Shown: positions 1 through 64,000 of the stretch, in pieces | How positions within the stretch are numbered: the first letter of the stretch is position 1 | Layout of the letters: every line of letters begins with the position of its first letter | From: Synechococcus sp. CBW1004 | Lineage (GTDB): Bacteria; Cyanobacteriota; Cyanobacteriia; PCC-6307; Cyanobiaceae | DNA length: 64,000 nt | Direction of reading: 5' to 3' | Assembly: GCF_015840715.1 (NCBI RefSeq) | Contig: NZ_CP060397.1 | Coordinates: forward strand, 2,810,686 to 2,874,685 | Position numbers and translations under genes: made by a program | Notes under the pieces: model-generated | What the model was told of the DNA's origin: nothing | The model's database searches: none | The model's input: the letters and a program-made list of their open reading frames with translations, nothing else

Positions 1-195
1 GGCTGACTGGCCGGAGAAGCGCAGGATGTCACAGCCTGATACTGAATGGCCCGGCTTCTGCGCCAGCAGCGCCACCTCGTCGGCGGTGATCGCGTCCTCC
101 ACCTGCCGCCTCAGCTCCGGGTCGCGCTGCAGGTGGGGGAGGGGATGCCACCGTTGCTCGAAGGCCTCTCCCTGACTCCCCGCCTTCCGCTGGGC
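1..195 (-). pseudogene. Partial Nif11-like small protein, N-terminus not intact
   Basis: An open minus-strand frame runs off the left edge and is closed upstream by a TAG at 196-198. It contains no ATG, and its only possible start codon lies inside the recognisable part. The translation has a stretch like QRDPELRRQVEDAITADEV followed by a segment like GHSVSGCDILRFSGQ. This resembles the Nif11-type leader domain, which is common in picocyanobacteria as small proteins or peptide-natural-product leaders. The proline- and tryptophan-rich part just upstream does not look like that domain, so the gene may be frameshifted. The similarity is judged by eye and is moderate at best. Confidence 0.33.
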
Positions 196-278
196 CTACG
201 GGCGCTCTCCACGGGGGCCGCGCCGGAGCGTGCGACCCGACCCGCCTGAATCAGGTCGCCCGCTCCGCCGGCGCAGCA

Positions 279-473
279 TCAGCCGGCCTGCGGGTGGCTG
301 TAGTGCCGGCCGCGGTAGGTGAGCGTCCGGTTCCCGTCGCCGGCGCTCTTCGGCGCGTCGTGGTGGGCGTCGACGTAGGCCACGCCGCGGTAGGCCTTGG
401 CCATCAGGTACTGGGCGTCATCGAGGCGCTGGTCCTTGAGGATCCGGTTGCGGATCAGTTCGAGCACGTTCAT
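279..473 (-). CDS. Small DUF4278-type cyanobacterial protein
   Basis: Protein of 64 residues. It contains two short copies of a YRG-type motif: AKAYRGVAY near residue 25 and LTYRGRHY near the C-terminus. This matches the pattern of DUF4278 proteins, which are small, specific to cyanobacteria and of unknown function. I chose the ATG at 473 because a GGAG sits about six bases upstream of it; a GTG at 533 would add 20 residues without a better ribosome site. It lies divergent from the monooxygenase-like gene that follows. Confidence 0.7.
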   Translation of the reverse strand: MNVLELIRNRILKDQRLDDAQYLMAKAYRGVAYVDAHHDAPKSAGDGNRTLTYRGRHYSHPQAG

Positions 474-687
474 CGCGTTCTCCACAGGGTCCGCGTCCCC
501 GTTGCCTGGCGCGGAGCGTTCTGCGTCCACCACGGGGGTGGATCAACGTTCTGTTATTCAAGCATCTGGTAGCGGTTGATACAGTGTGATCCGGTGCGGG
601 CTTTTTGTTTCTTCGCATCCGTGTTGGCGGCGGCCGGTCGGCTCCGGCGCTGCTTGAGTGAGGGTCCTCCGACCGCCTCACGCCGCC

Positions 688-993
688 ATGTACGCCACCC
701 TGCGTGAATACGAGGGCATTCAGGATGTCCGCGCCGCTCTCGATCCCCTGAGGGAGGGTCTCCTGGCCGAACTGGAGGCCCTGCCCGGCTTCGTCTCGTA
801 TCACTTCGTTGATGTGGGCGAGGCGGCGGGCCGGATGATCTCGCTCACGGTGTTCGACAGCCAGGAGGCGGCGGAGCGCTCCAACGCCATCGCCGCCCGC
901 TGGGTTGAGCGCTGGCGGTCCGAGCATCCCGACACTGCCCCCCGGGCCAGCCGTGTGGATGCCGGTCCGGTGCTCTGCAGCGCCACGGCCTGA
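688..993 (+). CDS. Antibiotic-biosynthesis-monooxygenase-like (ABM, ferredoxin-fold) protein
   Basis: About 101 residues with the alternating strand-helix pattern of dimeric alpha-beta barrel ABM proteins. An early strand, the segment LPGFVSYHFVDVGEAAGRM and then SLTVFDSQEAAERSNAIAA are typical of this fold. Such proteins are small oxygenases, heme-degrading enzymes or stress proteins, and the substrate cannot be inferred here. The start is uncertain: ATG 688 is used, and a GTG at 658 would add ten residues. It is followed closely by the GH57 gene on the same strand and could be cotranscribed with it. Confidence 0.65.
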   Translation: MYATLREYEGIQDVRAALDPLREGLLAELEALPGFVSYHFVDVGEAAGRMISLTVFDSQEAAERSNAIAARWVERWRSEHPDTAPRASRVDAGPVLCSATA

Positions 994-1031
994 GCGCGTT
1001 GCAGCCCCGGCCGTGGTCTGTGGCGGCGCTG

Positions 1032-2573
1032 ATGCCGCTGGCCTCCGCGCTGCCGATGATGGGGACCCTGGAGCCGGCGCCGATGATCCGCCCCGATCTG
1101 CCGCCGATCAGCGGTGAAGAGTCCGCACTGCTGGCCCTGAGGCGCCAGGAGACGCCGCCGGGTCCGTCACGTCCGGCTCCGGTGGGCCACGGCCCGCGCT
1201 TCGACCGGATCCGCTCGGCGTTCGCCTGCGCCCTGCACATGCATCAGCCCACGATTCCGGCCGGTGCCGATGGCGCGCTGATCTCCCATCTGCAGTTCAT
1301 GTTCGAGCATCCCGGCGAGGGGGACAACCACAACGCCGGACCGTTCGCCCACTGCTACCGGCGCATGGTGGATCTGATCCCGCAGGTGATCAGGGAAGGC
1401 GGCGATCCGCGCCTCATGCTCGATTACTCCGGCACCTTGCTGTGGGGGTTCGAGCAGATGGGCCGCCACGACATTCTCGAGGCCCTGCATCGGCTCGCCT
1501 GTGATCCGGCGCTGGTGCCCCACGTCGAATGGCTGGGCACCTTCTGGGGCCATGCGGTGGCTCCTTCCACGCCCATCCCCGATCTGAAGCTGCACATTCA
1601 GGCCTGGCAGCACCATTTCGCCGCCCTGTTCGGATCCGAGGCGCTGCAGCGGGTGCAGGGCTTCTCGCTGCCGGAGATGGCCCTGCCCAATCACCCCGAC
1701 ACCCTCTTCGCCCTGGTGTCGGCGCTCAACGACTGCGGTTACCGCTGGCTGTTGCTGCAGGAGCACAGCGTCGAGAATCCCGATGGCTCGGCTCTGCGTC
1801 ACGAGCAGCGATACGGCCCCAACCGGCTGGTGGCGCGCAGCTCCACTGGTGAGACGGCCACGATCACCGCTCTGATCAAGACGCAGGGCTCCGACACCAA
1901 GCTGGTGGGGCAGATGCAGCCCTGTTACGAGGCCCTGGGGCTCGGCCCGGTGCCGCTCGGCGACACCACCATCCCGCCCCTGGTGAGCCAGATCGCCGAC
2001 GGTGAGAACGGTGGCGTGATGATGAATGAGTTCCCGGCTGCCTTCCTGCAGGCCCACCAGCGCCTTGCTGCCCGTGCGGCTGCCTCCGGCGCGACGGCCG
2101 CCGGGACCGTGGCGCTCAACGGCACGGAATACCTCGAGCTGCTGCGGGCCGCCGGTGTCTCCAGCGAGGCGTTTCCGCCGATTCAGGCCGTCGGGCAGCA
2201 CCGCCTCTGGCGGCAGGTGGGGGGGACACCCACGCTGGAAGCCACGGAGGCGGCCCTCGCCGAGCTGCAGGCCACCGATCCGGGTTTCTCGATGGATGGT
2301 GCTTCCTGGACCAACAACCTCAGCTGGGTGGAGGGCTACGAGAATGTGCTCGAGCCGATGCAGCGGCTCAGCGCCCGCTTCCACCGCGTCTTCGATCCGC
2401 AGGTGGAGCGCGATCCGGCTCTCACCCGCTCGCCCGCCTATCAGGAGGCTCTGCTCCACCTGCTGCTGCTGCAGACCAGCTGCTTCCGGTACTGGGGGCA
2501 GGGTGCCTGGACCGACCACGCCCGTGAGATCCACCGCCGCGGCGAGGCACTGCTGGCCCAGGCGGAAGCCTGA
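1032..2573 (+). CDS. Glycoside hydrolase family 57-type protein
   Basis: About 513 residues. The sequence ALHMHQP near residue 68 is the conserved region 1 of GH57 enzymes, and FSLPEMALPN near residue 215 resembles the region that carries the nucleophile glutamate. The C-terminal third is helical and rich in aromatic residues. GH57 members act on alpha-glucans (amylase, branching, 4-alpha-glucanotransferase), but many cyanobacterial relatives of this size are uncharacterised. Nearby glgP fits a role in glycogen or another alpha-glucan. An upstream in-frame TTG at 999 is an alternative start. The reading frame has high GC at third positions and the antisense frame is ignored as a shadow. Confidence 0.8.
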   Translation: MPLASALPMMGTLEPAPMIRPDLPPISGEESALLALRRQETPPGPSRPAPVGHGPRFDRIRSAFACALHMHQPTIPAGADGALISHLQFMFEHPGEGDNHNAGPFAHCYRRMVDLIPQVIREGGDPRLMLDYSGTLLWGFEQMGRHDILEALHRLACDPALVPHVEWLGTFWGHAVAPSTPIPDLKLHIQAWQHHFAALFGSEALQRVQGFSLPEMALPNHPDTLFALVSALNDCGYRWLLLQEHSVENPDGSALRHEQRYGPNRLVARSSTGETATITALIKTQGSDTKLVGQMQPCYEALGLGPVPLGDTTIPPLVSQIADGENGGVMMNEFPAAFLQAHQRLAARAAASGATAAGTVALNGTEYLELLRAAGVSSEAFPPIQAVGQHRLWRQVGGTPTLEATEAALAELQATDPGFSMDGASWTNNLSWVEGYENVLEPMQRLSARFHRVFDPQVERDPALTRSPAYQEALLHLLLLQTSCFRYWGQGAWTDHAREIHRRGEALLAQAEA

Positions 2574-2659
2574 GGGCGGATCCCCATCCCGCTGAGGGGG
2601 GCCAGGCTGTCCGGTCGTGCTTCAGCCCGCCGCCGCCTGCCATCGGCGCAGTCTCTGCC

Positions 2660-2836
2660 TCAGTCCGTCCCGCTGTCCGCCTCCGGCTCGATCCGGTAGT
2701 ACGCGCGATCATCCGAGCAGCACAGGTCGGCGTAGTAGCGCTCCAGCACCACGTGGGCGTCGTCGTAGCGCTCGAAGCGGCGACCGGCGATGGCGTCCTC
2801 GAGGCCGTCATCCCGGCGGATCACATAGCCACTCAT
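2660..2836 (-). CDS. Small conserved hypothetical protein
   Basis: Protein of 58 residues beginning SGYVIRRDDGLEDAIAG, with a cysteine pair (YYADLCCSD) in the middle and an acidic C-terminus. The ATG at 2836 is preferred over longer in-frame starts because the upstream extension is proline- and arginine-rich and looks non-coding. The amphipathic, acidic composition is typical of short picocyanobacterial proteins of unknown function. It is convergent with the GH57 gene and divergent from the next hypothetical. I do not recognise a family. Confidence 0.5.
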   Translation of the reverse strand: MSGYVIRRDDGLEDAIAGRRFERYDDAHVVLERYYADLCCSDDRAYYRIEPEADSGTD

Positions 2837-3074
2837 GGTCGCGACGCTGTCTGGATACGGGCCAGGATCGGCCGGAGCTGCGCGTGCGACACGGGCCGAT
2901 CTCAGGGGCCCAGACCCTAGGTCCGCCGGGGAAGGCCGGCGTTCGATCCCGGCAGCCGATCGCAGGGACACTGCGGATGGTGTTCGGCGTCACTGGCCAC
3001 ACCATCGCTGGTACCGCTCCCCTGGAGCGCCCCTTGTCACCCCGGTTAGCCTGGGCTCAGCCGTCAGCATCCGG

Positions 3075-3407
3075 ATGACCCAGCTCCACGACCTGCGGCT
3101 GCGGCTCCTGGTGCAGCAGGAGAGCGAGCGGATCGCCGATGCCACGCCTGACGACCTGGATCTCTCGGTGATCCAGGCCCGCTGCCTGTGCTGGCTGGCC
3201 CTGCTGGCCGAGGCCCATGAGGATCAGGCCAGCGATGCCGAGCGGCGCGGCGATGTGGAGCAGGCCATGGGCTGGTTCGCCGATTCGATGCGCCTGCGGG
3301 ATGTCATCCAGGTGGTCAGTTCGATCGAGATCCCCCTGCCCCCTGCGGCCGACGGCGACGAGGACGGAGGCCTCGACGACGCCAGTGGCCACGGCCTTGA
3401 CGCCTGA
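3075..3407 (+). CDS. Conserved hypothetical protein, helical
   Basis: Protein of 110 residues, almost entirely alpha-helical by composition, beginning TQLHDLRLRLLVQQESERIAD. A segment rich in Ala, Glu and Asp resembles a helical hairpin or four-helix-bundle subunit. The C-terminal 25 residues are an acidic, glycine-rich tail. The stop codon lies inside a 7-base tandem repeat (three copies of TGACGCC, 3398-3418). No signal peptide or membrane segment is visible. No family is recognised. Confidence 0.55.
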   Translation: MTQLHDLRLRLLVQQESERIADATPDDLDLSVIQARCLCWLALLAEAHEDQASDAERRGDVEQAMGWFADSMRLRDVIQVVSSIEIPLPPAADGDEDGGLDDASGHGLDA

Positions 3408-3409
3408 CG

Positions 3410-3435
3410 CCTGACGCCGCAGCCCCTGCGTCAGG
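3410..3435 (+). terminator. Possible terminator hairpin after the hypothetical gene
   Basis: A perfect 8-bp inverted repeat CCTGACGC / GCGTCAGG with a 10-base loop lies three bases after the stop codon of the preceding gene. There is no T-tract, so it may be only a 3'-end stabilising hairpin. Confidence 0.35.
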
Positions 3436-3518
3436 CCCGCCGGCCGCACTCCTCGGGGCTTCCGGCGTCTGCTTGACGCTGAATGGCATGATGGTGCTTG
3501 ACAAGCACAAGGGATACG

Positions 3519-3986
3519 GTGCCGGAAGAGCCCTGCCAATGCCCTGATTGCCAGCGCTTCTATCGGGAACACGACCGATTGATCCGCGAGAATCCCAGCC
3601 TGCGTCAGCAGCAGGAGCTGAACTGGGCCGCTCTGCAATCGTTTCGCACCCTCGCCGGCCGTGTGCTGGAGGAACTGCAGAAGACCCACGGCGACGCTGA
3701 CGCCCCCGTCGCGCCGGTCCCCGCCGAGGCCGGCGGCGCCCCCTCGGGTGAGGGAGAGACCGACGCGATCCAGCAGGCGATGGCCGATCTGGAGAACATC
3801 AACGCCCATCTCTTCTCGATCGAGGTGCTGATGGAGCGCATCTTCGACGTGCGCGTGCCCGAGCAGGTGGAGCAGACCTTCCGAGAGGTGGCCGGCGAGC
3901 TGGCCCCCGATCCGCTCAACGCCGACCGGCTGCGGCTCAACCGCCTGCTGCACCAGACCCCCGATCTGCCCGATCACCGGCCCTGA
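3519..3986 (+). CDS. Conserved hypothetical protein with N-terminal CxC-x2-C cluster
   Basis: About 155 residues. The N-terminus EEPCQCPDCQRFYREHD has three closely spaced cysteines that could bind zinc. It is followed by a helical segment (LNWAALQSFRTLAGRVLEELQK), an Ala/Pro/Gly-rich linker, and a second helical segment with heptad-like spacing (MADLENINAHLFSIEVLMERI). The GTG at 3519 is preferred because AAGGG lies eight bases upstream; a TTG at 3498 would add seven residues. The architecture suggests a small protein-protein interaction or nucleic-acid-associated factor, but I do not recognise it. Confidence 0.6.
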   Translation: MPEEPCQCPDCQRFYREHDRLIRENPSLRQQQELNWAALQSFRTLAGRVLEELQKTHGDADAPVAPVPAEAGGAPSGEGETDAIQQAMADLENINAHLFSIEVLMERIFDVRVPEQVEQTFREVAGELAPDPLNADRLRLNRLLHQTPDLPDHRP

Positions 3987-4130
3987 ACCGCCGCACGGCG
4001 ACTGCCGCTGCGTCGCTGCCCCGCCTGAACCGCTCTCGGCGCTCCGTAGGTCGTCAGCTCCGTCACTGACGGGCCTGCGCCCTGGGCACTGAGGCGCCTC
4101 TTCCTCTCGCTGTTGTGGTGGTCCATGTGG

Positions 4131-4165
4131 GGACTGCCCCATGGCAGCGATGCCGGGGGCAGTCC
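4131..4165. terminator. Long inverted repeat between converging genes
   Basis: GGACTGCCCC and GGGGCAGTCC form a perfect 10-bp stem around a 15-base loop in the 249-base gap between two convergent genes (the hypothetical ending at 3986 and glgP). No T-tract is present on either strand. It is probably a bidirectional termination or mRNA-end structure. Confidence 0.45.
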
Positions 4166-4174
4166 TGAGGACAT

Positions 4175-4197
4175 GGCGCTCCGGAGGGAGGAGCGCC
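4175..4197. terminator. Second inverted repeat in the same gap
   Basis: GGCGCTCC and GGAGCGCC pair perfectly around a 7-base loop, ten bases after the previous inverted repeat and 38 bases from the end of glgP. The two tandem hairpins together look like the boundary between opposing transcription units. Confidence 0.4.
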
Positions 4198-4235
4198 GCG
4201 ACCGGGTCGCTCTCGCCTCCTGAAGCGGGCGGGGC

Positions 4236-6809
4236 TCAGCGGACCTGCTGTTCCTCGGCCGACGGACTCCGGCGCCGCAGCTGCGTGCCGCGGTCGAGAT
4301 CACAGGTGATCGTCACCGGGAACTCCTGCGCGTCCCAGATGGTCTGCGCGTATTCGCGGATCGAGCGATCGGAGGAGAACAGACCGCTGCGGGCCGTGTT
4401 CAGCAGCGACATCCGGTTCCAGTGACGGCGGTCGGCCCAGGCCTGATCGACCCTGTCCTGCGCCTCCAGGTAGGCCTGGAAATCGGCCAGCACGAAGAAG
4501 GGATCGCGCCCCGTGAGGTTCTCCAGCAGCGGCCGGAACAGATCGCCGTCGCCGTTGCTGAAGTGCCCCTGCTCCACCAGGCGCAGCACCTCGGGAAGCT
4601 CCGGCACGGCGCCGATCATCTCCCAGGGGCGGTAGCCGTTGCGCAGCTCGGCGATCTGCTCGGTGGTCTTGCCGAACAGGAAGAAGTTCTCCTCGCCCAC
4701 CTGCTGGCGGATCTCGACGTTGGCGCCATCGAGGGTGCCGATCGTCAGGGCCCCGTTCATGCAGAACTTCATGTTGCCGGTGCCGGAGGCCTCCAGGCCG
4801 GCGGTGGAGATCTGCTCGGAGAGATCGGCGGCCGGATACACCCGCTCGCCCAGCTTGACGTTGTAGTCGGGCAGGAAGATCACCCGCAGGCGTCCTTCCA
4901 TGTCGGGATCGGCGTTCACCGTCTCGGCGATGCCGTTGATGAAGCGGATGATCAGCTTCGCCATGTAGTAGCCGGGCGCGGCCTTGCCACCGAACACCAC
5001 GGTGCGCGGCGCCAGGTGGTCGCCCTGGCCGTTCTTGATGCGCAGGTAGCGGGCGATCACCCCGAGGGCGTTGAGGTGCTGGCGCTTGTATTCATGGATG
5101 CGCTTCACCTGCACGTCGAACATCGAGGCCGGATCGACCAGCACGCCCGTGTGGCGGTGGATGTACTGGGTCAGGTGATGCTTCACCGCCAGCTTGGTGG
5201 CACCCCAGCGCTCCAGGAAGGCGTCGTCATCGACGTGGCGCTCCAGGCCGCGCAGCTGATCGAGATCGCGCACCCAGCCCTCACCAACCGCCTCATCCAG
5301 CAGGGCCGACAGCTGCGGATTGGCCAGCGCCACCCAGCGCCGCGGTGTGACGCCGTTGGTGACATTGATGAACTTGTCGGGCCAGAGCCTGGCGAACTCC
5401 GGGAAGAGATCGCTGCGCACCAGTTCGCTGTGCAGCGCCGCGACGCCGTTGACGTGATGGGCCGCCACCGTGGCCAGGTTGGCCATGCGCACACATTTGT
5501 TGCCCTCCTCGTCGATGATCGAGACGCGGCGCAGGATCTGATCGTTGCCGGGATACTTCAGCCGCACCTGCTGCAGGAAGCGGCGGTTGATCTCATAGAT
5601 CAGCTCCAGGTGGCGCGGCAGCAGCGAGCCGAACAGATCGAGCCCCCACTTCTCGAGCGCCTCCGGCAGCAGTGTGTGGTTGGTGTAGGAGAGCGAGCGG
5701 CTGGTGATCTCCCAGGCCTCCTGCCACTCGAGATGCTTGTCGTCGAGCAGCAACCGCATCAGCTCGGCCACCGCGATCGCCGGATGGGTGTCGTTGAGCT
5801 GCACCGCCCAGTGATCCGGGAACTCCTGGATCGGGATGCCGCGCATGTCCAGGTTGCGGATCATGTCCTGCAGCGAGCAGCTCACGAAGAAGTGCTGCTG
5901 CTTCAGCCGCAGACGACGCCCCTCGTCGGTGCCGTCGTTCGGATACAGCACCTTGGAGAGGGTCTCGCTGCCCACCTTCTCCTCGACGGCGCCGTAATAG
6001 TCGCCGCTGTTGAACGCATAGAAGTCGAACGACTCGGTGGCGTCCGCCCGCCACAGCCGCAGCCGGTCGCAGGTGTTGACGCGGTAGCCCAGCACCGGCA
6101 CGTCGTGGGGGACGCCGATCGCATGCTCGGCCGGAATCCAGCGCACCCGGTAGTTGCCGTGTTCGTCGCGATAGCTCTCGGTGCGGCCGCCGAAGCCCAC
6201 GAAGCAGGCCTGGTCGGGGTGGGGGATCTCCCAAGGCCAGCCGGCCTTGAGCCACTTGTCGGTGATCTCCACCTGCCAGCCGTCGCGGATCAGCTGGTCG
6301 AAGATGCCGAACTCATAGCGGATGCCATAGCCGGTGGCCGGGATCTGCAGCGAGGCCATCGATTCGAGGAAGCAGGCCGCCAGGCGTCCCAGGCCACCGT
6401 TGCCGAGGCCCGGCTCCTCCTCCACATCGAGGATCTCCTCGATGTCATTGATGCCGAAGCGGCGCAACGCCTCGGCGGCCTCCTCCTGGATGCCCAGCAT
6501 CAGCAGGTTGTTGCCCAGCTGCGGGCCGATCAGGAACTCCGCCGACAGGTAGGCGACCACCCGGGCGGGAGAGGCGCTGATCGCCTCGATGCCGGCCAGA
6601 TAGCGCGTCATCAGACGGTCGCGCACCGCATAGCTCAACGCCATGTACAGGTCGTGGCGGCTGGCGGTGGGCGCGAGTTTGCCGAGCGTGTAGAAGAGGT
6701 GCTCGGTCATGCCGTCGAACACATCCTCCGACAGCAGGCCGCTGCGATCGGGATCGGCGTAGCAGCCGGGAGTGGGCAGGTGCAGGTCCATCGGTCGGTG
6801 CTCGCTCAT
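4236..6809 (-). CDS. glgP: Glycogen phosphorylase
   Basis: Protein of 857 residues, the normal length of glycogen/starch phosphorylases, which release glucose-1-phosphate from alpha-1,4-glucan. It has the N-terminal motif EFLIGPQLGNNLL, the conserved EEPGLGNGGLGRLAACF segment, LNDTHPAIAV, VNVTNGVTPRRW-like sequence, and the pyridoxal-phosphate site EASGTGNMKF, whose lysine binds the cofactor. I chose the ATG at 6809; an upstream in-frame start at 6872 would add 21 basic residues not typical of the family. It diverges from the antiporter gene across about 140 bases that should contain both promoters. In cyanobacteria it mobilises glycogen in the dark or under stress. Confidence 0.97.
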   Translation of the reverse strand: MSEHRPMDLHLPTPGCYADPDRSGLLSEDVFDGMTEHLFYTLGKLAPTASRHDLYMALSYAVRDRLMTRYLAGIEAISASPARVVAYLSAEFLIGPQLGNNLLMLGIQEEAAEALRRFGINDIEEILDVEEEPGLGNGGLGRLAACFLESMASLQIPATGYGIRYEFGIFDQLIRDGWQVEITDKWLKAGWPWEIPHPDQACFVGFGGRTESYRDEHGNYRVRWIPAEHAIGVPHDVPVLGYRVNTCDRLRLWRADATESFDFYAFNSGDYYGAVEEKVGSETLSKVLYPNDGTDEGRRLRLKQQHFFVSCSLQDMIRNLDMRGIPIQEFPDHWAVQLNDTHPAIAVAELMRLLLDDKHLEWQEAWEITSRSLSYTNHTLLPEALEKWGLDLFGSLLPRHLELIYEINRRFLQQVRLKYPGNDQILRRVSIIDEEGNKCVRMANLATVAAHHVNGVAALHSELVRSDLFPEFARLWPDKFINVTNGVTPRRWVALANPQLSALLDEAVGEGWVRDLDQLRGLERHVDDDAFLERWGATKLAVKHHLTQYIHRHTGVLVDPASMFDVQVKRIHEYKRQHLNALGVIARYLRIKNGQGDHLAPRTVVFGGKAAPGYYMAKLIIRFINGIAETVNADPDMEGRLRVIFLPDYNVKLGERVYPAADLSEQISTAGLEASGTGNMKFCMNGALTIGTLDGANVEIRQQVGEENFFLFGKTTEQIAELRNGYRPWEMIGAVPELPEVLRLVEQGHFSNGDGDLFRPLLENLTGRDPFFVLADFQAYLEAQDRVDQAWADRRHWNRMSLLNTARSGLFSSDRSIREYAQTIWDAQEFPVTITCDLDRGTQLRRRSPSAEEQQVR

Positions 6810-6949
6810 GGCCTTGCCTCGCTGCCTGCGGATCTCGTCGGCCAAACCGTAGCGGTGGATGCCCTTTGACACCTCCGATCGTGCGCGTCAGCCCATGAGA
6901 GGAAACAGCCGGTGGCACGGTCTAGGTTCGGGGCCCCGCGAGCAGGCCC

Positions 6950-8302
6950 ATGCTTCTGCCCACGCTGTTGCTTGAGATCGGCAACCATCAGTTTGAGGTG
7001 GCCGAGACCCTGATTCAGGTGGGTCGCTTCCTGGTGATCTTCCTCGCCGCGCGCACCCTCGCTGAGGTGATGGTGCGGCTTTCGCTGCCGACGATCCTCG
7101 GAGAGCTGCTGGCCGGTGTGCTGATCGGCGTCTCGGGGCTGCATTTCCTGCTGCCCCCCGATACCGGAGTGGCGATCAACGATCTGCTGCTCAACCTGGT
7201 CTCCTCCCTCTCCGGTGTCACACCAGAGCAGGTGCAGGAGCTCTACACCGAGAGCTTCCCGGGGCTGCAGCAGGTCTCACTGCTCGGCCTCTATGCCCTG
7301 TTGTTCCTCACGGGCCTCGAGAGCGAGCTGGATGAACTGATGGCGGTGGGCCTGCAGGCCACCACCGTCGCCGTCACCGGCGTGGTGCTGCCCTTCGCCC
7401 TCGGCACCGCCGGCCTGATCTGGCTCTTCCACGTGCCCACGATCCTGGCGGTCTTCGCCGGTGCCGCGATGACGGCCACCAGCATCGGCATCACCGCCAG
7501 CGTCTTCGGAGAACTGGGCTGGCTGAAACGGCGTGAGGGGCAGATCGTGATCGGCGCCGCCGTGCTCGACGACATCCTCGGCATCGTCATCCTGGCGGTG
7601 GTGGTGTCCCTGGCCGGCGGTGAGGCCCTGGCGATCGGTCCGATCCTGAAGCTGGTGGTGGCGGCGCTGGTGTTCGTGGCAGCAGCCCTCTGGCTCAGCG
7701 GCACGGCGGCCCCCGCCTTCGACTGGTTGCTCGATCGCCTCAAGGCCCCCGGTGAGGTGGTGGTGGCCGGTTTCGTGGTGCTCAGCCTCTGCTGCTTCGC
7801 CGCCCAGGCGATCGGCCTGGAGGCGGCCCTGGGGGCCTTCGCCGGCGGTCTGATCCTCAGCCGCTCGCGCCACACCGAGGCGATCCAGGAAACGGTGAAG
7901 CCGCTGGTGGCCCTGTTCGCCACCGTCTTCTTCGTGCTGATCGGCACCGGCATGGATCTGTCGGTGCTCAACCCGCTCGAACCCGCCAACCGCCCCGGCC
8001 TGGTGGTGGCCCTGTTCCTGTTGCTGGTGGCGATCGCCGGCAAGGTGGCCGCCGGCTGGAGCTACCTCAGCAAGGAGCCCAGCAACCGCCTGGTGGTGGG
8101 TCTGGGCATGCTGCCCCGCGGTGAAGTGGGTCTGATCTTCCTGGGGCTCGGCACCCAGGCCCATCTGCTCACCCCCGCCCTGGAGGCGGCGATTCTGCTG
8201 ATGGTGATCGGCACCACCTTCCTGGCCCCGCTGCTGCTGCGCCTGGTGCTGGGTGGTGAGGGGCCCGCACCCCGTGATCCGCTGGAGGAGATCCCCACCT
8301 GA
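6950..8302 (+). CDS. Cation:proton antiporter, CPA2 (NapA/Kef) family
   Basis: Protein of 450 residues with about 12 hydrophobic segments spread over its whole length. The motif VIGAAVLDDILGIVIL carries the paired aspartates that bind ion and proton in CPA2 antiporters. The segment ALGAFAGGLILSRSRH and the glycine-rich MLPRGEVGLIFLGLG near the C-terminus are also typical. It exchanges Na+ or K+ for protons across the cytoplasmic or thylakoid membrane. There is no C-terminal TrkA-N/RCK domain, so it is closer to NapA/NhaS3 types than to full KefB/C. It is divergent from glgP. Confidence 0.9.
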   Translation: MLLPTLLLEIGNHQFEVAETLIQVGRFLVIFLAARTLAEVMVRLSLPTILGELLAGVLIGVSGLHFLLPPDTGVAINDLLLNLVSSLSGVTPEQVQELYTESFPGLQQVSLLGLYALLFLTGLESELDELMAVGLQATTVAVTGVVLPFALGTAGLIWLFHVPTILAVFAGAAMTATSIGITASVFGELGWLKRREGQIVIGAAVLDDILGIVILAVVVSLAGGEALAIGPILKLVVAALVFVAAALWLSGTAAPAFDWLLDRLKAPGEVVVAGFVVLSLCCFAAQAIGLEAALGAFAGGLILSRSRHTEAIQETVKPLVALFATVFFVLIGTGMDLSVLNPLEPANRPGLVVALFLLLVAIAGKVAAGWSYLSKEPSNRLVVGLGMLPRGEVGLIFLGLGTQAHLLTPALEAAILLMVIGTTFLAPLLLRLVLGGEGPAPRDPLEEIPT

Positions 8303-8399
8303 ACGCGGCGCCGGCCTGACTGGGCTGTTGTGCCGGCCCGACCGACCCGGGCGCAGCAGGCCGGTGATGGCCGGGGCCTCAGCCGCCGGTGGCCGGCCC

Positions 8400-8720
8400 T
8401 CAGTCCTTCTCCTTCCGGAAGCGGTCGGCGAGGCTCCAGCTCAGGCCCGCCAGCACGGCCATCAGCCCAAGGCTGGAGGACCAGCCCGGCCCTAGGGCCC
8501 AGCACAGCACCAGCTCCACCACCACACCCACCGCCAGGGCGAGGGCGAGGCTGCTGAGCACCAGCACCAGCTCGCGGCTGGCCGCGTCAAGCGGGCCGGC
8601 CTGCAGCGTCTCCTCGAAGGTGCCGATCGGCAGGCTCAGGGGCAGGTAGAGGGCCAGGGCCCACAGGGCGATCCCCGGCAGCAGCGGGATCCAGTCGGAC
8701 AGGGCGGGCACCGCGGACAT
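8400..8720 (-). CDS. Small membrane protein, hypothetical
   Basis: Protein of 106 residues with three to four hydrophobic stretches: LPGIALWALALYLPLSL, LVLVLSSLALALAVGVVVELVL and SSLGLMAVLAGLSWSLA. It ends in a charged tail, ADRFRKEKD. The start ATG at 8720 directly precedes the first segment. It lies convergent with the antiporter and divergent from the alpha/beta hydrolase. I do not recognise a family. Confidence 0.6.
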   Translation of the reverse strand: MSAVPALSDWIPLLPGIALWALALYLPLSLPIGTFEETLQAGPLDAASRELVLVLSSLALALAVGVVVELVLCWALGPGWSSSLGLMAVLAGLSWSLADRFRKEKD

Positions 8721-8798
8721 CGGCGGGGACTCGGCAGTGCGGGCGGTGGGGCCCGTCGGGCTCCCTAGCATCGCCGCCCCTGCGCCCCTCCCGACGCC

Positions 8799-9740
8799 AT
8801 GGCTGCCGAAACGACCGGTTCCCCGAGCGGCTGGTCCTACCTGGGGCACCGGGTGCACTGCCTCAGCGCCGGTCCTGAGGAGCCGCGCGGGCCGGCCGTG
8901 CTCCTGGTCCATGGCTTCGGCGCCTCCACCGACCACTGGCGCTTCAACATTCCGGTGCTCTCGCAGCAGTACGAAGTGCATGCCCTCGATCTGCTCGGTT
9001 TCGGCCGCAGCGCCAAGCCCGCTGGCCTCTCCTACGGCGGCGAGCTCTGGGCCGATCAGCTGAGTGCCTACGTGCGCGAGCGCATCGGCAGGCCGACGGT
9101 GCTGGTGGGCAACTCGCTGGGGGGATATGCCGCCCTTGCCGCCGGCGCTTCCCTCGGCTCCGAGGCCGCGGGGGTGGTGCTGGTCAACGCCGCCGGCCCC
9201 TTCTCCGAGGAGCAGGCCGCCCCGACCGGCTGGGGGGCGATCGCCCGCCGCACGATCGGCGGGGCGCTGCTGCGCAGCCCGGTGCTGCAGCGGCTGATCT
9301 TCGAGAACCTGCGCCGTCCCGCCACCGTGCGCCGCACCCTGCGGCAGGTGTACATCGACCAGACCAATGTCGATGAGGCGCTGGTGCAGTCGATCCTGGT
9401 GCCCTCCCGCGATCCCGGCGCCTTCGGGGTGTTCCGCACCGTGTTCGACTTCCCCCGGGGCGAGCCGCTCGATGCCCTGTTCGCGCGGCTCCAGGCGCCG
9501 CTGCTGCTGCTCTGGGGCATCCGCGATCCGTGGATCAACGCCGCCGGCCGCCGCGCCCAGTTCCAGCGCCATGCGCCGGCGGCCACCAGCGAGGTGGTGC
9601 TGCAGGCGGGCCACTGCCCCCACGACGAGGTGCCCGAGCAGGTGAATGCCGCCCTGCTGGAGTGGTTGGAGGGCGTGTCGGCGGCTGAGACAACTGCTGC
9701 AACAGCGGCGATCTCGCAGCCTTCTGTTCTGGTTAAATGA
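8799..9740 (+). CDS. Alpha/beta-fold hydrolase
   Basis: Protein of 313 residues. It shows the oxyanion-hole motif HGFGAS, the nucleophile elbow GNSLGG (Ser near 107), an aspartate in LLLWGIRDPW, and the catalytic histidine in AGHCPHDEVPE: a complete Ser-Asp-His triad. Proteins of this type in cyanobacteria include esterases, haloalkane dehalogenase-like proteins and putative chlorophyll or lipid esterases, so the substrate is undetermined. The next gene starts 25 bases downstream on the same strand, so the two may be cotranscribed. Confidence 0.85.
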   Translation: MAAETTGSPSGWSYLGHRVHCLSAGPEEPRGPAVLLVHGFGASTDHWRFNIPVLSQQYEVHALDLLGFGRSAKPAGLSYGGELWADQLSAYVRERIGRPTVLVGNSLGGYAALAAGASLGSEAAGVVLVNAAGPFSEEQAAPTGWGAIARRTIGGALLRSPVLQRLIFENLRRPATVRRTLRQVYIDQTNVDEALVQSILVPSRDPGAFGVFRTVFDFPRGEPLDALFARLQAPLLLLWGIRDPWINAAGRRAQFQRHAPAATSEVVLQAGHCPHDEVPEQVNAALLEWLEGVSAAETTAATAAISQPSVLVK

Positions 9741-9765
9741 CGCACAACGTTACGAAGGAAGGCTG

Positions 9766-11970
9766 GTGACGGCATCGGTCGCGGTCTCTGGCCCCTCTGA
9801 AGGCATCGCAGGCGAACGCTCAGGCTCGAGACAGCCGCCGCCTGAGCCCAAGGCCTTCCGATACCGGCCGGACATCGACGCGCTGCGGGGCGTGGCGGTG
9901 ATCGCCGTGTTCATCTTTCACCTCAACGAGCATTGGCTGCCCGGTGGCTTCGTCGGTGTCGACGTCTTTTTCGTGATCTCGGGCTACGTGGTCACCGGCT
10001 CGCTGCTGAGCCACGGCGGCGAATCCATCGGCCAGAGGCTGCGCGGGTTCTACATGCGTCGGATCCGACGCCTGCTGCCCAATCTGCTGCTGACCCTCGC
10101 CGTCACCGCCGTCGGGGTGGCGCTGCTGATTCCCCCCACCGAGACGCGCTCTCTGTACCTGACGGCGGTCAAGGCGATCTACGGCTGGTCGAACAACCAC
10201 CTGCTGCAGTCCTCAGCCGACTACTTCGGCCTCGACTCCAGCCTCAACCCCTTCGTCCACACCTGGTCGCTGGGTGTGGAGGAGCAGTTCTATCTGGTCT
10301 TCCCCTTGCTGCTGATCCTGATCGGGAGCGGGGCACGCCGCACCCTGCCGATGCTGCTGGTGCTGATCGGAGTGTCGCTGGCCGCCAGTGCCTGGTGGAC
10401 GACGCATGCGCCGATGTCGGCCTTCTTCCTGATGCCGAGTCGTTTCTGGGAGCTCTCGATCGGTGCCGCGCTGCTGCTGCTGCAGCGCCGCTCCTTCTCT
10501 CTCGAGGGGCGGCTGCGGCCTGGGATCTCCTGGGCGCCCGTGGGTTGGCTGCGCGGACGGCATCTGCGCTGGCTGGGGTGGCTGGTGGTGATCGCGTCCC
10601 TGGTCTTCACCCCCGAGCGCCAGGGCTTTCCCACGCCGGGTGCTCTGCCCGCCGTGCTGGGAACCCTGCTGCTGCTGCATGCCGGCTCCGAAGCCGATGG
10701 CCGCTTTCTGCCCATCCGATCCCTCGAGCGGCTGCTGATCGCCCTCGGTCTTCTCTCCTACTCCCTCTATCTCTGGCACTGGCCGGTGGTCACCTTCCTG
10801 CGCTGGACCACCGGCCTCGAACGCCCCTGGCAATACCTGCTGGCCACCGTCCTCTCGCTCGGGCTGGCGTGGTTCGCCTACCGCTTCGTGGAACAGCCCC
10901 TTCGGCGCAGCCCGCTGCCAGCGATCCCGCATCTGGGCGTGACCTTCGCCTCGGTGATCCTTGCCTGGGTCGGCATCGATGCTCTCGCCCATCCCTATCG
11001 CGGCCGGCTGTTCCTGGGCAGCAACAGCGATCCGGTACCCAAGGCCGAGAGGATCTCGGAGCTGAGGCCGGTGATCCCCGGTACGGGCATCAGCGATGGC
11101 GAATGCGGTGTCCCCACATGGGAGGACTACGGCCCGGACTCACGGACCGACTTCGGCCCCTGCAGCAAACCGGGGCGTCCCGGTGCCGGAGAGATCTTCC
11201 TCCTGGGTGACTCCCACGCGCACCATCTCCTGCCGATGCTCGATGGGGTGACGGATCGAACCGGCCAGGCGATCTCCTTCAGCTTCAAGAGCAGCTGCCT
11301 GATCAGCCCCTCGCTCACGGTGAGCTTCGACAAAAAGCGCTACGAGCCCTGCCGAACTTTCGCCGCCGGTGAGCTGGATCGCGCCCTGGACCGCCTGCGT
11401 CCAGGCGATGTCGTGGTCATTGCCACCTGGTTCAACCGCCAGCTCGGGGACATCACCCCCGATGGCCGTGACAACGACTTCCCCGTCTACCTGGGAAGCC
11501 GCCGCCTCAGCCCCAGCGAGGTGCGCAGCCGGTTCGTCGCCGACATCCGCAGCCAGGCGCGGCGACTGGCGAGCCGCGGGATCCAGCTTGTGCTGGTGGT
11601 GGATGTGCCGATGCTCGCCCGTGACCCGGTGGTGTGCGATGCCTGGCCCCGGCTGGCTCTGCAGGGCACGCGCGCGGCCCTCTGCTCCGGCACCCCGGCG
11701 CTCACAGCCCGCATGCAGCGGACCGTGGCGGTCACGCTGGCCGCAGCAGCGCGGGGCCTGCCCAACGTCCACGTGTTTGACCCCACCCCGCTCCTGCTGG
11801 AGCAGGGCCTGGTGCGTCATCGGCTGACCGATGGCACGGTGGTCTACGCCGACTCTCACCATCTCAGCGTCAGCGGCAGCAGGATGCTGGCGGAGCCGTT
11901 CCACCGCTTCATGAGCGCGCGGGGGTTGCTCCCGTCCGCTCAGGCCATCAGCGCGCCGGGGCCAGGCTGA
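9766..11970 (+). CDS. Membrane acyltransferase (AT3) fused to SGNH domain
   Basis: About 734 residues. The N-terminal half is an acyltransferase-3 domain with the motif YRPDIDALRGVAVIAVFIFH (conserved Arg and His) and about ten membrane segments. The C-terminal ~280 residues are an SGNH hydrolase-type domain with GDSHAHHLLP (nucleophile Ser) and DSHHLSVSGS (catalytic Asp/His). This OatA/LPS-acetylase-type architecture moves acyl groups across the membrane onto surface sugars. The GTG at 9766 has a strong GAAGGAAGG just upstream. A paralog with the same architecture lies at 35093-37261. Confidence 0.9.
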   Translation: MTASVAVSGPSEGIAGERSGSRQPPPEPKAFRYRPDIDALRGVAVIAVFIFHLNEHWLPGGFVGVDVFFVISGYVVTGSLLSHGGESIGQRLRGFYMRRIRRLLPNLLLTLAVTAVGVALLIPPTETRSLYLTAVKAIYGWSNNHLLQSSADYFGLDSSLNPFVHTWSLGVEEQFYLVFPLLLILIGSGARRTLPMLLVLIGVSLAASAWWTTHAPMSAFFLMPSRFWELSIGAALLLLQRRSFSLEGRLRPGISWAPVGWLRGRHLRWLGWLVVIASLVFTPERQGFPTPGALPAVLGTLLLLHAGSEADGRFLPIRSLERLLIALGLLSYSLYLWHWPVVTFLRWTTGLERPWQYLLATVLSLGLAWFAYRFVEQPLRRSPLPAIPHLGVTFASVILAWVGIDALAHPYRGRLFLGSNSDPVPKAERISELRPVIPGTGISDGECGVPTWEDYGPDSRTDFGPCSKPGRPGAGEIFLLGDSHAHHLLPMLDGVTDRTGQAISFSFKSSCLISPSLTVSFDKKRYEPCRTFAAGELDRALDRLRPGDVVVIATWFNRQLGDITPDGRDNDFPVYLGSRRLSPSEVRSRFVADIRSQARRLASRGIQLVLVVDVPMLARDPVVCDAWPRLALQGTRAALCSGTPALTARMQRTVAVTLAAAARGLPNVHVFDPTPLLLEQGLVRHRLTDGTVVYADSHHLSVSGSRMLAEPFHRFMSARGLLPSAQAISAPGPG

Positions 11971-12042
11971 GCCGCCTAGATCCTCCATGGCGCAGCATCG
12001 GCGCCTGTTCCGCACGGTCGCAAACCGCTGATGGCGTTCCGA

Positions 12043-13239
12043 TCAGGCGGCCACACCCGGCAGGCGGCCCGGTGCCAGCTGCTCGAGAGGGTCAAACTGC
12101 CGTTTCACGGCCTCGATCAGCGGCCTCGAGGGCGCATCCAGCCAGGCGTGCAGATGCGATTCGGGGGGTTGGCGCAACACCGTGAGCCAGCCCCCCAGCT
12201 CCTGGCAGCGCTGTCGCAGCGACGCCACCCGGCTCGGATCCGTCGCTGCGGAAGGCATGGCGGTGCTCCATGCGTGGCCGATGCCACTCCCGGCCGCCAG
12301 CTCCACCGCCATCCCGCGCAGTTCCGGGCGTGCCAGCAGCGTCGCCACCCGATCACTCGGCACGGCCAGGCGCAGCAGCCACGCCGGGCTCGCCACTCCG
12401 ATCGCGCCGGGGTCCGGCTGGCCGCGGCCATGGGCCAGCAGCTCCTCCAGCGCGCCCGCCTCCACCTCGCGGCAGGCCAGGGCGGTGCGGCCGGCGATGG
12501 TCTGCACCTGCTCCCGCAGGCTGGTGGCGCTGACGCTGGCCAGGCCGATCAGCAGCTGAGGCTCCTCCCCCAGGCCGGCGGCGAGCGCCAGCGGCGCGTT
12601 CCACCAGTCGATCCGCTCCGGCGTCAGGCTTGAGCCCACCAGCCAGCCCACCAGGCTCCCCAGATCCTCCAGGCTGCCTCCCACCAGCAGGCCTCGTCGG
12701 GCCGGTGGGATCGGCTGGGTGCGCAGGGTCACGCTGCTGATCAGGCCCAGGGAGCCCCAGCTGCCGCAGAACAGCCGCATCAGGTCGTAGCCGGCCACGT
12801 TCTTCACCACCCGGCCGCCGGCCTTCGCTTCGACGCCATCGCTGCGCAGCAGCGACAGTCCGATCAGCTGGTCGCGCACCCCCAGATGGCGATGGCGGTA
12901 GCCGCCGGAGAGGCCGCGGGCCACCAGGCCGCCGATGCTGCCGGAGTCCGAGCCGCCCGGGCCGCTGCCCCAGGGGGGATCGACGGCCAGCCACTGGCGG
13001 TGCTCCGCCAGAGCCTGCTGCACCTCCTGCAGTGCGGTGCCGGCCCGCACCGTGAGCGTGAAATCTCCTGGGTTGTGCTCGAGGATGCCGCTCAGGGCCC
13101 GCAGGCTCACCGGCGTGCAGGGCTGGCGCAGCGGTGCCCCCCAGTCGAGCCGGCTGCCCAGGCCGCTGGGCAGCCAGGGGGTTCCCTGCTGGTGCAGCTC
13201 GCGCACCAGCTCCCGCAGATCCTTGGCGTCGGGCTGCAT
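12043..13239 (-). CDS. glcE: Glycolate oxidase-type FAD-binding subunit GlcE
   Basis: Protein of 398 residues, the usual length of GlcE. It has the FAD-binding (PCMH-type) signature in the first half, including a glycine/serine-rich segment GSIGGLVARGLSGG, followed by the GGRVVKNVAGYDL motif that is highly typical of GlcE. It would form a membrane-associated glycolate dehydrogenase with GlcD and GlcF, oxidising photorespiratory glycolate to glyoxylate. GlcF is encoded 1.9 kb away on the same strand; no glcD is seen in the window. ATG 13239 is used, with GTG 13242 one codon upstream. It diverges from the kinase gene with only about 17 bases between starts. Confidence 0.88.
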   Translation of the reverse strand: MQPDAKDLRELVRELHQQGTPWLPSGLGSRLDWGAPLRQPCTPVSLRALSGILEHNPGDFTLTVRAGTALQEVQQALAEHRQWLAVDPPWGSGPGGSDSGSIGGLVARGLSGGYRHRHLGVRDQLIGLSLLRSDGVEAKAGGRVVKNVAGYDLMRLFCGSWGSLGLISSVTLRTQPIPPARRGLLVGGSLEDLGSLVGWLVGSSLTPERIDWWNAPLALAAGLGEEPQLLIGLASVSATSLREQVQTIAGRTALACREVEAGALEELLAHGRGQPDPGAIGVASPAWLLRLAVPSDRVATLLARPELRGMAVELAAGSGIGHAWSTAMPSAATDPSRVASLRQRCQELGGWLTVLRQPPESHLHAWLDAPSRPLIEAVKRQFDPLEQLAPGRLPGVAA

Positions 13240-13256
13240 CACGGCACGATGGTGCC

Positions 13257-14762
13257 ATGCAGCAGGTTGGCTCGCCGCCGTTCAAGATCGTCGTCCTCGA
13301 TGACGACCCCACCGGCTCCCAGACGGTGCACAGCTGCCCGCTGCTGCTGCGCTGGGATCACGCCACCCTGCTGGAGGGTCTGCGTCACTCCTCGCCGCTG
13401 CTGTTCCTGCTGGCCAACACCCGCGCCCTCGATCCGGACGCGGCCCGCGAGCGGGTGAGCGAGATCTGCCGGGCCCTGGAGCCGGCCCTGCGCGAGGCCG
13501 GGCAATGCGGCTGGATCCGGGGCTGGCAGCTGGTGAGCCGCGGCGATTCCACCCTGCGCGGCCATTACCCGCTCGAGGTGGAGGTGCTCGCCGCCCAGCT
13601 GGGGCCCTTCGATGCCACGCTGCTGGCGCCTGCCTTCCTGGAGGGTGGCCGCTCCACCCGGGACGCGGTGCACCGCCTGGATGGCCATCCGGTGCATGAG
13701 ACCCCCTTCGCCCGCGACGCTCTGTTCGGCTACTGCCACAGCGACCTGCGCGCCTGGGTGGAGGAGAAGAGCGGTGGACGGATCGAGGCCGCCTCGGTGG
13801 GCCATCTGAGCCTCCGCGATCTGGAGGAACCGCCCGAGGCCCTGCGGGCGCGGCTGGCCGGTTTCGGTGGCAACACCACCGTGGTGGTGGATGCGGAGCG
13901 ACCGGAGCACCTCACCGCCCTGGCGGCGGCCATCCGGGAGTTGTCCTTCGCGCCGTTGCCCGATCGTCCTCAGGCCGCCGAGGGGTGTGCGTCGCCCTCC
14001 GGGACCACTTCTTGCCCGACGGCGCCCGCGCTGGCCCCCCTGGCGCTGCCGGCGGATGCAGTTTCGACGCGGCCTGTCGTGACGATGCCGCAGCGGCGCT
14101 TCCTGATCCAGAGCGCCGCCGGGCTGGTGGGGGCGCTGGCCGCCTTGCCGCCCCAGCCGCTGGAGGCCGCCGGGCTGGCTCACCTGCGCCGCCGGGATGG
14201 GCACGGCAGGGTTCGGCCCGGCCTGGTGATCGTCGGGTCGCATGTGCCGCTTGCCGACGCGCAGCTGGAGCGACTGCTGGCGGATCCCCGCTGCCGGGGC
14301 CTCGAGCTGCCGGTGGACCGGCTGCAGCGGGTGCTTGAGGGGCCCCTGCCCGACCGGTTGCTGGCTTCGCTGGAGGCGGACTGGCGCGGTCGGCTGGAGG
14401 CGGTGCTCGCCGCTGGTCTCACGCCGGTGCTGTACACCAGCCGGGGCGAGCGGCAATGCCGTCATGCCGCCGAGCGTCGCGCCCTCGGTCTCGCCCTGGC
14501 CGGCCTGATGGCACGGCTTGCCGCCGCCCTGGCACCGCAGCTGGGCTATCTGATCAGCAAGGGAGGCATCACCACCCACACGTTGCTGGCCGATGGTCTC
14601 GGCCTCGCCTCGGTGCTGCTGCAGGGTCAGCTGCTGCCGGGGCTGTCGCTGGTGCTCGCGGGGCCTGACGCCCTGCCCGTGCTCACCTTCCCCGGCAACC
14701 TCGGGGATGCCGGCACCCTTCATGAGGCCTGGCGCTGGATGGAGGATGGGAGTTCCGCCTGA
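13257..14762 (+). CDS. Four-carbon acid sugar kinase (DUF1537) family protein
   Basis: About 501 residues in two lobes. The N-terminal lobe begins KIVVLDDDPTGSQT, the hallmark DDxTG of the family, and contains SRGDSTLRGHYPLEVE. The C-terminal lobe has ISKGGITTHTLLADGLG, the nucleotide-binding GG(I/T)T motif, and ends with LTFPGNLGDAGTL. Characterised members phosphorylate threonate, erythronate or similar acid sugars. A low-complexity stretch (residues ~240-275) links the lobes. The gene lies between glcE and glcF but on the opposite strand. A role in disposing of hydroxy-acids related to photorespiration or sugar damage is possible but only inferred. Confidence 0.85.
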   Translation: MQQVGSPPFKIVVLDDDPTGSQTVHSCPLLLRWDHATLLEGLRHSSPLLFLLANTRALDPDAARERVSEICRALEPALREAGQCGWIRGWQLVSRGDSTLRGHYPLEVEVLAAQLGPFDATLLAPAFLEGGRSTRDAVHRLDGHPVHETPFARDALFGYCHSDLRAWVEEKSGGRIEAASVGHLSLRDLEEPPEALRARLAGFGGNTTVVVDAERPEHLTALAAAIRELSFAPLPDRPQAAEGCASPSGTTSCPTAPALAPLALPADAVSTRPVVTMPQRRFLIQSAAGLVGALAALPPQPLEAAGLAHLRRRDGHGRVRPGLVIVGSHVPLADAQLERLLADPRCRGLELPVDRLQRVLEGPLPDRLLASLEADWRGRLEAVLAAGLTPVLYTSRGERQCRHAAERRALGLALAGLMARLAAALAPQLGYLISKGGITTHTLLADGLGLASVLLQGQLLPGLSLVLAGPDALPVLTFPGNLGDAGTLHEAWRWMEDGSSA

Positions 14763-14772
14763 AGCCCCTGCC

Positions 14773-15102
14773 GTGACGTTCGCTCAGGTGAGCCTGCTGG
14801 TGGCGATCCTGGCGGAGGTGGTGGCCACCACCGCCCTCAAGGCCTCGGAGGGGTTCACCCGGCCGTGGCCTGCGCTGCTGGTTGTGGTCGGCTATGGCGT
14901 CTCCTTCTACAGCCTGTCGCTGACCATGCGCAGCATCCCTCTGGGATTGGTGTATGCGATCTGGTCGGGCCTGGGGCTGCTGCTGATCACCCTGGCGGGT
15001 TGGCTGCTCTGGGGCCAGCGGCTCGATCCGCCCGCGCTGGTGGGCATGGGCCTGATCGTTGCCGGGGTGATCGTGATCAATCTCAGCGGCCAGGCGCACT
15101 GA
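14773..15102 (+). CDS. Small multidrug resistance (SMR) family transporter
   Basis: Protein of 109 residues with four membrane helices, the standard SMR length and topology. The conserved membrane glutamate is present in the first helix (LLVAILAEVVATTALKASEG), and helix 3 has the IPLGLVYAIWSGLG signature. These dual-topology dimers export cationic toxicants or guanidinium using the proton gradient. The GTG start at 14773 lies ten bases after the kinase stop, so the two are probably cotranscribed. Confidence 0.9.
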   Translation: MTFAQVSLLVAILAEVVATTALKASEGFTRPWPALLVVVGYGVSFYSLSLTMRSIPLGLVYAIWSGLGLLLITLAGWLLWGQRLDPPALVGMGLIVAGVIVINLSGQAH

Positions 15103-15130
15103 GGCGGCCCGAGCCGGGGCGCACCCCGCC

Positions 15131-16543
15131 CTAGCCCCCCCGGGCACTGCGCACCAGCAGCTGCACCGGATGCATCACCGGCAGGGGCGTGGCGCTCTCC
15201 TCCAGGTGCCGGCGGATCTGCAGGCTGCAGCCGATGTTGGCGCTGACGGCGATGGCGGCGCCGGTGTTCGTCAGGTCGGCGGCCTTGAGGCGCCCCAGCT
15301 CCGCCGCCTCCTCGGGCTGCACCAGGTTGTAGATGCCGGCGCTGCCGCAGCACACCCCCGCCTCCATCGCCTCCACCAGGCGCACGTGCGGGATCCGCCG
15401 CAGCAGCTCGCGTGGCTGGCGGCTGATGCCCTGGCCGTGCAGCATGTGGCAGGCGTCGTGATAAGCGAGCACCAGCGGGCGCTCGGCCGTGGCCGGCTCG
15501 CCATCGGCGTGGCGCAGCGGTTGCAGCGAGGCCCGGAACGCCTCCGACAGGCCCACGCGCGCCAGGTACTCCTGGATGTCGGCGACACTGGCGGCGAAGC
15601 GGTCTGCGGTTGCGGCGATCGCTCCTTGCGCTTCCATGGCGCTGCCCTGGTCGGCTGATGCGGAACGCGCCGTGATCCTCTGCTCCAGCAGGTGCCCATA
15701 GGCCTTGAGGGTGTGGCCGCAGCCGGAGGCCGCCACCAGCACCGCCTCAAGCGGTTCGGCGCCCGCCGCTTTGCCGGGGCCCACCACCGCCTCGAAGCTC
15801 GCCATCAGGTCGGCCGCCAGCTGCCGCGTCTGCTCCAGCTCGCCCTGGTGATGGGTGACGGCCCCGCAGCAGCCCTGGCTCGGAGGGATCACCACCTCGA
15901 TGCCGTTGGCGCTGAGCAGCTCGATCGCGGCGGCATTCACGGCCGGATCGAACAGGCGCTGCACGCAGCCCAGCACCAGGCCCACCCGATGCCGCCGCTC
16001 CCCCTGGGCCGGCACCACCACCGGCCAGGGATCGGCGAAGGCCTCCGGCGCCAGCGGCGGCAGCAGCCGCTCCATCGCCTCGATCTGGGGGCCGAACAGG
16101 CGGGTGAGACCGCTGCGGCGTGCCAGCTCCTGCAGGGGGCCGCCGGCGTAGGCGCGTAACGGCGTCAGCAGTGCTCTCAGGCGCTGCGGATAGGGCAGCA
16201 GGGCGAAGAGCAGGCGGCGGAAGGCCCGCTGGGCGGGCGATCGCAGCTCCGGAGCGTTGAGCTTCGGGCGGGTGGCCTCGATCAGCTCGTCGTAGCGCAC
16301 GCCGGAGGGGCAGGCGGTGACGCAGGCGAAGCAGCCCAGGCAGCTGTCGAAATGGCTGGCGATGGTGGCATCGAGCTGCAGTTCGCCTGCCTCGATCGCC
16401 TTGAGCGTGTGGATGCGGCCGCGCGGCGAATCCATCTCCGTGGCGAGCACCCGGTAGCTGGCGCAGGTCGGCAGGCAGAAGCCGCAGTGCACGCAGGGAT
16501 CCGCGGCCTGCAGGGGGATGGCGGCGGTGGAAGGAGCGCTCAT
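15131..16543 (-). CDS. glcF: Glycolate oxidase-type iron-sulfur subunit GlcF
   Basis: Protein of 470 residues. It carries two [4Fe-4S] motifs in the first 110 residues, CVHCGFCLPTC and CLGCFACVTACPSG, followed by two CCG-type cysteine-rich modules, GCCGAVTHH and GVCCGSAGIYNL. This is the organisation of GlcF and related heterodisulfide-reductase-like subunits. It passes electrons from the FAD subunits towards the quinone pool. The partner glcE is 1.9 kb downstream on the same strand, separated by two genes in the opposite direction, so the two are not a simple operon. Confidence 0.92.
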   Translation of the reverse strand: MSAPSTAAIPLQAADPCVHCGFCLPTCASYRVLATEMDSPRGRIHTLKAIEAGELQLDATIASHFDSCLGCFACVTACPSGVRYDELIEATRPKLNAPELRSPAQRAFRRLLFALLPYPQRLRALLTPLRAYAGGPLQELARRSGLTRLFGPQIEAMERLLPPLAPEAFADPWPVVVPAQGERRHRVGLVLGCVQRLFDPAVNAAAIELLSANGIEVVIPPSQGCCGAVTHHQGELEQTRQLAADLMASFEAVVGPGKAAGAEPLEAVLVAASGCGHTLKAYGHLLEQRITARSASADQGSAMEAQGAIAATADRFAASVADIQEYLARVGLSEAFRASLQPLRHADGEPATAERPLVLAYHDACHMLHGQGISRQPRELLRRIPHVRLVEAMEAGVCCGSAGIYNLVQPEEAAELGRLKAADLTNTGAAIAVSANIGCSLQIRRHLEESATPLPVMHPVQLLVRSARGG

Positions 16544-16562
16544 GGGGGGCAGTCTGCCGCTT

Positions 16563-17762
16563 TCAGGCCGGAGGGTGCCGCCTCAGACGACCCCGCAGGC
16601 GTGCCCGCAGACGGCGCCCCGCACCAATGGCCCGCCTGAGGATCGGCTCGGGGGAGGTCGCGCCGGCGACAGGGGCCATGGGGTTGCTGAGCGCCCCGTG
16701 GCCGCTCGCCGCCACCGCGGTCCCGGACTCGACCGGGGGGTGTTGCTGCTGTTGTTCCAGGGCCGCCAGCCGGGCCCGCAGCTGCTCCAGTTCGCTTTCG
16801 GTCGCCGCCAGCTGGGCCTGGCGCTCCTGCCCCTGCAGCAGAACGCCGATCACCATCAATTCCAGCAGCCGCGACCAGCGCAGCAGGGCAGCCTCCAGGG
16901 GGGCCTGCAGGGCCTGGCCATAGGTCTCTGGGTTGAAGCGATCCTCCAGCGTGCGGGCATAGGCCAGGCGTTCGAAGCTGGCCTCGGTGGAGTGTTCGCC
17001 GATGCGGCCGATGTAGCGGCCGAGCCGTTGCGGCACGGTCACGGCCAGACGTTGAAGTTGCAGCAGGGCAACGTGTTTGGCGTAGTCCTGGCTGCTGCCG
17101 AGCACGAACCCCAGGCCCTGGGCGGCATGGAGGGCCAGGATGGCGGAGTGATCGCGCTGGCTGTAACGCACCCCGCGCATTGTGGCCAGGTAGGGCTGCA
17201 GCACTGCGGCCCGCTCCTGCAGGTGAGTGCGCTTGATCGCGAAGGCCCAGAGGCTGTGGGCGAACAGGGGGCGCAGAGGCAGCTCCTGTTCCAGATCCGG
17301 CAGCAGCACGGCGGTGTGCTCGGCCACGATCCCGTGAGCCGTGACGATCGCCACCTCGGGCTGCTGCAGCCCCCAGGCCATCAGCAGCTCCAGGGCCCGC
17401 AGGTAGTCGGGGCCGGGCACATAGTCGTCTTCGAAGAACAGGGTGTAGGCGGTGCGGCTCTGGCGCAGGCTCAGCTGCTCGGCCCGGGCGAACATGCGGG
17501 CGATGCCGATGTTCGTCGCCAGACGGTGCATCCGGGCCTGCGGTAAGTACCGCCGCACCAGCCAGGCCACGGTCTCCCGTCGGTCGGGAACGCCCTGGCG
17601 TTCATCCCGGGAGCCGGCAAAGCCATCGATCCAGACGTGCACAGCCGGGCTCCCTGCACCGGTGGGCAGCAGCGAGGCAAGGGCCCGCAGCACCGCTGCG
17701 GCGTACTGGGGCCGGTTGAAGGCCAGCACATGCACCTGGTCGTAGAGCGGATCCGGCCCCAT
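16563..17762 (-). CDS. GT-A-type glycosyltransferase with coiled-coil tail
   Basis: Protein of 399 residues. The N-terminus (VHVLAFNRPQYAAAVLRAL) is a glycosyltransferase strand-helix start, and LFFEDDYVPGPDYLRAL supplies an EDD metal-binding site of the kind seen in GT2 and GnT-I-like enzymes. After about residue 290 there is a coiled coil (QERQAQLAATESELEQLRAR) and a disordered, arginine-rich tail. It starts three bases after the ATP-grasp gene ends, so the two are cotranscribed. Donor and acceptor are unknown; surface polysaccharide synthesis is the likely process. Confidence 0.78.
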   Translation of the reverse strand: MGPDPLYDQVHVLAFNRPQYAAAVLRALASLLPTGAGSPAVHVWIDGFAGSRDERQGVPDRRETVAWLVRRYLPQARMHRLATNIGIARMFARAEQLSLRQSRTAYTLFFEDDYVPGPDYLRALELLMAWGLQQPEVAIVTAHGIVAEHTAVLLPDLEQELPLRPLFAHSLWAFAIKRTHLQERAAVLQPYLATMRGVRYSQRDHSAILALHAAQGLGFVLGSSQDYAKHVALLQLQRLAVTVPQRLGRYIGRIGEHSTEASFERLAYARTLEDRFNPETYGQALQAPLEAALLRWSRLLELMVIGVLLQGQERQAQLAATESELEQLRARLAALEQQQQHPPVESGTAVAASGHGALSNPMAPVAGATSPEPILRRAIGAGRRLRARLRGRLRRHPPA

Positions 17763-17765
17763 CCC

Positions 17766-18662
17766 TCAATCCCAGAAGCTGCCCAGCCAGGCATCCCAGC
17801 AGGGGTCCAGGTCAAAGCCGAGCCCGGCATAGGGATAGGGCGTGATCTCGCCCAGCCGCAGGCCGTCAGCGCAGAGGTAGCCATCGATGCGCAGGAATTC
17901 CTGCTGCCCCGTCAGGGTGCGGGCCAGTTCCAGGAAGCGGGGCAACGCATCCCAGCAGCGGGCCTGGAGTGATGGGTCGTGGTGGCGGCGGGGGCGTTCG
18001 ATCGGCAGCAGGCGTGCCTGGCCGTCCAGGAAGCATTCAAGGGGCCAACTGGCCGGGTCGGCCGTCGGCGTGATGGAGCGTGCGAGGTGCAGGCGAATCA
18101 GCGGCGTCCGGCCCGCGAAGCAGAAAACGCTGATCTCAGGGGCGGTCGCGCCGTTGTCAAGGAGCCACTCCTCGGCGATCAGGCGCCGTTGCAGGTCCCC
18201 ATAGGCCCATTCCCGATTCACCTCGGTGTAGTCCCGCTGCAGCCAGTCATTGGCCTGGGCGATCAGCTCAGCCTGCAGGGGCTGGTCGTCAGGTCCGATC
18301 CGACGGGTCCAGCCCGAGCCATGGCTGGCCTTGAGGATCCAGCGGGAGGGCAGGTCCAGCCCCCTCAGCGCCTCGGCGTCCTCGACAACCGCCAAGGTGA
18401 GCGGCTGGAAGCCCGGACCGAGCTGACTGTCGATCCAGGCCTTGCATTGCAGCTTGTCGCAATAGACCCGCAGCTGGGGATCGCGGTCGCGGATGATCCG
18501 CGCCACCACCCGTTCCGAGAACAACCGGGGCTGCTGGAGGTCAGGCTGCCGGCCCCCATGGAAGCTGGCATAGCGCTCCCGGTACCAGCGTTCCAGCTCG
18601 GCTGCGGCCGGATCAGGTCCGTCCCCTGACGATGGGAACGGCCGCGGACCTTCGACTAGCAA
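17766..18662 (-). CDS. TupA-like ATP-grasp protein
   Basis: About 298 residues. The segment RWILKASHGSGW matches the ATP-binding lysine strand, and FLRIDGYLCADGLRLGEIT matches the metal-binding C-terminal part of the TupA-like ATP-grasp family found in polysaccharide loci, where these proteins probably ligate amino-acid or acid groups to sugars. The only in-frame start is TTG 18662, two bases after the icd stop, so translation is likely coupled to icd. It is followed within three bases by a glycosyltransferase gene. Confidence 0.72.
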   Translation of the reverse strand: MLVEGPRPFPSSGDGPDPAAAELERWYRERYASFHGGRQPDLQQPRLFSERVVARIIRDRDPQLRVYCDKLQCKAWIDSQLGPGFQPLTLAVVEDAEALRGLDLPSRWILKASHGSGWTRRIGPDDQPLQAELIAQANDWLQRDYTEVNREWAYGDLQRRLIAEEWLLDNGATAPEISVFCFAGRTPLIRLHLARSITPTADPASWPLECFLDGQARLLPIERPRRHHDPSLQARCWDALPRFLELARTLTGQQEFLRIDGYLCADGLRLGEITPYPYAGLGFDLDPCWDAWLGSFWD

Positions 18663-18664
18663 CC

Positions 18665-20095
<1,431 letters not shown>

Positions 20096-20358
20096 CGGGA
20101 CGGTGTCGCTGGCGGAGAGCCTATGTCTGCCCCCGGCGGCGGAAGGTTTGTGGTGATCGGCGGCCCGGCCGCGTGCCGTGCTGTGATCGCGAACAGCGTT
20201 TCGCATGAGTGTGCGATGGACGCACCCGCCAGCCCGGCGGGTCCGCGGAGGGGCGTTCCCGGCCGGGTTCACCCGGCAGGCCCCGTCCAGCCAATCCGCG
20301 CCTCAGGCCTGTCCGCGGCTGCCGATCGGGGCTGCAGATCGCGGCCGCTGCCCCCAGG

Positions 20359-20832
20359 ATGGGTCCCATGAACGCCGCTGATCAGGCCCGGACTCTCGAA
20401 CTGGCTCAGGCCATCGCCTCGGTGGTCACCCTGTTTCGCGGCCATTTCCCCGCCGCGCGGGCCAATCTCACCCCCTGGCGTGACGACCCTGAGACCCGTG
20501 CCTTCCAGGAGACGGAATCGCTGGATCTGTCCTTTCATTTCCCGGGTTGGAGCCCGCGGCTTCAGTGCCGGTCTCTGCTGGTGCAGCTGCGCCTCGACCG
20601 GCCGGCGGCCCCGGGGGATCGCCGGCCCCGGCTGCTTGGAGTGCTGATCCGCGGCCTCACCTATGAATCCGAGCGCTGGCGCCTGGCCACGGTGGGCGAC
20701 TGGATGCCCTCCGGCAGCCACCTGCCCCAGGCGGAGGTGACGGAACGCCTGCGCCGGTTCTGCCGCGAGCTGTTCGCCCTGTTCGACGCCGGGGCGGAGA
20801 GCCTCCAGGAGCCCGGCGAGGAGGCGGCCTGA
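20359..20832 (+). CDS. Conserved hypothetical protein
   Basis: Protein of 157 residues (154 if ATG 20368 is used). Features include a helical N-terminus (ARTLELAQAIASVVTLFRGHF), a beta-rich middle with DLSFHFPGWSPRLQCRSLLVQLRL, and a helical C-terminal segment (EVTERLRRFCRELFALFDAG). It lacks a signal peptide and membrane segments. It diverges from icd across about 260 bases. I do not recognise a functional family. Confidence 0.65.
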   Translation: MGPMNAADQARTLELAQAIASVVTLFRGHFPAARANLTPWRDDPETRAFQETESLDLSFHFPGWSPRLQCRSLLVQLRLDRPAAPGDRRPRLLGVLIRGLTYESERWRLATVGDWMPSGSHLPQAEVTERLRRFCRELFALFDAGAESLQEPGEEAA

Positions 20833-21128
20833 GCGTCGATCGCGGGTCTGTTCCCCTGCCGCTGCCGCTCCTGACCGGCGGTGGCCACCGAGCCCTCCGT
20901 GACGTCGCCGACCGGGGTGAGCGGGATCGCTGAGCGCTGCGCCCTCCATCAGGGGTTGCCGTGCTGTGTGCGTGGCGCCTCCCCGGAGGACCAGCGTTGG
21001 CGTGCGGCAGCTGCAGGGAGCTGCGCCGCGCCCTAGGACGGGGCTGTCGTCTTCGCCGTTCTCCGGTGACCAGCTTCCGCCTCGCCGCCGATGGGCCCCA
21101 GGACGACCGTCCCACCCTGGCGGCGGAG

Positions 21129-22661
21129 ATGAGCCGGCGCGGCTGGCCCCTGTCGCTGCCGCTCACCCTGGCGGCGCTGCTGCTTGTCGGGATCGTCAGC
21201 CGCTGGCTCACCCGCGCGGAGCTGGTGCAGGCCTGGGATGCGGGCAATTTCGTGCTGGCGCTCGACGGTTTCGATCCACGCCGGCACCAGCCCCATCTGC
21301 CGGCGGTGTTCTGGTGGTTGATCAGCCTGGGGCGCTGGACCCGGCCGCTCCTGGGCGGCAACGGCGTGGCGGCCCTGGAGATGGTCAACGCCGTCGTCTC
21401 GGCGGTGGCGCTGCCCTGTGGACTGCTGCTCGGGTATCGCCTCGGCGGCTGGCGCACCGCCTGGTGGCTGGTGGCGCTGCTGTTCAGTGCCCCGGTGCTC
21501 TGGTTCTATGCCAGCCAGCCGCTCAGCTACGGCGCCGAACTCGGCTGGGTGGTGGCCCTGGGGCTGTGTGCCTGGTGCGTGTCCCTGGGCGAGGCCTGGG
21601 CGCTGGCGCCCCTGGCGTTGCTGATGGCCACCGCCGGCGGGATCCGTCCCAACACGCCGATCTTCCTGCTGCCGCTGGTGCTGCTCTGCTGCCTGCGCGG
21701 CTGCAGGCGGGGGATCGCGGCGGGTCGCCTCGCCGCGGCGGTGGCGCTGGGGGCCGGTGTGCTGGTGCTGTGGGGCCATGCCTTCCTCCAGGAGGCAGGT
21801 GGTTTCGAGCGCTTCTGGCCGCTGCTGCGCAGCTGGCAGAACGCCCACAACGAGCAGGCTGCCGGTGGCAGCCTCGCCAATGGCTGGCTGCTGCTGCGCA
21901 CCGTGGCGCTGACGGCCCCGGCCGCTCTGGCCCTGGCCCTGTTCGGGATGCGCAGGCGGGTGGCAGAACCGCTCTGGGCCCGTTCCGCCGGGCCTTCGCT
22001 GGTGCGCTGGCGCGGCTGGTTCCTGCTGCTGTGGATCGCTCCGGCCGCCGCCTATTTCCTGCTGGTGCACTTCACCCGCATGGGCCACGCCACCACGCTG
22101 CTGCCGCCGGTGCTGCTGCTGCTGGCTCTGCGCCTGGCGGCGGCGGACGGTGGCGGCGCCTTGCGCTGGCCCCGCGACCTGCTGCTGGTGCTGCTGCTGC
22201 AGAGCCTGCTGTTCCTGCTGGTGCCGGGCGATCGCTTCGCCGCGTCCCTGCGCGACTACGACCGGGAGTGGGGCGCGGCCATCAGCGCCGCCCGCCGCTA
22301 CGACCCGGCCACGACGCTGGTGGTGACCACCGGCCGCTCCAACCGGCGTGCCTATCGCCTGCCTTCGGTGCATCTGAACGCCTACGACCATGGCGAAGCC
22401 GATCTGGTGCTCGATCAGGAGCGCGAGACGATCGAGGTCAGGCCGCCGCTGCGCCGTGTCGTGCTGCTCGATCGTGGCCTGGCACTGGCGCCCCCGGCCC
22501 TGCCCGGCGTGCGGGTGGAGCCGCTGATCCCGGGTCGGCTGCAGCTGATCGAGGTGCCGGTGCCGCCCGGGGGGCTGGAGGTGGGGCGGCGGCGGGTGGA
22601 GCGCCTCGAGGCTGACGGGACGCCGGAGTCGGCGTCGGAACAGCCCGCGGCCGACCGCTGA
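21129..22661 (+). CDS. GT39-like multi-spanning membrane protein
   Basis: About 510 residues with some ten hydrophobic segments in the first 380 and a soluble C-terminal tail. An early acidic site WDAGNFVLALDGFDP after the first helix resembles the catalytic loop of GT-C glycosyltransferases (ArnT/PMT type), which use polyprenyl-phosphate sugars. A GTG at 21066 would add 21 residues. The 296 bases before it (20833-21128) show no other gene. Function is inferred from topology only; it could also be a non-enzymatic membrane protein. Confidence 0.7.
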   Translation: MSRRGWPLSLPLTLAALLLVGIVSRWLTRAELVQAWDAGNFVLALDGFDPRRHQPHLPAVFWWLISLGRWTRPLLGGNGVAALEMVNAVVSAVALPCGLLLGYRLGGWRTAWWLVALLFSAPVLWFYASQPLSYGAELGWVVALGLCAWCVSLGEAWALAPLALLMATAGGIRPNTPIFLLPLVLLCCLRGCRRGIAAGRLAAAVALGAGVLVLWGHAFLQEAGGFERFWPLLRSWQNAHNEQAAGGSLANGWLLLRTVALTAPAALALALFGMRRRVAEPLWARSAGPSLVRWRGWFLLLWIAPAAAYFLLVHFTRMGHATTLLPPVLLLLALRLAAADGGGALRWPRDLLLVLLLQSLLFLLVPGDRFAASLRDYDREWGAAISAARRYDPATTLVVTTGRSNRRAYRLPSVHLNAYDHGEADLVLDQERETIEVRPPLRRVVLLDRGLALAPPALPGVRVEPLIPGRLQLIEVPVPPGGLEVGRRRVERLEADGTPESASEQPAADR

Positions 22662-22760
22662 AGCGGGCCATGCCGCCGGCGTAATCGTTCGCAACCTTGA
22701 GCGCTGTTGCCGCAACGGCACCCCTACGGTGGCTCCCTTGCCCGTGTCGTCCGAGGACCG

Positions 22761-23474
22761 ATGCCTGTCGCCCTGGCTTCCCAGCTGCGTGAGGGAACCA
22801 AGAAAGCCCACACCATGGCCGAGAACACCGGCTTCGTGAGCTGCTTCCTCAAGGGGGTGGTCGACAAGGCCAGCTATCGCACCCTGGTGGCGGATCTGTG
22901 GTTCGTCTACAGCGCCATGGAGGAGGAGATCGGACGCCTGGCGGATCACCCGGTGGTCGGGCCGATCGGCTTCCCTGAACTCAACCGACGCGAGAGCCTG
23001 GAGCAGGATCTCGCCTTCTATTTCGGATCCGGCTGGCGCCAGCAGATCCAGGCCACCCCGGGAGCCCAGGAGTATGTGGCTCGCATCCGCCGGGTGGCCC
23101 AGGAATCACCCGAGCTGCTGGTGGGCCACCACTACACCCGCTACATCGGAGATCTCTCGGGCGGTCAGATCCTCAAGAACATCGCCCAGAAGGCGATGCA
23201 TCTCGGCGAGCACGACGGCCTGCGCTTCTACGAATTCGACAGCATCCCCGACGAGAAGGGTTTCAAGACCAACTACCGCGCCGTCCTCGACAATCTGCCG
23301 ATCGATCAGGCGATGGCCGATCGCATTGTCGAAGAAGCCAATCAGGCCTTCCACTGCAACATGAAGATGTTCCAGGAGCTGGAGGGCAACCTGATCGCGG
23401 CCATCGGCAAGGTGCTGTTCGGCTTCCTCACCCGCCGCCAGCGGACCGGCAGCACCGAGACCGTCGCCGCCTGA
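22761..23474 (+). CDS. ho1: Heme oxygenase
   Basis: Protein of 237 residues, typical of cyanobacterial heme oxygenase 1. It opens heme to biliverdin IX-alpha with reduced ferredoxin, the first step of phycobilin synthesis. The proximal heme-ligand histidine is in TKKAHTMAEN (residue ~19), and the distal helix has the GDLSGGQ motif. The ATG at 22761 gives the usual MPVALASQLREGT-type start. The preceding ~100 bases are the likely promoter region. A cluster of glycosyltransferase genes follows but is functionally unrelated. Confidence 0.97.
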   Translation: MPVALASQLREGTKKAHTMAENTGFVSCFLKGVVDKASYRTLVADLWFVYSAMEEEIGRLADHPVVGPIGFPELNRRESLEQDLAFYFGSGWRQQIQATPGAQEYVARIRRVAQESPELLVGHHYTRYIGDLSGGQILKNIAQKAMHLGEHDGLRFYEFDSIPDEKGFKTNYRAVLDNLPIDQAMADRIVEEANQAFHCNMKMFQELEGNLIAAIGKVLFGFLTRRQRTGSTETVAA

Positions 23475-23559
23475 TCGCCGGCATCGCCAGGGTCGCAAGC
23501 CCCCGGCCAGAAGTCGGCCCCCTCAGGCAGAGTCGCCGCAGCCTGCGGTCGCCGCTGAG

Positions 23560-24672
23560 ATGAGTGCCCCGTCGTCCCGTCTGGTGCGGTTTCTGGTGCC
23601 AGGCACCACGGCGAAGTTTCGCTGCGGGGGCCTGCTGGTTGAGCTGCAGACGGCCCGACTGGTGAGCCGACTGGCTCCCGTTGAGGTGGTCACCTACCGG
23701 CAGCGCCAGAGCGACCATCCCTTCCTGGCGGATCTGCTTAAGGCGGAGCCGCCGGCGGCGCCCGGTTCGGCGGCAGCAGCCGGGCAGCCGCTCTGGATCG
23801 TCAGCTGGGGCTTCGATGTGCCCGCCCTGCTGCGGCAGCTGCGCGGCCGCCCGGTGGCCTATCACGCCCACAGCAGCGGCTACGGCTTCTCTCTGCCGCC
23901 GGGGGTGCCGGTGCTGGCGGTGAGCCGCAACACGCTCGGCTACTGGGGTGATCGGGCTCCCCGCAACCCCCTCGCCCTGGTGCCGAATGCGCTGGATCCG
24001 ATCTGGATCGAGCGGGGTGCCCGGGATCTGCCGCCCCCGCCGCAGGGTGAGCGGCGGCCGATCGACGTGCTCGTGCAGCGGCGCAAGAGCAGCCGTTATG
24101 TGCTGGAGCAGCTGGTGCCGGCCCTGCGTCGGCGGGGTCTGCGGGTGGAGGTGCAGAGCGGCTGGGTGGAGGACCTGGTCGGGCTGTTCAACAGCGCCAC
24201 GGTGGTGCTCTACGACTCGGCCGACTACTGGCGCTCCCAGGGCGTGAGCGAGGGATTCGGCCTGCCGCCCCTGGAGGCCCTCGCCTGTGGCTGCGTGCTG
24301 TTCAGCAGCTTCAACCATGCCCTGGCCGACACCCTCGACCCGGGCCTGCTGGGCCATCAGATCGGCTGCGGCAGCCTGGCGGCCGACCTCGAGCGGATCA
24401 GTGCAGCCGTGGCCGATCCGGGGCGCTGGCGGCCGGCGCCGGAACGTCTGCAGCGGCAGCTGGAAGGCTGCAGTGAAGCGGCCCTGCTGGAGCGCTGGCG
24501 CCTGGCTCTGGCGCTGGTCGAGGCCCACTGGCAGCGCCTGCTCACGTCCGGGGCGGTGCCCCTGCGCAGTTCCTCGACGCTGCGGCTGCGGCTGGAGCGC
24601 CTGTTGGGGCGGATGCGCGAGCGGCTCGGCACGACGCTTGAGGCACGCCTGACGGGCCGCCCGAGGCTCTGA
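23560..24672 (+). CDS. GT4-type glycosyltransferase
   Basis: Protein of 370 residues with a GT-B layout: an N-terminal domain and a C-terminal domain bearing SEGFGLPPLEALACGC, the donor-sugar-nucleotide binding EX7E-like motif of GT4 enzymes. The segment SRNTLGYWGD precedes the linker and a basic C-terminal helix ends the protein. It probably adds a sugar from a nucleotide donor to a lipid-linked or nascent surface glycan. It is first in a run of glycosyltransferase genes that leads to an ABC exporter. Confidence 0.82.
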   Translation: MSAPSSRLVRFLVPGTTAKFRCGGLLVELQTARLVSRLAPVEVVTYRQRQSDHPFLADLLKAEPPAAPGSAAAAGQPLWIVSWGFDVPALLRQLRGRPVAYHAHSSGYGFSLPPGVPVLAVSRNTLGYWGDRAPRNPLALVPNALDPIWIERGARDLPPPPQGERRPIDVLVQRRKSSRYVLEQLVPALRRRGLRVEVQSGWVEDLVGLFNSATVVLYDSADYWRSQGVSEGFGLPPLEALACGCVLFSSFNHALADTLDPGLLGHQIGCGSLAADLERISAAVADPGRWRPAPERLQRQLEGCSEAALLERWRLALALVEAHWQRLLTSGAVPLRSSSTLRLRLERLLGRMRERLGTTLEARLTGRPRL

Positions 24673-24752
24673 ACCCCTGAAGCCCGTGCGGCCCGCCGTC
24701 GGTCGGGTGGTGACTTTCCCGTGAGAGTCTTGACGGCTGCGATCCTGTCGGC

Positions 24753-25850
24753 ATGGCTGCTCCCCTTGCGCTGAAGGCCCGCGTCGGTCATGTGCTTCGC
24801 GCTTCGCTGATTCCGGTGGGCCGCTGGCTGTCGAGGGAGCAGCGCCGTGAACTCACAGCCCTGGCCGCCTATGGCGGCCTCGTGCATCAGGCATTCCATG
24901 CCAGGCCCTTCCGGCCGTTCGTGTGTACCGATGTGGTGCTGGAGGAGGAATGGGTCCCGATGGGGCGGTTGCAGCCCACGGAATCACCCGCGCGCCGTGA
25001 ACGGGATAACGCCGTGCATCACTACGGTCACGATGTCGTGCTGAAGCGCGCTGCCGGACTGCCTCTGGTGGGCCGTTCCTTGCCCTTCATGCTGGAGCAC
25101 GGTGTCAATTTCAGCGATGTCTCCGCCTATGAGGATCCGCTCCCCTGGGTGCGCTCCTACCTCTGCATGGGGCCACACCGGGCCGAGCGCCTGAGAACCC
25201 GTTTTGAGGTGGGTGGTGTCGCTGTCGGTCCGTATATCCAGTACGCCCGTTCGCTGTTGCTGGAGCAACGTCAGCAGCAGCTCCGCCGTGAACTGGGCCG
25301 CACCCTGCTGGTGATTCCTGCCCATACGGTGGTGCATGTCGATCGTCGCTGGGAGGCCCAGGATCTGATCGCGAGGATTGAAGCCCACCGGCGTGATGAT
25401 GCCTATGACAGCGTCATCTGGCAGTGCTTCTGGAAGGATGAACCTCCGTCCGGGCTACCGGCGGACTGGATCCTGGCCTGCAATGGTCATTATTCCAATC
25501 CCTGGTTCCTCGACTGTCAGCGCACGTTGCTGGAGCTCAGTGATGCTGTCGTGGCCTGTTCGCTGGGCACCCATGTGGGTTATGCACTGGCGGTCAACCG
25601 CCCCGTTCTGTTTGCCCCGCTGGAGATCGAGCAGGACGTTTCAGCGGCCTCCGCTCTCTGGCAGCACCGCTATCAGAGCGAATGGGAGGAGCGTGCACGT
25701 CTGATGGCGGCGATGGGACTGCAGCGTCACGGCCCCCCACTCCAGTCGCTGGACCCTGTTCAGGCCCGGGCGGTGCTGGAACCCTATTTCGGTTTCGACA
25801 TCCACTGTTCAGCCCCGCGACTGGCCGGGATTCTGCAGGGGGAGGCCTGA
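24753..25850 (+). CDS. Uncharacterised polysaccharide-locus protein, possibly GT-B fold
   Basis: Protein of 365 residues that I cannot assign. The C-terminal part has SLGTHVGYALAVNRPVLFAP, which resembles the C-terminal Rossmann half of GT-B or capsule-type glycosyl/glycerophosphotransferases. The middle has LLVIPAHTVVHVDRRW, and ILACNGHYSNPWFLDC may be another binding loop. No membrane segments are seen. The following GT2 gene starts at the base after its stop (TGAATG), so the two are translationally linked. The context implies a glycan-assembly role. Confidence 0.6.
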   Translation: MAAPLALKARVGHVLRASLIPVGRWLSREQRRELTALAAYGGLVHQAFHARPFRPFVCTDVVLEEEWVPMGRLQPTESPARRERDNAVHHYGHDVVLKRAAGLPLVGRSLPFMLEHGVNFSDVSAYEDPLPWVRSYLCMGPHRAERLRTRFEVGGVAVGPYIQYARSLLLEQRQQQLRRELGRTLLVIPAHTVVHVDRRWEAQDLIARIEAHRRDDAYDSVIWQCFWKDEPPSGLPADWILACNGHYSNPWFLDCQRTLLELSDAVVACSLGTHVGYALAVNRPVLFAPLEIEQDVSAASALWQHRYQSEWEERARLMAAMGLQRHGPPLQSLDPVQARAVLEPYFGFDIHCSAPRLAGILQGEA

Positions 25851-26897
25851 ATGGGGGCTTCCGACCCTGCCCGTGAGGGGCTCAGCATCGTCACCGTCGT
25901 GATGAATCGTCTGGCTCACCTGCTCGACACCGCGCCCAGGCTCAGTGAATGGTCGGTGCACCGGGAACATCTGATTCTCGACTGGAGCAGCGATCCCCCG
26001 ATTTCGCGACAGTCGCTGCCGGACGACTCCCGCATCCGCCTGGTGCGCGTCGAGGGGGAGCGCCTCTGGCATCTCACCAGGGCCTACAACCTGGCGTTCC
26101 GCCTGGCCCGGGAACCGCTGATTCTCAAGCTGGATGCCGATTGCTGGATCGACGATCCCTCCTCCTCGTGGTGGCCCCGGTTGGAGGCGGGCAGCTACCA
26201 GCGCTCCGCCACGGGGGGAGGTCTGAACGGCATCGTGTTGATCCGACGTCAGGACTTTCTGGCCGTCGGGGGCTTTCACGAGGGCCTGCAGGGTTATGGG
26301 CACGATGACAAGGATCTCTATGGACGCCTCGATCGCGACCTCAACGGTGCCGCTCTGCCCGTGGAGCGCCTGCAGACCCTGGAGCATGGCGATGCGGAGC
26401 GGGTGGCCGCCCAGCGAGGTCTCAGGCGTCTCAGGCTGGGAGCGACCGGTGGGCGGACCCCTGCCGCTCGTCCCGATCACCTGGCGGCCCTGGAGGCGAT
26501 CGCACGCATGGAGGAGAGCAAGGCGATCAACCGCCTGCTGGCGGAGCGTTGGCCCTGGTCCTGTGAGCAGGCCCACACCCGTTACGAGTCGGTCGGGCCG
26601 GAGCGCTGGCGGGCTCTGCCCGGCTCGGAGCCACAGGCGGAGCCAGCCCTGATGCAGCAGGCTGGGGCCCTGGGGCACCGGGTCTACCTCTCCATCCTGC
26701 TGGGTCTGCCGGAGCGCTTTCTGGATCAGCAGATCCCGCAACACGATCTTGAACGGATCCGCAGCTGGGAGCGCGTCCTGCAGCTTCAGGCGCGTCTGCG
26801 CCTGCTCCTGCTCCTTCCTCTTCTGCGCCTGGGCCTGCGGCTGCAGCGCGCACTGGAGAGGCTGAAGCGCTCGGCGGGGCGTCGGGGGCGATCGTGA
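25851..26897 (+). CDS. GT2-type glycosyltransferase
   Basis: Protein of 348 residues. SIVTVVMNRLAHL starts the GT-A fold, LILKLDADCWIDD gives the DxD metal site, and GGFHEGLQGYGHDDKDLYGRL is the C-terminal galactosyltransferase-type motif typical of bacterial GT2/GT7-like enzymes. The C-terminal ~130 residues are helical and arginine-rich, which suggests peripheral membrane contact. It begins immediately after the stop of the preceding gene. It is followed, after about 106 bases, by the ABC exporter gene. Confidence 0.85.
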   Translation: MGASDPAREGLSIVTVVMNRLAHLLDTAPRLSEWSVHREHLILDWSSDPPISRQSLPDDSRIRLVRVEGERLWHLTRAYNLAFRLAREPLILKLDADCWIDDPSSSWWPRLEAGSYQRSATGGGLNGIVLIRRQDFLAVGGFHEGLQGYGHDDKDLYGRLDRDLNGAALPVERLQTLEHGDAERVAAQRGLRRLRLGATGGRTPAARPDHLAALEAIARMEESKAINRLLAERWPWSCEQAHTRYESVGPERWRALPGSEPQAEPALMQQAGALGHRVYLSILLGLPERFLDQQIPQHDLERIRSWERVLQLQARLRLLLLLPLLRLGLRLQRALERLKRSAGRRGRS

Positions 26898-27003
26898 TGC
26901 TGGACCACCGAGGCACAAGCAGCCTTCGCGACGCAATAGCTTGTCGGAATCTTCCCAGGATGTCCCTCTGGACAACGCCCACCCAGGGACACCCTGACAG
27001 CCT

Positions 27004-28845
27004 ATGGCGATGTTGAGATTTTTCCGGAAAAGAAGCCAAACCCTGGATCACCTGGTACGGCTGATGAGCTTTCTGCCGTCTCGCCGATACCGGGCGTTAC
27101 TTGTATTGACTCCGCTTTCCGTTCTGCCGGGGGTCATCGATCTTGTCACCATTGCTGTTGTCGCCAGGCTCACGGGGGCTCTGATCGGCGTGGAGCTTCT
27201 GGATGTGTTGCCGGGGGTTCGTATTTTTGGCGGCAATCTGGTTGATCAGAGCTTCTGGTTGATCTCGATTTTCATCCTGCTTTCCTGGACGGCTTCGGGG
27301 TTGCGACTGGCTCTTCAGTATTCACAGCAAAGACTGACCGCGCTAATCTGGCGTGACCTGTCCGACCAGATTCATCATAACGTTCTCTATCAGCGCTATT
27401 CCTATCATCTGCTCCGCAGCACCGCTGGGCTCACATCTCTGATCATCGGAAACGTCAAAGCTGTATCCAACGGTGTGATCAATCCCATCCTGCGGATGAC
27501 CAGCAGCATCGTTTCCGTGCTGTTGCTGTCGATCGGCATTGTTTTTGTGGGCCGCTGGCTTTCGGTGGTTCTGATTCTCATGTTGGTCGTCTCCTATCTC
27601 GGCCTCTCCATGTTCCTGACCCCCTATCTGCGGCATGCGTCCAAGCAGATGGTGCGAGAGGACGAGCGCTCGACCCACTCTTTGATGGAGTCGCTGGCAT
27701 CGATCAGAGATATCCAGCTGTCCAATTCGGAGCCCTATTTCCAAAGCCACTTTGTCAAGACGGGCGAGCGTGCCCAGCGTTATTATTGGATATCGGCCAT
27801 GATTCCAATCATCCCCAGGCAGCTGATCGAGCCCTTGGGAATCACGCTGATCTTTGTGTTTGGTGCCATCCCCTATCTCAATAGTGGCGATGAGGGTGCC
27901 ATCCGCCGGATCATCCCGATGCTGGCGGGCCTCGCCATTGCGGCCCAGAAGCTGACGCCACCGTTGCAGGAGCTGTTCTCCTCGATCACCTTGCTGCGTG
28001 GCAGCCTGCCGAAGATCGCCAAGACCGTTGAGCTCCTTGAGCTCCCGGAGCCAAGGCTGACCCTGAATTCACCAGGAGTCCTGCGCACCGAATCTGTCTA
28101 TCCGCGCCATGCCATCAGTCTCAAAGATGCGTGGTATCGCTATCCACGCTCTGAAGAATGGGTGCTGAAAGGCGTCAATCTCAACATTCCGGTCGGTGCC
28201 CGGGTTGCCCTTGTCGGAGCCACGGGCAGCGGCAAGAGCACGGTCGCCCATCTGCTGCTTGGGTTGCTGGATCCTCAGCGTGGCGCTCTGGAGCTCGATG
28301 GAATTGGGCTCGATGCGTATTCGAGGCCATCCTGGCAGGCCTGCTGTGCCCAGGTGCCCCAGCACATCCAGCTCCTGGATGACAGCATCCGGGCCAACGT
28401 TGCTTTCGGCGTCGAAGATGAGGACATCGATGATGACCGACTCTGGGATGCGCTGCAATCGGCTCAGTTGGCTGATCTTGTGGCTGAAATGCCCTATGGG
28501 CTGCTCACTCCGATCGGCGAGAACGGCATGAAGCTTTCCGGAGGTCAGCGTCAGCGTCTCGCTCTGGCGAGGGCTTTCTACAGAGAGGCGAAGTTTCTGT
28601 TGCTCGATGAGGCCACCAGCGCCTTGGATAACCGTACCGAATCATTCGTGATTGATGCGATTGAAACTGTCGGCCGCCGCTGTACCACCGTCATCATTGC
28701 CCATCGGTTGAGCACCATTGTGCGTTGTGACCGCATCTATGAATTTGGCAATGGATGCGTGAAGGCCTCGGGAACCTACGAGGAACTCAAGAATCGATCC
28801 ACATCGTTTCGCGATCTGGCGTTGCTTGAATCGGCAACCCAATAG
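27004..28845 (+). CDS. ABC exporter (MsbA/PglK-like) for a lipid-linked glycan
   Basis: Protein of 613 residues: an N-terminal six-helix membrane domain followed by a nucleotide-binding domain with Walker A GATGSGKST, the signature LSGGQRQRLAL, and Walker B LLLDEATSALD. Fused half-transporters of this kind flip lipids, lipid-linked oligosaccharides or peptides. Location after glycosyltransferase genes favours a glycolipid substrate. A hand-counted 60-base stretch at its start is about 50% GC, clearly lower than the ~70-75% of neighbouring housekeeping genes, which suggests transfer from elsewhere. Its last 59 bases overlap the end of the convergent gene. Confidence 0.85.
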   Translation: MAMLRFFRKRSQTLDHLVRLMSFLPSRRYRALLVLTPLSVLPGVIDLVTIAVVARLTGALIGVELLDVLPGVRIFGGNLVDQSFWLISIFILLSWTASGLRLALQYSQQRLTALIWRDLSDQIHHNVLYQRYSYHLLRSTAGLTSLIIGNVKAVSNGVINPILRMTSSIVSVLLLSIGIVFVGRWLSVVLILMLVVSYLGLSMFLTPYLRHASKQMVREDERSTHSLMESLASIRDIQLSNSEPYFQSHFVKTGERAQRYYWISAMIPIIPRQLIEPLGITLIFVFGAIPYLNSGDEGAIRRIIPMLAGLAIAAQKLTPPLQELFSSITLLRGSLPKIAKTVELLELPEPRLTLNSPGVLRTESVYPRHAISLKDAWYRYPRSEEWVLKGVNLNIPVGARVALVGATGSGKSTVAHLLLGLLDPQRGALELDGIGLDAYSRPSWQACCAQVPQHIQLLDDSIRANVAFGVEDEDIDDDRLWDALQSAQLADLVAEMPYGLLTPIGENGMKLSGGQRQRLALARAFYREAKFLLLDEATSALDNRTESFVIDAIETVGRRCTTVIIAHRLSTIVRCDRIYEFGNGCVKASGTYEELKNRSTSFRDLALLESATQ

Positions 28846-30109
28846 CTTTTCCGGGAGATTTGATCATCGTCAGCGAGCCGATGGCCAGGCCCATCAGTGC
28901 CTGAATCCAGCTGACCTTGCCCCAGCCGCCTTCGATCAGCAATGAAGTCAGAATGAAAAGATTCAGGCTGGCTGCGCAGAGCGTCACTTCCTGCTTGTTG
29001 CGACTGGCCATCAAGAAGCTGCGTTTCATGGCCCAGGCGGCCACCGCAAGGATGGCCAGCATGGCGAACAGTCCATTGTCCGCGGCGACCTGGGCGAAAA
29101 TGTTGTGGGCGTGGCTTGACCCCTTGATCAGCCCGATGTTCTGGCAGAGGGTCTGACTGGCCCGCGTGAAGCCCATGCCATGGACCAGGCGATTATGGCC
29201 GCTGAATGGGATGGAAAAATAACAACGAAGCAGATGCAGCCTGTGCATATCGCTCACTTGATTCTGCGGATTGGCATAGATTCGCAATGCCAGCGCTGCC
29301 GCTCCGCCGGCGAGCAGGCCCAGGCCGGTCAGTTTCAGGATGAGGCGGCTCCATGGCGCTGCAAGGCTCCGCCCCAGTGGAGAGGCAATCGGCTTCAGTG
29401 CGGCCTGCAGCCATCGCCCTCCACCCGCCAGCCGATCTCGATCGGCCACAGCCAGGATGATGGCGGGACACAGCAGGCCCAGGCCAACGCCGAAACGTGA
29501 CCCGGTGCTGATCACCAAGGCCAGTGGCACCAGGCTGGCCAGGGCCCAGAAGGCGCTGAGCGCGAGTCGGAGCCGGATCGGCCGCCGGCTGGTCGCCGCC
29601 TTCCACAGACAACAGAGGCTCAGGCTCAGGCAGGCGCCCATGAGGAAGGCCGTCTGGTTGATCGATAGCGTGCCTGCGTTGAAAGGATCCAGGGCGGCGG
29701 CGCCGCTGCGGAGCTGATGCGAGATCAGGCCGCCCAGGGGCAGGGCGATGGCGGCAGCAGGGAACAGCAGCTTCCAGAAGGCAACAGGGAGACGATGGGA
29801 TGCGGCGAAGGCGAGGATGATCAGGATGTAGTCAAACAGGCTGATTTCCGACCATAGATAGCGTTCATCCCCCTGCAGATAGATGCGTGTCGACAGCAAT
29901 AGCAGGGTGAGATACAGATAGCGCATCGGCTCCTGTCCGGCGTGATTGAGCAGCAGCAGGGCCAGGCCGATCAGCAGAGGAGTCATCTCATACTGGTGCG
30001 GCAGCACCGAGTCGAGCAGACACAGCACACCGCTGCAGACGATCAGCACAGCTGCGCTGACATCGATCCAGCCGCGCGGTGCCTCTGAGCCGGGTGGACG
30101 GACTGTCAT
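28787..30109 (-). CDS. O-antigen ligase/polymerase-like membrane protein (paralog 1)
   Basis: Protein of 440 residues with about ten hydrophobic segments and one large periplasmic loop. It has the hallmark of the O-antigen ligase/Wzy superfamily, SHAHNIFAQVAADNG, near residue 335. Such proteins polymerise or transfer undecaprenyl-linked glycans on the periplasmic face. The start codon overlaps the stop of the upstream paralog in an ATGA arrangement (30106-30109), so the two are translationally coupled. Its 3' end overlaps the ABC exporter gene by 59 bases in opposite orientation. Confidence 0.82.
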   Translation of the reverse strand: MTVRPPGSEAPRGWIDVSAAVLIVCSGVLCLLDSVLPHQYEMTPLLIGLALLLLNHAGQEPMRYLYLTLLLLSTRIYLQGDERYLWSEISLFDYILIILAFAASHRLPVAFWKLLFPAAAIALPLGGLISHQLRSGAAALDPFNAGTLSINQTAFLMGACLSLSLCCLWKAATSRRPIRLRLALSAFWALASLVPLALVISTGSRFGVGLGLLCPAIILAVADRDRLAGGGRWLQAALKPIASPLGRSLAAPWSRLILKLTGLGLLAGGAAALALRIYANPQNQVSDMHRLHLLRCYFSIPFSGHNRLVHGMGFTRASQTLCQNIGLIKGSSHAHNIFAQVAADNGLFAMLAILAVAAWAMKRSFLMASRNKQEVTLCAASLNLFILTSLLIEGGWGKVSWIQALMGLAIGSLTMIKSPGKAIGLPIQATPDRETMWIDS

Positions 30110-31293
30110 CGATCCTCGAGCCGGAGGCTGATGAAGCCCAGCTGCAGGCCCAGCAGCACCTGCAGCAGGCTGGATTGGGCCCAGCCGCCATGGATCTGAA
30201 CGTCCAGCAGGCTGAACAGGGCGCCGCTCAGGCCCGCGCTGATCACGGGACTGGGCAGACGACAGATCAACCGGCCGCCGTGAAGCACAGCCGCCACGAT
30301 CAGGGCACCGATCCCGGCAAGGGCGAGCATGCCGTTGTCCGCTGCGATCTGGGCCAGGAGATTGTTGGCCTGGATCTGCTGGGCTCCGGGCACGATCTCC
30401 TGACAGAGCCAGCCGCTGGAATTGGTGAAGCCGACCCCCAGGGCGAAGCGCTCCCAGAGACTGAAGGGTGCCGCCAGAAAGCAGCGCAGCAGCGACACCC
30501 GCTCGGCCATGCCTGCCGTGGCCTGCGGGCTCAGCACCGAGGGGCTGGCCAGCAGCGTCCCCGCTGTTGCGGCCCCGAGCGTCAGAACCGCCAGGAGGGC
30601 GGCGCGCAGGCGCCGCACACTGACTGCGCCCGCGGCCTGGCACCAGGGGATCAGCTGCACCGTCAGGACGGCGACCACCGCGAGCGTCAGCACCCAGGGC
30701 CCGCCGCTGGCCAGGCACAGGGCGGCACTGATCAGACTGAGCAGGCCCCAGCCCAGACCCTGCAGGCCGGGATGGTCCCTGCGGCAGATCGCGATCACCC
30801 GGGGCAGTGCCAGCGACAGGCTGAGGCCGAAGAGCATCGCGCTCTGCGCGGCCGTGAGGCTGCCGGCTGCCAGCGGACCGCTGTTGCCGTTCAGCGCGTT
30901 CAGCACCCAGGCGATCACGCCCGTCAGCGGGATCAGGGTGGCGAACAAGGTCTGAAACCGATCCCAGAAGCGCACTCCGGCCCGGAAGCCGGCGGCAGCC
31001 GCGACCAGCACCAACAAGGCATCGCTCAGGGTGATCTCCTGCGGCAGGTAGCGATCCCCCTCCCCCAGGGTCATCCGCAGGGTGAGCAGCAGCAGCACCA
31101 GCCATCCCGTCACCAGCGGCTGCTCGCCCAGCCTGCTGATCAGCAGCAGCAGCACCCCTCCGATCAGGGGAGCCATGCCCAGGCTTTCAGCGGCCACCAT
31201 CCCCAGCAGCACGGTGATGGCGTTGAGCAGGATCAGACCGATCGCCAGCCTTGCACTGAGCTCGCGCCAGCCGTTCCGCATGGAAGCGTTCAT
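30106..31293 (-). CDS. O-antigen ligase-like membrane protein (paralog 2, histidine motif altered)
   Basis: Protein of 395 residues, hydrophobic with about ten segments, and alignable with the following gene around LLRCF(L/Y)..PFS and GVGFTNSSGWLCQ. Where paralog 1 has SHAHN and the third paralog also has SHAHN, this protein has IQANN (codons near 30361-30375), so both histidines of the motif are missing while the flanking AADNG is kept. It may therefore lack ligase activity or act as a partner. It overlaps the next gene by four bases (ATGA) and follows the GT2 gene after 13 bases. Confidence 0.75.
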   Translation of the reverse strand: MNASMRNGWRELSARLAIGLILLNAITVLLGMVAAESLGMAPLIGGVLLLLISRLGEQPLVTGWLVLLLLTLRMTLGEGDRYLPQEITLSDALLVLVAAAAGFRAGVRFWDRFQTLFATLIPLTGVIAWVLNALNGNSGPLAAGSLTAAQSAMLFGLSLSLALPRVIAICRRDHPGLQGLGWGLLSLISAALCLASGGPWVLTLAVVAVLTVQLIPWCQAAGAVSVRRLRAALLAVLTLGAATAGTLLASPSVLSPQATAGMAERVSLLRCFLAAPFSLWERFALGVGFTNSSGWLCQEIVPGAQQIQANNLLAQIAADNGMLALAGIGALIVAAVLHGGRLICRLPSPVISAGLSGALFSLLDVQIHGGWAQSSLLQVLLGLQLGFISLRLEDR

Positions 31294-31306
31294 CGGCTCT
31301 CTCCCC

Positions 31307-32785
31307 TCAGCGCTCCGGAGCCGCTGCGGCCAGAAGTCGGCGCCACGGTGAGCAGTAGGTGTCGACGCAGTACGGGCCTCCCAGCCGCTCTCCCCAGACA
31401 TCGGCGAAATCAGCCAGTTCGGGGGGCGTTTCCACCCGGCGACTGGCGGATTCATGGTGGATCCAGCGGCTGCCGGGCACGAGCACCGTGTGCTCGCCAA
31501 GCTCAGCGGCTCGAAGGCAGAAATCCACATCGCCGTAGTTGATCGGAAAACGCTCCGACAGGCCCCCCAGACGCTCCCACAGGGAGCGACGGCACAGGCA
31601 GACGGCGGCGGTCACGGCGTGAAACCGGCGCAGTCCCTGCAGGGTGCCCCAGGGGAGCTGCTCCGGTCTGCAGCCGGCCCAGGCATGCCTCGGCGCCAGG
31701 TTGTCGATCGCCGTGCCCGCATGCTGCACCCGTCCGTCGGGGTAGAGCAGCAGGGCACCGGCGATCCCCACTGAGGGCTCCTGCAGGGCACGGAGCAGAG
31801 CCGACACCCCATCGCCGTCGAGCAGTTCGGTGTCGTCGTTGAGCTGCAGCAGGAAGTCGCCGCTGGCCGCTGCCGCCGCCCGATTGATCCGATCGGTGTA
31901 GCTGTAGGCACTCCTCTGTCGCAGCAGGCGCCAGCGTCCAGGGCCGAAACCTCTCACCACCAGTCCCTCCAGCGACGCGATCGCCTCGTCCTCGAGTTCG
32001 CCGCCGTCGATCATCACCACCTCGAGATTGCGGTGGCGGCTGTGTTCCACCAGGCTGCGGAGGCAGTTGAGCACCAGCATCTCCGTCCCGGCTCCGGAGC
32101 GGTGCCGGAAGCCTGCGGTTGGAATCAGCAGGCTCACCAGCGGCGCCGCCGCTGTCATCGGCTCCGGTGGAGCAAGGGCAAGCGGCTCCGTCGCCGGGGC
32201 CTGCACCAGTGGCAGGGGCACGTGCGCGTGGCCGCCGCAGGTTTCAGCCAGCCGATGCAAAGAGCTGCGCCACGCCGCCGGGCTGGTGTGGTCTGCGCGG
32301 CGGGGCAGCTGGCGGGCCAGCACCCCGCTCACCAGCACCGGCCCGTCGGCGATCCCGACCTGCCGGTCGAAGAGCGCATCCCACAGTGGCTTCTGCCGCC
32401 AGCTCCAACGGCCGTCCCGTCGGATCCAGTCGTCACAGGTCACCATCGCGGCGCCGCTGCGTCGCATCCGTGCCGCCAGCCGCTGCTGGAGGCGTTGTCG
32501 TTCGCCGGGCCGGGGATCCCAGCCGGGTGGCAGCAACAGCCGGCTGTCCCGAAGCACCGCGGCACGTTCTGCGGGGGAGGCCCACATCCCCGGTTGCCAG
32601 CGCAGCAGGCCCATGCGCAGATGGTCGGCCCAGAGGCGGTCGCGCCACCGTTCCAGTTTCGGGATCAGGCGTTCGGCCGCCACCCGCAGCAGGCCGGACG
32701 GATCGCCCTGCAGCAACTGGCCGGCGATCAACAGGGCCTTGTGCGATTTGCGCCGGAAGCGACCCGTTGTCGTGGCGAGGCTCAT
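31307..32785 (-). CDS. GT2-type glycosyltransferase, large with N-terminal extension
   Basis: Protein of 492 residues. The C-terminal ~290 residues form a GT2 domain: VSLLIPTAG start, LQLNDDTELLDG for the DxD-like metal site, and a C-terminal NYGDVDFCLRAAELG motif. The first ~200 residues are an extra basic, tryptophan-rich region of unknown function, as in rhamnan/polysaccharide synthesis enzymes. The start overlaps the upstream gene's stop by four bases (ATGA at 32782-32785). It belongs to a four-gene minus-strand operon. Confidence 0.85.
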   Translation of the reverse strand: MSLATTTGRFRRKSHKALLIAGQLLQGDPSGLLRVAAERLIPKLERWRDRLWADHLRMGLLRWQPGMWASPAERAAVLRDSRLLLPPGWDPRPGERQRLQQRLAARMRRSGAAMVTCDDWIRRDGRWSWRQKPLWDALFDRQVGIADGPVLVSGVLARQLPRRADHTSPAAWRSSLHRLAETCGGHAHVPLPLVQAPATEPLALAPPEPMTAAAPLVSLLIPTAGFRHRSGAGTEMLVLNCLRSLVEHSRHRNLEVVMIDGGELEDEAIASLEGLVVRGFGPGRWRLLRQRSAYSYTDRINRAAAAASGDFLLQLNDDTELLDGDGVSALLRALQEPSVGIAGALLLYPDGRVQHAGTAIDNLAPRHAWAGCRPEQLPWGTLQGLRRFHAVTAAVCLCRRSLWERLGGLSERFPINYGDVDFCLRAAELGEHTVLVPGSRWIHHESASRRVETPPELADFADVWGERLGGPYCVDTYCSPWRRLLAAAAPER

Positions 32786-34698
32786 GGCTGGCCTCCCCGC
32801 CGCAGAGCCCGCAGCAGCCTCCCCGGCGGGCTGGCCCGCAGGCCGTCCAGGCGACGGGCGAGCCGGCCGACCCGCTCGGCCCGCTCCAGCAGGGGCCGCT
32901 GGCTTGGCAGGCTGCTGCCGAGGAAGGCCTGGGGGCGGGATTCCAGGTCGATTCCCAGCCGTTGCAGCCAGCCGGCCAGCGACTCGGTGCAGGGCAGCTG
33001 GCGTCGCAACCATTCCATCTGATCCGCCGCGAGCAGCCTGAGGCTGGCGTCATCCTGCTGGGTCCACCAGGTCAGGACGCTGTCTTGCGTCAGTCGGGGA
33101 AGTGGCAGATCCGGAGCGTCGAGCAGCGGTGAGGGACGCCTCAGCCGTTGCGGGCTGACGAGGATGACGGCGCGACCGCGGGCCATCGCTTCGAGGTGGG
33201 CCGTGCCCAGATGCCCCGGGGCGATCAGCACTCGGCAGCGGTTCAGGAGGGTGGCGAAGGGAAGGCAGGGCAGATCCTGCTCGAGCCCCTGAGCCCGGGC
33301 GTCGCTCAGGCCGGCCGGTTCGAGCGGCGGCTTGCGGGCCAGCAGCAGCGGAATCCCCAGGTCGGTCAGCTCCCGGTGCAGGCTGCCGACGGCCTGCCAG
33401 TACTCCTGTGGATCGGCCAGCGGAATCAGGGCCTGTTGCTGCAGCGGGTAGTGGACCCAGCCCACCGCCATCGCCTGGGGCCAGGGCAGCGGCGCCTGCA
33501 GGTCGAGGGCATCGAGGAGGTGGGCGCGCACCGGATCGAGACACAGCACGGCGCCCGTGCTCGGATCGGCAGGATCGCCGTCCGCCCGGCGCTGGCCCCG
33601 CAGCGGCACCAGGCGCGCGTCCTGCGGCCGCAGATGGCGCTGCCAGCGGAGTGGCAGGCCGCCCGGCTGCACTTCGGCGCTGTGGTGCAACACCGCGCAG
33701 GCCTGCCGGTTGTGGCGCATCCGCTGCGTGAAGCGCTCCAGCGCCAGGTCGTTCTCATCGGGCACCAGTGCCAGGACGGGGCGGCTGCGTTCCAGCTGGC
33801 GGGCCAGCCGCTGATCGAGCCTCTGGCGCTCTCTGCCGACGGCCTCGGCATCCAGCTCGAGCAGCGGCCAGCGACCCAGCGCCTCGAGCCAGGCCGAGGC
33901 CGAGGCCCGCTCCGCCTCCGCCGGACAGGCCGGCGGCACCGGAGCCGCCGGCAGAGAGGCCGGCAACCGGGCATGCGCGCGCCAGCGGCAACTGTCATGG
34001 AACAGGTCCGGCAGGGCGGGCGCCGGCCCGGGTTCGAACAGCAGGACCGGCAATCCCGCGGCCTCGAGCTGCACGAGCGGCCACTCGGGATGGCGCAGCT
34101 TGCCGATCGCCAGGCACACCGCTCCGTCCGGCGAGGCGCCACTGTTCTCCTCCGGCGCGGGGTCGGCCGGACCGGTGTGGCGAGGCAGAGCGGCCACCAG
34201 GCTCACATCCTGACCGCGTCCGCCCAGCACGGCCGCCAGCACCAGGGCCGGCAGGTCCCCCAGCCTCGAGAAGCGCGGGGGGCGAAACCGTTCTCCCACC
34301 GGCAGCAGGATGCGCTGGAAGGGCTGCAGCTCCTCGGCCCACACGGGCAGAAGCGCCAGGCTGAGCAGGGCCGGGGTGATCAGATCGCCGCTCAGCAGTT
34401 CCCGGATCGGCTCCTGGAGCGGCGTGTCGACGGCAATGGGAGTGAGGGCATCGAGCTGCTGTTTCCAGTCCGCGAGCCGCGCATCGGTGGCTGACCAGGC
34501 CTTGGAGCCCCGTCCTCCCAGCCAGTGCACCCCCTCGCTCGCGCCAGCCTGTTCAAGACGGGCCCAGGCTTTGAGCGAGCCGCAGAACAGCGTCTCCTGT
34601 GCCGACATGCCGGGTTGGCGCAGCCCGACGGCCTCCCGCTCGGCGATCCACCAGTCGGCCGCCTCCGGGTCGAAGAGCACGAGGGCATCGCGGCTCAT
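32782..34698 (-). CDS. Large uncharacterised polysaccharide-operon protein
   Basis: Protein of 638 residues that I cannot name. It is soluble, Leu/Ala/Pro-rich, with repeated alpha/beta character. Around residue 500 the segment LLNRCRVLIAPGHLGTAHLEAMARGRAVILV resembles the C-terminal donor-binding half of GT-B glycosyltransferases. The N-terminal half (FDPEAADWWIAEREAVGL) has no clear homology. It is the first gene of a tightly packed operon with a GT2 and two O-antigen ligase-like proteins, so a glycosyltransferase or assembly function is inferred. The ATG at 34698 is preferred over longer alternatives. Confidence 0.6.
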   Translation of the reverse strand: MSRDALVLFDPEAADWWIAEREAVGLRQPGMSAQETLFCGSLKAWARLEQAGASEGVHWLGGRGSKAWSATDARLADWKQQLDALTPIAVDTPLQEPIRELLSGDLITPALLSLALLPVWAEELQPFQRILLPVGERFRPPRFSRLGDLPALVLAAVLGGRGQDVSLVAALPRHTGPADPAPEENSGASPDGAVCLAIGKLRHPEWPLVQLEAAGLPVLLFEPGPAPALPDLFHDSCRWRAHARLPASLPAAPVPPACPAEAERASASAWLEALGRWPLLELDAEAVGRERQRLDQRLARQLERSRPVLALVPDENDLALERFTQRMRHNRQACAVLHHSAEVQPGGLPLRWQRHLRPQDARLVPLRGQRRADGDPADPSTGAVLCLDPVRAHLLDALDLQAPLPWPQAMAVGWVHYPLQQQALIPLADPQEYWQAVGSLHRELTDLGIPLLLARKPPLEPAGLSDARAQGLEQDLPCLPFATLLNRCRVLIAPGHLGTAHLEAMARGRAVILVSPQRLRRPSPLLDAPDLPLPRLTQDSVLTWWTQQDDASLRLLAADQMEWLRRQLPCTESLAGWLQRLGIDLESRPQAFLGSSLPSQRPLLERAERVGRLARRLDGLRASPPGRLLRALRRGGQP

Positions 34699-35092
34699 CA
34701 GATGGGAGGACGCGGGGAGCGGACGGGAACCGGAGCGGCCATCGGGGCGAGGAACGTCGTGGCAGAGGGGCCGGTGCTGGCGCAAGCCAGGCGGATGGCC
34801 ACCGGGTGGCGATCCGCCATGACGGCCTGCGGCCCCCATTCATAACTCTCCCCTGCCCAGGGCCCCCTGGGACGCCAGGGCAGGGTGCGGTGGCGTCAGT
34901 CCCAGAACGCGACCCTTAGGATTTGCGGCTCGATGGGTCACTGCCTGTCCGCTCGCAGCGCATCGCACAGGGAACCGGATTGATCATGGCCAGCAGCAAT
35001 CGACAGCACTGCCGCATGGCTCCGTGAGGTTCGGTCGGGATCGCGCTCCCTGGCTCCTGGCCATTGGTGGGGCCGCCGTGCCCGGCAGGGAC
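34699..35092. promoter_or_regulatory. Divergent intergenic region with nested inverted repeats
   Basis: These 394 bases separate two divergent polysaccharide genes and should hold both promoters. I see no convincing gene. A perfect 8-bp repeat CCCTGCCC / GGGCAGGG (34851-34858 and 34878-34885) encloses part of a second palindrome, CCCAGGG-CC-CCCTGGG (34856-34871). The two foldings compete, so the region could act as an operator, attenuator or mRNA structure. No clear -35/-10 pair stands out. Confidence 0.4.
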
Positions 35093-37261
35093 ATGGAGCT
35101 TCCAGAGCCGGATGGGCCGCCCGCCGGCGGAGTGGCTGCTCCGACGCCGGCCACCCCGCCGGGGCATGCGTCGCGGGCGGCGGTCTACCGGCCGGAGATT
35201 GATGGTCTCCGGGCCCTGGCCGTGCTGGCGGTCATCGCGAATCACATGGACCGCGAGGCCCTCCCCAGCGGATACCTGGGCGTCGACATCTTCTTCGTCA
35301 TCTCCGGTTTCGTGATCAGCGGTTCGCTGGCCTCCCAGCCCCCGCAGGTGAGTCTGGGCCGCTTCCTGCTCGGGTTCTACAGCCGTCGCATCCGCCGCAT
35401 CCTGCCGGCCCTGCTGGCCTGCGTCGTGGTGACCAGCGTGCTGGTCTGCCTGTTCGACACCCGACCGACGGCGTCGCTGCAGACGGGGCTTTCAGCCCTG
35501 TTCGGCTTCTCGAATCTGTTTCTGCTGCAGGAATCGGTGGATTACTTCGCCCGCAGCAGCGACCTGAATGCCTTTCTGCACACCTGGTCGCTGGGCGTGG
35601 AGGAGCAGTTCTATTTCGTGTTCCCGCTGTTGTTCTGGTTTGGTGCTGTTGCGCGTGGCAGCGCCGCGGGCCGCAGGCGCCTTCTGGGGGTGCTGAGTGT
35701 CGCCTCAGCCCTCTCCCTGGCCGCTTTCGTGCTCCTGGCCCGCCACCATCTGGCGCAGGCCTATTTCCTGATGCCCAGTCGTTTCTGGGAGCTGGGTGCC
35801 GGCAGCCTGCTGTTTCTGCTGCATCGGTCCGGCCGCCTGCGGGGAGCCTGGCAGCGACTGCCGTCGCTCCTGCCGCTGGGTCTGCTCCTGGCGGCGCTGT
35901 TCCTGCCGCTCCGCCTGGAGGTTCCAGCCACCCTTGCCGTTGTCGGCCTCACCGTCGCGGTGATGGCGATGGGACTGGCGGGTGCGGACCGGCGGCTGGT
36001 GGGGCTGCTCTCCCATCCCTGGGCCGTCGGCCTTGGCCTGCTCTCCTATTCGCTCTACCTCTGGCACTGGCCCGTGCTGGTGCTGAGCCGCTGGACGATC
36101 GGCATCACAGTCGCAACCCTGCCGCTGCAGGTGCTGCTGATGGGAGCCCTGGCGATGGGCTCGTTCCACTGGCTGGAGCAGCCGCTGCGGCGCCGGGCCT
36201 GGGGCCGCAGCGAGGGGGGCACGATCGTGATCGGTCTGGTGGCCGCCGGGCTCGCGGCGCTGGCGATCTGGGGGCTGAAGGTGCCCTTCCGCCACCGGCT
36301 CTACCTGGGGCGTTTTCACGGCACCGATCGCAGTGAGGAGTGGTCGAATCTGGCGGTGCCCGGCACCACGATCGATCCCGATGTCTGCAACACGCAGACC
36401 ACCGACGCCACGGTTCTGGTGGATCAGGTCTCCTTCGCGCGTCTGGTGGCCCGCTGCTCGGCCGAACCGGCCGCTTCACCCCGGGACGCCTTGTCCCGGG
36501 CCCCACATCTCTATGTCGTGGGCGACAGCCACGCCATGGCCTTCTCACCCGTAGCGGCGGGGCTGCTGGCGGATGGGCGCTACGGCATCTCCATCCTCAG
36601 CCGCCCCGGCTGTCCCTTTCCGGATTCACTTCACGGACATCTGGACACCAACTGTTCGCGGTTCCTGCAGGCCACTGAAGCCAGCGTCCTGTCCCGCGCA
36701 CGCCCCGGCGACACGGTGCTGATCGTCAACTATCTGCTCAGTCACCTCGGTGATGCCCATAGCCTCCGGGACACCCGCAACCGGTTCCGCGGTGCTGATG
36801 GCCTGCCGATCAGCGATTCCGCCGCCAAATGGACCACCTGGCGCGGCGGGCTGGCTCGCTTCGCCTCCCTGGCCCGGGCCCGTGGCCTGAGGGTGGTGGT
36901 GCTGGGAGCGACGCCCAGGAATCCCGACTACTTCACGTGCCGGCAGGAGTGGTTCAACCTGCAGGCGGCCGGCCGTTGTGACGGGCTGGTGGCCGAGGAA
37001 CAGACCTGGGCCCGGCAGCTCAACCAGCGCCTGGCCGGGGATCTGCCGGCGGGGGTCCGGATGTTCGACCCCTTGACGGCGCTCTGCCCGAAGGGATGCC
37101 GCAACTACCAGGTCACCCGTCTGCTGCGCGACACCGATCACCTCTCCCGTGCAGGGGCCCGCAGCCTCGTTCCTGCCTTCCGGAGGTTCCTGGCATCCAT
37201 GCCATCCGCGCAGGGCGAGGTGGGCGTGCCACAGGCTTCGCTTCGCCAGGCCCCACCATGA
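35093..37261 (+). CDS. Membrane acyltransferase (AT3) fused to SGNH domain (paralog 2)
   Basis: About 722 residues, same architecture as the gene at 9766-11970. The AT3 half shows YRPEIDGLRALAVLAVIANH with conserved Arg and His and about ten membrane helices. The C-terminal part has GDSHAMAFSP (nucleophile Ser) and DTDHLSRAG (catalytic Asp/His). It probably transfers acetyl or other acyl groups to a surface glycan. The ATG at 35093 is preferred; GTG 35024 would add 23 residues. It is divergent from the large uncharacterised gene and followed by kdsC. Confidence 0.88.
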   Translation: MELPEPDGPPAGGVAAPTPATPPGHASRAAVYRPEIDGLRALAVLAVIANHMDREALPSGYLGVDIFFVISGFVISGSLASQPPQVSLGRFLLGFYSRRIRRILPALLACVVVTSVLVCLFDTRPTASLQTGLSALFGFSNLFLLQESVDYFARSSDLNAFLHTWSLGVEEQFYFVFPLLFWFGAVARGSAAGRRRLLGVLSVASALSLAAFVLLARHHLAQAYFLMPSRFWELGAGSLLFLLHRSGRLRGAWQRLPSLLPLGLLLAALFLPLRLEVPATLAVVGLTVAVMAMGLAGADRRLVGLLSHPWAVGLGLLSYSLYLWHWPVLVLSRWTIGITVATLPLQVLLMGALAMGSFHWLEQPLRRRAWGRSEGGTIVIGLVAAGLAALAIWGLKVPFRHRLYLGRFHGTDRSEEWSNLAVPGTTIDPDVCNTQTTDATVLVDQVSFARLVARCSAEPAASPRDALSRAPHLYVVGDSHAMAFSPVAAGLLADGRYGISILSRPGCPFPDSLHGHLDTNCSRFLQATEASVLSRARPGDTVLIVNYLLSHLGDAHSLRDTRNRFRGADGLPISDSAAKWTTWRGGLARFASLARARGLRVVVLGATPRNPDYFTCRQEWFNLQAAGRCDGLVAEEQTWARQLNQRLAGDLPAGVRMFDPLTALCPKGCRNYQVTRLLRDTDHLSRAGARSLVPAFRRFLASMPSAQGEVGVPQASLRQAPP

Positions 37262-37336
37262 CAACCTGACCCCAGACGCTCCTGATCGCATGGTTGAACG
37301 GCTGGTTGAACGGCGGACACTCACGCGGCCCTGCTG

Positions 37337-37906
37337 ATGCTGTCCTCTGCGCTGGCCCATCACTGGCGCTGGTGGCGCCATCGCCGGACGCTCGCAGGGG
37401 TGCGACTGATCGTCCTCGATGTCGATGGCGTGCTCACCGACGGGGGCCTCTGGTACGGACCGGAGGGGGAGCTGATCAAACGTTTCGATGTCCGGGATGG
37501 CCTCGGCATCCGGCTGCTGCAGCAGGCCGGCATCGAGGTGGCATTCCTCAGCGGCGGGCGGGGTGGCGCCACGGAGGTGCGGGCGTCCCATCTCGGCATC
37601 CGCCACTGCCTGGTGGGTGCGCGCGACAAGCCCGTGGCGCTGGCGGGTCTGCAGACGCAGCTTGGTGTCGCGGTGGAGCAGACCGCCTTCGTGGGGGATG
37701 ACTACAACGATCTGGCGGTTCGGTCGCTGGTGGGTCTGCTGGTGGCCACCGCAGACGCGGCCCGCCCGCTGCGCCGTCAGGCGGATGTGGTGCTGCGGAG
37801 GCCAGGCGGCCGCGGCGCCGTGCGCGAGCTGGCCGAGCGACTGGTGGGTCCCACAGCCTTCGGCCGGGACCTCAGGGCCCGCGGCTGGCGTGATCGCAAC
37901 GATTGA
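37337..37906 (+). CDS. kdsC: 3-deoxy-D-manno-octulosonate-8-phosphate phosphatase
   Basis: Protein of 189 residues of the HAD superfamily type C0, about the length of KdsC. LIVLDVDGVLTDG carries the nucleophile and acid/base aspartates, FLSGG is the second motif, and AFVGDDYNDLAV the third. KdsC releases phosphate from Kdo-8-P. The short C-terminal extension after VLRRPGGRGAVRE is typical of the tetrameric phosphatases. About 17 N-terminal residues before the domain (HHWRWWRHRR) are unusual. kdsA lies 1 kb downstream on the same strand. Confidence 0.87.
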   Translation: MLSSALAHHWRWWRHRRTLAGVRLIVLDVDGVLTDGGLWYGPEGELIKRFDVRDGLGIRLLQQAGIEVAFLSGGRGGATEVRASHLGIRHCLVGARDKPVALAGLQTQLGVAVEQTAFVGDDYNDLAVRSLVGLLVATADAARPLRRQADVVLRRPGGRGAVRELAERLVGPTAFGRDLRARGWRDRND

Positions 37907-38126
37907 GACGGCCCCGTGTGGCGGAGTGGAACACCCTTGCGTGGTGCAGGCTGGCCAGCGTGTCAACGGATCGGTGCCTGTCGTTGCGCGTCAGGCGGCA
38001 CGGCCCAGGGGGTGCGCAGCAGGATGGCCATCGCGGACCTGTCGCCGGCGTCCATGCCATGGCCTGCGAGTGATGCCTGTTCCGGATCGGGCTGACCATC
38101 CTCTGGGCTGCTCGCGGTGCTCCTGA

Positions 38127-38837
38127 TCAGTCGTGGAGCGCCATGGAGTCGCAACGCGCTCCGAACCACTCGGCGGCAAGGGCTCCGCCCATGGTGCGCT
38201 GCTCCCGGAACCAGGGGCCGCCCAGGGTCCAGTGCAGCAGCGTCGGACCGCCGTCCTCAGCCGAGGCTGTCGGAGGGGGCTGCACATCGACGAGATGGTT
38301 CCAGTCGGCCGGCAGAGCGCCGATCTCGTGGTCTCCCGCCAGCCAGTGAAAGCGATGCAGCTCCAGCCCGCTGGCCTGATTGACGTAGTCGACGCTCAGG
38401 GCGGTGCAGCGGGCCGTGTTCATCAACATCAGCGAGCTCCAGTTCTTCTTGGGGTAAGGGCTCTGCACCTCGCCGAGAAATTTGGTGGTTTCGTTGGGAA
38501 TATGCTCGTGCTGAACGCACATCACCGCATAGCGCTCATCGCGCAGTTCCCAGAGTCTGGCGATATCGCCGCGGCAGAGCATGTCGCAATCCATGAAGAT
38601 GGCCCAGCCGCGATAGCCCATCAGATGGGGCACGAGAAAGCGGGTGAAGGAGAAGGCCGTGCTCTGCCTGGGATCCCGCTCGCGCCGGTACAGGCCCTGG
38701 GCTTCGAGCTGGGGCGTGACGATCGGCGTGATCGCCAGAGGCCTCGAGCTGTGCTGGTAGAGGCTGTCGATCAGCACATTGGTGGCCGCCCGTTCGCGTG
38801 GGTCGTAGCCGATGAAGACGGGGATGGGATGAGTCAT
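38127..38837 (-). CDS. GT8-like glycosyltransferase (paralog A)
   Basis: Protein of 236 residues, GT-A fold. [19 protein letters not shown] is the donor-binding start, and [19 protein letters not shown] holds the DxD metal site, with [11 protein letters not shown] at the C-terminus. This resembles GT8-type or small cyanobacterial 'glycosyltransferase' proteins of unknown specificity. It diverges from kdsA across 47 bases. It is by eye about two-thirds identical to the gene at 47908-48615, which sits next to kdsB and kdsD. Confidence 0.8.
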
Positions 38838-38884
38838 GGGGCCATTATCCTTGCCCGCGTTGGTCGCTCCGGCATGCTGGATCC

Positions 38885-39715
38885 ATGCCGTCTTCAGACC
38901 CGATGAGCTTCACCCTGATTGCCGGCCCCTGCGTGATCGAGAGCCGCGACCTGGCCACGACGGTGGCGCGGGAGCTGAAGGCGATCTGTGAGCCGCTGGG
39001 TATCCGCTATGTGTTCAAGGCCAGCTTCGACAAGGCCAACCGCAGTTCGGGCGGCTCCTTCCGTGGCCCGGGAATGCAGGAGGGCCTGGCGGTGCTGGCG
39101 GAGATCCGGCAGGAGCTTGACGTGCCGGTGCTGACGGACATTCATGAAAGCCACCAGGCGGCGACGGTGGCCGAGGTGGTGGACATCCTCCAGATCCCGG
39201 CCTTCCTCTGCCGCCAGACGGACCTGCTGATGGCCGCAGCGGAGGCCGTACGGGGCACCGACAAGGTGATCAATGTCAAGAAGGGCCAGTTCCTGGCACC
39301 CTGGGACATGCAACAGGTCGTGACGAAGCTGCAGCAGGCCGGTGCTGAGCGGATCTGGCTCACCGAGCGGGGCAGCAGCTTCGGTTACAACACGCTGGTG
39401 GTCGACTACCGCAGCCTGCCTCAGCTGCGCGAGCTGGGCTGTCCGGTCATCTTCGACGCCACCCATTCGGTGCAGCAGCCGGGCGGCCGGGGCACCAGCA
39501 GCGGCGGGCAGCGGCAGTTCGTCGCCCCTCTGGCGCGGGCCGCCGTCGCGGTGGGCGTCGATGGCCTGTTCATGGAGGTCCATCCGGATCCCGATCAGGC
39601 GCTCAGCGATGGGCCGAACATGGTGCCGCTGCACCGGGTGCAGCCGTTGCTCGAGCAGCTGATCGGACTGCGCCGCTGTTTGGAACAGCAGCCGGAAGCC
39701 GTCAGCGTCTATTGA
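38885..39715 (+). CDS. kdsA: 3-deoxy-8-phosphooctulonate synthase
   Basis: Protein of 276 residues, normal for KdsA, which condenses phosphoenolpyruvate and arabinose-5-phosphate to Kdo-8-phosphate. [10 protein letters not shown] starts the barrel, [12 protein letters not shown] is the substrate loop, [12 protein letters not shown] and [13 protein letters not shown] are the conserved motifs, and [15 protein letters not shown] ends it. ATG 38906 is an alternative start and would give [10 protein letters not shown] at the N-terminus. It supplies Kdo for LPS or related glycans together with kdsC upstream. Confidence 0.95.
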
Positions 39716-39737
39716 CTGTCACCGCCGGTTGTCATTC

Positions 39738-40250
39738 ATGATCCTGAGTCCGTTGTCGCTGTTGCCGCGCAGGATTCCGCCGAAGGGGCTGCCGCTGCTG
39801 CTGCTCGGCCTGCTCGGATGCAGTGGCGGGCCCCCTGGGCCGCGCCGGCTGGATCTCCAGCTCACGGTCGCGGCGAAGGATCCGCTGACGCGCCAGCAGA
39901 TGCAGAGGGGCGATGGGCGCTACACCTCGATCCGTTTCGCTGAACGGGGACAGAATTGCCGTGGCGGCGCTGGCTTCGCCGCCTTCCAGGCGGCGACTCC
40001 GGTCGAGGTGCAGGATCAGAGCGGGCGTGTGCTGGGTGATGGCACCCTCGGGGACGGCACCTTTGAGATCAAGGGCCGCGATCCGGAAGGAGAGACCCTG
40101 TACACAGCCTGTCGCTTCAGGGTGGCGATCCCGCTTGCCGCTGAGGCACGGATCTACATCGTGCGCATCGGCGGTGAGGCGCTGGTCAGGCGCCTGCATG
40201 TCTCGGAAATGCACCGTCTGAAGGGGACGGTCAGGCTCACGATCGACTGA
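39738..40250 (+). CDS. Putative lipoprotein, hypothetical
   Basis: About 170 residues. A hydrophobic stretch LLLLGLLGCSGG resembles a lipobox-type signal (LLGC), so the mature protein is probably lipid-anchored. The remainder is beta-rich with two widely spaced cysteines (NCRGG and TACRF). No family recognised. Its last 14 bases overlap the convergent O-antigen ligase-like gene. It starts about 20 bases after kdsA on the same strand. Confidence 0.6.
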   Translation: MILSPLSLLPRRIPPKGLPLLLLGLLGCSGGPPGPRRLDLQLTVAAKDPLTRQQMQRGDGRYTSIRFAERGQNCRGGAGFAAFQAATPVEVQDQSGRVLGDGTLGDGTFEIKGRDPEGETLYTACRFRVAIPLAAEARIYIVRIGGEALVRRLHVSEMHRLKGTVRLTID

Positions 40251-41571
40251 CCTGTTCCACCCCGGCAGGATCGGCGAGCGTGTCGTGCCCCAGCCTGATC
40301 GGCTCGAGCGAAAAGGGGGTGGCCAGGAAGAGCCCGAAGCAGAGCATGAACAGAGGCACCTTGACCATGCCCAGTTCGAAGAGATTGAATCCCACCAGGT
40401 AGGTGACGAGGGCTGCACTCGAGAAGATCAGCAAGCGTGGGTTGGCCAGCGCCTGCTCGCGGCAGTTGTGCAGGACGCGACGGAGCGTCCAGCCGATCCA
40501 GGCGCTCATGAAGACAAAGCCGGCAACACCGTTTTCTCCCAGAACCTGCAGGAAGAGATTGTGGGCATGGCTGAGTGGACGCCCCACCTGACGGGCGGTG
40601 CACAGGACACGCCAGGCCCGCTCATAGCCGACGCCCCAGATGAACCGGTTGTTTCCGGTGAAGGGAAGGCCGAGGTAGCAGCTCCAGAGTTTCAGTCGGG
40701 CCGCGTCATTTTCGAGGTTCTCCTCGCCGTAGATCCCGGCGAGTCCGATGCCATCCTCCGGGACCTCGGCGGTCTGCTGATGGATCAGCCACAGCACCGT
40801 CAGCAGTGTCGCCATCAGGATCGCCAAGATCAGCAGAGGGCGTCGCAAGCGACCGAACCGCTGTCGCCAGCGGTGGATCAGGGCTGGGCCCCAGGACAGG
40901 AGTGACCCGAACAGGACGGCCAGACCCGCCATGCCCATGCCCGCCCGGGAATCAGCGGCTCGCAGCAGCAGCAGCGTTGCGACAAGGGCCAGGCCATGGA
41001 GCAACCGTGACCAGGGAGGGCGATGGGCCAGGGCAGCGATCAGGCTGCACAGACTGGCCAGACCAGCCAGCAGCGCCGTCTGATTCTTGGTCAGGGCGGC
41101 GGTGTGATATTCGACGCCGAGGCGTGCGAAATCCACCACGACGTCCAGCTGCAGCAGGACGCCGATCAGGGTTGCCAGGGCCAGAACCGACGCCTGCCGC
41201 AACCACCAGGCCGACGGTCGCGCGAAGCCGCAGGCAAAGGCCGTGAGCATCAGCAGGTGGTCGATCGGCGAGACCGGCAAGGGCCCCTCGTCGAGCACGA
41301 TCCAGCGGAGGTTGAGCACCACCAGCCCCAGCAACGCGAACGACCAGGGCCGCGCGGCGGCCTGCCTCAGCAGGCCGAGCACCAGCCAGACGGCCACGAG
41401 CCCATTGCTGGCCTGGAGATCGCCGCTGGCGAACAGGGCAACGACGGCCACGCCGAGGGCCAGGGATTGCATCCCTTCCAGCAGCGCCGCTCCATCGATC
41501 CGTCCTGGCCGCGGTCTGCGGTTGGCCGGGTCGCTCCCGGCTGTCATCGATGCGTCCTCAGCCGTGTTCAT
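40237..41571 (-). CDS. O-antigen ligase/polymerase-like membrane protein (paralog 3)
   Basis: Protein of 444 residues with about ten to eleven hydrophobic segments. The superfamily motif SHAHNLFLQVLGENG is present, as in paralog 1 at 28787-30109, so the histidine pair is intact. The start codon overlaps the stop of pcrA by four bases (ATGA at 41568-41571), giving a coupled pair with a DNA helicase. Its 3' end overlaps the lipoprotein gene on the other strand. A role in joining surface glycans is likely. Confidence 0.82.
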   Translation of the reverse strand: MNTAEDASMTAGSDPANRRPRPGRIDGAALLEGMQSLALGVAVVALFASGDLQASNGLVAVWLVLGLLRQAAARPWSFALLGLVVLNLRWIVLDEGPLPVSPIDHLLMLTAFACGFARPSAWWLRQASVLALATLIGVLLQLDVVVDFARLGVEYHTAALTKNQTALLAGLASLCSLIAALAHRPPWSRLLHGLALVATLLLLRAADSRAGMGMAGLAVLFGSLLSWGPALIHRWRQRFGRLRRPLLILAILMATLLTVLWLIHQQTAEVPEDGIGLAGIYGEENLENDAARLKLWSCYLGLPFTGNNRFIWGVGYERAWRVLCTARQVGRPLSHAHNLFLQVLGENGVAGFVFMSAWIGWTLRRVLHNCREQALANPRLLIFSSAALVTYLVGFNLFELGMVKVPLFMLCFGLFLATPFSLEPIRLGHDTLADPAGVEQVSRS

Positions 41572-43976
41572 GCCTCGCCAGCGGGCATCGGCTCGATCGG
41601 AGCGAGGCGCGGATCGAGGATCTTCGGCCCCATCCCTTCGAACTTCACCGCGATCGAGATCTTCTCGCCGCTGCCGAACAGGTGGGTGATGAAGCCCTCG
41701 CCGAAGGAGGCATGGCGCAGGCGGTCGCCCACCGCCCAGCTGCGCGCCGGGGCGCGGCGGCGCACCGCATTGGCCGGGGCGCCGCCCTCACCACCGCCCC
41801 GCACCTGCCTGCTCTCAGCCCGATCGACGCGGGTGAGGCGCTCCAGGCGCTGCTCCCGTCGGATCGCGGCGCCGCCACTGCGGGGCACATCGCCCTGCAG
41901 CAGCTCCGGCGGCAGCTCCGAGAGGAACACCGACGGCACGGCCGGCTCGCGCATGCCCCCCCACAGACGCCGTTCGCTGGCGTGGGAGAGGAACAGGCGT
42001 TCCTTGGCGCGGGTGACGCCCACGTAGCAGAGGCGCCGCTCCTCCTCGAGGCTGGCGGGATCATCCAGCGAGCGGTAGCTGGGGAAGAGCCCCTGCTCCA
42101 TCCCCACCAGGAACACCACCGGGAACTCCAGGCCCTTGCTGGCGTGCAGGGTCATCAGTGTCACCCGGTCCTGCTCGGTGTCCTTGTTATCGGCGTCGCT
42201 GGCCAGGGCGGCGCCGGAGAGGAAGTCGTCGAGGGAGCCCTCCTCGTTCTCCTCCTGGTACTGCAGGGCGGCATTGACCAGTTCGTTCAGGTTGCGGCGG
42301 CGGTCTTCGGCCTCGTCGCTGCCGTCGGCGATCAGTTCGGCGACGTAGCCGCTCTGCTCCATCACCCGCTGCACCAGCTCCGAGGGCGGCGCATCGGCGA
42401 CGCGCCGCTGCAGATCGGTGATCAGCTCCTGGAACTGCAGCAGGCCCCGGGCCGACCGCCCCCCCAGGGAGCGCACCGCCTCGGGGTCGCTGACCACCTC
42501 CCACAGCGGAATCCCCAGCTGATTGGAGGCGTCGGTGAGCCGCTCGATCGTGGTCTTGCCGATGCCGCGCTTCGGCACGTTCAGCACCCGCAGCAGGCTG
42601 ACGGTGTCGGCCGGATTCACCAGCAGGCGCAGATAGGCGAGCATGTCCTTGATCTCGCGCCGGTCGTAGAAGCGCAGGCCTCCGACGACGATGTAGGGAA
42701 TGCCCCAGCGCACCAGTGATTCCTCCATGGCGCGGCTCTGGGCGTTCGTGCGATACAGCACGGCCATGTCGCCCCAGCGCAGATCGGGGTGGGCGGCGTC
42801 GAGCATGCGCATGCGATGCACCACCGCTTCGGCCTCGGCGATCTCGTCGTCGCAGCGGGTGAGGCTGATCGGTTCGCCCTCGCCGCGGGTGGGCCGCAGC
42901 ACCTTGTCGATGCGCTCGGAGTTGTGGGCGATCAGGGCATTGGCCGCCTGCAGGATCGTGGCGGTGGAGCGGTAGTTCTCCTCCAGCTTCACCATCGTGC
43001 CGGTCACGTCATCGGCCTTCCTGTCACCGAAGTCGTCCTGGAAGCCCATCAGGATCTTGAAGTCGGCGGCGCGGAAGCTGTAGATGCTCTGGTCCGCATC
43101 CCCCACCACGAACACCGAACGGTCGTCCCAGGCGCTGAACTCCGCAGGGTCACGGCCATCGGCCACGATCAGCTTGATCAGGTCGTACTGGGTGCGGTTG
43201 GTGTCCTGATATTCATCCACCAGCACATGGCGGAAGCGGCGATGCCAGTAGCCGCGCACCTGGTCGTTCTGGCGCAGCAGCTGCACCGGCAGCAGCAGCA
43301 GATCGTCGAAATCGAGGGCGTTGTTGGCGGCGAGGGCCTGGCGGTAGCGCCCGTAGGCCTCGGCGATCTTGCGCTCGCGCAGGCCCTGGGCTCGGGCCTC
43401 CACCTGCTCGGGCATCAGGCCGTGGTTCTTGGCGGTGCTGATCTCCCAGCGCACCTTCTTCGGCTCGAAGCGTTTGGGGTCGAGACCCATCTCCTGGGTG
43501 ACGATCTCCTTGAGCAGGTTCTGCACATCGCTCTCGTCGTAGATCGAGAACTGCCTGGTCCAGCTCAGGCCCTGCGGGTCCTTGTATTTATCGATGTCGA
43601 AGCGCAGCAGCCGCGCGAACAGGGCGTGGAAGGTGCCGATCCAGAGGTCCTTGATCACCTCCCGGTAGATGCGGCTGCGCAGCTGCTTCTGATCGATCGC
43701 CTTGAGCGTGCTCCAGGGCTGGCCGAACTGGCTCTGGGCCAGCCGCTGGGCCAGCAGCAGCTCCAGCCGCTCCTTCATCTCGCGGGCGGCCTTGTTGGTG
43801 AAGGTCACCGCCAGCACATCGGCCGGATCGACGCCGTGGTGCCCGACCAGGTGGGCGATGCGGTGGGTGAGCGCCCGCGTCTTGCCGCTCCCGGCACCGG
43901 CCACCACCAGCAGCGGGCCCTGATGGTGATCCACCGCCCGGCGCTGGGCGTCGTTCAGGCCGGCGAGGAAGCTCAT
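41568..43976 (-). CDS. pcrA: ATP-dependent DNA helicase of the UvrD/PcrA family
   Basis: Protein of 802 residues, superfamily 1A helicase. AGAGSGKTRALTHRIA (Walker A), VDEYQDTN (motif II), VVGDADQSIYSFR (motif III region), LEENYRST, and LMTLHASKGLEFPVVF are all present, followed by a C-terminal SH3-like segment RLRHASFGEGFI. It unwinds DNA 3'-5' in repair and restart of replication. It is preceded by about 190 bases and followed by an overlapping O-antigen ligase-like gene. Confidence 0.95.
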   Translation of the reverse strand: MSFLAGLNDAQRRAVDHHQGPLLVVAGAGSGKTRALTHRIAHLVGHHGVDPADVLAVTFTNKAAREMKERLELLLAQRLAQSQFGQPWSTLKAIDQKQLRSRIYREVIKDLWIGTFHALFARLLRFDIDKYKDPQGLSWTRQFSIYDESDVQNLLKEIVTQEMGLDPKRFEPKKVRWEISTAKNHGLMPEQVEARAQGLRERKIAEAYGRYRQALAANNALDFDDLLLLPVQLLRQNDQVRGYWHRRFRHVLVDEYQDTNRTQYDLIKLIVADGRDPAEFSAWDDRSVFVVGDADQSIYSFRAADFKILMGFQDDFGDRKADDVTGTMVKLEENYRSTATILQAANALIAHNSERIDKVLRPTRGEGEPISLTRCDDEIAEAEAVVHRMRMLDAAHPDLRWGDMAVLYRTNAQSRAMEESLVRWGIPYIVVGGLRFYDRREIKDMLAYLRLLVNPADTVSLLRVLNVPKRGIGKTTIERLTDASNQLGIPLWEVVSDPEAVRSLGGRSARGLLQFQELITDLQRRVADAPPSELVQRVMEQSGYVAELIADGSDEAEDRRRNLNELVNAALQYQEENEEGSLDDFLSGAALASDADNKDTEQDRVTLMTLHASKGLEFPVVFLVGMEQGLFPSYRSLDDPASLEEERRLCYVGVTRAKERLFLSHASERRLWGGMREPAVPSVFLSELPPELLQGDVPRSGGAAIRREQRLERLTRVDRAESRQVRGGGEGGAPANAVRRRAPARSWAVGDRLRHASFGEGFITHLFGSGEKISIAVKFEGMGPKILDPRLAPIEPMPAGEA

Positions 43977-44165
43977 GAATCCTCATCTTAACCTTGGATT
44001 CCACGGCGATCCCGGGCACGCACGCCTGGGCGGAACCGCGCCGCACCCCGTGGTGGCTGCTCCGTGCTGCCCACGCCAGCCACCGGGTTGAGCTGATCGA
44101 GGGGTCAGCGTCGGCAGGCGGAATCGGCAATCGGCAGACCGCCACAGGGAGGCTGGCTGGCGCCT

Positions 44166-45245
44166 TCAGGCGCACTCCAGCAGCAGCGTCCTGACGGCCT
44201 CGGCGGTCCGCTGCCAGCGGAACTGGGCCGCACGCTGCGGTCCCGCCTCGGCCAGCCGCCCCGCCAGCCCTCCATCGCGATCGAGGGCCTGCAGCGCTGC
44301 AGCGATCTCGCTCGGCTTGCGCGGATCCACCAGCAGGCCGGCATCACCCACCACCTCAGGCAGGGCGCCGGCGCGCGCGGCGATCACCGGTGTGCCGCAG
44401 GCCAGACCCTCCAGGGCCGGCAGCCCGAAGCCCTCCCACAGGCTCACCAGCACCAGGGCACGGCAGCGGTTGAGCAGCTCCAGCCGCTCCTGGTCGCTCA
44501 CCCAGGCGATCCAGTCGCAGCGCTCGGCGATGCCCAGCTCCGCCGCCAGGGCCTGAAGTCGCGGGGTGTAGCGCGGGTCCTGCGGACCGACGAGCTTCAG
44601 GCGCAGCTGCCGCTCCGGATCGGGGAGGCTGGCGAAGGCCCGCAGCAGCCGCGACAGGTTCTTGTGGGGATCGTGGCGCCCCAGCACCAGGAAGAAGGGA
44701 TCGCGCTCCAGGCCCAGGGGCCGCAGCAGGCCCGGGTCGAAGCCGAGGCGGATCGGCACCAGCCGACGGGCCGGCACTCCCAGCCGGCCATGCACCTCGC
44801 GGGCGGTGGCCTCGGAGTTGCACAGCACCCGCACCGCCCGATGCAGCACCAGCGGCACATAGGCCAGGTGATAGGCCAGCAGCGGCGTCAGCTGCGGGTA
44901 ACGCAGCGGCAGCAGGTCGTGGGCGAGCACCACCGAGCGCACGCCCCGCAGCAGCGGCGCCTCCGGCAGGGGGGAGAGCAGCAGCGGGGCGCCGCTGGCG
45001 CGCAGCAACCGTGGCAGCTGGTTCTGGGTCCACAGCAGGCGCCGCAGGTGACCGGCGCGGCCGTGTTCAGGTCCGAGCGTCGCCGGGATCGGGATGCCGC
45101 CGGCCCTCCCGCTGCCGAGGGGATCGAGCAGGGGCACCTCAGCCGGATCGAGGGCCGCCACCAGATCGCGGGCCACCACGCCGATGCCGGTGGGCCTGCG
45201 GCCCAGGAAGCTGCCGTTGAACAGGGCCAGGGGGGAGGTGGACAT
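44166..45245 (-). CDS. GT4-type glycosyltransferase
   Basis: Protein of 359 residues, GT-B fold. The segment RHDPHKNLSRLLRAFASL lies at the start of the second domain, and SLWEGFGLPALEGLACGTPVIA is the donor-binding EX7E motif with the glycine-rich follow-on. Probably mannosyl- or glucosyl-type transferase of a surface glycan. The ATG at 45245 is used; the upstream TTG is rejected. It follows the GT2 gene by about 26 bases on the same strand. Confidence 0.88.
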   Translation of the reverse strand: MSTSPLALFNGSFLGRRPTGIGVVARDLVAALDPAEVPLLDPLGSGRAGGIPIPATLGPEHGRAGHLRRLLWTQNQLPRLLRASGAPLLLSPLPEAPLLRGVRSVVLAHDLLPLRYPQLTPLLAYHLAYVPLVLHRAVRVLCNSEATAREVHGRLGVPARRLVPIRLGFDPGLLRPLGLERDPFFLVLGRHDPHKNLSRLLRAFASLPDPERQLRLKLVGPQDPRYTPRLQALAAELGIAERCDWIAWVSDQERLELLNRCRALVLVSLWEGFGLPALEGLACGTPVIAARAGALPEVVGDAGLLVDPRKPSEIAAALQALDRDGGLAGRLAEAGPQRAAQFRWQRTAEAVRTLLLECA

Positions 45246-45271
45246 CAAGGCGGACGCTTCAGGGAGTCAGA

Positions 45272-46339
45272 TCAGGGATGGCCGTCGCTGGGACGCCCCA
45301 GCAGCACCTGGCCCGCCGCCATCAGCACCGCGGCGCTGCGGCGCGGCTTCAGGGGCAGGCGCAGCAGGTTGAGCAGCAGCAGGCGCAGGCTGCGCAGCGC
45401 GAACACCCAGGCCGGGCAGTGGCGGCGCAGGAAGCGCAGGTAGCTGACGGTGGAGAGCTGCAGACGGCGGGCGCCGGCCGTCTCGCTGCCGCTGCCCCGG
45501 CGATGCAGCAGCCGTGGTGCAGGCAGCCACAGCACCGGGGCCCCCTGGCCGGCCAGCCGCAGGCAGAGATCCATGTCTTCGTAATAGAGGGGGAAGCGGG
45601 GATCGAAGCGCGGTGGCGTCGCCTGGGCGGCGGGGCGCAGCAGCAGGCTGCAGCCGCTCAGCCAGTCGACGGCCACAGGTCGCTTGCCGCGGGCGTGCGT
45701 CTCGCCCAGCTGGCGGGCGCGGAAGGCCAGGCCGCGATCGATCCAGCCACCGCTGGCCTCGAGGGCTCCGTCGGCATCGACCACCGCCGTGCCCAGCAGT
45801 GCCGTCTGCGGCAGCGTCGGCAGCAGGGCGCTCACCTGTTCGATCTCCCGGCCGCCGGGCAGGCCGGTGTCGGGATTGAGCAGCCACACCCAGCCGTCCC
45901 ATCCCTCCGCTGCCAGGGTGTCGAAGGCCCGGTTGCAGCCGGCCCCGAAGCCATCGCCCTCGCTGCCGCGCAGCAGGCGCAGGGGCAGCGGCATTGCGGG
46001 GCGGCGACCTGCGGCGGCGGCCTCCAGGGGCCGCAGGTCGAGCGGGGCCGAGGCGGGAGCGTTGTCCACCAGCAGCCAGAGCGCCGGCGGCAGCGACTGG
46101 CCGGCCAGATCCGCCGCCAGCGTGGGCAGGACCCCGCCGCTGCGGTACGCCACCGTGACCACCACCGGCGCCTGGGCCTGGGGGCGCGGGGTGCGTGAGC
46201 CGGCGTCGTTCTCGGGATCGGGGAGCGTGGCGATGGCGATCGCGGCCGGTCGGCCCAGCTTCGCAGTTCCAGCACGGCGCCTCCCCGGTCGGGGTCCCGT
46301 CGCCTTGTCGGCCGGCCGGCTTCCCCCGGGCAGACTCAC
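45272..46339 (-). CDS. GT2-type glycosyltransferase
   Basis: Up to 355 residues. The GT2 domain runs from VVVTVAYRSGGVLPTL (residue ~59) with WLLNPDTGLPGG at the metal site and YEDMDLCLRLAGQG near the C-terminus. A longer frame from GTG 46339 adds ~58 mostly disordered residues, so the real start may be the GTG at 46165, giving 297 residues. It is a rhamnosyl-type GT2 by general pattern, but the acceptor is unknown. It diverges from the HIT gene and precedes the GT4 gene by 26 bases. Confidence 0.78.
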   Translation of the reverse strand: MSLPGGSRPADKATGPRPGRRRAGTAKLGRPAAIAIATLPDPENDAGSRTPRPQAQAPVVVTVAYRSGGVLPTLAADLAGQSLPPALWLLVDNAPASAPLDLRPLEAAAAGRRPAMPLPLRLLRGSEGDGFGAGCNRAFDTLAAEGWDGWVWLLNPDTGLPGGREIEQVSALLPTLPQTALLGTAVVDADGALEASGGWIDRGLAFRARQLGETHARGKRPVAVDWLSGCSLLLRPAAQATPPRFDPRFPLYYEDMDLCLRLAGQGAPVLWLPAPRLLHRRGSGSETAGARRLQLSTVSYLRFLRRHCPAWVFALRSLRLLLLNLLRLPLKPRRSAAVLMAAGQVLLGRPSDGHP

Positions 46340-46342
46340 GGC

Positions 46343-46810
46343 ATGGTTGAACCCACCCCCTGCGGCATCTGCCGTCTGCATGACGCCATTGCCGCAGGCG
46401 GGGCGGAGGCGGATCTGCTGATCTGGCGCCAGGGGCCCTGGCTGCTGCGCCACCATCCGCTGCCGGCGCCGCTGCCCGGCTGGCTGCTGCTCGACAGCGC
46501 ACGCCACCTGGGCGGCCCGGCCGACTTCCAGGCCGGCGAGGCGGCGGCCTTCGGGCCGATGCTGCAGCGCGCCAGTGCGCTGGTGCGGCAGCTGAGCGGC
46601 TGCGAGCGGGTCTACGCGATCGCCTTCGGAGAAGGGGCGCGCCATCTGCATGTGCATCTGATCCCCCGGCACGGCGCTGATCCGGACAGCGAGAGCTGGA
46701 AGGTGGCCGATCTCTACCGGGCGATGACGGAGGGTCGTCGCCCGCCGGCCGACCCGCTGGCGGTGGGGGAGCTGGTGGCACGGGCCCGTCGCGTCAGCGG
46801 GGGGTGGTGA
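46343..46810 (+). CDS. HIT-family protein
   Basis: Protein of 155 residues with the histidine triad RHLHVHLIP near residue 100, the catalytic signature of HIT nucleotide hydrolases/transferases (Hint/Fhit-like). The N-terminus has CGICRLHD, a cysteine pair that often coordinates zinc in Hint-like proteins. The DNA encodes an extended C-terminus rather than the typical WPP motif. It is followed by kdsB after about 50 bases. Confidence 0.82.
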   Translation: MVEPTPCGICRLHDAIAAGGAEADLLIWRQGPWLLRHHPLPAPLPGWLLLDSARHLGGPADFQAGEAAAFGPMLQRASALVRQLSGCERVYAIAFGEGARHLHVHLIPRHGADPDSESWKVADLYRAMTEGRRPPADPLAVGELVARARRVSGGW

Positions 46811-46861
46811 GGGCCCGGGCAGGCCTTGCCTAGGCTCCCTGGCCGATGGAATACCGAGGCG

Positions 46862-47680
46862 ATGGTGGAGTCGGCGTCAGGTCGTGAGCCCGCGGGGGCC
46901 GACGATCTGCGGTTCGTGGTGGCGGTGCCCGCTCGGCTCGAATCCTCGCGCCTGCCCGGCAAGGTGATGGCCGACATCGGCGGCCGGCCGATGCTGCAGC
47001 GTGTGCTCGAGCGCTGCGGCCGCGCCCGCAGCCCCCGGGCCGTGGTGCTCTGCACCGACAGCCCCGAACTGATCGAGGCGGCCGCCGGCTGGGGCTTCCC
47101 CGCCCTGCTCACCAGCGCCGCCTGTGCCTCCGGCAGTGAGCGCATCGCCTCGGTGGTGGAGGACATGGTGGATCTGGCCGGGGCGCCGCATGAGCGCACC
47201 GTGATCCTCAACGTGCAGGGGGATCAGCCCTTCATCGATCCGGCCGTGATCGATGCGATGGCGGGCGAGTTCCTGCGCCGCGGCGAGGGGGCCGAGGTGC
47301 TCACCCCCGTCTACCGGATGGGGGCCGACAAGGTGCACAACCCCAACGTGGTCAAGACCCTGGTGTCGGCCGACGGGAGGGCCCTGTACTTCTCCCGTTC
47401 CGCCATCCCGCATGTCCGCGGCATCGAGCCGGAGGACTGGCATGCCCATGTGCCGTTCTGGGGCCATGTGGGCATCTACGGCTACCGGGCCAGCGTGCTG
47501 GCGCGCTGGGGCCAGCTGCCCCATTCACCGCTGGAGGAGATCGAGAAGCTCGAGCAGCTGCGCCTGCTGGAAGCCGGCATCGGCATCGGCACCTTCACCG
47601 TCGAGGGTGAATCGCTGTCGGTGGATACCGCCGAACAGCTGGAGCAGGCCCGCGCCATCGCCGCCGCCGGAGACGACTGA
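46862..47680 (+). CDS. kdsB: 3-deoxy-manno-octulosonate cytidylyltransferase
   Basis: Protein of 272 residues with the nucleotidyltransferase motif VVAVPARLESSRLPGKVM. It also has the substrate pocket stretches LNVQGDQPFIDP and GIYGYRASVLARW, plus LEEIEKLEQLRLLE near the end, all typical of KdsB. It activates Kdo as CMP-Kdo. The N-terminus is about 14 residues longer than usual. The downstream GT8-like gene begins about 230 bases away; kdsD lies beyond it on the other strand. Confidence 0.95.
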   Translation: MVESASGREPAGADDLRFVVAVPARLESSRLPGKVMADIGGRPMLQRVLERCGRARSPRAVVLCTDSPELIEAAAGWGFPALLTSAACASGSERIASVVEDMVDLAGAPHERTVILNVQGDQPFIDPAVIDAMAGEFLRRGEGAEVLTPVYRMGADKVHNPNVVKTLVSADGRALYFSRSAIPHVRGIEPEDWHAHVPFWGHVGIYGYRASVLARWGQLPHSPLEEIEKLEQLRLLEAGIGIGTFTVEGESLSVDTAEQLEQARAIAAAGDD

Positions 47681-47907
47681 GACCGGCTGGTGGTGACAGG
47701 CCACGCCACGCCGGTGACCCCGCCGTGGCCGAGGTGGCAGGTTGCGTTGTCGGCAGAGGCCTGTCGCTGCCGCCTGCGCCTCGATGGGACTCCGCTGGGA
47801 ACGGGGCCGGCCGCTGCTCCCGCCGGCCCAGGCCGGAGGCTGCTGCCATTGCATCACGTTACTGTGATTCCGTTGTCAAGGCGGCCTGTGCGGTCGCGGC
47901 CGGCGCC

Positions 47908-48615
47908 ATGGCTGTCCCGATTCCGATCTTCATCGGCTACGACCCCCACGAGCGGGCCGCCGTCAATGTGCTCGCCGACAGCCTCGTGCAGCACAGCAGC
48001 AGGCCGCTGGCGATCACGCCGATCGTGGCCCGTCAGCTGACGGATGTGTTCAACCGCGAGCGCAACCCACGTCAGAGCACCGAGTTCTCCTTCAGTCGCT
48101 TTCTGGTGCCCTGGCTGCAGCAGTACCAGGGTTGGGCCGTCTTCATGGACTGCGACATGCTCTGCCGCGGCGACATCGCCGAACTGTGGGAGCTGCGCGA
48201 TGAGCGCCATGCCCTGATGTGCGTCCAGCACGAGCATGTGCCGCGCGAGAGCGTGAAGTTCCTGGGGGCTGAGCAGACCACCTACGCCCGCAAGAACTGG
48301 AGCTCGCTGATGCTGTTCAACTGCAGTCGCTGCACGGCGCTCACCCCCGACTACGTGAACAGCGCCAGTGGCCTGCAGCTGCATCGCCTCGAATGGCTGT
48401 CGCCCGAGGAGAGCATCGGGGCGCTGCCCCTCGGCCGCTGGAACCACCTGATCGATGTGGAGGCACCCCGCGAGGCCCCTGCCGCCGACGGCGGGCCGGC
48501 ACTCGTCCACTGGACCCTGGGAGGCCCCTGGTTCCGGGAGTACAGGCTGGCGGGTGGGGTGCTGGCCGCGGAATGGCTGGCGGCCCGCGACGAGGCGATG
48601 CGCCTGTGGAGCTAG
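47908..48615 (+). CDS. GT8-like glycosyltransferase (paralog B)
   Basis: Protein of 235 residues, closely similar to the gene at 38127-38837, including the FIGYDP start and the [19 protein letters not shown] metal motif. It lies between kdsB and kdsD; its last four bases overlap the convergent kdsD stop. Both copies neighbour Kdo genes, so a role in an LPS inner core or in a Kdo-containing glycan is plausible but not shown. I chose ATG 47908, in line with paralog A. Confidence 0.8.
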   Translation: MAVPIPIFIGYDPHERAAVNVLADSLVQHSSRPLAITPIVARQLTDVFNRERNPRQSTEFSFSRFLVPWLQQYQGWAVFMDCDMLCRGDIAELWELRDERHALMCVQHEHVPRESVKFLGAEQTTYARKNWSSLMLFNCSRCTALTPDYVNSASGLQLHRLEWLSPEESIGALPLGRWNHLIDVEAPREAPAADGGPALVHWTLGGPWFREYRLAGGVLAAEWLAARDEAMRLWS

Positions 48616-49604
48616 CCGCTGGCCAGACCCGCCTGCACCAGGTCGTGCAGCCGCAGCAGGCCCAGCATGCGGGTGTCCTCCGAGACCACCGGCAGCACCG
48701 CGATCGCCTTGCGGCGATTGCGCTCCATCTGCTTCAGCGCCTCGATCGCCAGCGTGTCGCCCGTGATCGTGATCGGATCCGCCGTCATCAGCTCGGCGGC
48801 GATCAGCCGGTCCCACTCCCGGGGACCGTGGTGCAGCAGCGCCCGGCGCAGGTCGCCGTCGGTGATCAGGCCCTGAATCCGCTCCGGGTCCCCGTCGCGG
48901 GCCACCCAGCAGGCGCCGACGCCGTCGACGGTGAGATGGCTGATCACCTCCGCCAGAGGGGTGAGCGGTGAGAGCGGGGCCAGCCGCGCCACGGGCACCA
49001 TCAGATCGGCGGCCGTGAGGGTGAGCTGCTTGCCCAGGGAGCCGGCCGGGTGATTGAGGGCGAAGTCCTGCGGGGAGATCCCCCGCCGCTCCATCCACAC
49101 CGCCGCCAGGGCGTCGCCGATGGCCATCGCCACCGCCGTGCTGGCCGTGGGGGCGAGGTTGAGCGGACAGACCTCCCGGTCCACCGAGCCGTCGAGCACC
49201 ACCTCGCAGCCGCGCGCCAGGCTCGACTCCACCCGGCCCACCAGGGCGATGCGGCGCGTGCCGCGGCGGCGCAGGTGGGGCAGGATCTCCAGCAGCTCCT
49301 GGGTTTCGCCGCTGTTCGAGAGCAGCAGCGTCACATCGTCGGGGGCCACCACGCCCAGGTCGCCATGCAGGGCGTCGAGGGGATTGAGATAGATCGCCAT
49401 CAGGCCGATCGAGGAAAAGGTGGCGGCGATCTTGCGGGCGACGATGCCGCTCTTGCCCACCCCGGTGATCACCAGCTTGGCGCGTCGTTCGACGCACTGA
49501 TCCAGCAGGCCCAGAGCGGCTTCCACCTGATCGCTGTCCAGGCGCTGGGCGGTGGCGGCGATCGCAGCGGCCTCCTCGATCAGGCAGCGGGTGAGGGCGG
49601 ACAA
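48612..49604 (-). CDS. kdsD: Arabinose-5-phosphate isomerase
   Basis: Protein of 330 residues, typical of KdsD. The SIS domain has ITGVGKSGIVARKIAATFSS and LLSNSGETQE; the C-terminal part carries two CBS motifs (ITDGDLRRAL, with MTADPITI between). It converts ribulose-5-phosphate to arabinose-5-phosphate, the first committed substrate for Kdo. The only reasonable start is TTG 49604, thirteen bases from the divergent cca start. The 3' end overlaps the GT8-like paralog by four bases. Confidence 0.93.
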   Translation of the reverse strand: MSALTRCLIEEAAAIAATAQRLDSDQVEAALGLLDQCVERRAKLVITGVGKSGIVARKIAATFSSIGLMAIYLNPLDALHGDLGVVAPDDVTLLLSNSGETQELLEILPHLRRRGTRRIALVGRVESSLARGCEVVLDGSVDREVCPLNLAPTASTAVAMAIGDALAAVWMERRGISPQDFALNHPAGSLGKQLTLTAADLMVPVARLAPLSPLTPLAEVISHLTVDGVGACWVARDGDPERIQGLITDGDLRRALLHHGPREWDRLIAAELMTADPITITGDTLAIEALKQMERNRRKAIAVLPVVSEDTRMLGLLRLHDLVQAGLASG

Positions 49605-49617
49605 CGGTGTCTCCGGG

Positions 49618-51096
49618 ATGATGCAGGCATTCTCCCTGGCTCACCCGTTGTCCCAGCCGCCCGAGACCGTGCTGCCGGGCCTGTCGGCCCCGCTGGTGGC
49701 GCTGCTGGCCCAGGCGGCCGCTCCGGATCGAGTGGCCCTGGTGGGGGGTGCCGTGCGGGACCTGCTGCGCCACCGTCTGCACAACGACCCCTGGACGGGA
49801 TTGCCGGATCTGGACCTGGTGGTGGAGGGAGGTCATTACGTTGTCGAGCCCCCACCGGCCGCTGATGCCGGCTCGCCGGTGGGAGCAGGGGCACCCTCAG
49901 CGTCGGCAGAGCCGGACCGCGACGCAACCCCCTCCGGTTGTGCCGCGCAAGGGGACGGCGAGGCACCGGCCGCAGCGGGGCTTCCCGCCGCCCATCGGCT
50001 GGCCCGTCGCCTGCGCCGTTCGCTGGAGCCCGGAGCTGTTCCCTTCTATCAGGAGCATGCCGCCTACGGCACCGTGGAGCTGGAGGTGCTCCTCCCGGAT
50101 GGGCCGCTGCTGCTGGATGTGGCGACCGCCCGCCGCGAGACCTACCCCGAGCCCGCCCGCAACCCGTGTGTCTGTTTCGCCCGGCTGGAGGATGACCTGG
50201 CCCGCCGCGACTTCACGATCAATGCGATGGCGCTGGTGCTGGGTGGTGCGGGCGCGGAGCACCGCGCGACCGGCGTTCCCGCCGGGCTGCTCGATCCCTA
50301 CGGGGGTCGCGACGACCTGGGACACCGTCTGCTGCGCTTCCTGCATGCGCGCAGCGTGCGGGATGACCCCACCCGCGTGCTGCGGGGTGCCCGCTACGCC
50401 GCACGCATGGGCTTCGATCTGGCCCCTGACAGCCAGGCGCAGCTGACAGACACCCTGGCGGCGTGGCCCTGGCCGTGGCAGCCGGGCGACCCCCCCGGCG
50501 CGGCTCCTCCGGCCCTGGGCACGCGGCTGCGGATGGAGCTGGAACTGCTGCTGGAGCGTGAGGCCTGGCCGCGGGGACTCGCCGCTCTGCAGCGCTGGGG
50601 CGCCCTGGTGCTGCTGGATGGGTCCCTGCAGGCGGACCGGCACTGGCATCGCCGGCTGCGCTGGGCGTCGCGGGCCGGGCTGCCGCTGCTCCCAGCCCTG
50701 CTGACGGCGGCGGCCGATCCCGTGGCCCTGGCCGAGCGGCTGCAGCTCCCCCACCGGCAGCACCGGCTGCTGGTGGGCTTCGTGGCACTCCGCCGTCGCC
50801 TGCTGGAGCTGGCGGGGCAGGGCGATGGACAGGGGCCCCTCTGGCCGGACTGGCGGGCGGATCAGTGGTCGGCCCTGCTCGAGGAGCCCGGCCATGGCCC
50901 CGAAGCGGTGGCCCTGGCCCTGGCCGCGGCCGTCGGCCCGCGCCGGCCGCTGCTGCGCTGGTGGCTGCGCTGGCGCCATCTGCACGGGACGCTCACGGCG
51001 GCGGCGTTGCTGGCCGAGGGGCTGCGGCCCGGTCCGGAGCTGGGGGCGCGGTTACGGCGCTCCCGTTGTGAGCGGCTGGCGCTTGAACGGTGCTGA
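49618..51096 (+). CDS. cca: CCA tRNA nucleotidyltransferase / polyA polymerase family protein
   Basis: Protein of 492 residues. The nucleotidyltransferase head has VGGAVRDLL and LDLVVEG (the DxD active site), then the Arg-rich RRDFTINAMAL and RVLRGARYAARMGF motifs. An unusual insertion of ~50 residues (about 49831-49989), rich in Pro, Ala, Gly and Asp, interrupts the head domain directly after the DxD strand. It adds or repairs the CCA end of tRNAs. The start ATG 49618 is thirteen bases from the divergent kdsD start. Confidence 0.88.
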   Translation: MMQAFSLAHPLSQPPETVLPGLSAPLVALLAQAAAPDRVALVGGAVRDLLRHRLHNDPWTGLPDLDLVVEGGHYVVEPPPAADAGSPVGAGAPSASAEPDRDATPSGCAAQGDGEAPAAAGLPAAHRLARRLRRSLEPGAVPFYQEHAAYGTVELEVLLPDGPLLLDVATARRETYPEPARNPCVCFARLEDDLARRDFTINAMALVLGGAGAEHRATGVPAGLLDPYGGRDDLGHRLLRFLHARSVRDDPTRVLRGARYAARMGFDLAPDSQAQLTDTLAAWPWPWQPGDPPGAAPPALGTRLRMELELLLEREAWPRGLAALQRWGALVLLDGSLQADRHWHRRLRWASRAGLPLLPALLTAAADPVALAERLQLPHRQHRLLVGFVALRRRLLELAGQGDGQGPLWPDWRADQWSALLEEPGHGPEAVALALAAAVGPRRPLLRWWLRWRHLHGTLTAAALLAEGLRPGPELGARLRRSRCERLALERC

Positions 51097-51146
51097 GGGA
51101 GGGGTGAACGCCGGCTGGTTTGCGTACGATCCCGCCATCCGCCCGT

Positions 51147-51479
51147 GTGATCGTGGACACCCTGTCGCTGCTCAAGTTCAGCTCCGAGGACTGCGGCACC
51201 TGCCATCGCATGAGCCACTACGACGCCAAGGTGGCCGAGGAGCTCGGGCTCGCGTTCGTCAGCGTCATGCTGCAGGACACCGAGACCTACCGGCGCTACC
51301 GCAAGGTGCTGCTCACCCAGTACCCCAACAAGGAGGGAATGGGCTGGCCCACGTATCTGATCGTCCGCGATGTCGAGGCCAGCTTCGTGATCCACGGCGA
51401 GGTCAAGGGCGGCATGCCCAAGGGAGATTTTCGCCAGCGCCTGCAGGAGCTGCTGGAAGCCCTCGACAGCGAGGCCTGA
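51147..51479 (+). CDS. Small thioredoxin-like protein
   Basis: About 110 residues. FSSEDCGTCHRMSHYD carries a CGTC active-site-like pair, and the middle has a MGWPTYLIV segment with the cis-proline of the thioredoxin fold. It is shorter than most thioredoxins, but the segment order is right. Start uncertain: GTG 51147, GTG 51153 or TTG 51120. It lies between cca and ugd with gaps of about 50 and 197 bases. Its partner is unknown. Confidence 0.75.
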   Translation: MIVDTLSLLKFSSEDCGTCHRMSHYDAKVAEELGLAFVSVMLQDTETYRRYRKVLLTQYPNKEGMGWPTYLIVRDVEASFVIHGEVKGGMPKGDFRQRLQELLEALDSEA

Positions 51480-51676
51480 TCGGGGAGCGGTGGTGATCGC
51501 CGACCAGCCTCCCGTTCAGATCGCCCCCCAGCGACCGTCTCCGCTCTTCAGGCAGCCTGGGCCCGAGCCATCTGCCTCCGTCTGCGACCGGATCGGATCC
51601 GTCGTCGCCGCGGCGACGGCAGGCTTTGTTCCGCAGAGCCGGGGTAGCCTTTCCGGCGCGACGATCTGCGCGTGAT

Positions 51677-53092
51677 TTGAACCAACCAGCGCCCTGTTCG
51701 CCGATCCGCTCCATCTGCTGCATCGGCGCCGGCTATGTGGGCGGACCGACGATGGCGGTGATCGCTGACCGCTGCCCCGACGTGCAGGTGACGGTGGTGG
51801 ATCTCAACGCCGAGCGCGTCGCCGCCTGGAACGACACCGATCTCACCCGCTTGCCGGTGTACGAGCCGGGGCTCGACCTGGTGGTGGGCCGCGCCCGGGG
51901 ACGCAACCTGCACTTCAGCACCGCGGTGGAGGCGGCGATCGCCGCGGCCGACATGGTGTTCCTGTCGGTGAACACCCCCACCAAGCAGCGGGGCGTGGGG
52001 GCTGGCCAGGCCAGCGATCTGCGCTGGATCGAGGCCTCCGCCCGCCAGGTCGCGGCCGCGGCCACGGGGCACACGATCGTGGTGGAGAAGAGCACCCTGC
52101 CGGTGCGCACCGCCGAGGCGGTGAAGGCGATCCTCGATGCTGCCCAGGGCGATGCCGGCTCCGGCAAGACCTTCTCGGTGCTCTCCAACCCCGAATTCCT
52201 GGCCGAGGGCACGGCGATCGCGGACCTGGAGCGGCCTGACCGGGTGCTGATCGGGGGTGAAGACGGTGACGCCATCGAGGCCCTGGCTTCCATCTATGGC
52301 CAGTGGGTGCCACCGGAGCGCATCCTGCGCACCAATCTCTGGAGCAGTGAGCTCTCCAAGCTCACCGCCAATGCGTTTCTGGCGCAGCGCATCTCCTCGA
52401 TCAACAGCATCGCCGCCCTCTGTGAGGTGACGGGGGCCGATGTGCGCGAAGTGGCCCGGGCGATCGGCAGCGACAGCCGCATCGGCTCCAGGTTCCTGCA
52501 GGCGGGACCCGGATTCGGTGGCAGCTGTTTCCAGAAGGACATCCTCAATCTGGTGTACCTGTGCCGCCATTTCGGCCTCGAGGACGTCGCCGCCTACTGG
52601 CAGCAGGTGGTGGATCTGAACATCTGGCAGCAGCGGCGCCTGTCCCGCAAGGTGGTGCAGAGTCTGTTCGGCACCGTCACCGGCAAGCGTTTGGCGGTGC
52701 TGGGCTTCGCCTTCAAGGCCGATACCAACGACACGCGTGAGTCGCCCGCCATCCGCATCTGCCGCGATCTGCTGGAGGAGGGGGCCTGTCTGGCGATCGT
52801 CGATCCCAAGGTGGAATCGCGTCAGATCTCGGAGGATCTGGGCTGCCCGCCCCTCGCGGCGGAGTCCCCTGGCGAGGGCGGCTGGCTGCCGGCTGACGAT
52901 CCCGTCGCGGCTGCGCGCGGGGCGGATGCGGTGCTCATCCTCACGGAATGGTCGGCCTACCGCCAGCTCGACTGGCCGGGGATCGCGGCGGTGATGCGTC
53001 GCCCGGCCTGGCTGTTCGATGCCCGCGCCGTGGCTGATGCCGCGGCGGCCCGTGCGGCCGGCCTGCGGGTCTGGCGGGTGGGGGAAGGCTGA
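51677..53092 (+). CDS. ugd: UDP-glucose 6-dehydrogenase
   Basis: Protein of 471 residues. [16 protein letters not shown] is the NAD-binding start, [12 protein letters not shown] a conserved substrate motif, and [12 protein letters not shown] contains the catalytic cysteine. It oxidises UDP-glucose twice to UDP-glucuronate. The TTG at 51677 gives a family-like N-terminus; no ATG is available upstream. Its stop overlaps the next start by one base (TGATG), so it is translationally coupled to the decarboxylase gene. Together they supply UDP-glucuronate and UDP-xylose donors. Confidence 0.96.
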
Positions 53093-54033
53093 TGGTGCGG
53101 CGCAATCTGATCACCGGCGGTGCCGGTTTCCTCGGCTCCCATCTCTGCGACCGCCTGATGCAGGCCGGTGAGGAGGTGATCTGCCTCGACAACTATTTCA
53201 CCGGCCGCAAGGACAACATCCGTCAGTGGATCGGCCACCCGCGTTTCGAGCTGATCCGCCATGACGTCACCGAACCGATCCGGCTGGAGGTGGACCGCAT
53301 CTGGCATCTGGCCTGCCCCGCCTCGCCGGTGCACTACCAGTTCAATCCGATCAAGACCGCCAAGACCAGCTTTCTGGGTACCTACAACATGCTCGGCCTG
53401 GCCCGGCGGGTGAAAGCGCGGCTGCTGCTGGCCAGCACCAGCGAGGTCTATGGCGATCCGGAGGTGCATCCCCAGCCGGAGAGCTATCGCGGCTGTGTGA
53501 ACACGATCGGCATTCGTAGCTGCTACGACGAGGGCAAGCGCATCGCTGAAACGCTGTGTTTCGACTACCAGCGCATGCACGGCACCGAGATCCGGGTGAT
53601 GCGCATCTTCAACACCTATGGGCCGCGCATGCTCCCCGATGACGGCCGGGTGGTGAGCAATTTCATCGTGCAGGCCCTGCGTGGGGAGCCGCTCACCCTC
53701 TACGGCGACGGCAGCCAGACGCGTTCGTTCTGTTATGTCGATGATCTGATCGAGGGCATGATCAGGCTGATGAACGGCTCGCATGCCGGCCCGATCAACA
53801 TCGGCAATCCCGGTGAATTCACCATCCGCCAGCTGGCCGAACGTGTGCGCGATCGCATCGATCCCTCCCTGGAGCTGATCCACCATCCCCTGCCCCAAGA
53901 TGACCCGCTCCAGCGCCAGCCCCTGATCGATCTGGCCCGGCGGGAGCTGGGCTGGGAGCCGACGGTGACCCTGGAGCAGGGCCTGGAGCCCACCATCGCC
54001 TGGTTCCGCGAGCGGCTGGCGGAGGACGGCTGA
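53092..54033 (+). CDS. UDP-glucuronate decarboxylase (UXS), SDR family
   Basis: Protein of 313 residues, extended short-chain dehydrogenase. NAD-binding [12 protein letters not shown], the active-site Ser-Glu in STSEVYGDP and the Tyr-Lys in [11 protein letters not shown] are present, together with NTYGPRM and [12 protein letters not shown], typical of UXS. It converts UDP-glucuronate to UDP-xylose. It starts within the stop codon of ugd. The nearby hisS gene follows after 74 bases. Confidence 0.93.
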
Positions 54034-54107
54034 ACGGCGGGCCGCCCCGCCGCCGCCGTGGCCTCAGACCCCTGCAGGGCACACTGGATGGCCCCTGCTC
54101 CCCTGTT

Positions 54108-55373
54108 GTGGAACCGCTCCAGAGTCTGCGCGGCATGGTCGATCTGCTCCCTGAGCGCATCGGCCTGTGGCAGCACGTGGAGGCCACGGCCCGCGAGCAC
54201 TTCCGCATGGCAGGCGTCAACGAGATCCGCACGCCGCTGCTGGAGGTCACCGAGCTGTTCGCCCGCGGCATCGGCGAAGCCACTGACGTGGTCGGGAAGG
54301 AGATGTACACCTTCCTGGATCGCGGTGAGCGCAGCTGCACCCTCAGGCCGGAGGGCACCGCCTCGGTGGTGCGTGCGGCGATCCAGCACGGCCTGCTGGG
54401 CCAGGGGCCGCAGCGACTCTGGTATGGCGGGCCGATGTTCCGCTACGAGCGCCCCCAGGCGGGCCGTCAGCGCCAGTTCCACCAGATCGGCGTGGAGCTG
54501 CTCGGCTTCGCCGATCCCCGCAGCGATGTGGAGGCGATCGCCCTGGCCTGGGATCTGCTGGCGGACCTGGGCGTGCAGGCGCTGGCCCTGGAACTCAACT
54601 CCCTGGGCACCCCGGAGGATCGGCTGCGCTACCGCGGTGAACTGGTGGCCTGGCTGGAGGCCCATCGCGACTGGCTGGATGTCGATTCGCAGCAACGCAT
54701 CCACACCAACCCCCTGCGGGTGCTGGACAGCAAGCACCCCGACACCCAGGCGCTGCTGGCCGGCGCGCCGAATCTGCACGATGCCCTCAGTCCCGGGAGC
54801 CATGAGCGCTTCCAGCGCGTGCGCCAGGGCCTGGAGGATCTTGGTATCCCCTTCAGCCTCAATCCACGCCTGGTGCGCGGCCTCGATTACTACAGCCATA
54901 CCGCCTTCGAGATCACCAGCACGCAGCTGGGTGCTCAGGCGACCGTCTGCGGTGGCGGCCGTTATGACGGGCTGGTGGGCCAGCTGGGGGGCCCGGCCAC
55001 GGCGGCGGTGGGCTGGGCACTGGGCATGGAGCGGCTGGTGCTGCTGCTGGAGCAGTCCGGCTCGGCCCCGGCGGCGGTCGGCCCGGATCTGTACGTGGTG
55101 AGCCGCGGCGAGGCGGCCGAACGCCGGGCCCTGGCCCTCACCCGACAGCTGCGGCAGGCGGGACTGGCGGTGGAGCTGGATCTCAGCGGCGCCGCCTTCG
55201 GCAAGCAGTTCAAGCGGGCTGACCGCTCCGGCGCCCGCTGGGCGGCGGTGATCGGCGACAGCGAGGCGGCCGAAGCGGCGGTGGTGCTCAAGGATCTGCG
55301 CGGCGAGACGGCGGAGCGGCGCCTGGCGGAAGCGGAGCTGGTGGAGGCCCTGAGCCGGATGGGAGCAGCCTGA
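54108..55373 (+). CDS. hisS: Histidyl-tRNA synthetase
   Basis: Protein of 421 residues, class II synthetase. The core motif 2 region has [13 protein letters not shown] and [17 protein letters not shown]; the histidine-specific motifs [15 protein letters not shown] and [10 protein letters not shown] are present. The C-terminal anticodon-binding domain ends with EALSRM. The GTG start at 54108 is the only start upstream of the conserved [11 protein letters not shown]. The downstream 770 bases hold the toxin-antitoxin remnants. Confidence 0.97.
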
Positions 55374-55555
55374 GGGGCTGAGGACCCGTTGCGTGCGGAG
55401 CCGCCGGAGGACGTGGCAACCGGCCGGTCGGGTCGCGGCATGGTCAGGCTCGTGCAGGTGTCATCCTGCCTGGCCTCCGATCTCCATGGCCCATCCGGGG
55501 GACGCTGCTGGGCATCAGGGTGCGCTCACCATGGCCGGAGGGGTGACGGGCAGGC
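55374..55555. other. Gap after hisS without a recognisable gene
   Basis: GC-rich sequence downstream of hisS. I checked both strands for a continuation of the toxin stump at 55556-55648 and saw none of the C-terminal PIN-domain motifs. There is no convincing terminator for hisS in this stretch either. It may be decayed remainder of the toxin gene. Confidence 0.4.
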
Positions 55556-55648
55556 TCAGGCCTCGATCCGCAGCAGCGCCACGGTCGTGCCTGGTTCGTG
55601 AACCAGAGTGGCGGCCAGGAGGGCGGTGTCGAAATAGGGAGACCTCAA
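55556..55648 (-). pseudogene. Truncated VapC-type (PIN domain) toxin remnant
   Basis: A 30-codon minus-strand stump, starting at a TTG that overlaps the antitoxin stop codon. It translates to SPYFDTALLAATLVHEPGT followed by a short tail and TGA. This matches the N-terminus of PIN-domain toxins (Y-x-D-T/S, with the first catalytic aspartate and a typical second strand). PIN toxins have about 130 residues, so at least 75% is missing. Confidence 0.6.
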
Positions 55649-55917
55649 AACCTGGCGCCCTCACGAAGCTCTCGCATCAGCGCTGCCGCATCCTCACCGG
55701 CATGCAGCGGCTGATCCGTCGTGGCGGCCAGAAAAGTCGAGAGATCGAAGCCGGCACTCGGCTCCTGAGGCGCCCGCACCAGCCGTGCGACCGCCCCGCC
55801 CCGCCGCGTGATCTCCACAGCTTCCCTCCGTTCGACCGCATCGAGCAGCGCGGAGAGCTGGGCCTACTGCAAGCAGAAGCCTGCGGCTAGGGCCTGGGCG
55901 ACGCTGATGCTGTGCAT
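55645..55917 (-). pseudogene. Phd/VapB-type antitoxin with in-frame stop
   Basis: Reading from ATG 55917, the frame gives MHSISVAQA, then eight residues (LAAGFCLQ) and a TAG at 55864-55866, then continues in the same frame as AQLSALLDAVERREAVEITR, GGAVARLV, an ordinary Phd/YefM-family antitoxin body, ending at TGA 55645-55647. Normal family members read VAQAKAQLS without a gap, so 24 extra bases containing the stop seem to have been inserted. The gene is therefore dead unless a downstream start is used. Confidence 0.65.
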
Positions 55918-56080
55918 GGCGCTGATCCCAGGTGGTCATCGGACCATCCGATGGAGGCGGCGGGAGGGTGGCTCCCCGCAGCGATCCGATCACGCGATCT
56001 GCCGCGGTTCGCAGCTGCAGGCCTGCTCGCTGTTGACGATTTGAGCTTCAGGCCTGCAGAGCCGCCAGGTGCCAGCCACC

Positions 56081-56108
56081 AAAAAAGCGGGCCCCTGGGG
56101 AGCCCGCT
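56081..56108 (-). terminator. Rho-independent terminator of the psb operon
   Basis: On the minus strand AGCGGGC and GCCCGCT pair over 7 bp around a 9-base loop and are followed by a run of six T. It lies about 40 bases after the psbJ stop, ending the rubA-ycf48-psbEFLJ group. Confidence 0.88.
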
Positions 56109-56113
56109 GCGGC

Positions 56114-56126
56114 GGTGTGAGGTGTG
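56114..56126 (-). other. Yfr1-like CACACCTCACACC motif in the psbJ 3'UTR
   Basis: Between psbJ and its terminator the minus strand reads CACACCTCACACC. The small RNA Yfr1 of picocyanobacteria has an invariant ACUCCUCACAC; this site differs by one base over that stretch. It is unstructured by eye and directly precedes the terminator hairpin. Any 3'UTR-derived sRNA role is speculative. Confidence 0.22.
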
Positions 56127-56145
56127 GACTGGCGAAGGCCCGGGT

Positions 56146-56346
56146 TCAGGCTGAACCGACGCCGACGTAGGCGCCATAGAAGAACAGGCCGACCACGAAG
56201 ATCACCGCCATGCCACCGGCGGTGGCCACCAGCCAGAGGGGCAGGACCCCTTCGGTCCAGCGGCTCTTCCAGGGCACGGCAGGGCGGCCGTCAGGAAGGC
56301 GATCGGGAATTCTGCCGTCAGGCAGATTGGACTTCTTGCCACTCAT
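56146..56346 (-). CDS. psbJ: Photosystem II protein PsbJ
   Basis: Protein of 66 residues. The C-terminal ~35 form the usual single membrane helix, with [20 protein letters not shown] and then [12 protein letters not shown]. It is involved in plastoquinone exchange/assembly in PSII. The N-terminal part ([17 protein letters not shown]) is a hydrophilic extension common in picocyanobacteria. It is the last gene of psbEFLJ. Confidence 0.95.
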
Positions 56347-56361
56347 GCGCAGACCTCCGGA

Positions 56362-56487
56362 TCAGTTGAAGAAGTAACTGGAGAACAGGATGCCGGTGAC
56401 AAACACGAACAGCAGACCCAGATAGAGGCTGGTGCGGTTCAGCTCAACCGGCAGGTTGTTGGGGTTGTCGTTGCGTTGCAGACCCAT
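56362..56487 (-). CDS. psbL: Photosystem II protein PsbL
   Basis: Protein of 41 residues, too short for most gene callers. The sequence [20 protein letters not shown] and the ending FSSYFFN are diagnostic of PsbL, a single-helix protein at the PSII dimer interface. The start ATG 56487 lies 16 bases after the psbF stop; 15 bases separate its stop from the psbJ start. Confidence 0.96.
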
Positions 56488-56503
56488 GGTGGTGTGGCGC
56501 GTC

Positions 56504-56641
56504 TCAGCGGCGGATGAACTGCATGGCGGCCAGGGCGCCCAGGAAGAACACCGTGGGGATGCCGAGGGCGTGAACCGAAAGCCAGCGCACCGTGAAGATC
56601 GGATAGTTGCGCGGCGTCGTCGAGGAGGTGGATTGAGTCAT
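56504..56641 (-). CDS. psbF: Cytochrome b559 beta subunit PsbF
   Basis: Protein of 45 residues. [20 protein letters not shown] contains the heme-ligand histidine and the start of the single membrane helix; the end is AMQFIRR. It pairs with PsbE to bind one heme in the PSII core. The start is four bases from the psbE stop. Confidence 0.98.
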
Positions 56642-56645
56642 GGCT

Positions 56646-56894
56646 TCACTTCACGCGCTGGTCGAGCTGGCTCTTGCCCTCGTAGCGCTGGCTCACCACC
56701 GGCGCCTTGGTCTCCTGAGCCTGGAAGTAGGCATCCGGCCGAGGCGTGCCGAAGGCGTCGTAGGCCAGGCCCGTGGAGACGAACAGGAAGCCGGCCAGGA
56801 AGATGGCGGGCAGGGTCACCGCATGGATGACCCAGTAGCGGATGCTCGTGATGATTTCGAAGAACGGGCGTTCCCCGGTGGAGCCGGCAGCCAT
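56646..56894 (-). CDS. psbE: Cytochrome b559 alpha subunit PsbE
   Basis: Protein of 82 residues, normal for Psb[21 protein letters not shown] holds the heme-ligand histidine and the membrane helix, followed by the lumenal domain. It is essential for PSII assembly. It leads psbEFLJ, 92 bases after ycf48. Confidence 0.98.
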
Positions 56895-56986
56895 GGCGTC
56901 AAGCGTTCAGCCAGGCGATCCTAGGGGTCTGCCCGCAGCCGACGGGAGCGCTCCGCGGGGTTGGTTACAGAGGGACGCAGTTGCCC

Positions 56987-57982
56987 TCAGCCCACCCAGC
57001 GCAGCAGCGAGCCCCGTTCGCCCAGCACGAAGCCCTTGCCGTCCTCGCTGAAGGCGATGCGGCTGAAGTTGGTGGGCTGCTGGGCCCCCACCGGATCCTT
57101 CTGCCAGCTGGCACCGCCGTCGCGGCTGACCAGCAGCGTGCCGCTGCCGCCGCCGGTCCAGATGGCGCCGGAGGGATCCCAGGCCATGTCGAGGTAGCCG
57201 TAGCCGTTGGTGATCGGGATGATCGCCTTGCCCCAGGCTTCGACGTCGCCGGAGTCGTCGTTGAAGCGCAGCTGGGCGCCTCGGGCCAGCATCCAGAGGT
57301 TGCCGTCGGGCTGGAAGCCCATCGACTGCAGCCGCTGGCTGCTCACCCGCCCATGGGGCTGCCAGGTCTCCTGGCCGGGCTCCCAGGTGGCGAAGAAGTT
57401 GCCCAGGCTGCTGACGCTCACGTAGCGGCCATCGGGTCCACGGCGCAGGTCGCGCACGGCACCTGCCGCATCGCTCACCAGAGACTGCCAGCTGCTGCCG
57501 GCGTCGCTCGTCTGATAGATCGCACCGACATTGGTGGCCAGCTCGGCGCGCTTCGGGCCCAGGGCGGTGATCATGTAAGGCTCGCCGGGCAGTTTGGTGT
57601 CGAGCAGCAGGCGGCTCCAGCTGCGGCCGCCGTCGCCGCTGTGCAGCAGCAGGCCTGGCTGGCCGACGATCCAGCCCTCATCACCGTGGAAATCGATGCT
57701 GATCAGGCGGAAGTTCTCGTCTTCCGGCAGGTCGAGGCTGCGGGTTTCCCAGCTCGCGCCGCCGTCCTCGGTCTCAAGGATCAGTCGATTGCTGCCCACC
57801 AAGAAGCCGTGGCGATCGTCGCGGAACGCCACCGCCAACGGGTTGGAGGTGGTGTCCAGGGGAACCGCCTGCCAGGGGCTGGTGCTGGCGACGGGCAGGC
57901 CGGTGGTGACGCAGCCGCCGAGGCCCAGGCCGAGGCCGAGCGCCAGCAGCAGGCCGAGCAGCGGGGAGAGCAGGCGTTTCAC
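56987..57982 (-). CDS. ycf48: Photosynthesis system II assembly factor Ycf48
   Basis: Protein of 331 residues. A signal peptide ends in GLGLGGCVTT, a lipobox (cysteine to be lipidated), so the mature protein is a thylakoid-lumen lipoprotein. The rest is a seven-bladed propeller with repeated DGG(A/R)SW elements. It assists D1 precursor binding in early PSII assembly. The start is GTG 57982, seven bases after rubA. The gene order rubA-ycf48-psbE is conserved in cyanobacteria. Confidence 0.96.
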   Translation of the reverse strand: MKRLLSPLLGLLLALGLGLGLGGCVTTGLPVASTSPWQAVPLDTTSNPLAVAFRDDRHGFLVGSNRLILETEDGGASWETRSLDLPEDENFRLISIDFHGDEGWIVGQPGLLLHSGDGGRSWSRLLLDTKLPGEPYMITALGPKRAELATNVGAIYQTSDAGSSWQSLVSDAAGAVRDLRRGPDGRYVSVSSLGNFFATWEPGQETWQPHGRVSSQRLQSMGFQPDGNLWMLARGAQLRFNDDSGDVEAWGKAIIPITNGYGYLDMAWDPSGAIWTGGGSGTLLVSRDGGASWQKDPVGAQQPTNFSRIAFSEDGKGFVLGERGSLLRWVG

Positions 57983-57989
57983 GGGGGCG

Positions 57990-58454
57990 TCAGCGCAGGG
58001 AATAGAGCGAGAGGAAGAAGGCGATCGCCAGGGCGAAGCCCCCGAAGATCAGCACGTTCTTCTGGCCGGGAGTGAGGCGGTTGACCCCCAGGCCGAAATC
58101 GAGGTTCTCCTCGAAGCCGCTGGGCTTGGAGCGGGGACCGATGTCGCGGAAGGCGCCGACGCGGCTGCGGCAGACCGGGCAGCGGAAGCTGATGGCATCG
58201 AGTTCCAGGAAGGAGGTGCCGGGCTCGATTCCGAGCTTGCGGACCCCTTCACCCGGGTCGTACACGTAGCCGCAGCTGCGGCATTCGAAGCGGTGCGTGG
58301 CCGGGTCATCGGTCGGGGCCGTTTCGGTGGCGGCCGGAGCTTCGGCGGCGGTGTCGTCGACCGCCGCTTCCGGTTCCGACGTGATCGGGGTGTCGTCGGG
58401 GCCTTCCGGAGCCCCCGGATCGCCCTGGGCGTCTGTCGGGGCGTCAGTGCTCAT
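57990..58454 (-). CDS. rubA: Membrane-anchored rubredoxin RubA
   Basis: Protein of 154 residues. The rubredoxin fold has CRSCGYVYDPGEG and CPVCRSRVG as the two iron-binding cysteine pairs, and a C-terminal membrane helix (NVLIFGGFALAIAFFLSLY). RubA is needed for PSII (and reported for PSI) assembly. The ~50-residue acidic, proline- and alanine-rich N-terminal extension is longer than in many relatives. It is the first gene of the psb group, divergent from ndhC. Confidence 0.96.
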   Translation of the reverse strand: MSTDAPTDAQGDPGAPEGPDDTPITSEPEAAVDDTAAEAPAATETAPTDDPATHRFECRSCGYVYDPGEGVRKLGIEPGTSFLELDAISFRCPVCRSRVGAFRDIGPRSKPSGFEENLDFGLGVNRLTPGQKNVLIFGGFALAIAFFLSLYSLR

Positions 58455-58625
58455 CCCGGGCGGTCACAGGCGAGCGAACTCTATCGGCCGGGACCGGCGG
58501 CCCGTTCCAGGCGACGGCTGGCGGCCTGAACGGTATCGGCGACAACCTCCCGGTCCCTGCAGTCGTCCTGGACCGTCGTCCCAGGTCCATGGGTGCCAGA
58601 CTGCCGGCCACGTTGGAACGGCCCG

Positions 58626-58988
58626 ATGTTCGTGCTTTCCGGCTACGACGCCTTCCTGGGCTTCCTGCTGATCTCGGCGGCTGTCCCTGTCCTGGCGCTG
58701 GTGGCCAACAAGCTCCTCTCGCCCAGCAGCCGCGCCGGTGAGCGGGAACTCACCTATGAGTCCGGCATGGAGCCGATCGGCGGCGCCTGGATTCAGTTCA
58801 ACATCCGCTACTACATGTTCGCCCTGGTCTTCGTCATCTTCGACGTCGAGACCGTGTTCCTGTATCCCTGGGCCGTCGCGTTCCACCGCCTCGGTCTTCT
58901 GGCCTTCATTGAGGCCCTCGTCTTCATCACCATCCTCGTGGTCGCCCTCGCCTATGCCTGGCGCAAGGGTGCCCTCGAGTGGAGCTGA
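58626..58988 (+). CDS. ndhC: NAD(P)H dehydrogenase subunit NdhC
   Basis: Protein of 120 residues, three membrane helices. [18 protein letters not shown] and [18 protein letters not shown] are the conserved loops of NdhC/NuoA. It belongs to the membrane arm of the photosynthetic NDH-1 complex. It starts at ATG 58626, 171 bases from the divergent rubA. It leads an operon ndhC-ndhK-ndhJ. Confidence 0.97.
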
Positions 58989-59016
58989 CCGCCCTCCTGG
59001 CTGATCCCCGGCTGCC

Positions 59017-59793
59017 ATGACCTCAACCCCCTCCACCTCCAGCGCCGGGCCCCTCGCGGCCGGCGACGCCACCCTGCCCTCGGTGGCTGCCCTGCGCGAC
59101 CTGCGGGCGGCCAGCTGCGGGCCGGTGGGCGCTCCGACCGTCACCTCCGATCTCTCGGAGAACGTCATCCTCACCAGCCTGGATGATCTCTACAACTGGG
59201 CCCGGCTCAGCAGCCTCTGGCCGCTGCTCTACGGCACCGCCTGCTGCTTCATCGAGTTCGCCGCGCTGATCGGCTCCCGCTTCGACTTCGACCGCTTCGG
59301 GCTGGTGCCTCGCTCCAGTCCGCGCCAGGCCGATCTCCTGATCGTGGCCGGCACCGTCACCATGAAGATGGCACCGGCCCTCGTCCGCCTGTACGAGCAG
59401 ATGCCGGAGCCCAAATATGTGATCGCCATGGGTGCCTGCACGATCACCGGCGGCATGTTCTCAGCCGACTCCACCACCGCTGTGCGCGGCGTCGACAAGC
59501 TCATCCCGGTGGATCTGTATCTGCCTGGCTGCCCGCCGCGGCCCGAGGCGATCTTCGACGCCGTGATCAAGCTGCGCAAGAAGGTGGGTAATGAGGCTCT
59601 GGCGGAGCGCGGCTCCCTGCGGCCCACCCACCGTTACTGCACGATCCCCCACCAGTTGAGGGCGGTGGCGCCGATCGTCGACGGTCGCTACCTGAGCGCC
59701 GAAACCCAGGTGGCCGCCCTGGCCGCCGCCCAGGCTCTGCCCGTGGCCACCACCCCCCAGCTCGAATCCGTTCCCGCCTCCACCGATGCCTGA
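59017..59793 (+). CDS. ndhK: NAD(P)H dehydrogenase subunit NdhK
   Basis: Protein of 258 residues. The N2 iron-sulfur cluster ligands are in [10 protein letters not shown], with the distal cysteines in [11 protein letters not shown] and [15 protein letters not shown] ~45-residue N-terminal extension and a C-terminal variable tail are typical of picocyanobacteria. It lies 28 bases after ndhC and overlaps ndhJ by eight bases. Confidence 0.98.
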
Positions 59794-60349
59794 GGACACC
59801 ACCAGCGCCACCGGCGCCCTGGAGACCACCGCCCCCGCCCCGGGCCCGGTCAGCAGCTGGCTCAGCAGCCAGGGGTTCGAGCACACGCCGCTTCCCGCCG
59901 ACCATCTCGGTGTCGAGGTGCTGGCTGTCGAGCCTGCGGTGCTGCCGCTGCTGGCCACCGCCCTGCGGGCCTTCGGTTTCGATTATCTGCAGTGCCAGGG
60001 CGGTTACGACGAAGGCCCGGGCGGCCAGCTGGTGAGCTTCTATCACCTGGTGAAAATGGCACCCCTGGCGGCGAAGCTGGAGGGCGGCAGCCTGTCCGCC
60101 TCCGACCGGCCCGAGGAGGTTCGGCTCAAGGTGTTCCTGCCGCGCGACGGGGCCCTGACGGTGCCGACCCTCTACGGTCTGTTCCGCGGCGCCGACTGGC
60201 AGGAGCGGGAGACCTACGACATGTTCGGCATCGTCTATGAGGGCCATCCCCATCCCAAGCGCCTGCTGATGCCCGAGGACTGGAAGGGCTGGCCGCTGCG
60301 CAAGGACTATGTGCAGCCTGACTTCTACGAGATGCAGGACGCCTACTGA
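59786..60349 (+). CDS. ndhJ: NAD(P)H dehydrogenase subunit NdhJ
   Basis: Protein of 187 residues. The NuoC-like domain has the signature [22 protein letters not shown] split over two motifs and ends [17 protein letters not shown]. It is a soluble subunit of the NDH-1 hydrophilic arm. Its start overlaps the ndhK end by eight bases. A strong terminator follows. Confidence 0.98.
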
Positions 60350-60383
60350 GCGGAACTTCCGTTCCCCTTCCACCGTCACGCTG

Positions 60384-60419
60384 AAACGCCGGCCCTTCCC
60401 TGTGGTGCCGGCGTTTTTT
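60384..60419 (+). terminator. Rho-independent terminator of ndhCKJ
   Basis: AAACGCCGGC and GCCGGCGTTT form a perfect 10-bp stem around a 13-base loop, with the T-tract continuing to 60419. It begins 35 bases after the ndhJ stop. Confidence 0.93.
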
Positions 60420-60466
60420 ATGGGCACATCGGCTCATTCGATCGTCGTCCCACACCCCGCGGGCGT

Positions 60467-61918
60467 TCAGGAGTCGCGCCGGTGGCGCTTGTAGAAGCGC
60501 ATCACCGCCAGAGCCAGGCTGCGCGGGTCATGGCGGAGGGTGGCGGTGGGCCGTGTGCCCTGCAGCGGTGCCACCATCACGTCATAGCCCTGGCGCTGCA
60601 GGGCGGCGCTGTCGCAGCGCACGGGTTCTGAGCCGCGGCGGCGGTAGTGCTCGAGCAACGCCGGATCCACCGGCTCCGCCTGGGCCAGCACGCCATCGAA
60701 CAGGCGGCGCTCGACGCCGATCGTGGCCAGCTGGGCCTCGATCGCCCGCAGGTGCCCGGCCACATCGAGACCGTCGGTCTCCCCTGGTTGGGTCATCAGG
60801 TTGCAGATGTAGAGGCGCGGCGCCCGGCTGCGGCTGATCGCCGTCACCAGCTCCGGCACCAGCAGGTTGGGCAGCAGTGAGGTGTAGAGGCTGCCCGGCC
60901 CGAGCACGATCAGATCGGCGTTGGCGATCGCCTCGATCGCCCGCGGCAGGGCCGGTGGCCGCTCGGGGATGCAGCCGAGCCGCACGATCGGGCTGTGGGC
61001 CTTGCCGATGCGCGATTCGCCCTCGATCCGCTCACCGTTCTCCAGTTCCGCCCACAGGCGCACGTCGGCGTTGGTGGCCGGCACCACCTGGCCCTGCACC
61101 GCCAGCACGCGGCTGCTGGCGGTGATCGCCGATTCGAGGCTGCCGGTGATCGCGGTCAGCGCGGTGAGGAAGAGGTTCCCGAAGCTGTGCCCCTCGAGGC
61201 CGCTGCCGGAGCGGAAGCGGTACTGGAACAGGCGCGTCAGCAGCGGCTCCTCGGTGGAGAGGGCCGCCAGGCAGTTGCGGATGTCGCCCGGAGGTTGCAT
61301 TCCGAATTCCCGCCGCAGCACGCCGCTGCTGCCGCCGTCATCGGCGACGGTGACGATGGCGGTGAGATTGCTGCTGTAGCGCTTCAGGCCGCTGAGGAGG
61401 GTCGACAGGCCGGTGCCGCCGCCGATCGCCACGATCGACGGACCGCGGCTGAGGCGGCGCTGGGCCAGCAGCGCATCGACCAGGACCGTGTCCTTCTCGG
61501 GAGCCAGGGCCTGCTGGATCGACCCGAAGCTGCGGCTCTGCCCCAGCCAGATCAGCACGGCCCCGATCACCAGCACCAGGGGGCCGGTGATGCTGCGCGG
61601 CAGCACCCGCGTGAGCTGGGAAAGCGTCCACTTGATCGCCTCCAGGCTCCAGTAGATCGGCTGCAGGTCGGCCCAGACCGCCGCCCCCAGCAGCAGGATC
61701 AGCAGGCCCAGCCCGGAGGTGAGCATCCAGCGCTTGACCACCAGGCCCGGCTGCAGCCAGCGGGCGGCACGGCGCGAGCGGGTGACCAGGTCATGGGCGC
61801 GTGGATCGCTGCGACCCGACCAACCAGGCCGCGACTGCGCCGGACGGGCGCGCCTGGATTTCGGGCCGGGGCCACGGACGGGCAAGGGAAGAGCGCGGAG
61901 CTGCGGCGAACGGCCCAT
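60467..61918 (-). CDS. YvcK/CofD-like protein with N-terminal membrane anchor
   Basis: Protein of 483 residues. Two hydrophobic helices near residues 50-110 (LGLLILLLGAAVW and LVLVIGAVLIWLG) precede the YvcK/CofD domain, which shows VAIGGGTGLSTLLSGLK, TVADDGGSSGVLRREF and LGPGSLYTSLLPNLL. YvcK homologs bind UDP-sugars and affect cell-wall and gluconeogenic growth; related CofD transfers phospholactate in F420 synthesis. The membrane extension is typical of cyanobacterial members. It is divergent from mlaF. Confidence 0.9.
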   Translation of the reverse strand: MGRSPQLRALPLPVRGPGPKSRRARPAQSRPGWSGRSDPRAHDLVTRSRRAARWLQPGLVVKRWMLTSGLGLLILLLGAAVWADLQPIYWSLEAIKWTLSQLTRVLPRSITGPLVLVIGAVLIWLGQSRSFGSIQQALAPEKDTVLVDALLAQRRLSRGPSIVAIGGGTGLSTLLSGLKRYSSNLTAIVTVADDGGSSGVLRREFGMQPPGDIRNCLAALSTEEPLLTRLFQYRFRSGSGLEGHSFGNLFLTALTAITGSLESAITASSRVLAVQGQVVPATNADVRLWAELENGERIEGESRIGKAHSPIVRLGCIPERPPALPRAIEAIANADLIVLGPGSLYTSLLPNLLVPELVTAISRSRAPRLYICNLMTQPGETDGLDVAGHLRAIEAQLATIGVERRLFDGVLAQAEPVDPALLEHYRRRGSEPVRCDSAALQRQGYDVMVAPLQGTRPTATLRHDPRSLALAVMRFYKRHRRDS

Positions 61919-62010
61919 GAACTGTACGGATGAAAATCCGCTGACGAAACCGTCCACCCCGGTGCGAGGGCCCAGGATGGGGGCTGCCCGCCTCCCGCAT
62001 CCGGCGCCCC

Positions 62011-62838
62011 GTGGCCGTTTCCCCCTCCCCAGCCTCGGCTGCCGCTCCCGCTGACCGCACCGAACCGGTGGCGGAGATGCGCGAGGTGACGGTGCGCTGG
62101 GGGAGCAAGCCGCCTGTGCTCGATCAGGTGTCACTCGACCTCCAGGCCGGCGAGCGCCTGGTGGTGGTGGGACCCTCCGGCGCCGGCAAGTCGACGATCC
62201 TTCGCGTGTTCTCCGGGCTGCTGCTGCCGAGTGCCGGCAGCCTGCGCATCCATGGGGAGGAGCAGCGCTATCTACGCCTTGATCAGCGCCATCCCCCGGA
62301 TGTGCGCCTGGTGTTCCAGAACCCGGCTCTGCTGGCCTCGCTCACCGTGCGCGAGAACGTCGGTTTCCTGCTGTATCGCCACAGCCGTCTCAGCGAGCGC
62401 GAGATCCGCGAGCGGGTGGGCCGCGCCCTCGAGGCGGTGGGACTGGCCGGAATCGAGGAACTGCTGCCCGGCGAGCTCAGCGGCGGCATGCAGAAGCGGG
62501 TCAGTTTCGCCCGCGCCCTGATCGACGATCCGGCCACCGCCGGTGGTCGCGTGCCGTTGCTGTTGTTCGACGAGCCCACCGCTGGGCTCGATCCGGTCGC
62601 CTGCACGCGGGTGGAGGATCTGATCGTGCGCACCACCGAGCTCACCCAGGCCTCGTCGGTCGTGGTCAGCCATGTGATCAGCACGATCGAGCGCTGTGCC
62701 GAGCGGGTGATCCTCCTGTATGGCGGCCGGTTTCGCTGGGTCGGCACGCTCGCGGAGTTCCGCCGCAGCGACAATCCCTATGTCGTGCAGTTCCGGAGCG
62801 GTAGCCTGCGCGGGCCGATGCAGCCTGCGGAGCTCTGA
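62011..62838 (+). CDS. MlaF-type ABC transporter ATP-binding protein
   Basis: Protein of 275 residues. Walker A GPSGAGKST, signature LSGGMQKR (the GMQKR form is characteristic of MlaF), Walker B LLLFDEPTAGLDP and the H-loop SHVIST are present. It powers lipid transport between membranes with MlaE and MCE proteins. GTG 62011 is the start. The mlaD-like gene follows after six bases; no mlaE-like permease is seen in the window. Confidence 0.93.
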   Translation: MAVSPSPASAAAPADRTEPVAEMREVTVRWGSKPPVLDQVSLDLQAGERLVVVGPSGAGKSTILRVFSGLLLPSAGSLRIHGEEQRYLRLDQRHPPDVRLVFQNPALLASLTVRENVGFLLYRHSRLSEREIRERVGRALEAVGLAGIEELLPGELSGGMQKRVSFARALIDDPATAGGRVPLLLFDEPTAGLDPVACTRVEDLIVRTTELTQASSVVVSHVISTIERCAERVILLYGGRFRWVGTLAEFRRSDNPYVVQFRSGSLRGPMQPAEL

Positions 62839-62844
62839 ACGCCC

Positions 62845-63864
62845 ATGCGCCGCAGTGTCCGCGAAGCTCTCGTCGGTTTTTCCCTCCTGGCGGCGATCAG
62901 CGGTGGTTTCGGCCTCTGGTTGTGGCTGCGGGGCGTGTCGATCGGCCGCAGCACCTGGACCGTGACCGCCAGCTTCGCCGATGCTTCCGGCCTGGCCGAA
63001 CGCTCGCCGGTCTCCTATCGGGGCGTGCTGGTGGGCAGCGTCCGCTCGGTGAAGATCACCAATCGCGCCGTTCTGGCGGAGCTGGAGATCACCGATCCGA
63101 GCCTGCGGCTGTCCAGGCCCGTCGTGGCCCAGGTGGGCACCTCCTCCCTGCTCGGAGGTGATGCCCAGGTGGCGCTGCTCAGCAGCGGGCCGCCGCTGCC
63201 GGAGAGTTCTCCCGGTCCGCGGGACCGCGGCTGTGACAGCCGCCGCATGCTCTGTCAGAACGGTCAGGTGCCCGGTGTGGCCACCGCCTCGCTCCAGACG
63301 GTCACCGACACGGTGCAGAAGCTGCTCGATCAGGCCGATCGCGACAAGCTGGTGGAGAAGATGGTGGCGGCGACCGCCAGTTTCGAAGCGACTGCTCGTG
63401 AGGCCGAGAAGCTGAGCAAGGAGGGCCAGGTGTTCGTGGCCGAAGCCAACCGGCTGGTGGGCACGCTGAACCGCTCGGCCGGCAAGATCGATCCGATCCT
63501 CTCCAACGCCAACAGGGCCAGCGTTGACGTCGCCCAGGCGAGCCGCCACATCCGCAATCTTTCGGCGGCCCTCGACAACCCGCGCACCGTGGCGGACCTG
63601 CAGGCCACCCTCACCAACGCCAAGCAGCTGACCGACCGCTGGAGCGCCGTCGGCGGCGACGTTCGCAAGCTCACCGACGATCCCAGGTTCATGGATGGGA
63701 TTCGCAGCGTGTCGGTGGGGCTGGGGCGCTTCTTCGAGGAGCTCTACCCCGCCCAGACCGCTGCCGCCAGGGAGCGCGACGAGCGCAGGCGAGCCGAACG
63801 CCAGAGGGCGGTCGACAGTGCAGGCAGCGGCCCGGCTGCAGGGGCGGCGTCAGCCTCTCCCTGA
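62845..63864 (+). CDS. MlaD-type MCE-family lipid-transport protein
   Basis: Protein of 339 residues. An N-terminal membrane anchor (LVGFSLLAAISGGFGLWLWL) is followed by the MCE domain, starting with TASFADASGLAERSPVSYRG and VLVGSVRSVKI. The C-terminal half is a long helical, coiled-coil-like region (VAEANRLVGTLNRSAGKIDP). It would bind lipids and bridge the membranes with MlaF. Cyanobacterial homologs are implicated in outer-membrane lipid transport. Confidence 0.92.
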   Translation: MRRSVREALVGFSLLAAISGGFGLWLWLRGVSIGRSTWTVTASFADASGLAERSPVSYRGVLVGSVRSVKITNRAVLAELEITDPSLRLSRPVVAQVGTSSLLGGDAQVALLSSGPPLPESSPGPRDRGCDSRRMLCQNGQVPGVATASLQTVTDTVQKLLDQADRDKLVEKMVAATASFEATAREAEKLSKEGQVFVAEANRLVGTLNRSAGKIDPILSNANRASVDVAQASRHIRNLSAALDNPRTVADLQATLTNAKQLTDRWSAVGGDVRKLTDDPRFMDGIRSVSVGLGRFFEELYPAQTAAARERDERRRAERQRAVDSAGSGPAAGAASASP

Positions 63865-63889
63865 CCCCACGTTCGGCTTGTCACGGAGG

Positions 63890-64000
63890 TCACGGAGCCG
63901 GCAGAGCATCGTCCCCTGGCTCCTTGTGCGACAGGGTGGGCGCCTCCCGGTTGCGTGGGTCCAGCGGTCGCAGAGGGGGCACGACACCCCTGCTCAGTCC
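63890..64000 (-). CDS. Possible C-terminal fragment of a gene continuing past the right edge
   Basis: An open minus-strand frame of 36 codons enters from the right edge and ends at TGA 63890-63892. Its translation is proline-rich and acidic near the end (HKEPGDDALPAP), and its third positions are about 75% GC, slightly low for this genome. It could be the tail of a real gene, but nothing recognisable is present. Confidence 0.22.
   Translation of the reverse strand, partial: GLSRGVVPPLRPLDPRNREAPTLSHKEPGDDALPAP

Follow-up and report, generated by a model that had tools for sequence, protein, structure and literature searches.

The closest described relative of the proteins considered here is the ligase WaaL (CAZy GT121), solved from Cupriavidus metallidurans (7tpg and 7tpj), in which R191 and R265 bind Und-PP and H313 is the proposed base, as stated in the excerpted text of PMC10920833. 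The numbering of this histidine differs by paper (His-313 in PMC10920833 and His338 in PMC10449877, both as excerpted), and in PglS, which is related to WaaL, an H324A variant served as the inactive control (PMC12800693, in the portion available). The SEDS polymerases (RodA and FtsW, GT119) have the same GT-C(B) fold, and their essential Asp occupies the position of the base (PMC10920833, excerpt). Here we compare with these systems a tandem pair of WaaL-like genes and a third paralog from Synechococcus sp. CBW1004; throughout, "the window" is the whole 64,000-nucleotide stretch of DNA analyzed (NZ_CP060397.1, positions 2,810,686 to 2,874,685), in which the relevant features are:

27004-28845, plus strand: ABC exporter, permease and ATPase fused, convergent with P0002; syntenic in 3 of 3 genomes with the pair
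28787-30109, minus strand: P0002, the downstream copy, 440 residues; R205, R290, H333 and H335 intact
30106-30109, minus strand: ATGA, the P0003 stop codon overlapping the P0002 start codon; probable translational coupling
30106-31293, minus strand: P0003, the upstream copy, 395 residues; putative pseudo-ligase of the WaaL fold, without the R191 and H313 equivalents
30361-30375, minus strand: IQANN in place of (S/T)HAHN, P0003 residues 307-311
31299-31307, minus strand: purine-rich AGGGGAGAG, 5 bases before the P0003 ATG; resembles a ribosome-binding site by eye
31307-33013, minus strand: glycosyltransferase with a GT2 domain in its C-terminal half, next upstream of P0003; ORF as listed, the real start possibly lying further in
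32782-34839, minus strand: 685-residue protein; syntenic in 3 of 3 genomes with the pair
40237-41571, minus strand: P0005, the third paralog, 444 residues; catalytic residues intact; its counterpart in genome G140 adjoins uvrD

The stop codon of the GT2 gene ends on the first base of AGGGGAGAG, and the presence of this purine-rich stretch favors translation of P0003 from the ATG given. The 685-residue protein matched no Pfam or NCBIfam family at E 0.001, and the best NCBIfam match of the exporter was to MsbA, under the cut-off of that model. At their 3' ends, the convergent exporter gene and P0002 share 59 bases (28787-28845). P0005 overlaps the upstream uvrD gene by an ATGA of its own (41568-41571, minus strand), and its G140 counterpart likewise overlaps uvrD by 4 bases (L023:7837-9129 / 9126-11600). 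The plus-strand readings of the three ligase-like genes were set aside, P0002, P0003 and P0005 all being encoded on the minus strand.

BlastP comparisons establish the common origin of the three proteins, with 126 of 398 residues identical between P0002 and P0003 (32%, E 1e-25), 118 of 390 between P0002 and P0005 (30%, 1e-21) and 87 of 318 between P0003 and P0005 (27%, 1e-8). An earlier note on this DNA, which had described P0002 and P0003 as adjacent genes of shared origin with a 4-base overlap, is thus borne out, as is its observation that the SHAHN of P0002 and P0005 is replaced in P0003 by IQANN, at the coordinates it gave: the alignment is gapless at this point and retains the neighboring AADNG residues. 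What that note missed was a second loss, that of the Arg of the P0002 motif TGSRFG (R205), which reads SGGPWV in P0003. The note had suggested checking the register against a solved structure, and had held that its proposal would fall if the catalytic histidine mapped elsewhere in P0003. A profile of 25 family members, built with the upstream copies left out, matched WaaL 7tpg/7tpj at E 4.2e-10 and found P0003 itself at E 2.2e-45; counted by hand along the printed alignment, P0002 R205 corresponds to WaaL R191, R290 to R265 and H335 to H313, so that the second His of SHAHN is the proposed base and the register holds. The H313 equivalent is Asn in P0003 (Asn310) and in the upstream copy of a second genome with the same pair (G140), and His in P0002, P0005 and the upstream copy of a third such genome (Synechococcus sp. 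BSA11S); the R191 equivalent is Pro in P0003 and Trp in the G140 upstream copy. The R265 equivalent is kept in P0003 as R265 (the same number by chance), corresponding to P0002 R290. Based on this profile register and the residue roles described for WaaL, P0003 is without the base and one of the two Und-PP arginines. The Asp or Glu that stands in place of the ligase His in SEDS and inverting polymerases of clan GT-C1 is absent as well, Asn310 occupying that place.

We aligned 37 distinct homologs taken from genome-search loci, the counts covering the loci given for the best-scoring matches rather than every match; 35 remained when P0003 and the G140 upstream copy were left out. Eleven columns were invariant in these 35 (in P0002 numbers S204, R205, R290, C296, G311, G313, C322, H333, H335, N336 and G346). 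P0003 lacks four of them (S204, R205, H333 and H335) and retains the other seven; it has also lost D287 and N151, kept in 33 and 30 of the 35, respectively. In the G140 upstream copy only two of the 11 are lost, R205 to Trp and H335 to Asn. Because R205, H333 and H335 are invariant in all 35 other homologs, the loss in P0003 goes beyond the usual variation of the family. Of 49 distinct homologs in an enlarged set, 45 retained R205, R290 and H335 together, the four exceptions being P0003, the G140 upstream copy, L061, which keeps the Arg and has Ser and Asp at the His places, and L069, a distant homolog of doubtful alignment with Ser for R205.

The fold assignment rests on predicted models and agrees with the sequence kinship. 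VIA-align of the AF2 model of P0002 placed WaaL (7tpg_B) first (Z 12.2 over 281 residues), and that of P0003 gave 7tpg_B at Z 14.0 (rmsd 5.2 over 321 aligned residues), level with FtsW (8p1u_A, Z 13.9); five WaaL/SEDS rows headed the P0003 list before the first unrelated row at Z 7.3. Both models are of low confidence (mean pLDDT 50.8 for P0003 and 62.5 for P0002), and helical models can reach Z of about 13-14 from a common arrangement alone; with that reservation, the modeled P0003 has a GT-C(B) fold like that of 7tpg. Foldseek returned no match to the P0002 model at E ≤ 0.001, and a PDB search with a six-row profile (A2) found no ligase, whereas the 25-row profile (A3) found WaaL. Searched at E up to 1, neither P0003 nor the intact P0002 matched any Pfam family, and the Pfam and NCBIfam scans were uninformative for both; the family was reached through P0005, which scored 30.1 bits against Wzy_C by hmmscan (36.7 in the genome search), and through our own profiles. 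As the intact P0002 also goes unmatched, the missing Wzy_C match of P0003 is a weak test here.

P0003 thus has in common with WaaL the fold, the Arg265 equivalent and the register of the HxHN loop, and differs from it in being without the Arg191 and His313 equivalents, in having no Pfam match (as is true of P0002) and in standing in tandem with an intact copy. The SEDS polymerases, its other top structural matches, differ from it in the Asp at the base position, where P0003 has Asn. The CBW1004 genome itself offers a precedent for a protein of this fold without the base: a WaaL relative (L001), which we take to be of the IctB type and which reads SAYS at the HAHN position. Unlike P0003, L001 keeps the SR motif and scores 81.8 bits against Wzy_C, and there is just one such match at that place; to our knowledge the function of IctB is not settled. 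In genome G110, the gene seen as L061 (also L074:7260-8501) is a single ligase-like gene beside uvrD that keeps SR and reads QSADS, which may reflect a change to an Asp like that of SEDS proteins. Tandem ligase-like pairs also occur in genomes G122 and G192, with a 4-base overlap in the former, but there both members keep SR and HxHN and lie outside the clade formed by the six copies of our pair. Intact tandem pairs of this kind lie at L010:1297-2568 / 2565-3839, with a 4-base overlap, and at L012:46-1266 / 1336-2640.

Three genomes of two genera were found to carry this tandem pair in the same setting: CBW1004, BSA11S (G115) and G140. The pair exceeded 500 bits in these three of 400 family genomes (a draw from a larger group), the next match scoring 117 bits, and the same three genomes were recovered among 299 genomes of the order, a set overlapping that of the family. 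Among 42 genomes of its genus, CBW1004 alone has a P0003 relative; BSA11S and G140 belong to one genus, in which two of nine genomes have the pair. A scan of contigs with P0003 alone found no relative, and with alignment A2 one locus, in BSA11S. The gene order is identical in all three genomes (685-residue protein, GT2 glycosyltransferase, upstream copy, downstream copy, convergent ABC exporter); a GT8 gene adjoins that of the 685-residue protein in BSA11S and G140 and lies beyond two plus-strand genes in the window. The listed ORFs of the pair do not overlap outside CBW1004, being separated by 73 nt in BSA11S (L022) and 61 nt in G140. In BSA11S and G140, GC3 is 0.42-0.53 for the exporter and the ligase genes but 0.81-0.89 for uvrD, which suggests a foreign origin for the locus in those genomes; in the window GC3 is 0.88 for P0003, 0.74 for P0002 and 0.92 for uvrD, P0003 lying nearer to uvrD.

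All three downstream copies are intact. The upstream copies read KSRAG and THAHN in BSA11S, HSWAG and IHSNN in G140, and GGPWV and IQANN in CBW1004, and the key codons of G140 are single-base steps from the intact state of BSA11S (CGG to TGG and CAC to AAC). The earlier note had asked whether the QANN form is conserved in orthologous loci, and had reasoned that orthologs with intact histidines would point to a recent local mutation. The answer is divided, the BSA11S upstream copy being intact and that of G140 without both base and Arg; with one counterpart intact and the other disarmed, most likely independently, the loss is no old fixed trait of the gene, nor does it look like one local accident.

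Whether the upstream slot was disarmed once or twice depends on the relationships among the upstream copies. The six pair copies form one clade (100/100) in a 37-row tree, in which the place of P0003 within the clade is not fixed; the upstream copies group as a clade supported at 87/92 in a tree of 11 rows and, once the catalytic columns are masked, at 93/100 in one of 13 rows. At 70 diagnostic columns P0003 sides with the upstream over the downstream copies by 25 to 11 (p 0.029) and P0002 with the downstream copies by 22 to 13 (p 0.18), the two proteins differing at Fisher p 0.009. We weighed against orthology the alternative that a separate tandem duplication of P0002 gave rise to P0003, whose likeness to the G140 copy would then be coincidental. 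A clade of P0003 and P0002 is indeed not rejected (AU p 0.31), the identity of P0003 to P0002 (32.4%) and to the BSA11S and G140 upstream copies (32.0% and 30.0%) does not decide, and the latter two copies match P0002 rather than P0003 best in the window; with the upstream clade, the diagnostic columns and the identical position in a conserved gene order all against it, we regard this origin as very unlikely. For orthologous upstream copies, two independent losses, in CBW1004 and in G140, are probable, because the BSA11S and G140 upstream copies are 62% identical and share a genus, and the downstream tree agrees. The masked tree joins P0003 with the G140 upstream copy (65/64), which would mean one shared loss, and these two proteins have in common the I..NN pattern and, close to the Arg, a change from Pro to Ala; holding the BSA11S and G140 upstream copies together is, however, not rejected on that tree (p 0.416). 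Where those two copies differ, P0003 has the state of BSA11S at 25 columns and that of G140 at 17, or nine versus eight when only states absent from the downstream copies are counted. Gene conversion of the BSA11S upstream copy by its downstream twin was considered and left no sign, since the codons differ (CAT GCC CAC AAT versus CAT GCT CAT AAC, and CGG versus AGG); around the HAHN motif, a short stretch, the BSA11S upstream copy agrees with its downstream twin at 18 of 30 bases and with the G140 upstream copy at 17 of 30.

P0003 has evolved fast. Its terminal branch is 2.18 versus 0.69 for P0002, and of the 77 positions that do not vary among the other five copies it has changed 27, each of those five having changed 2-6 of 52-56. 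The NG86 values for P0002/P0003 (dN 0.86, dS 0.99) are near neutral, the other methods being saturated or failing, and dN/dS of P0003 itself is unreliable, dS being saturated, undefined or erratic by method. These figures, together with the rarity of the pair (three of 400 family genomes) and a longer branch for the upstream copy of G140 than for that of BSA11S (0.53 versus 0.13, or 0.24 versus 0.13 masked), are what would be expected of a redundant duplicate under relaxed constraint that has lost catalysis because the downstream copy suffices and is becoming a pseudogene. In private changes the G140 upstream copy does not exceed P0002 (6 of 56 each). Plain decay is nevertheless argued against by the intact frame of P0003, which has no stop or frameshift despite its very long branch, by the dN/dS of 0.23-0.25 of the BSA11S/G140 upstream pair (dN 0.28-0.29, dS 1.14-1.21), which holds though the G140 copy is disarmed, and by a neutral simulation from P0002. 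In the simulation, which modeled substitutions only and used target codons picked after the data had been seen, the first stop came at a median of 35-41 substitutions and the change of two to six catalytic codons only at medians of 681.5-1260.5, the stop-free runs numbering 3, 0, 1 and 0 of 400. Decay would also have to account for the seven invariant residues retained in P0003 and for the same two key residues being struck in two genomes. GC of P0003 by codon position (0.70/0.50/0.88) also speaks for maintenance, the second position standing at 0.50 in a region of 69% GC. We read P0003 as a gene in which selection may act on the fold with catalysis released, a reading of substitution patterns in which fast evolution fits relaxed constraint too, and consider the decaying duplicate the main rival, though a somewhat unlikely one. 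Continued enzymatic activity with a changed chemistry, one of the possibilities raised in the earlier note, we consider less likely than relaxed constraint on a duplicate, since the arginine has been lost too. By this account P0003 would use another base, e.g., E299, the Glu that follows the second loop Cys, and another substrate, acting as a polymerase or as a ligase of a different glycan. That L061 reads QSADS in the HAHN region with the Arg kept indicates that the site can change, and P0003, both other upstream copies and 7tpg all carry a Glu two residues beyond the loop Cys. Yet the intact upstream copy has this Glu along with its His, Asn or Gln would not be expected to act as a base, and the R191 equivalent is missing from both disarmed copies; weakened in this way, the idea is kept as an unlikely rival.

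What these comparisons leave as the leading reading is the earlier note's non-catalytic partner. The residue losses point strongly to P0003 being without catalytic activity, and we put at even chances the full proposal that this protein of the O-antigen-ligase fold has lost catalysis but is maintained as a non-catalytic partner of the intact P0002, a partnership suggested by the tandem coupling and the pattern of losses and retentions. The simplest use of a kept but disarmed twin would be as a partner that binds substrate or that stabilizes or tunes P0002. Against this reading stand the fast evolution of P0003, a dN/dS somewhat higher for the upstream pair of BSA11S and G140 (0.23-0.25) than for their downstream pair (about 0.13-0.22), the rarity of the pair, the existence of tandem pairs with both members intact and the absence of ORF overlap in BSA11S and G140; in addition, the system can do without a dead partner, the BSA11S upstream copy being intact. 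We propose that the pair goes back to a tandem duplication of one ancestral ligase gene lying behind a conserved glycosyltransferase block. Of the two copies, the downstream one would have stayed a normal ligase, its Arg191 and Arg265 equivalents holding the pyrophosphate of the lipid-linked glycan and its His313 equivalent activating the acceptor. The upstream copy would have lost the first Arg and the base, most likely independently in CBW1004 and G140, while retaining, besides the fold itself, Arg265, the glycines and the two cysteines of the loop. In CBW1004, P0003 would be translated from a message or operon shared with P0002, coupled to it by the ATGA; it is not expected to run the ligase reaction by the accepted mechanism, and may instead regulate P0002 in a hetero-oligomer, by binding the lipid-linked glycan or the acceptor or by stabilizing P0002. 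More tentatively, the locus may encode a two-subunit glycan ligase in which a pseudoenzyme disarmed independently in two genera sets the specificity, the chain-length choice or the stability of a P0002-type paralog.

Among the genes around the pair, those resembling kds genes are:

37337-37906, plus strand: KdsC-like phosphatase
38885-39715, plus strand: KdsA, Kdo-8-phosphate synthase
46826-47680, plus strand: cytidylyltransferase, which we read as CMP-Kdo synthetase
48612-49604, minus strand: SIS/CBS protein, which we read as KdsD-like

Several glycosyltransferases and the ABC exporter are also nearby, and based on these neighbors the pair belongs to a surface-glycan region. The window has in addition two fused AT3-SGNH acyltransferases (9646-11970 and 35024-37261, both plus strand), proteins typical of glycan O-acetylation. 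According to the excerpted text of a review (PMC4390846), KDO is absent from cyanobacterial LPS, yet a set of genes resembling those of Kdo synthesis is present in this cyanobacterium.

Members of this fold without the base are not new in themselves, as L001 and L061 attest. As far as the literature matches listed show, mostly papers open without subscription, what is new is the tandem arrangement of a disarmed and an intact copy, the same two residues having been struck in two genera; pseudoenzyme partners are well known elsewhere, e.g., among kinases, and the matches listed held no described case for a ligase of lipid-linked glycans. If P0003 is such a partner, ligases of this kind would need to be re-examined for hidden subunits, and the natural series of upstream copies, intact in BSA11S, with two of 11 invariant columns lost in G140 and four lost in CBW1004, makes the question directly testable.
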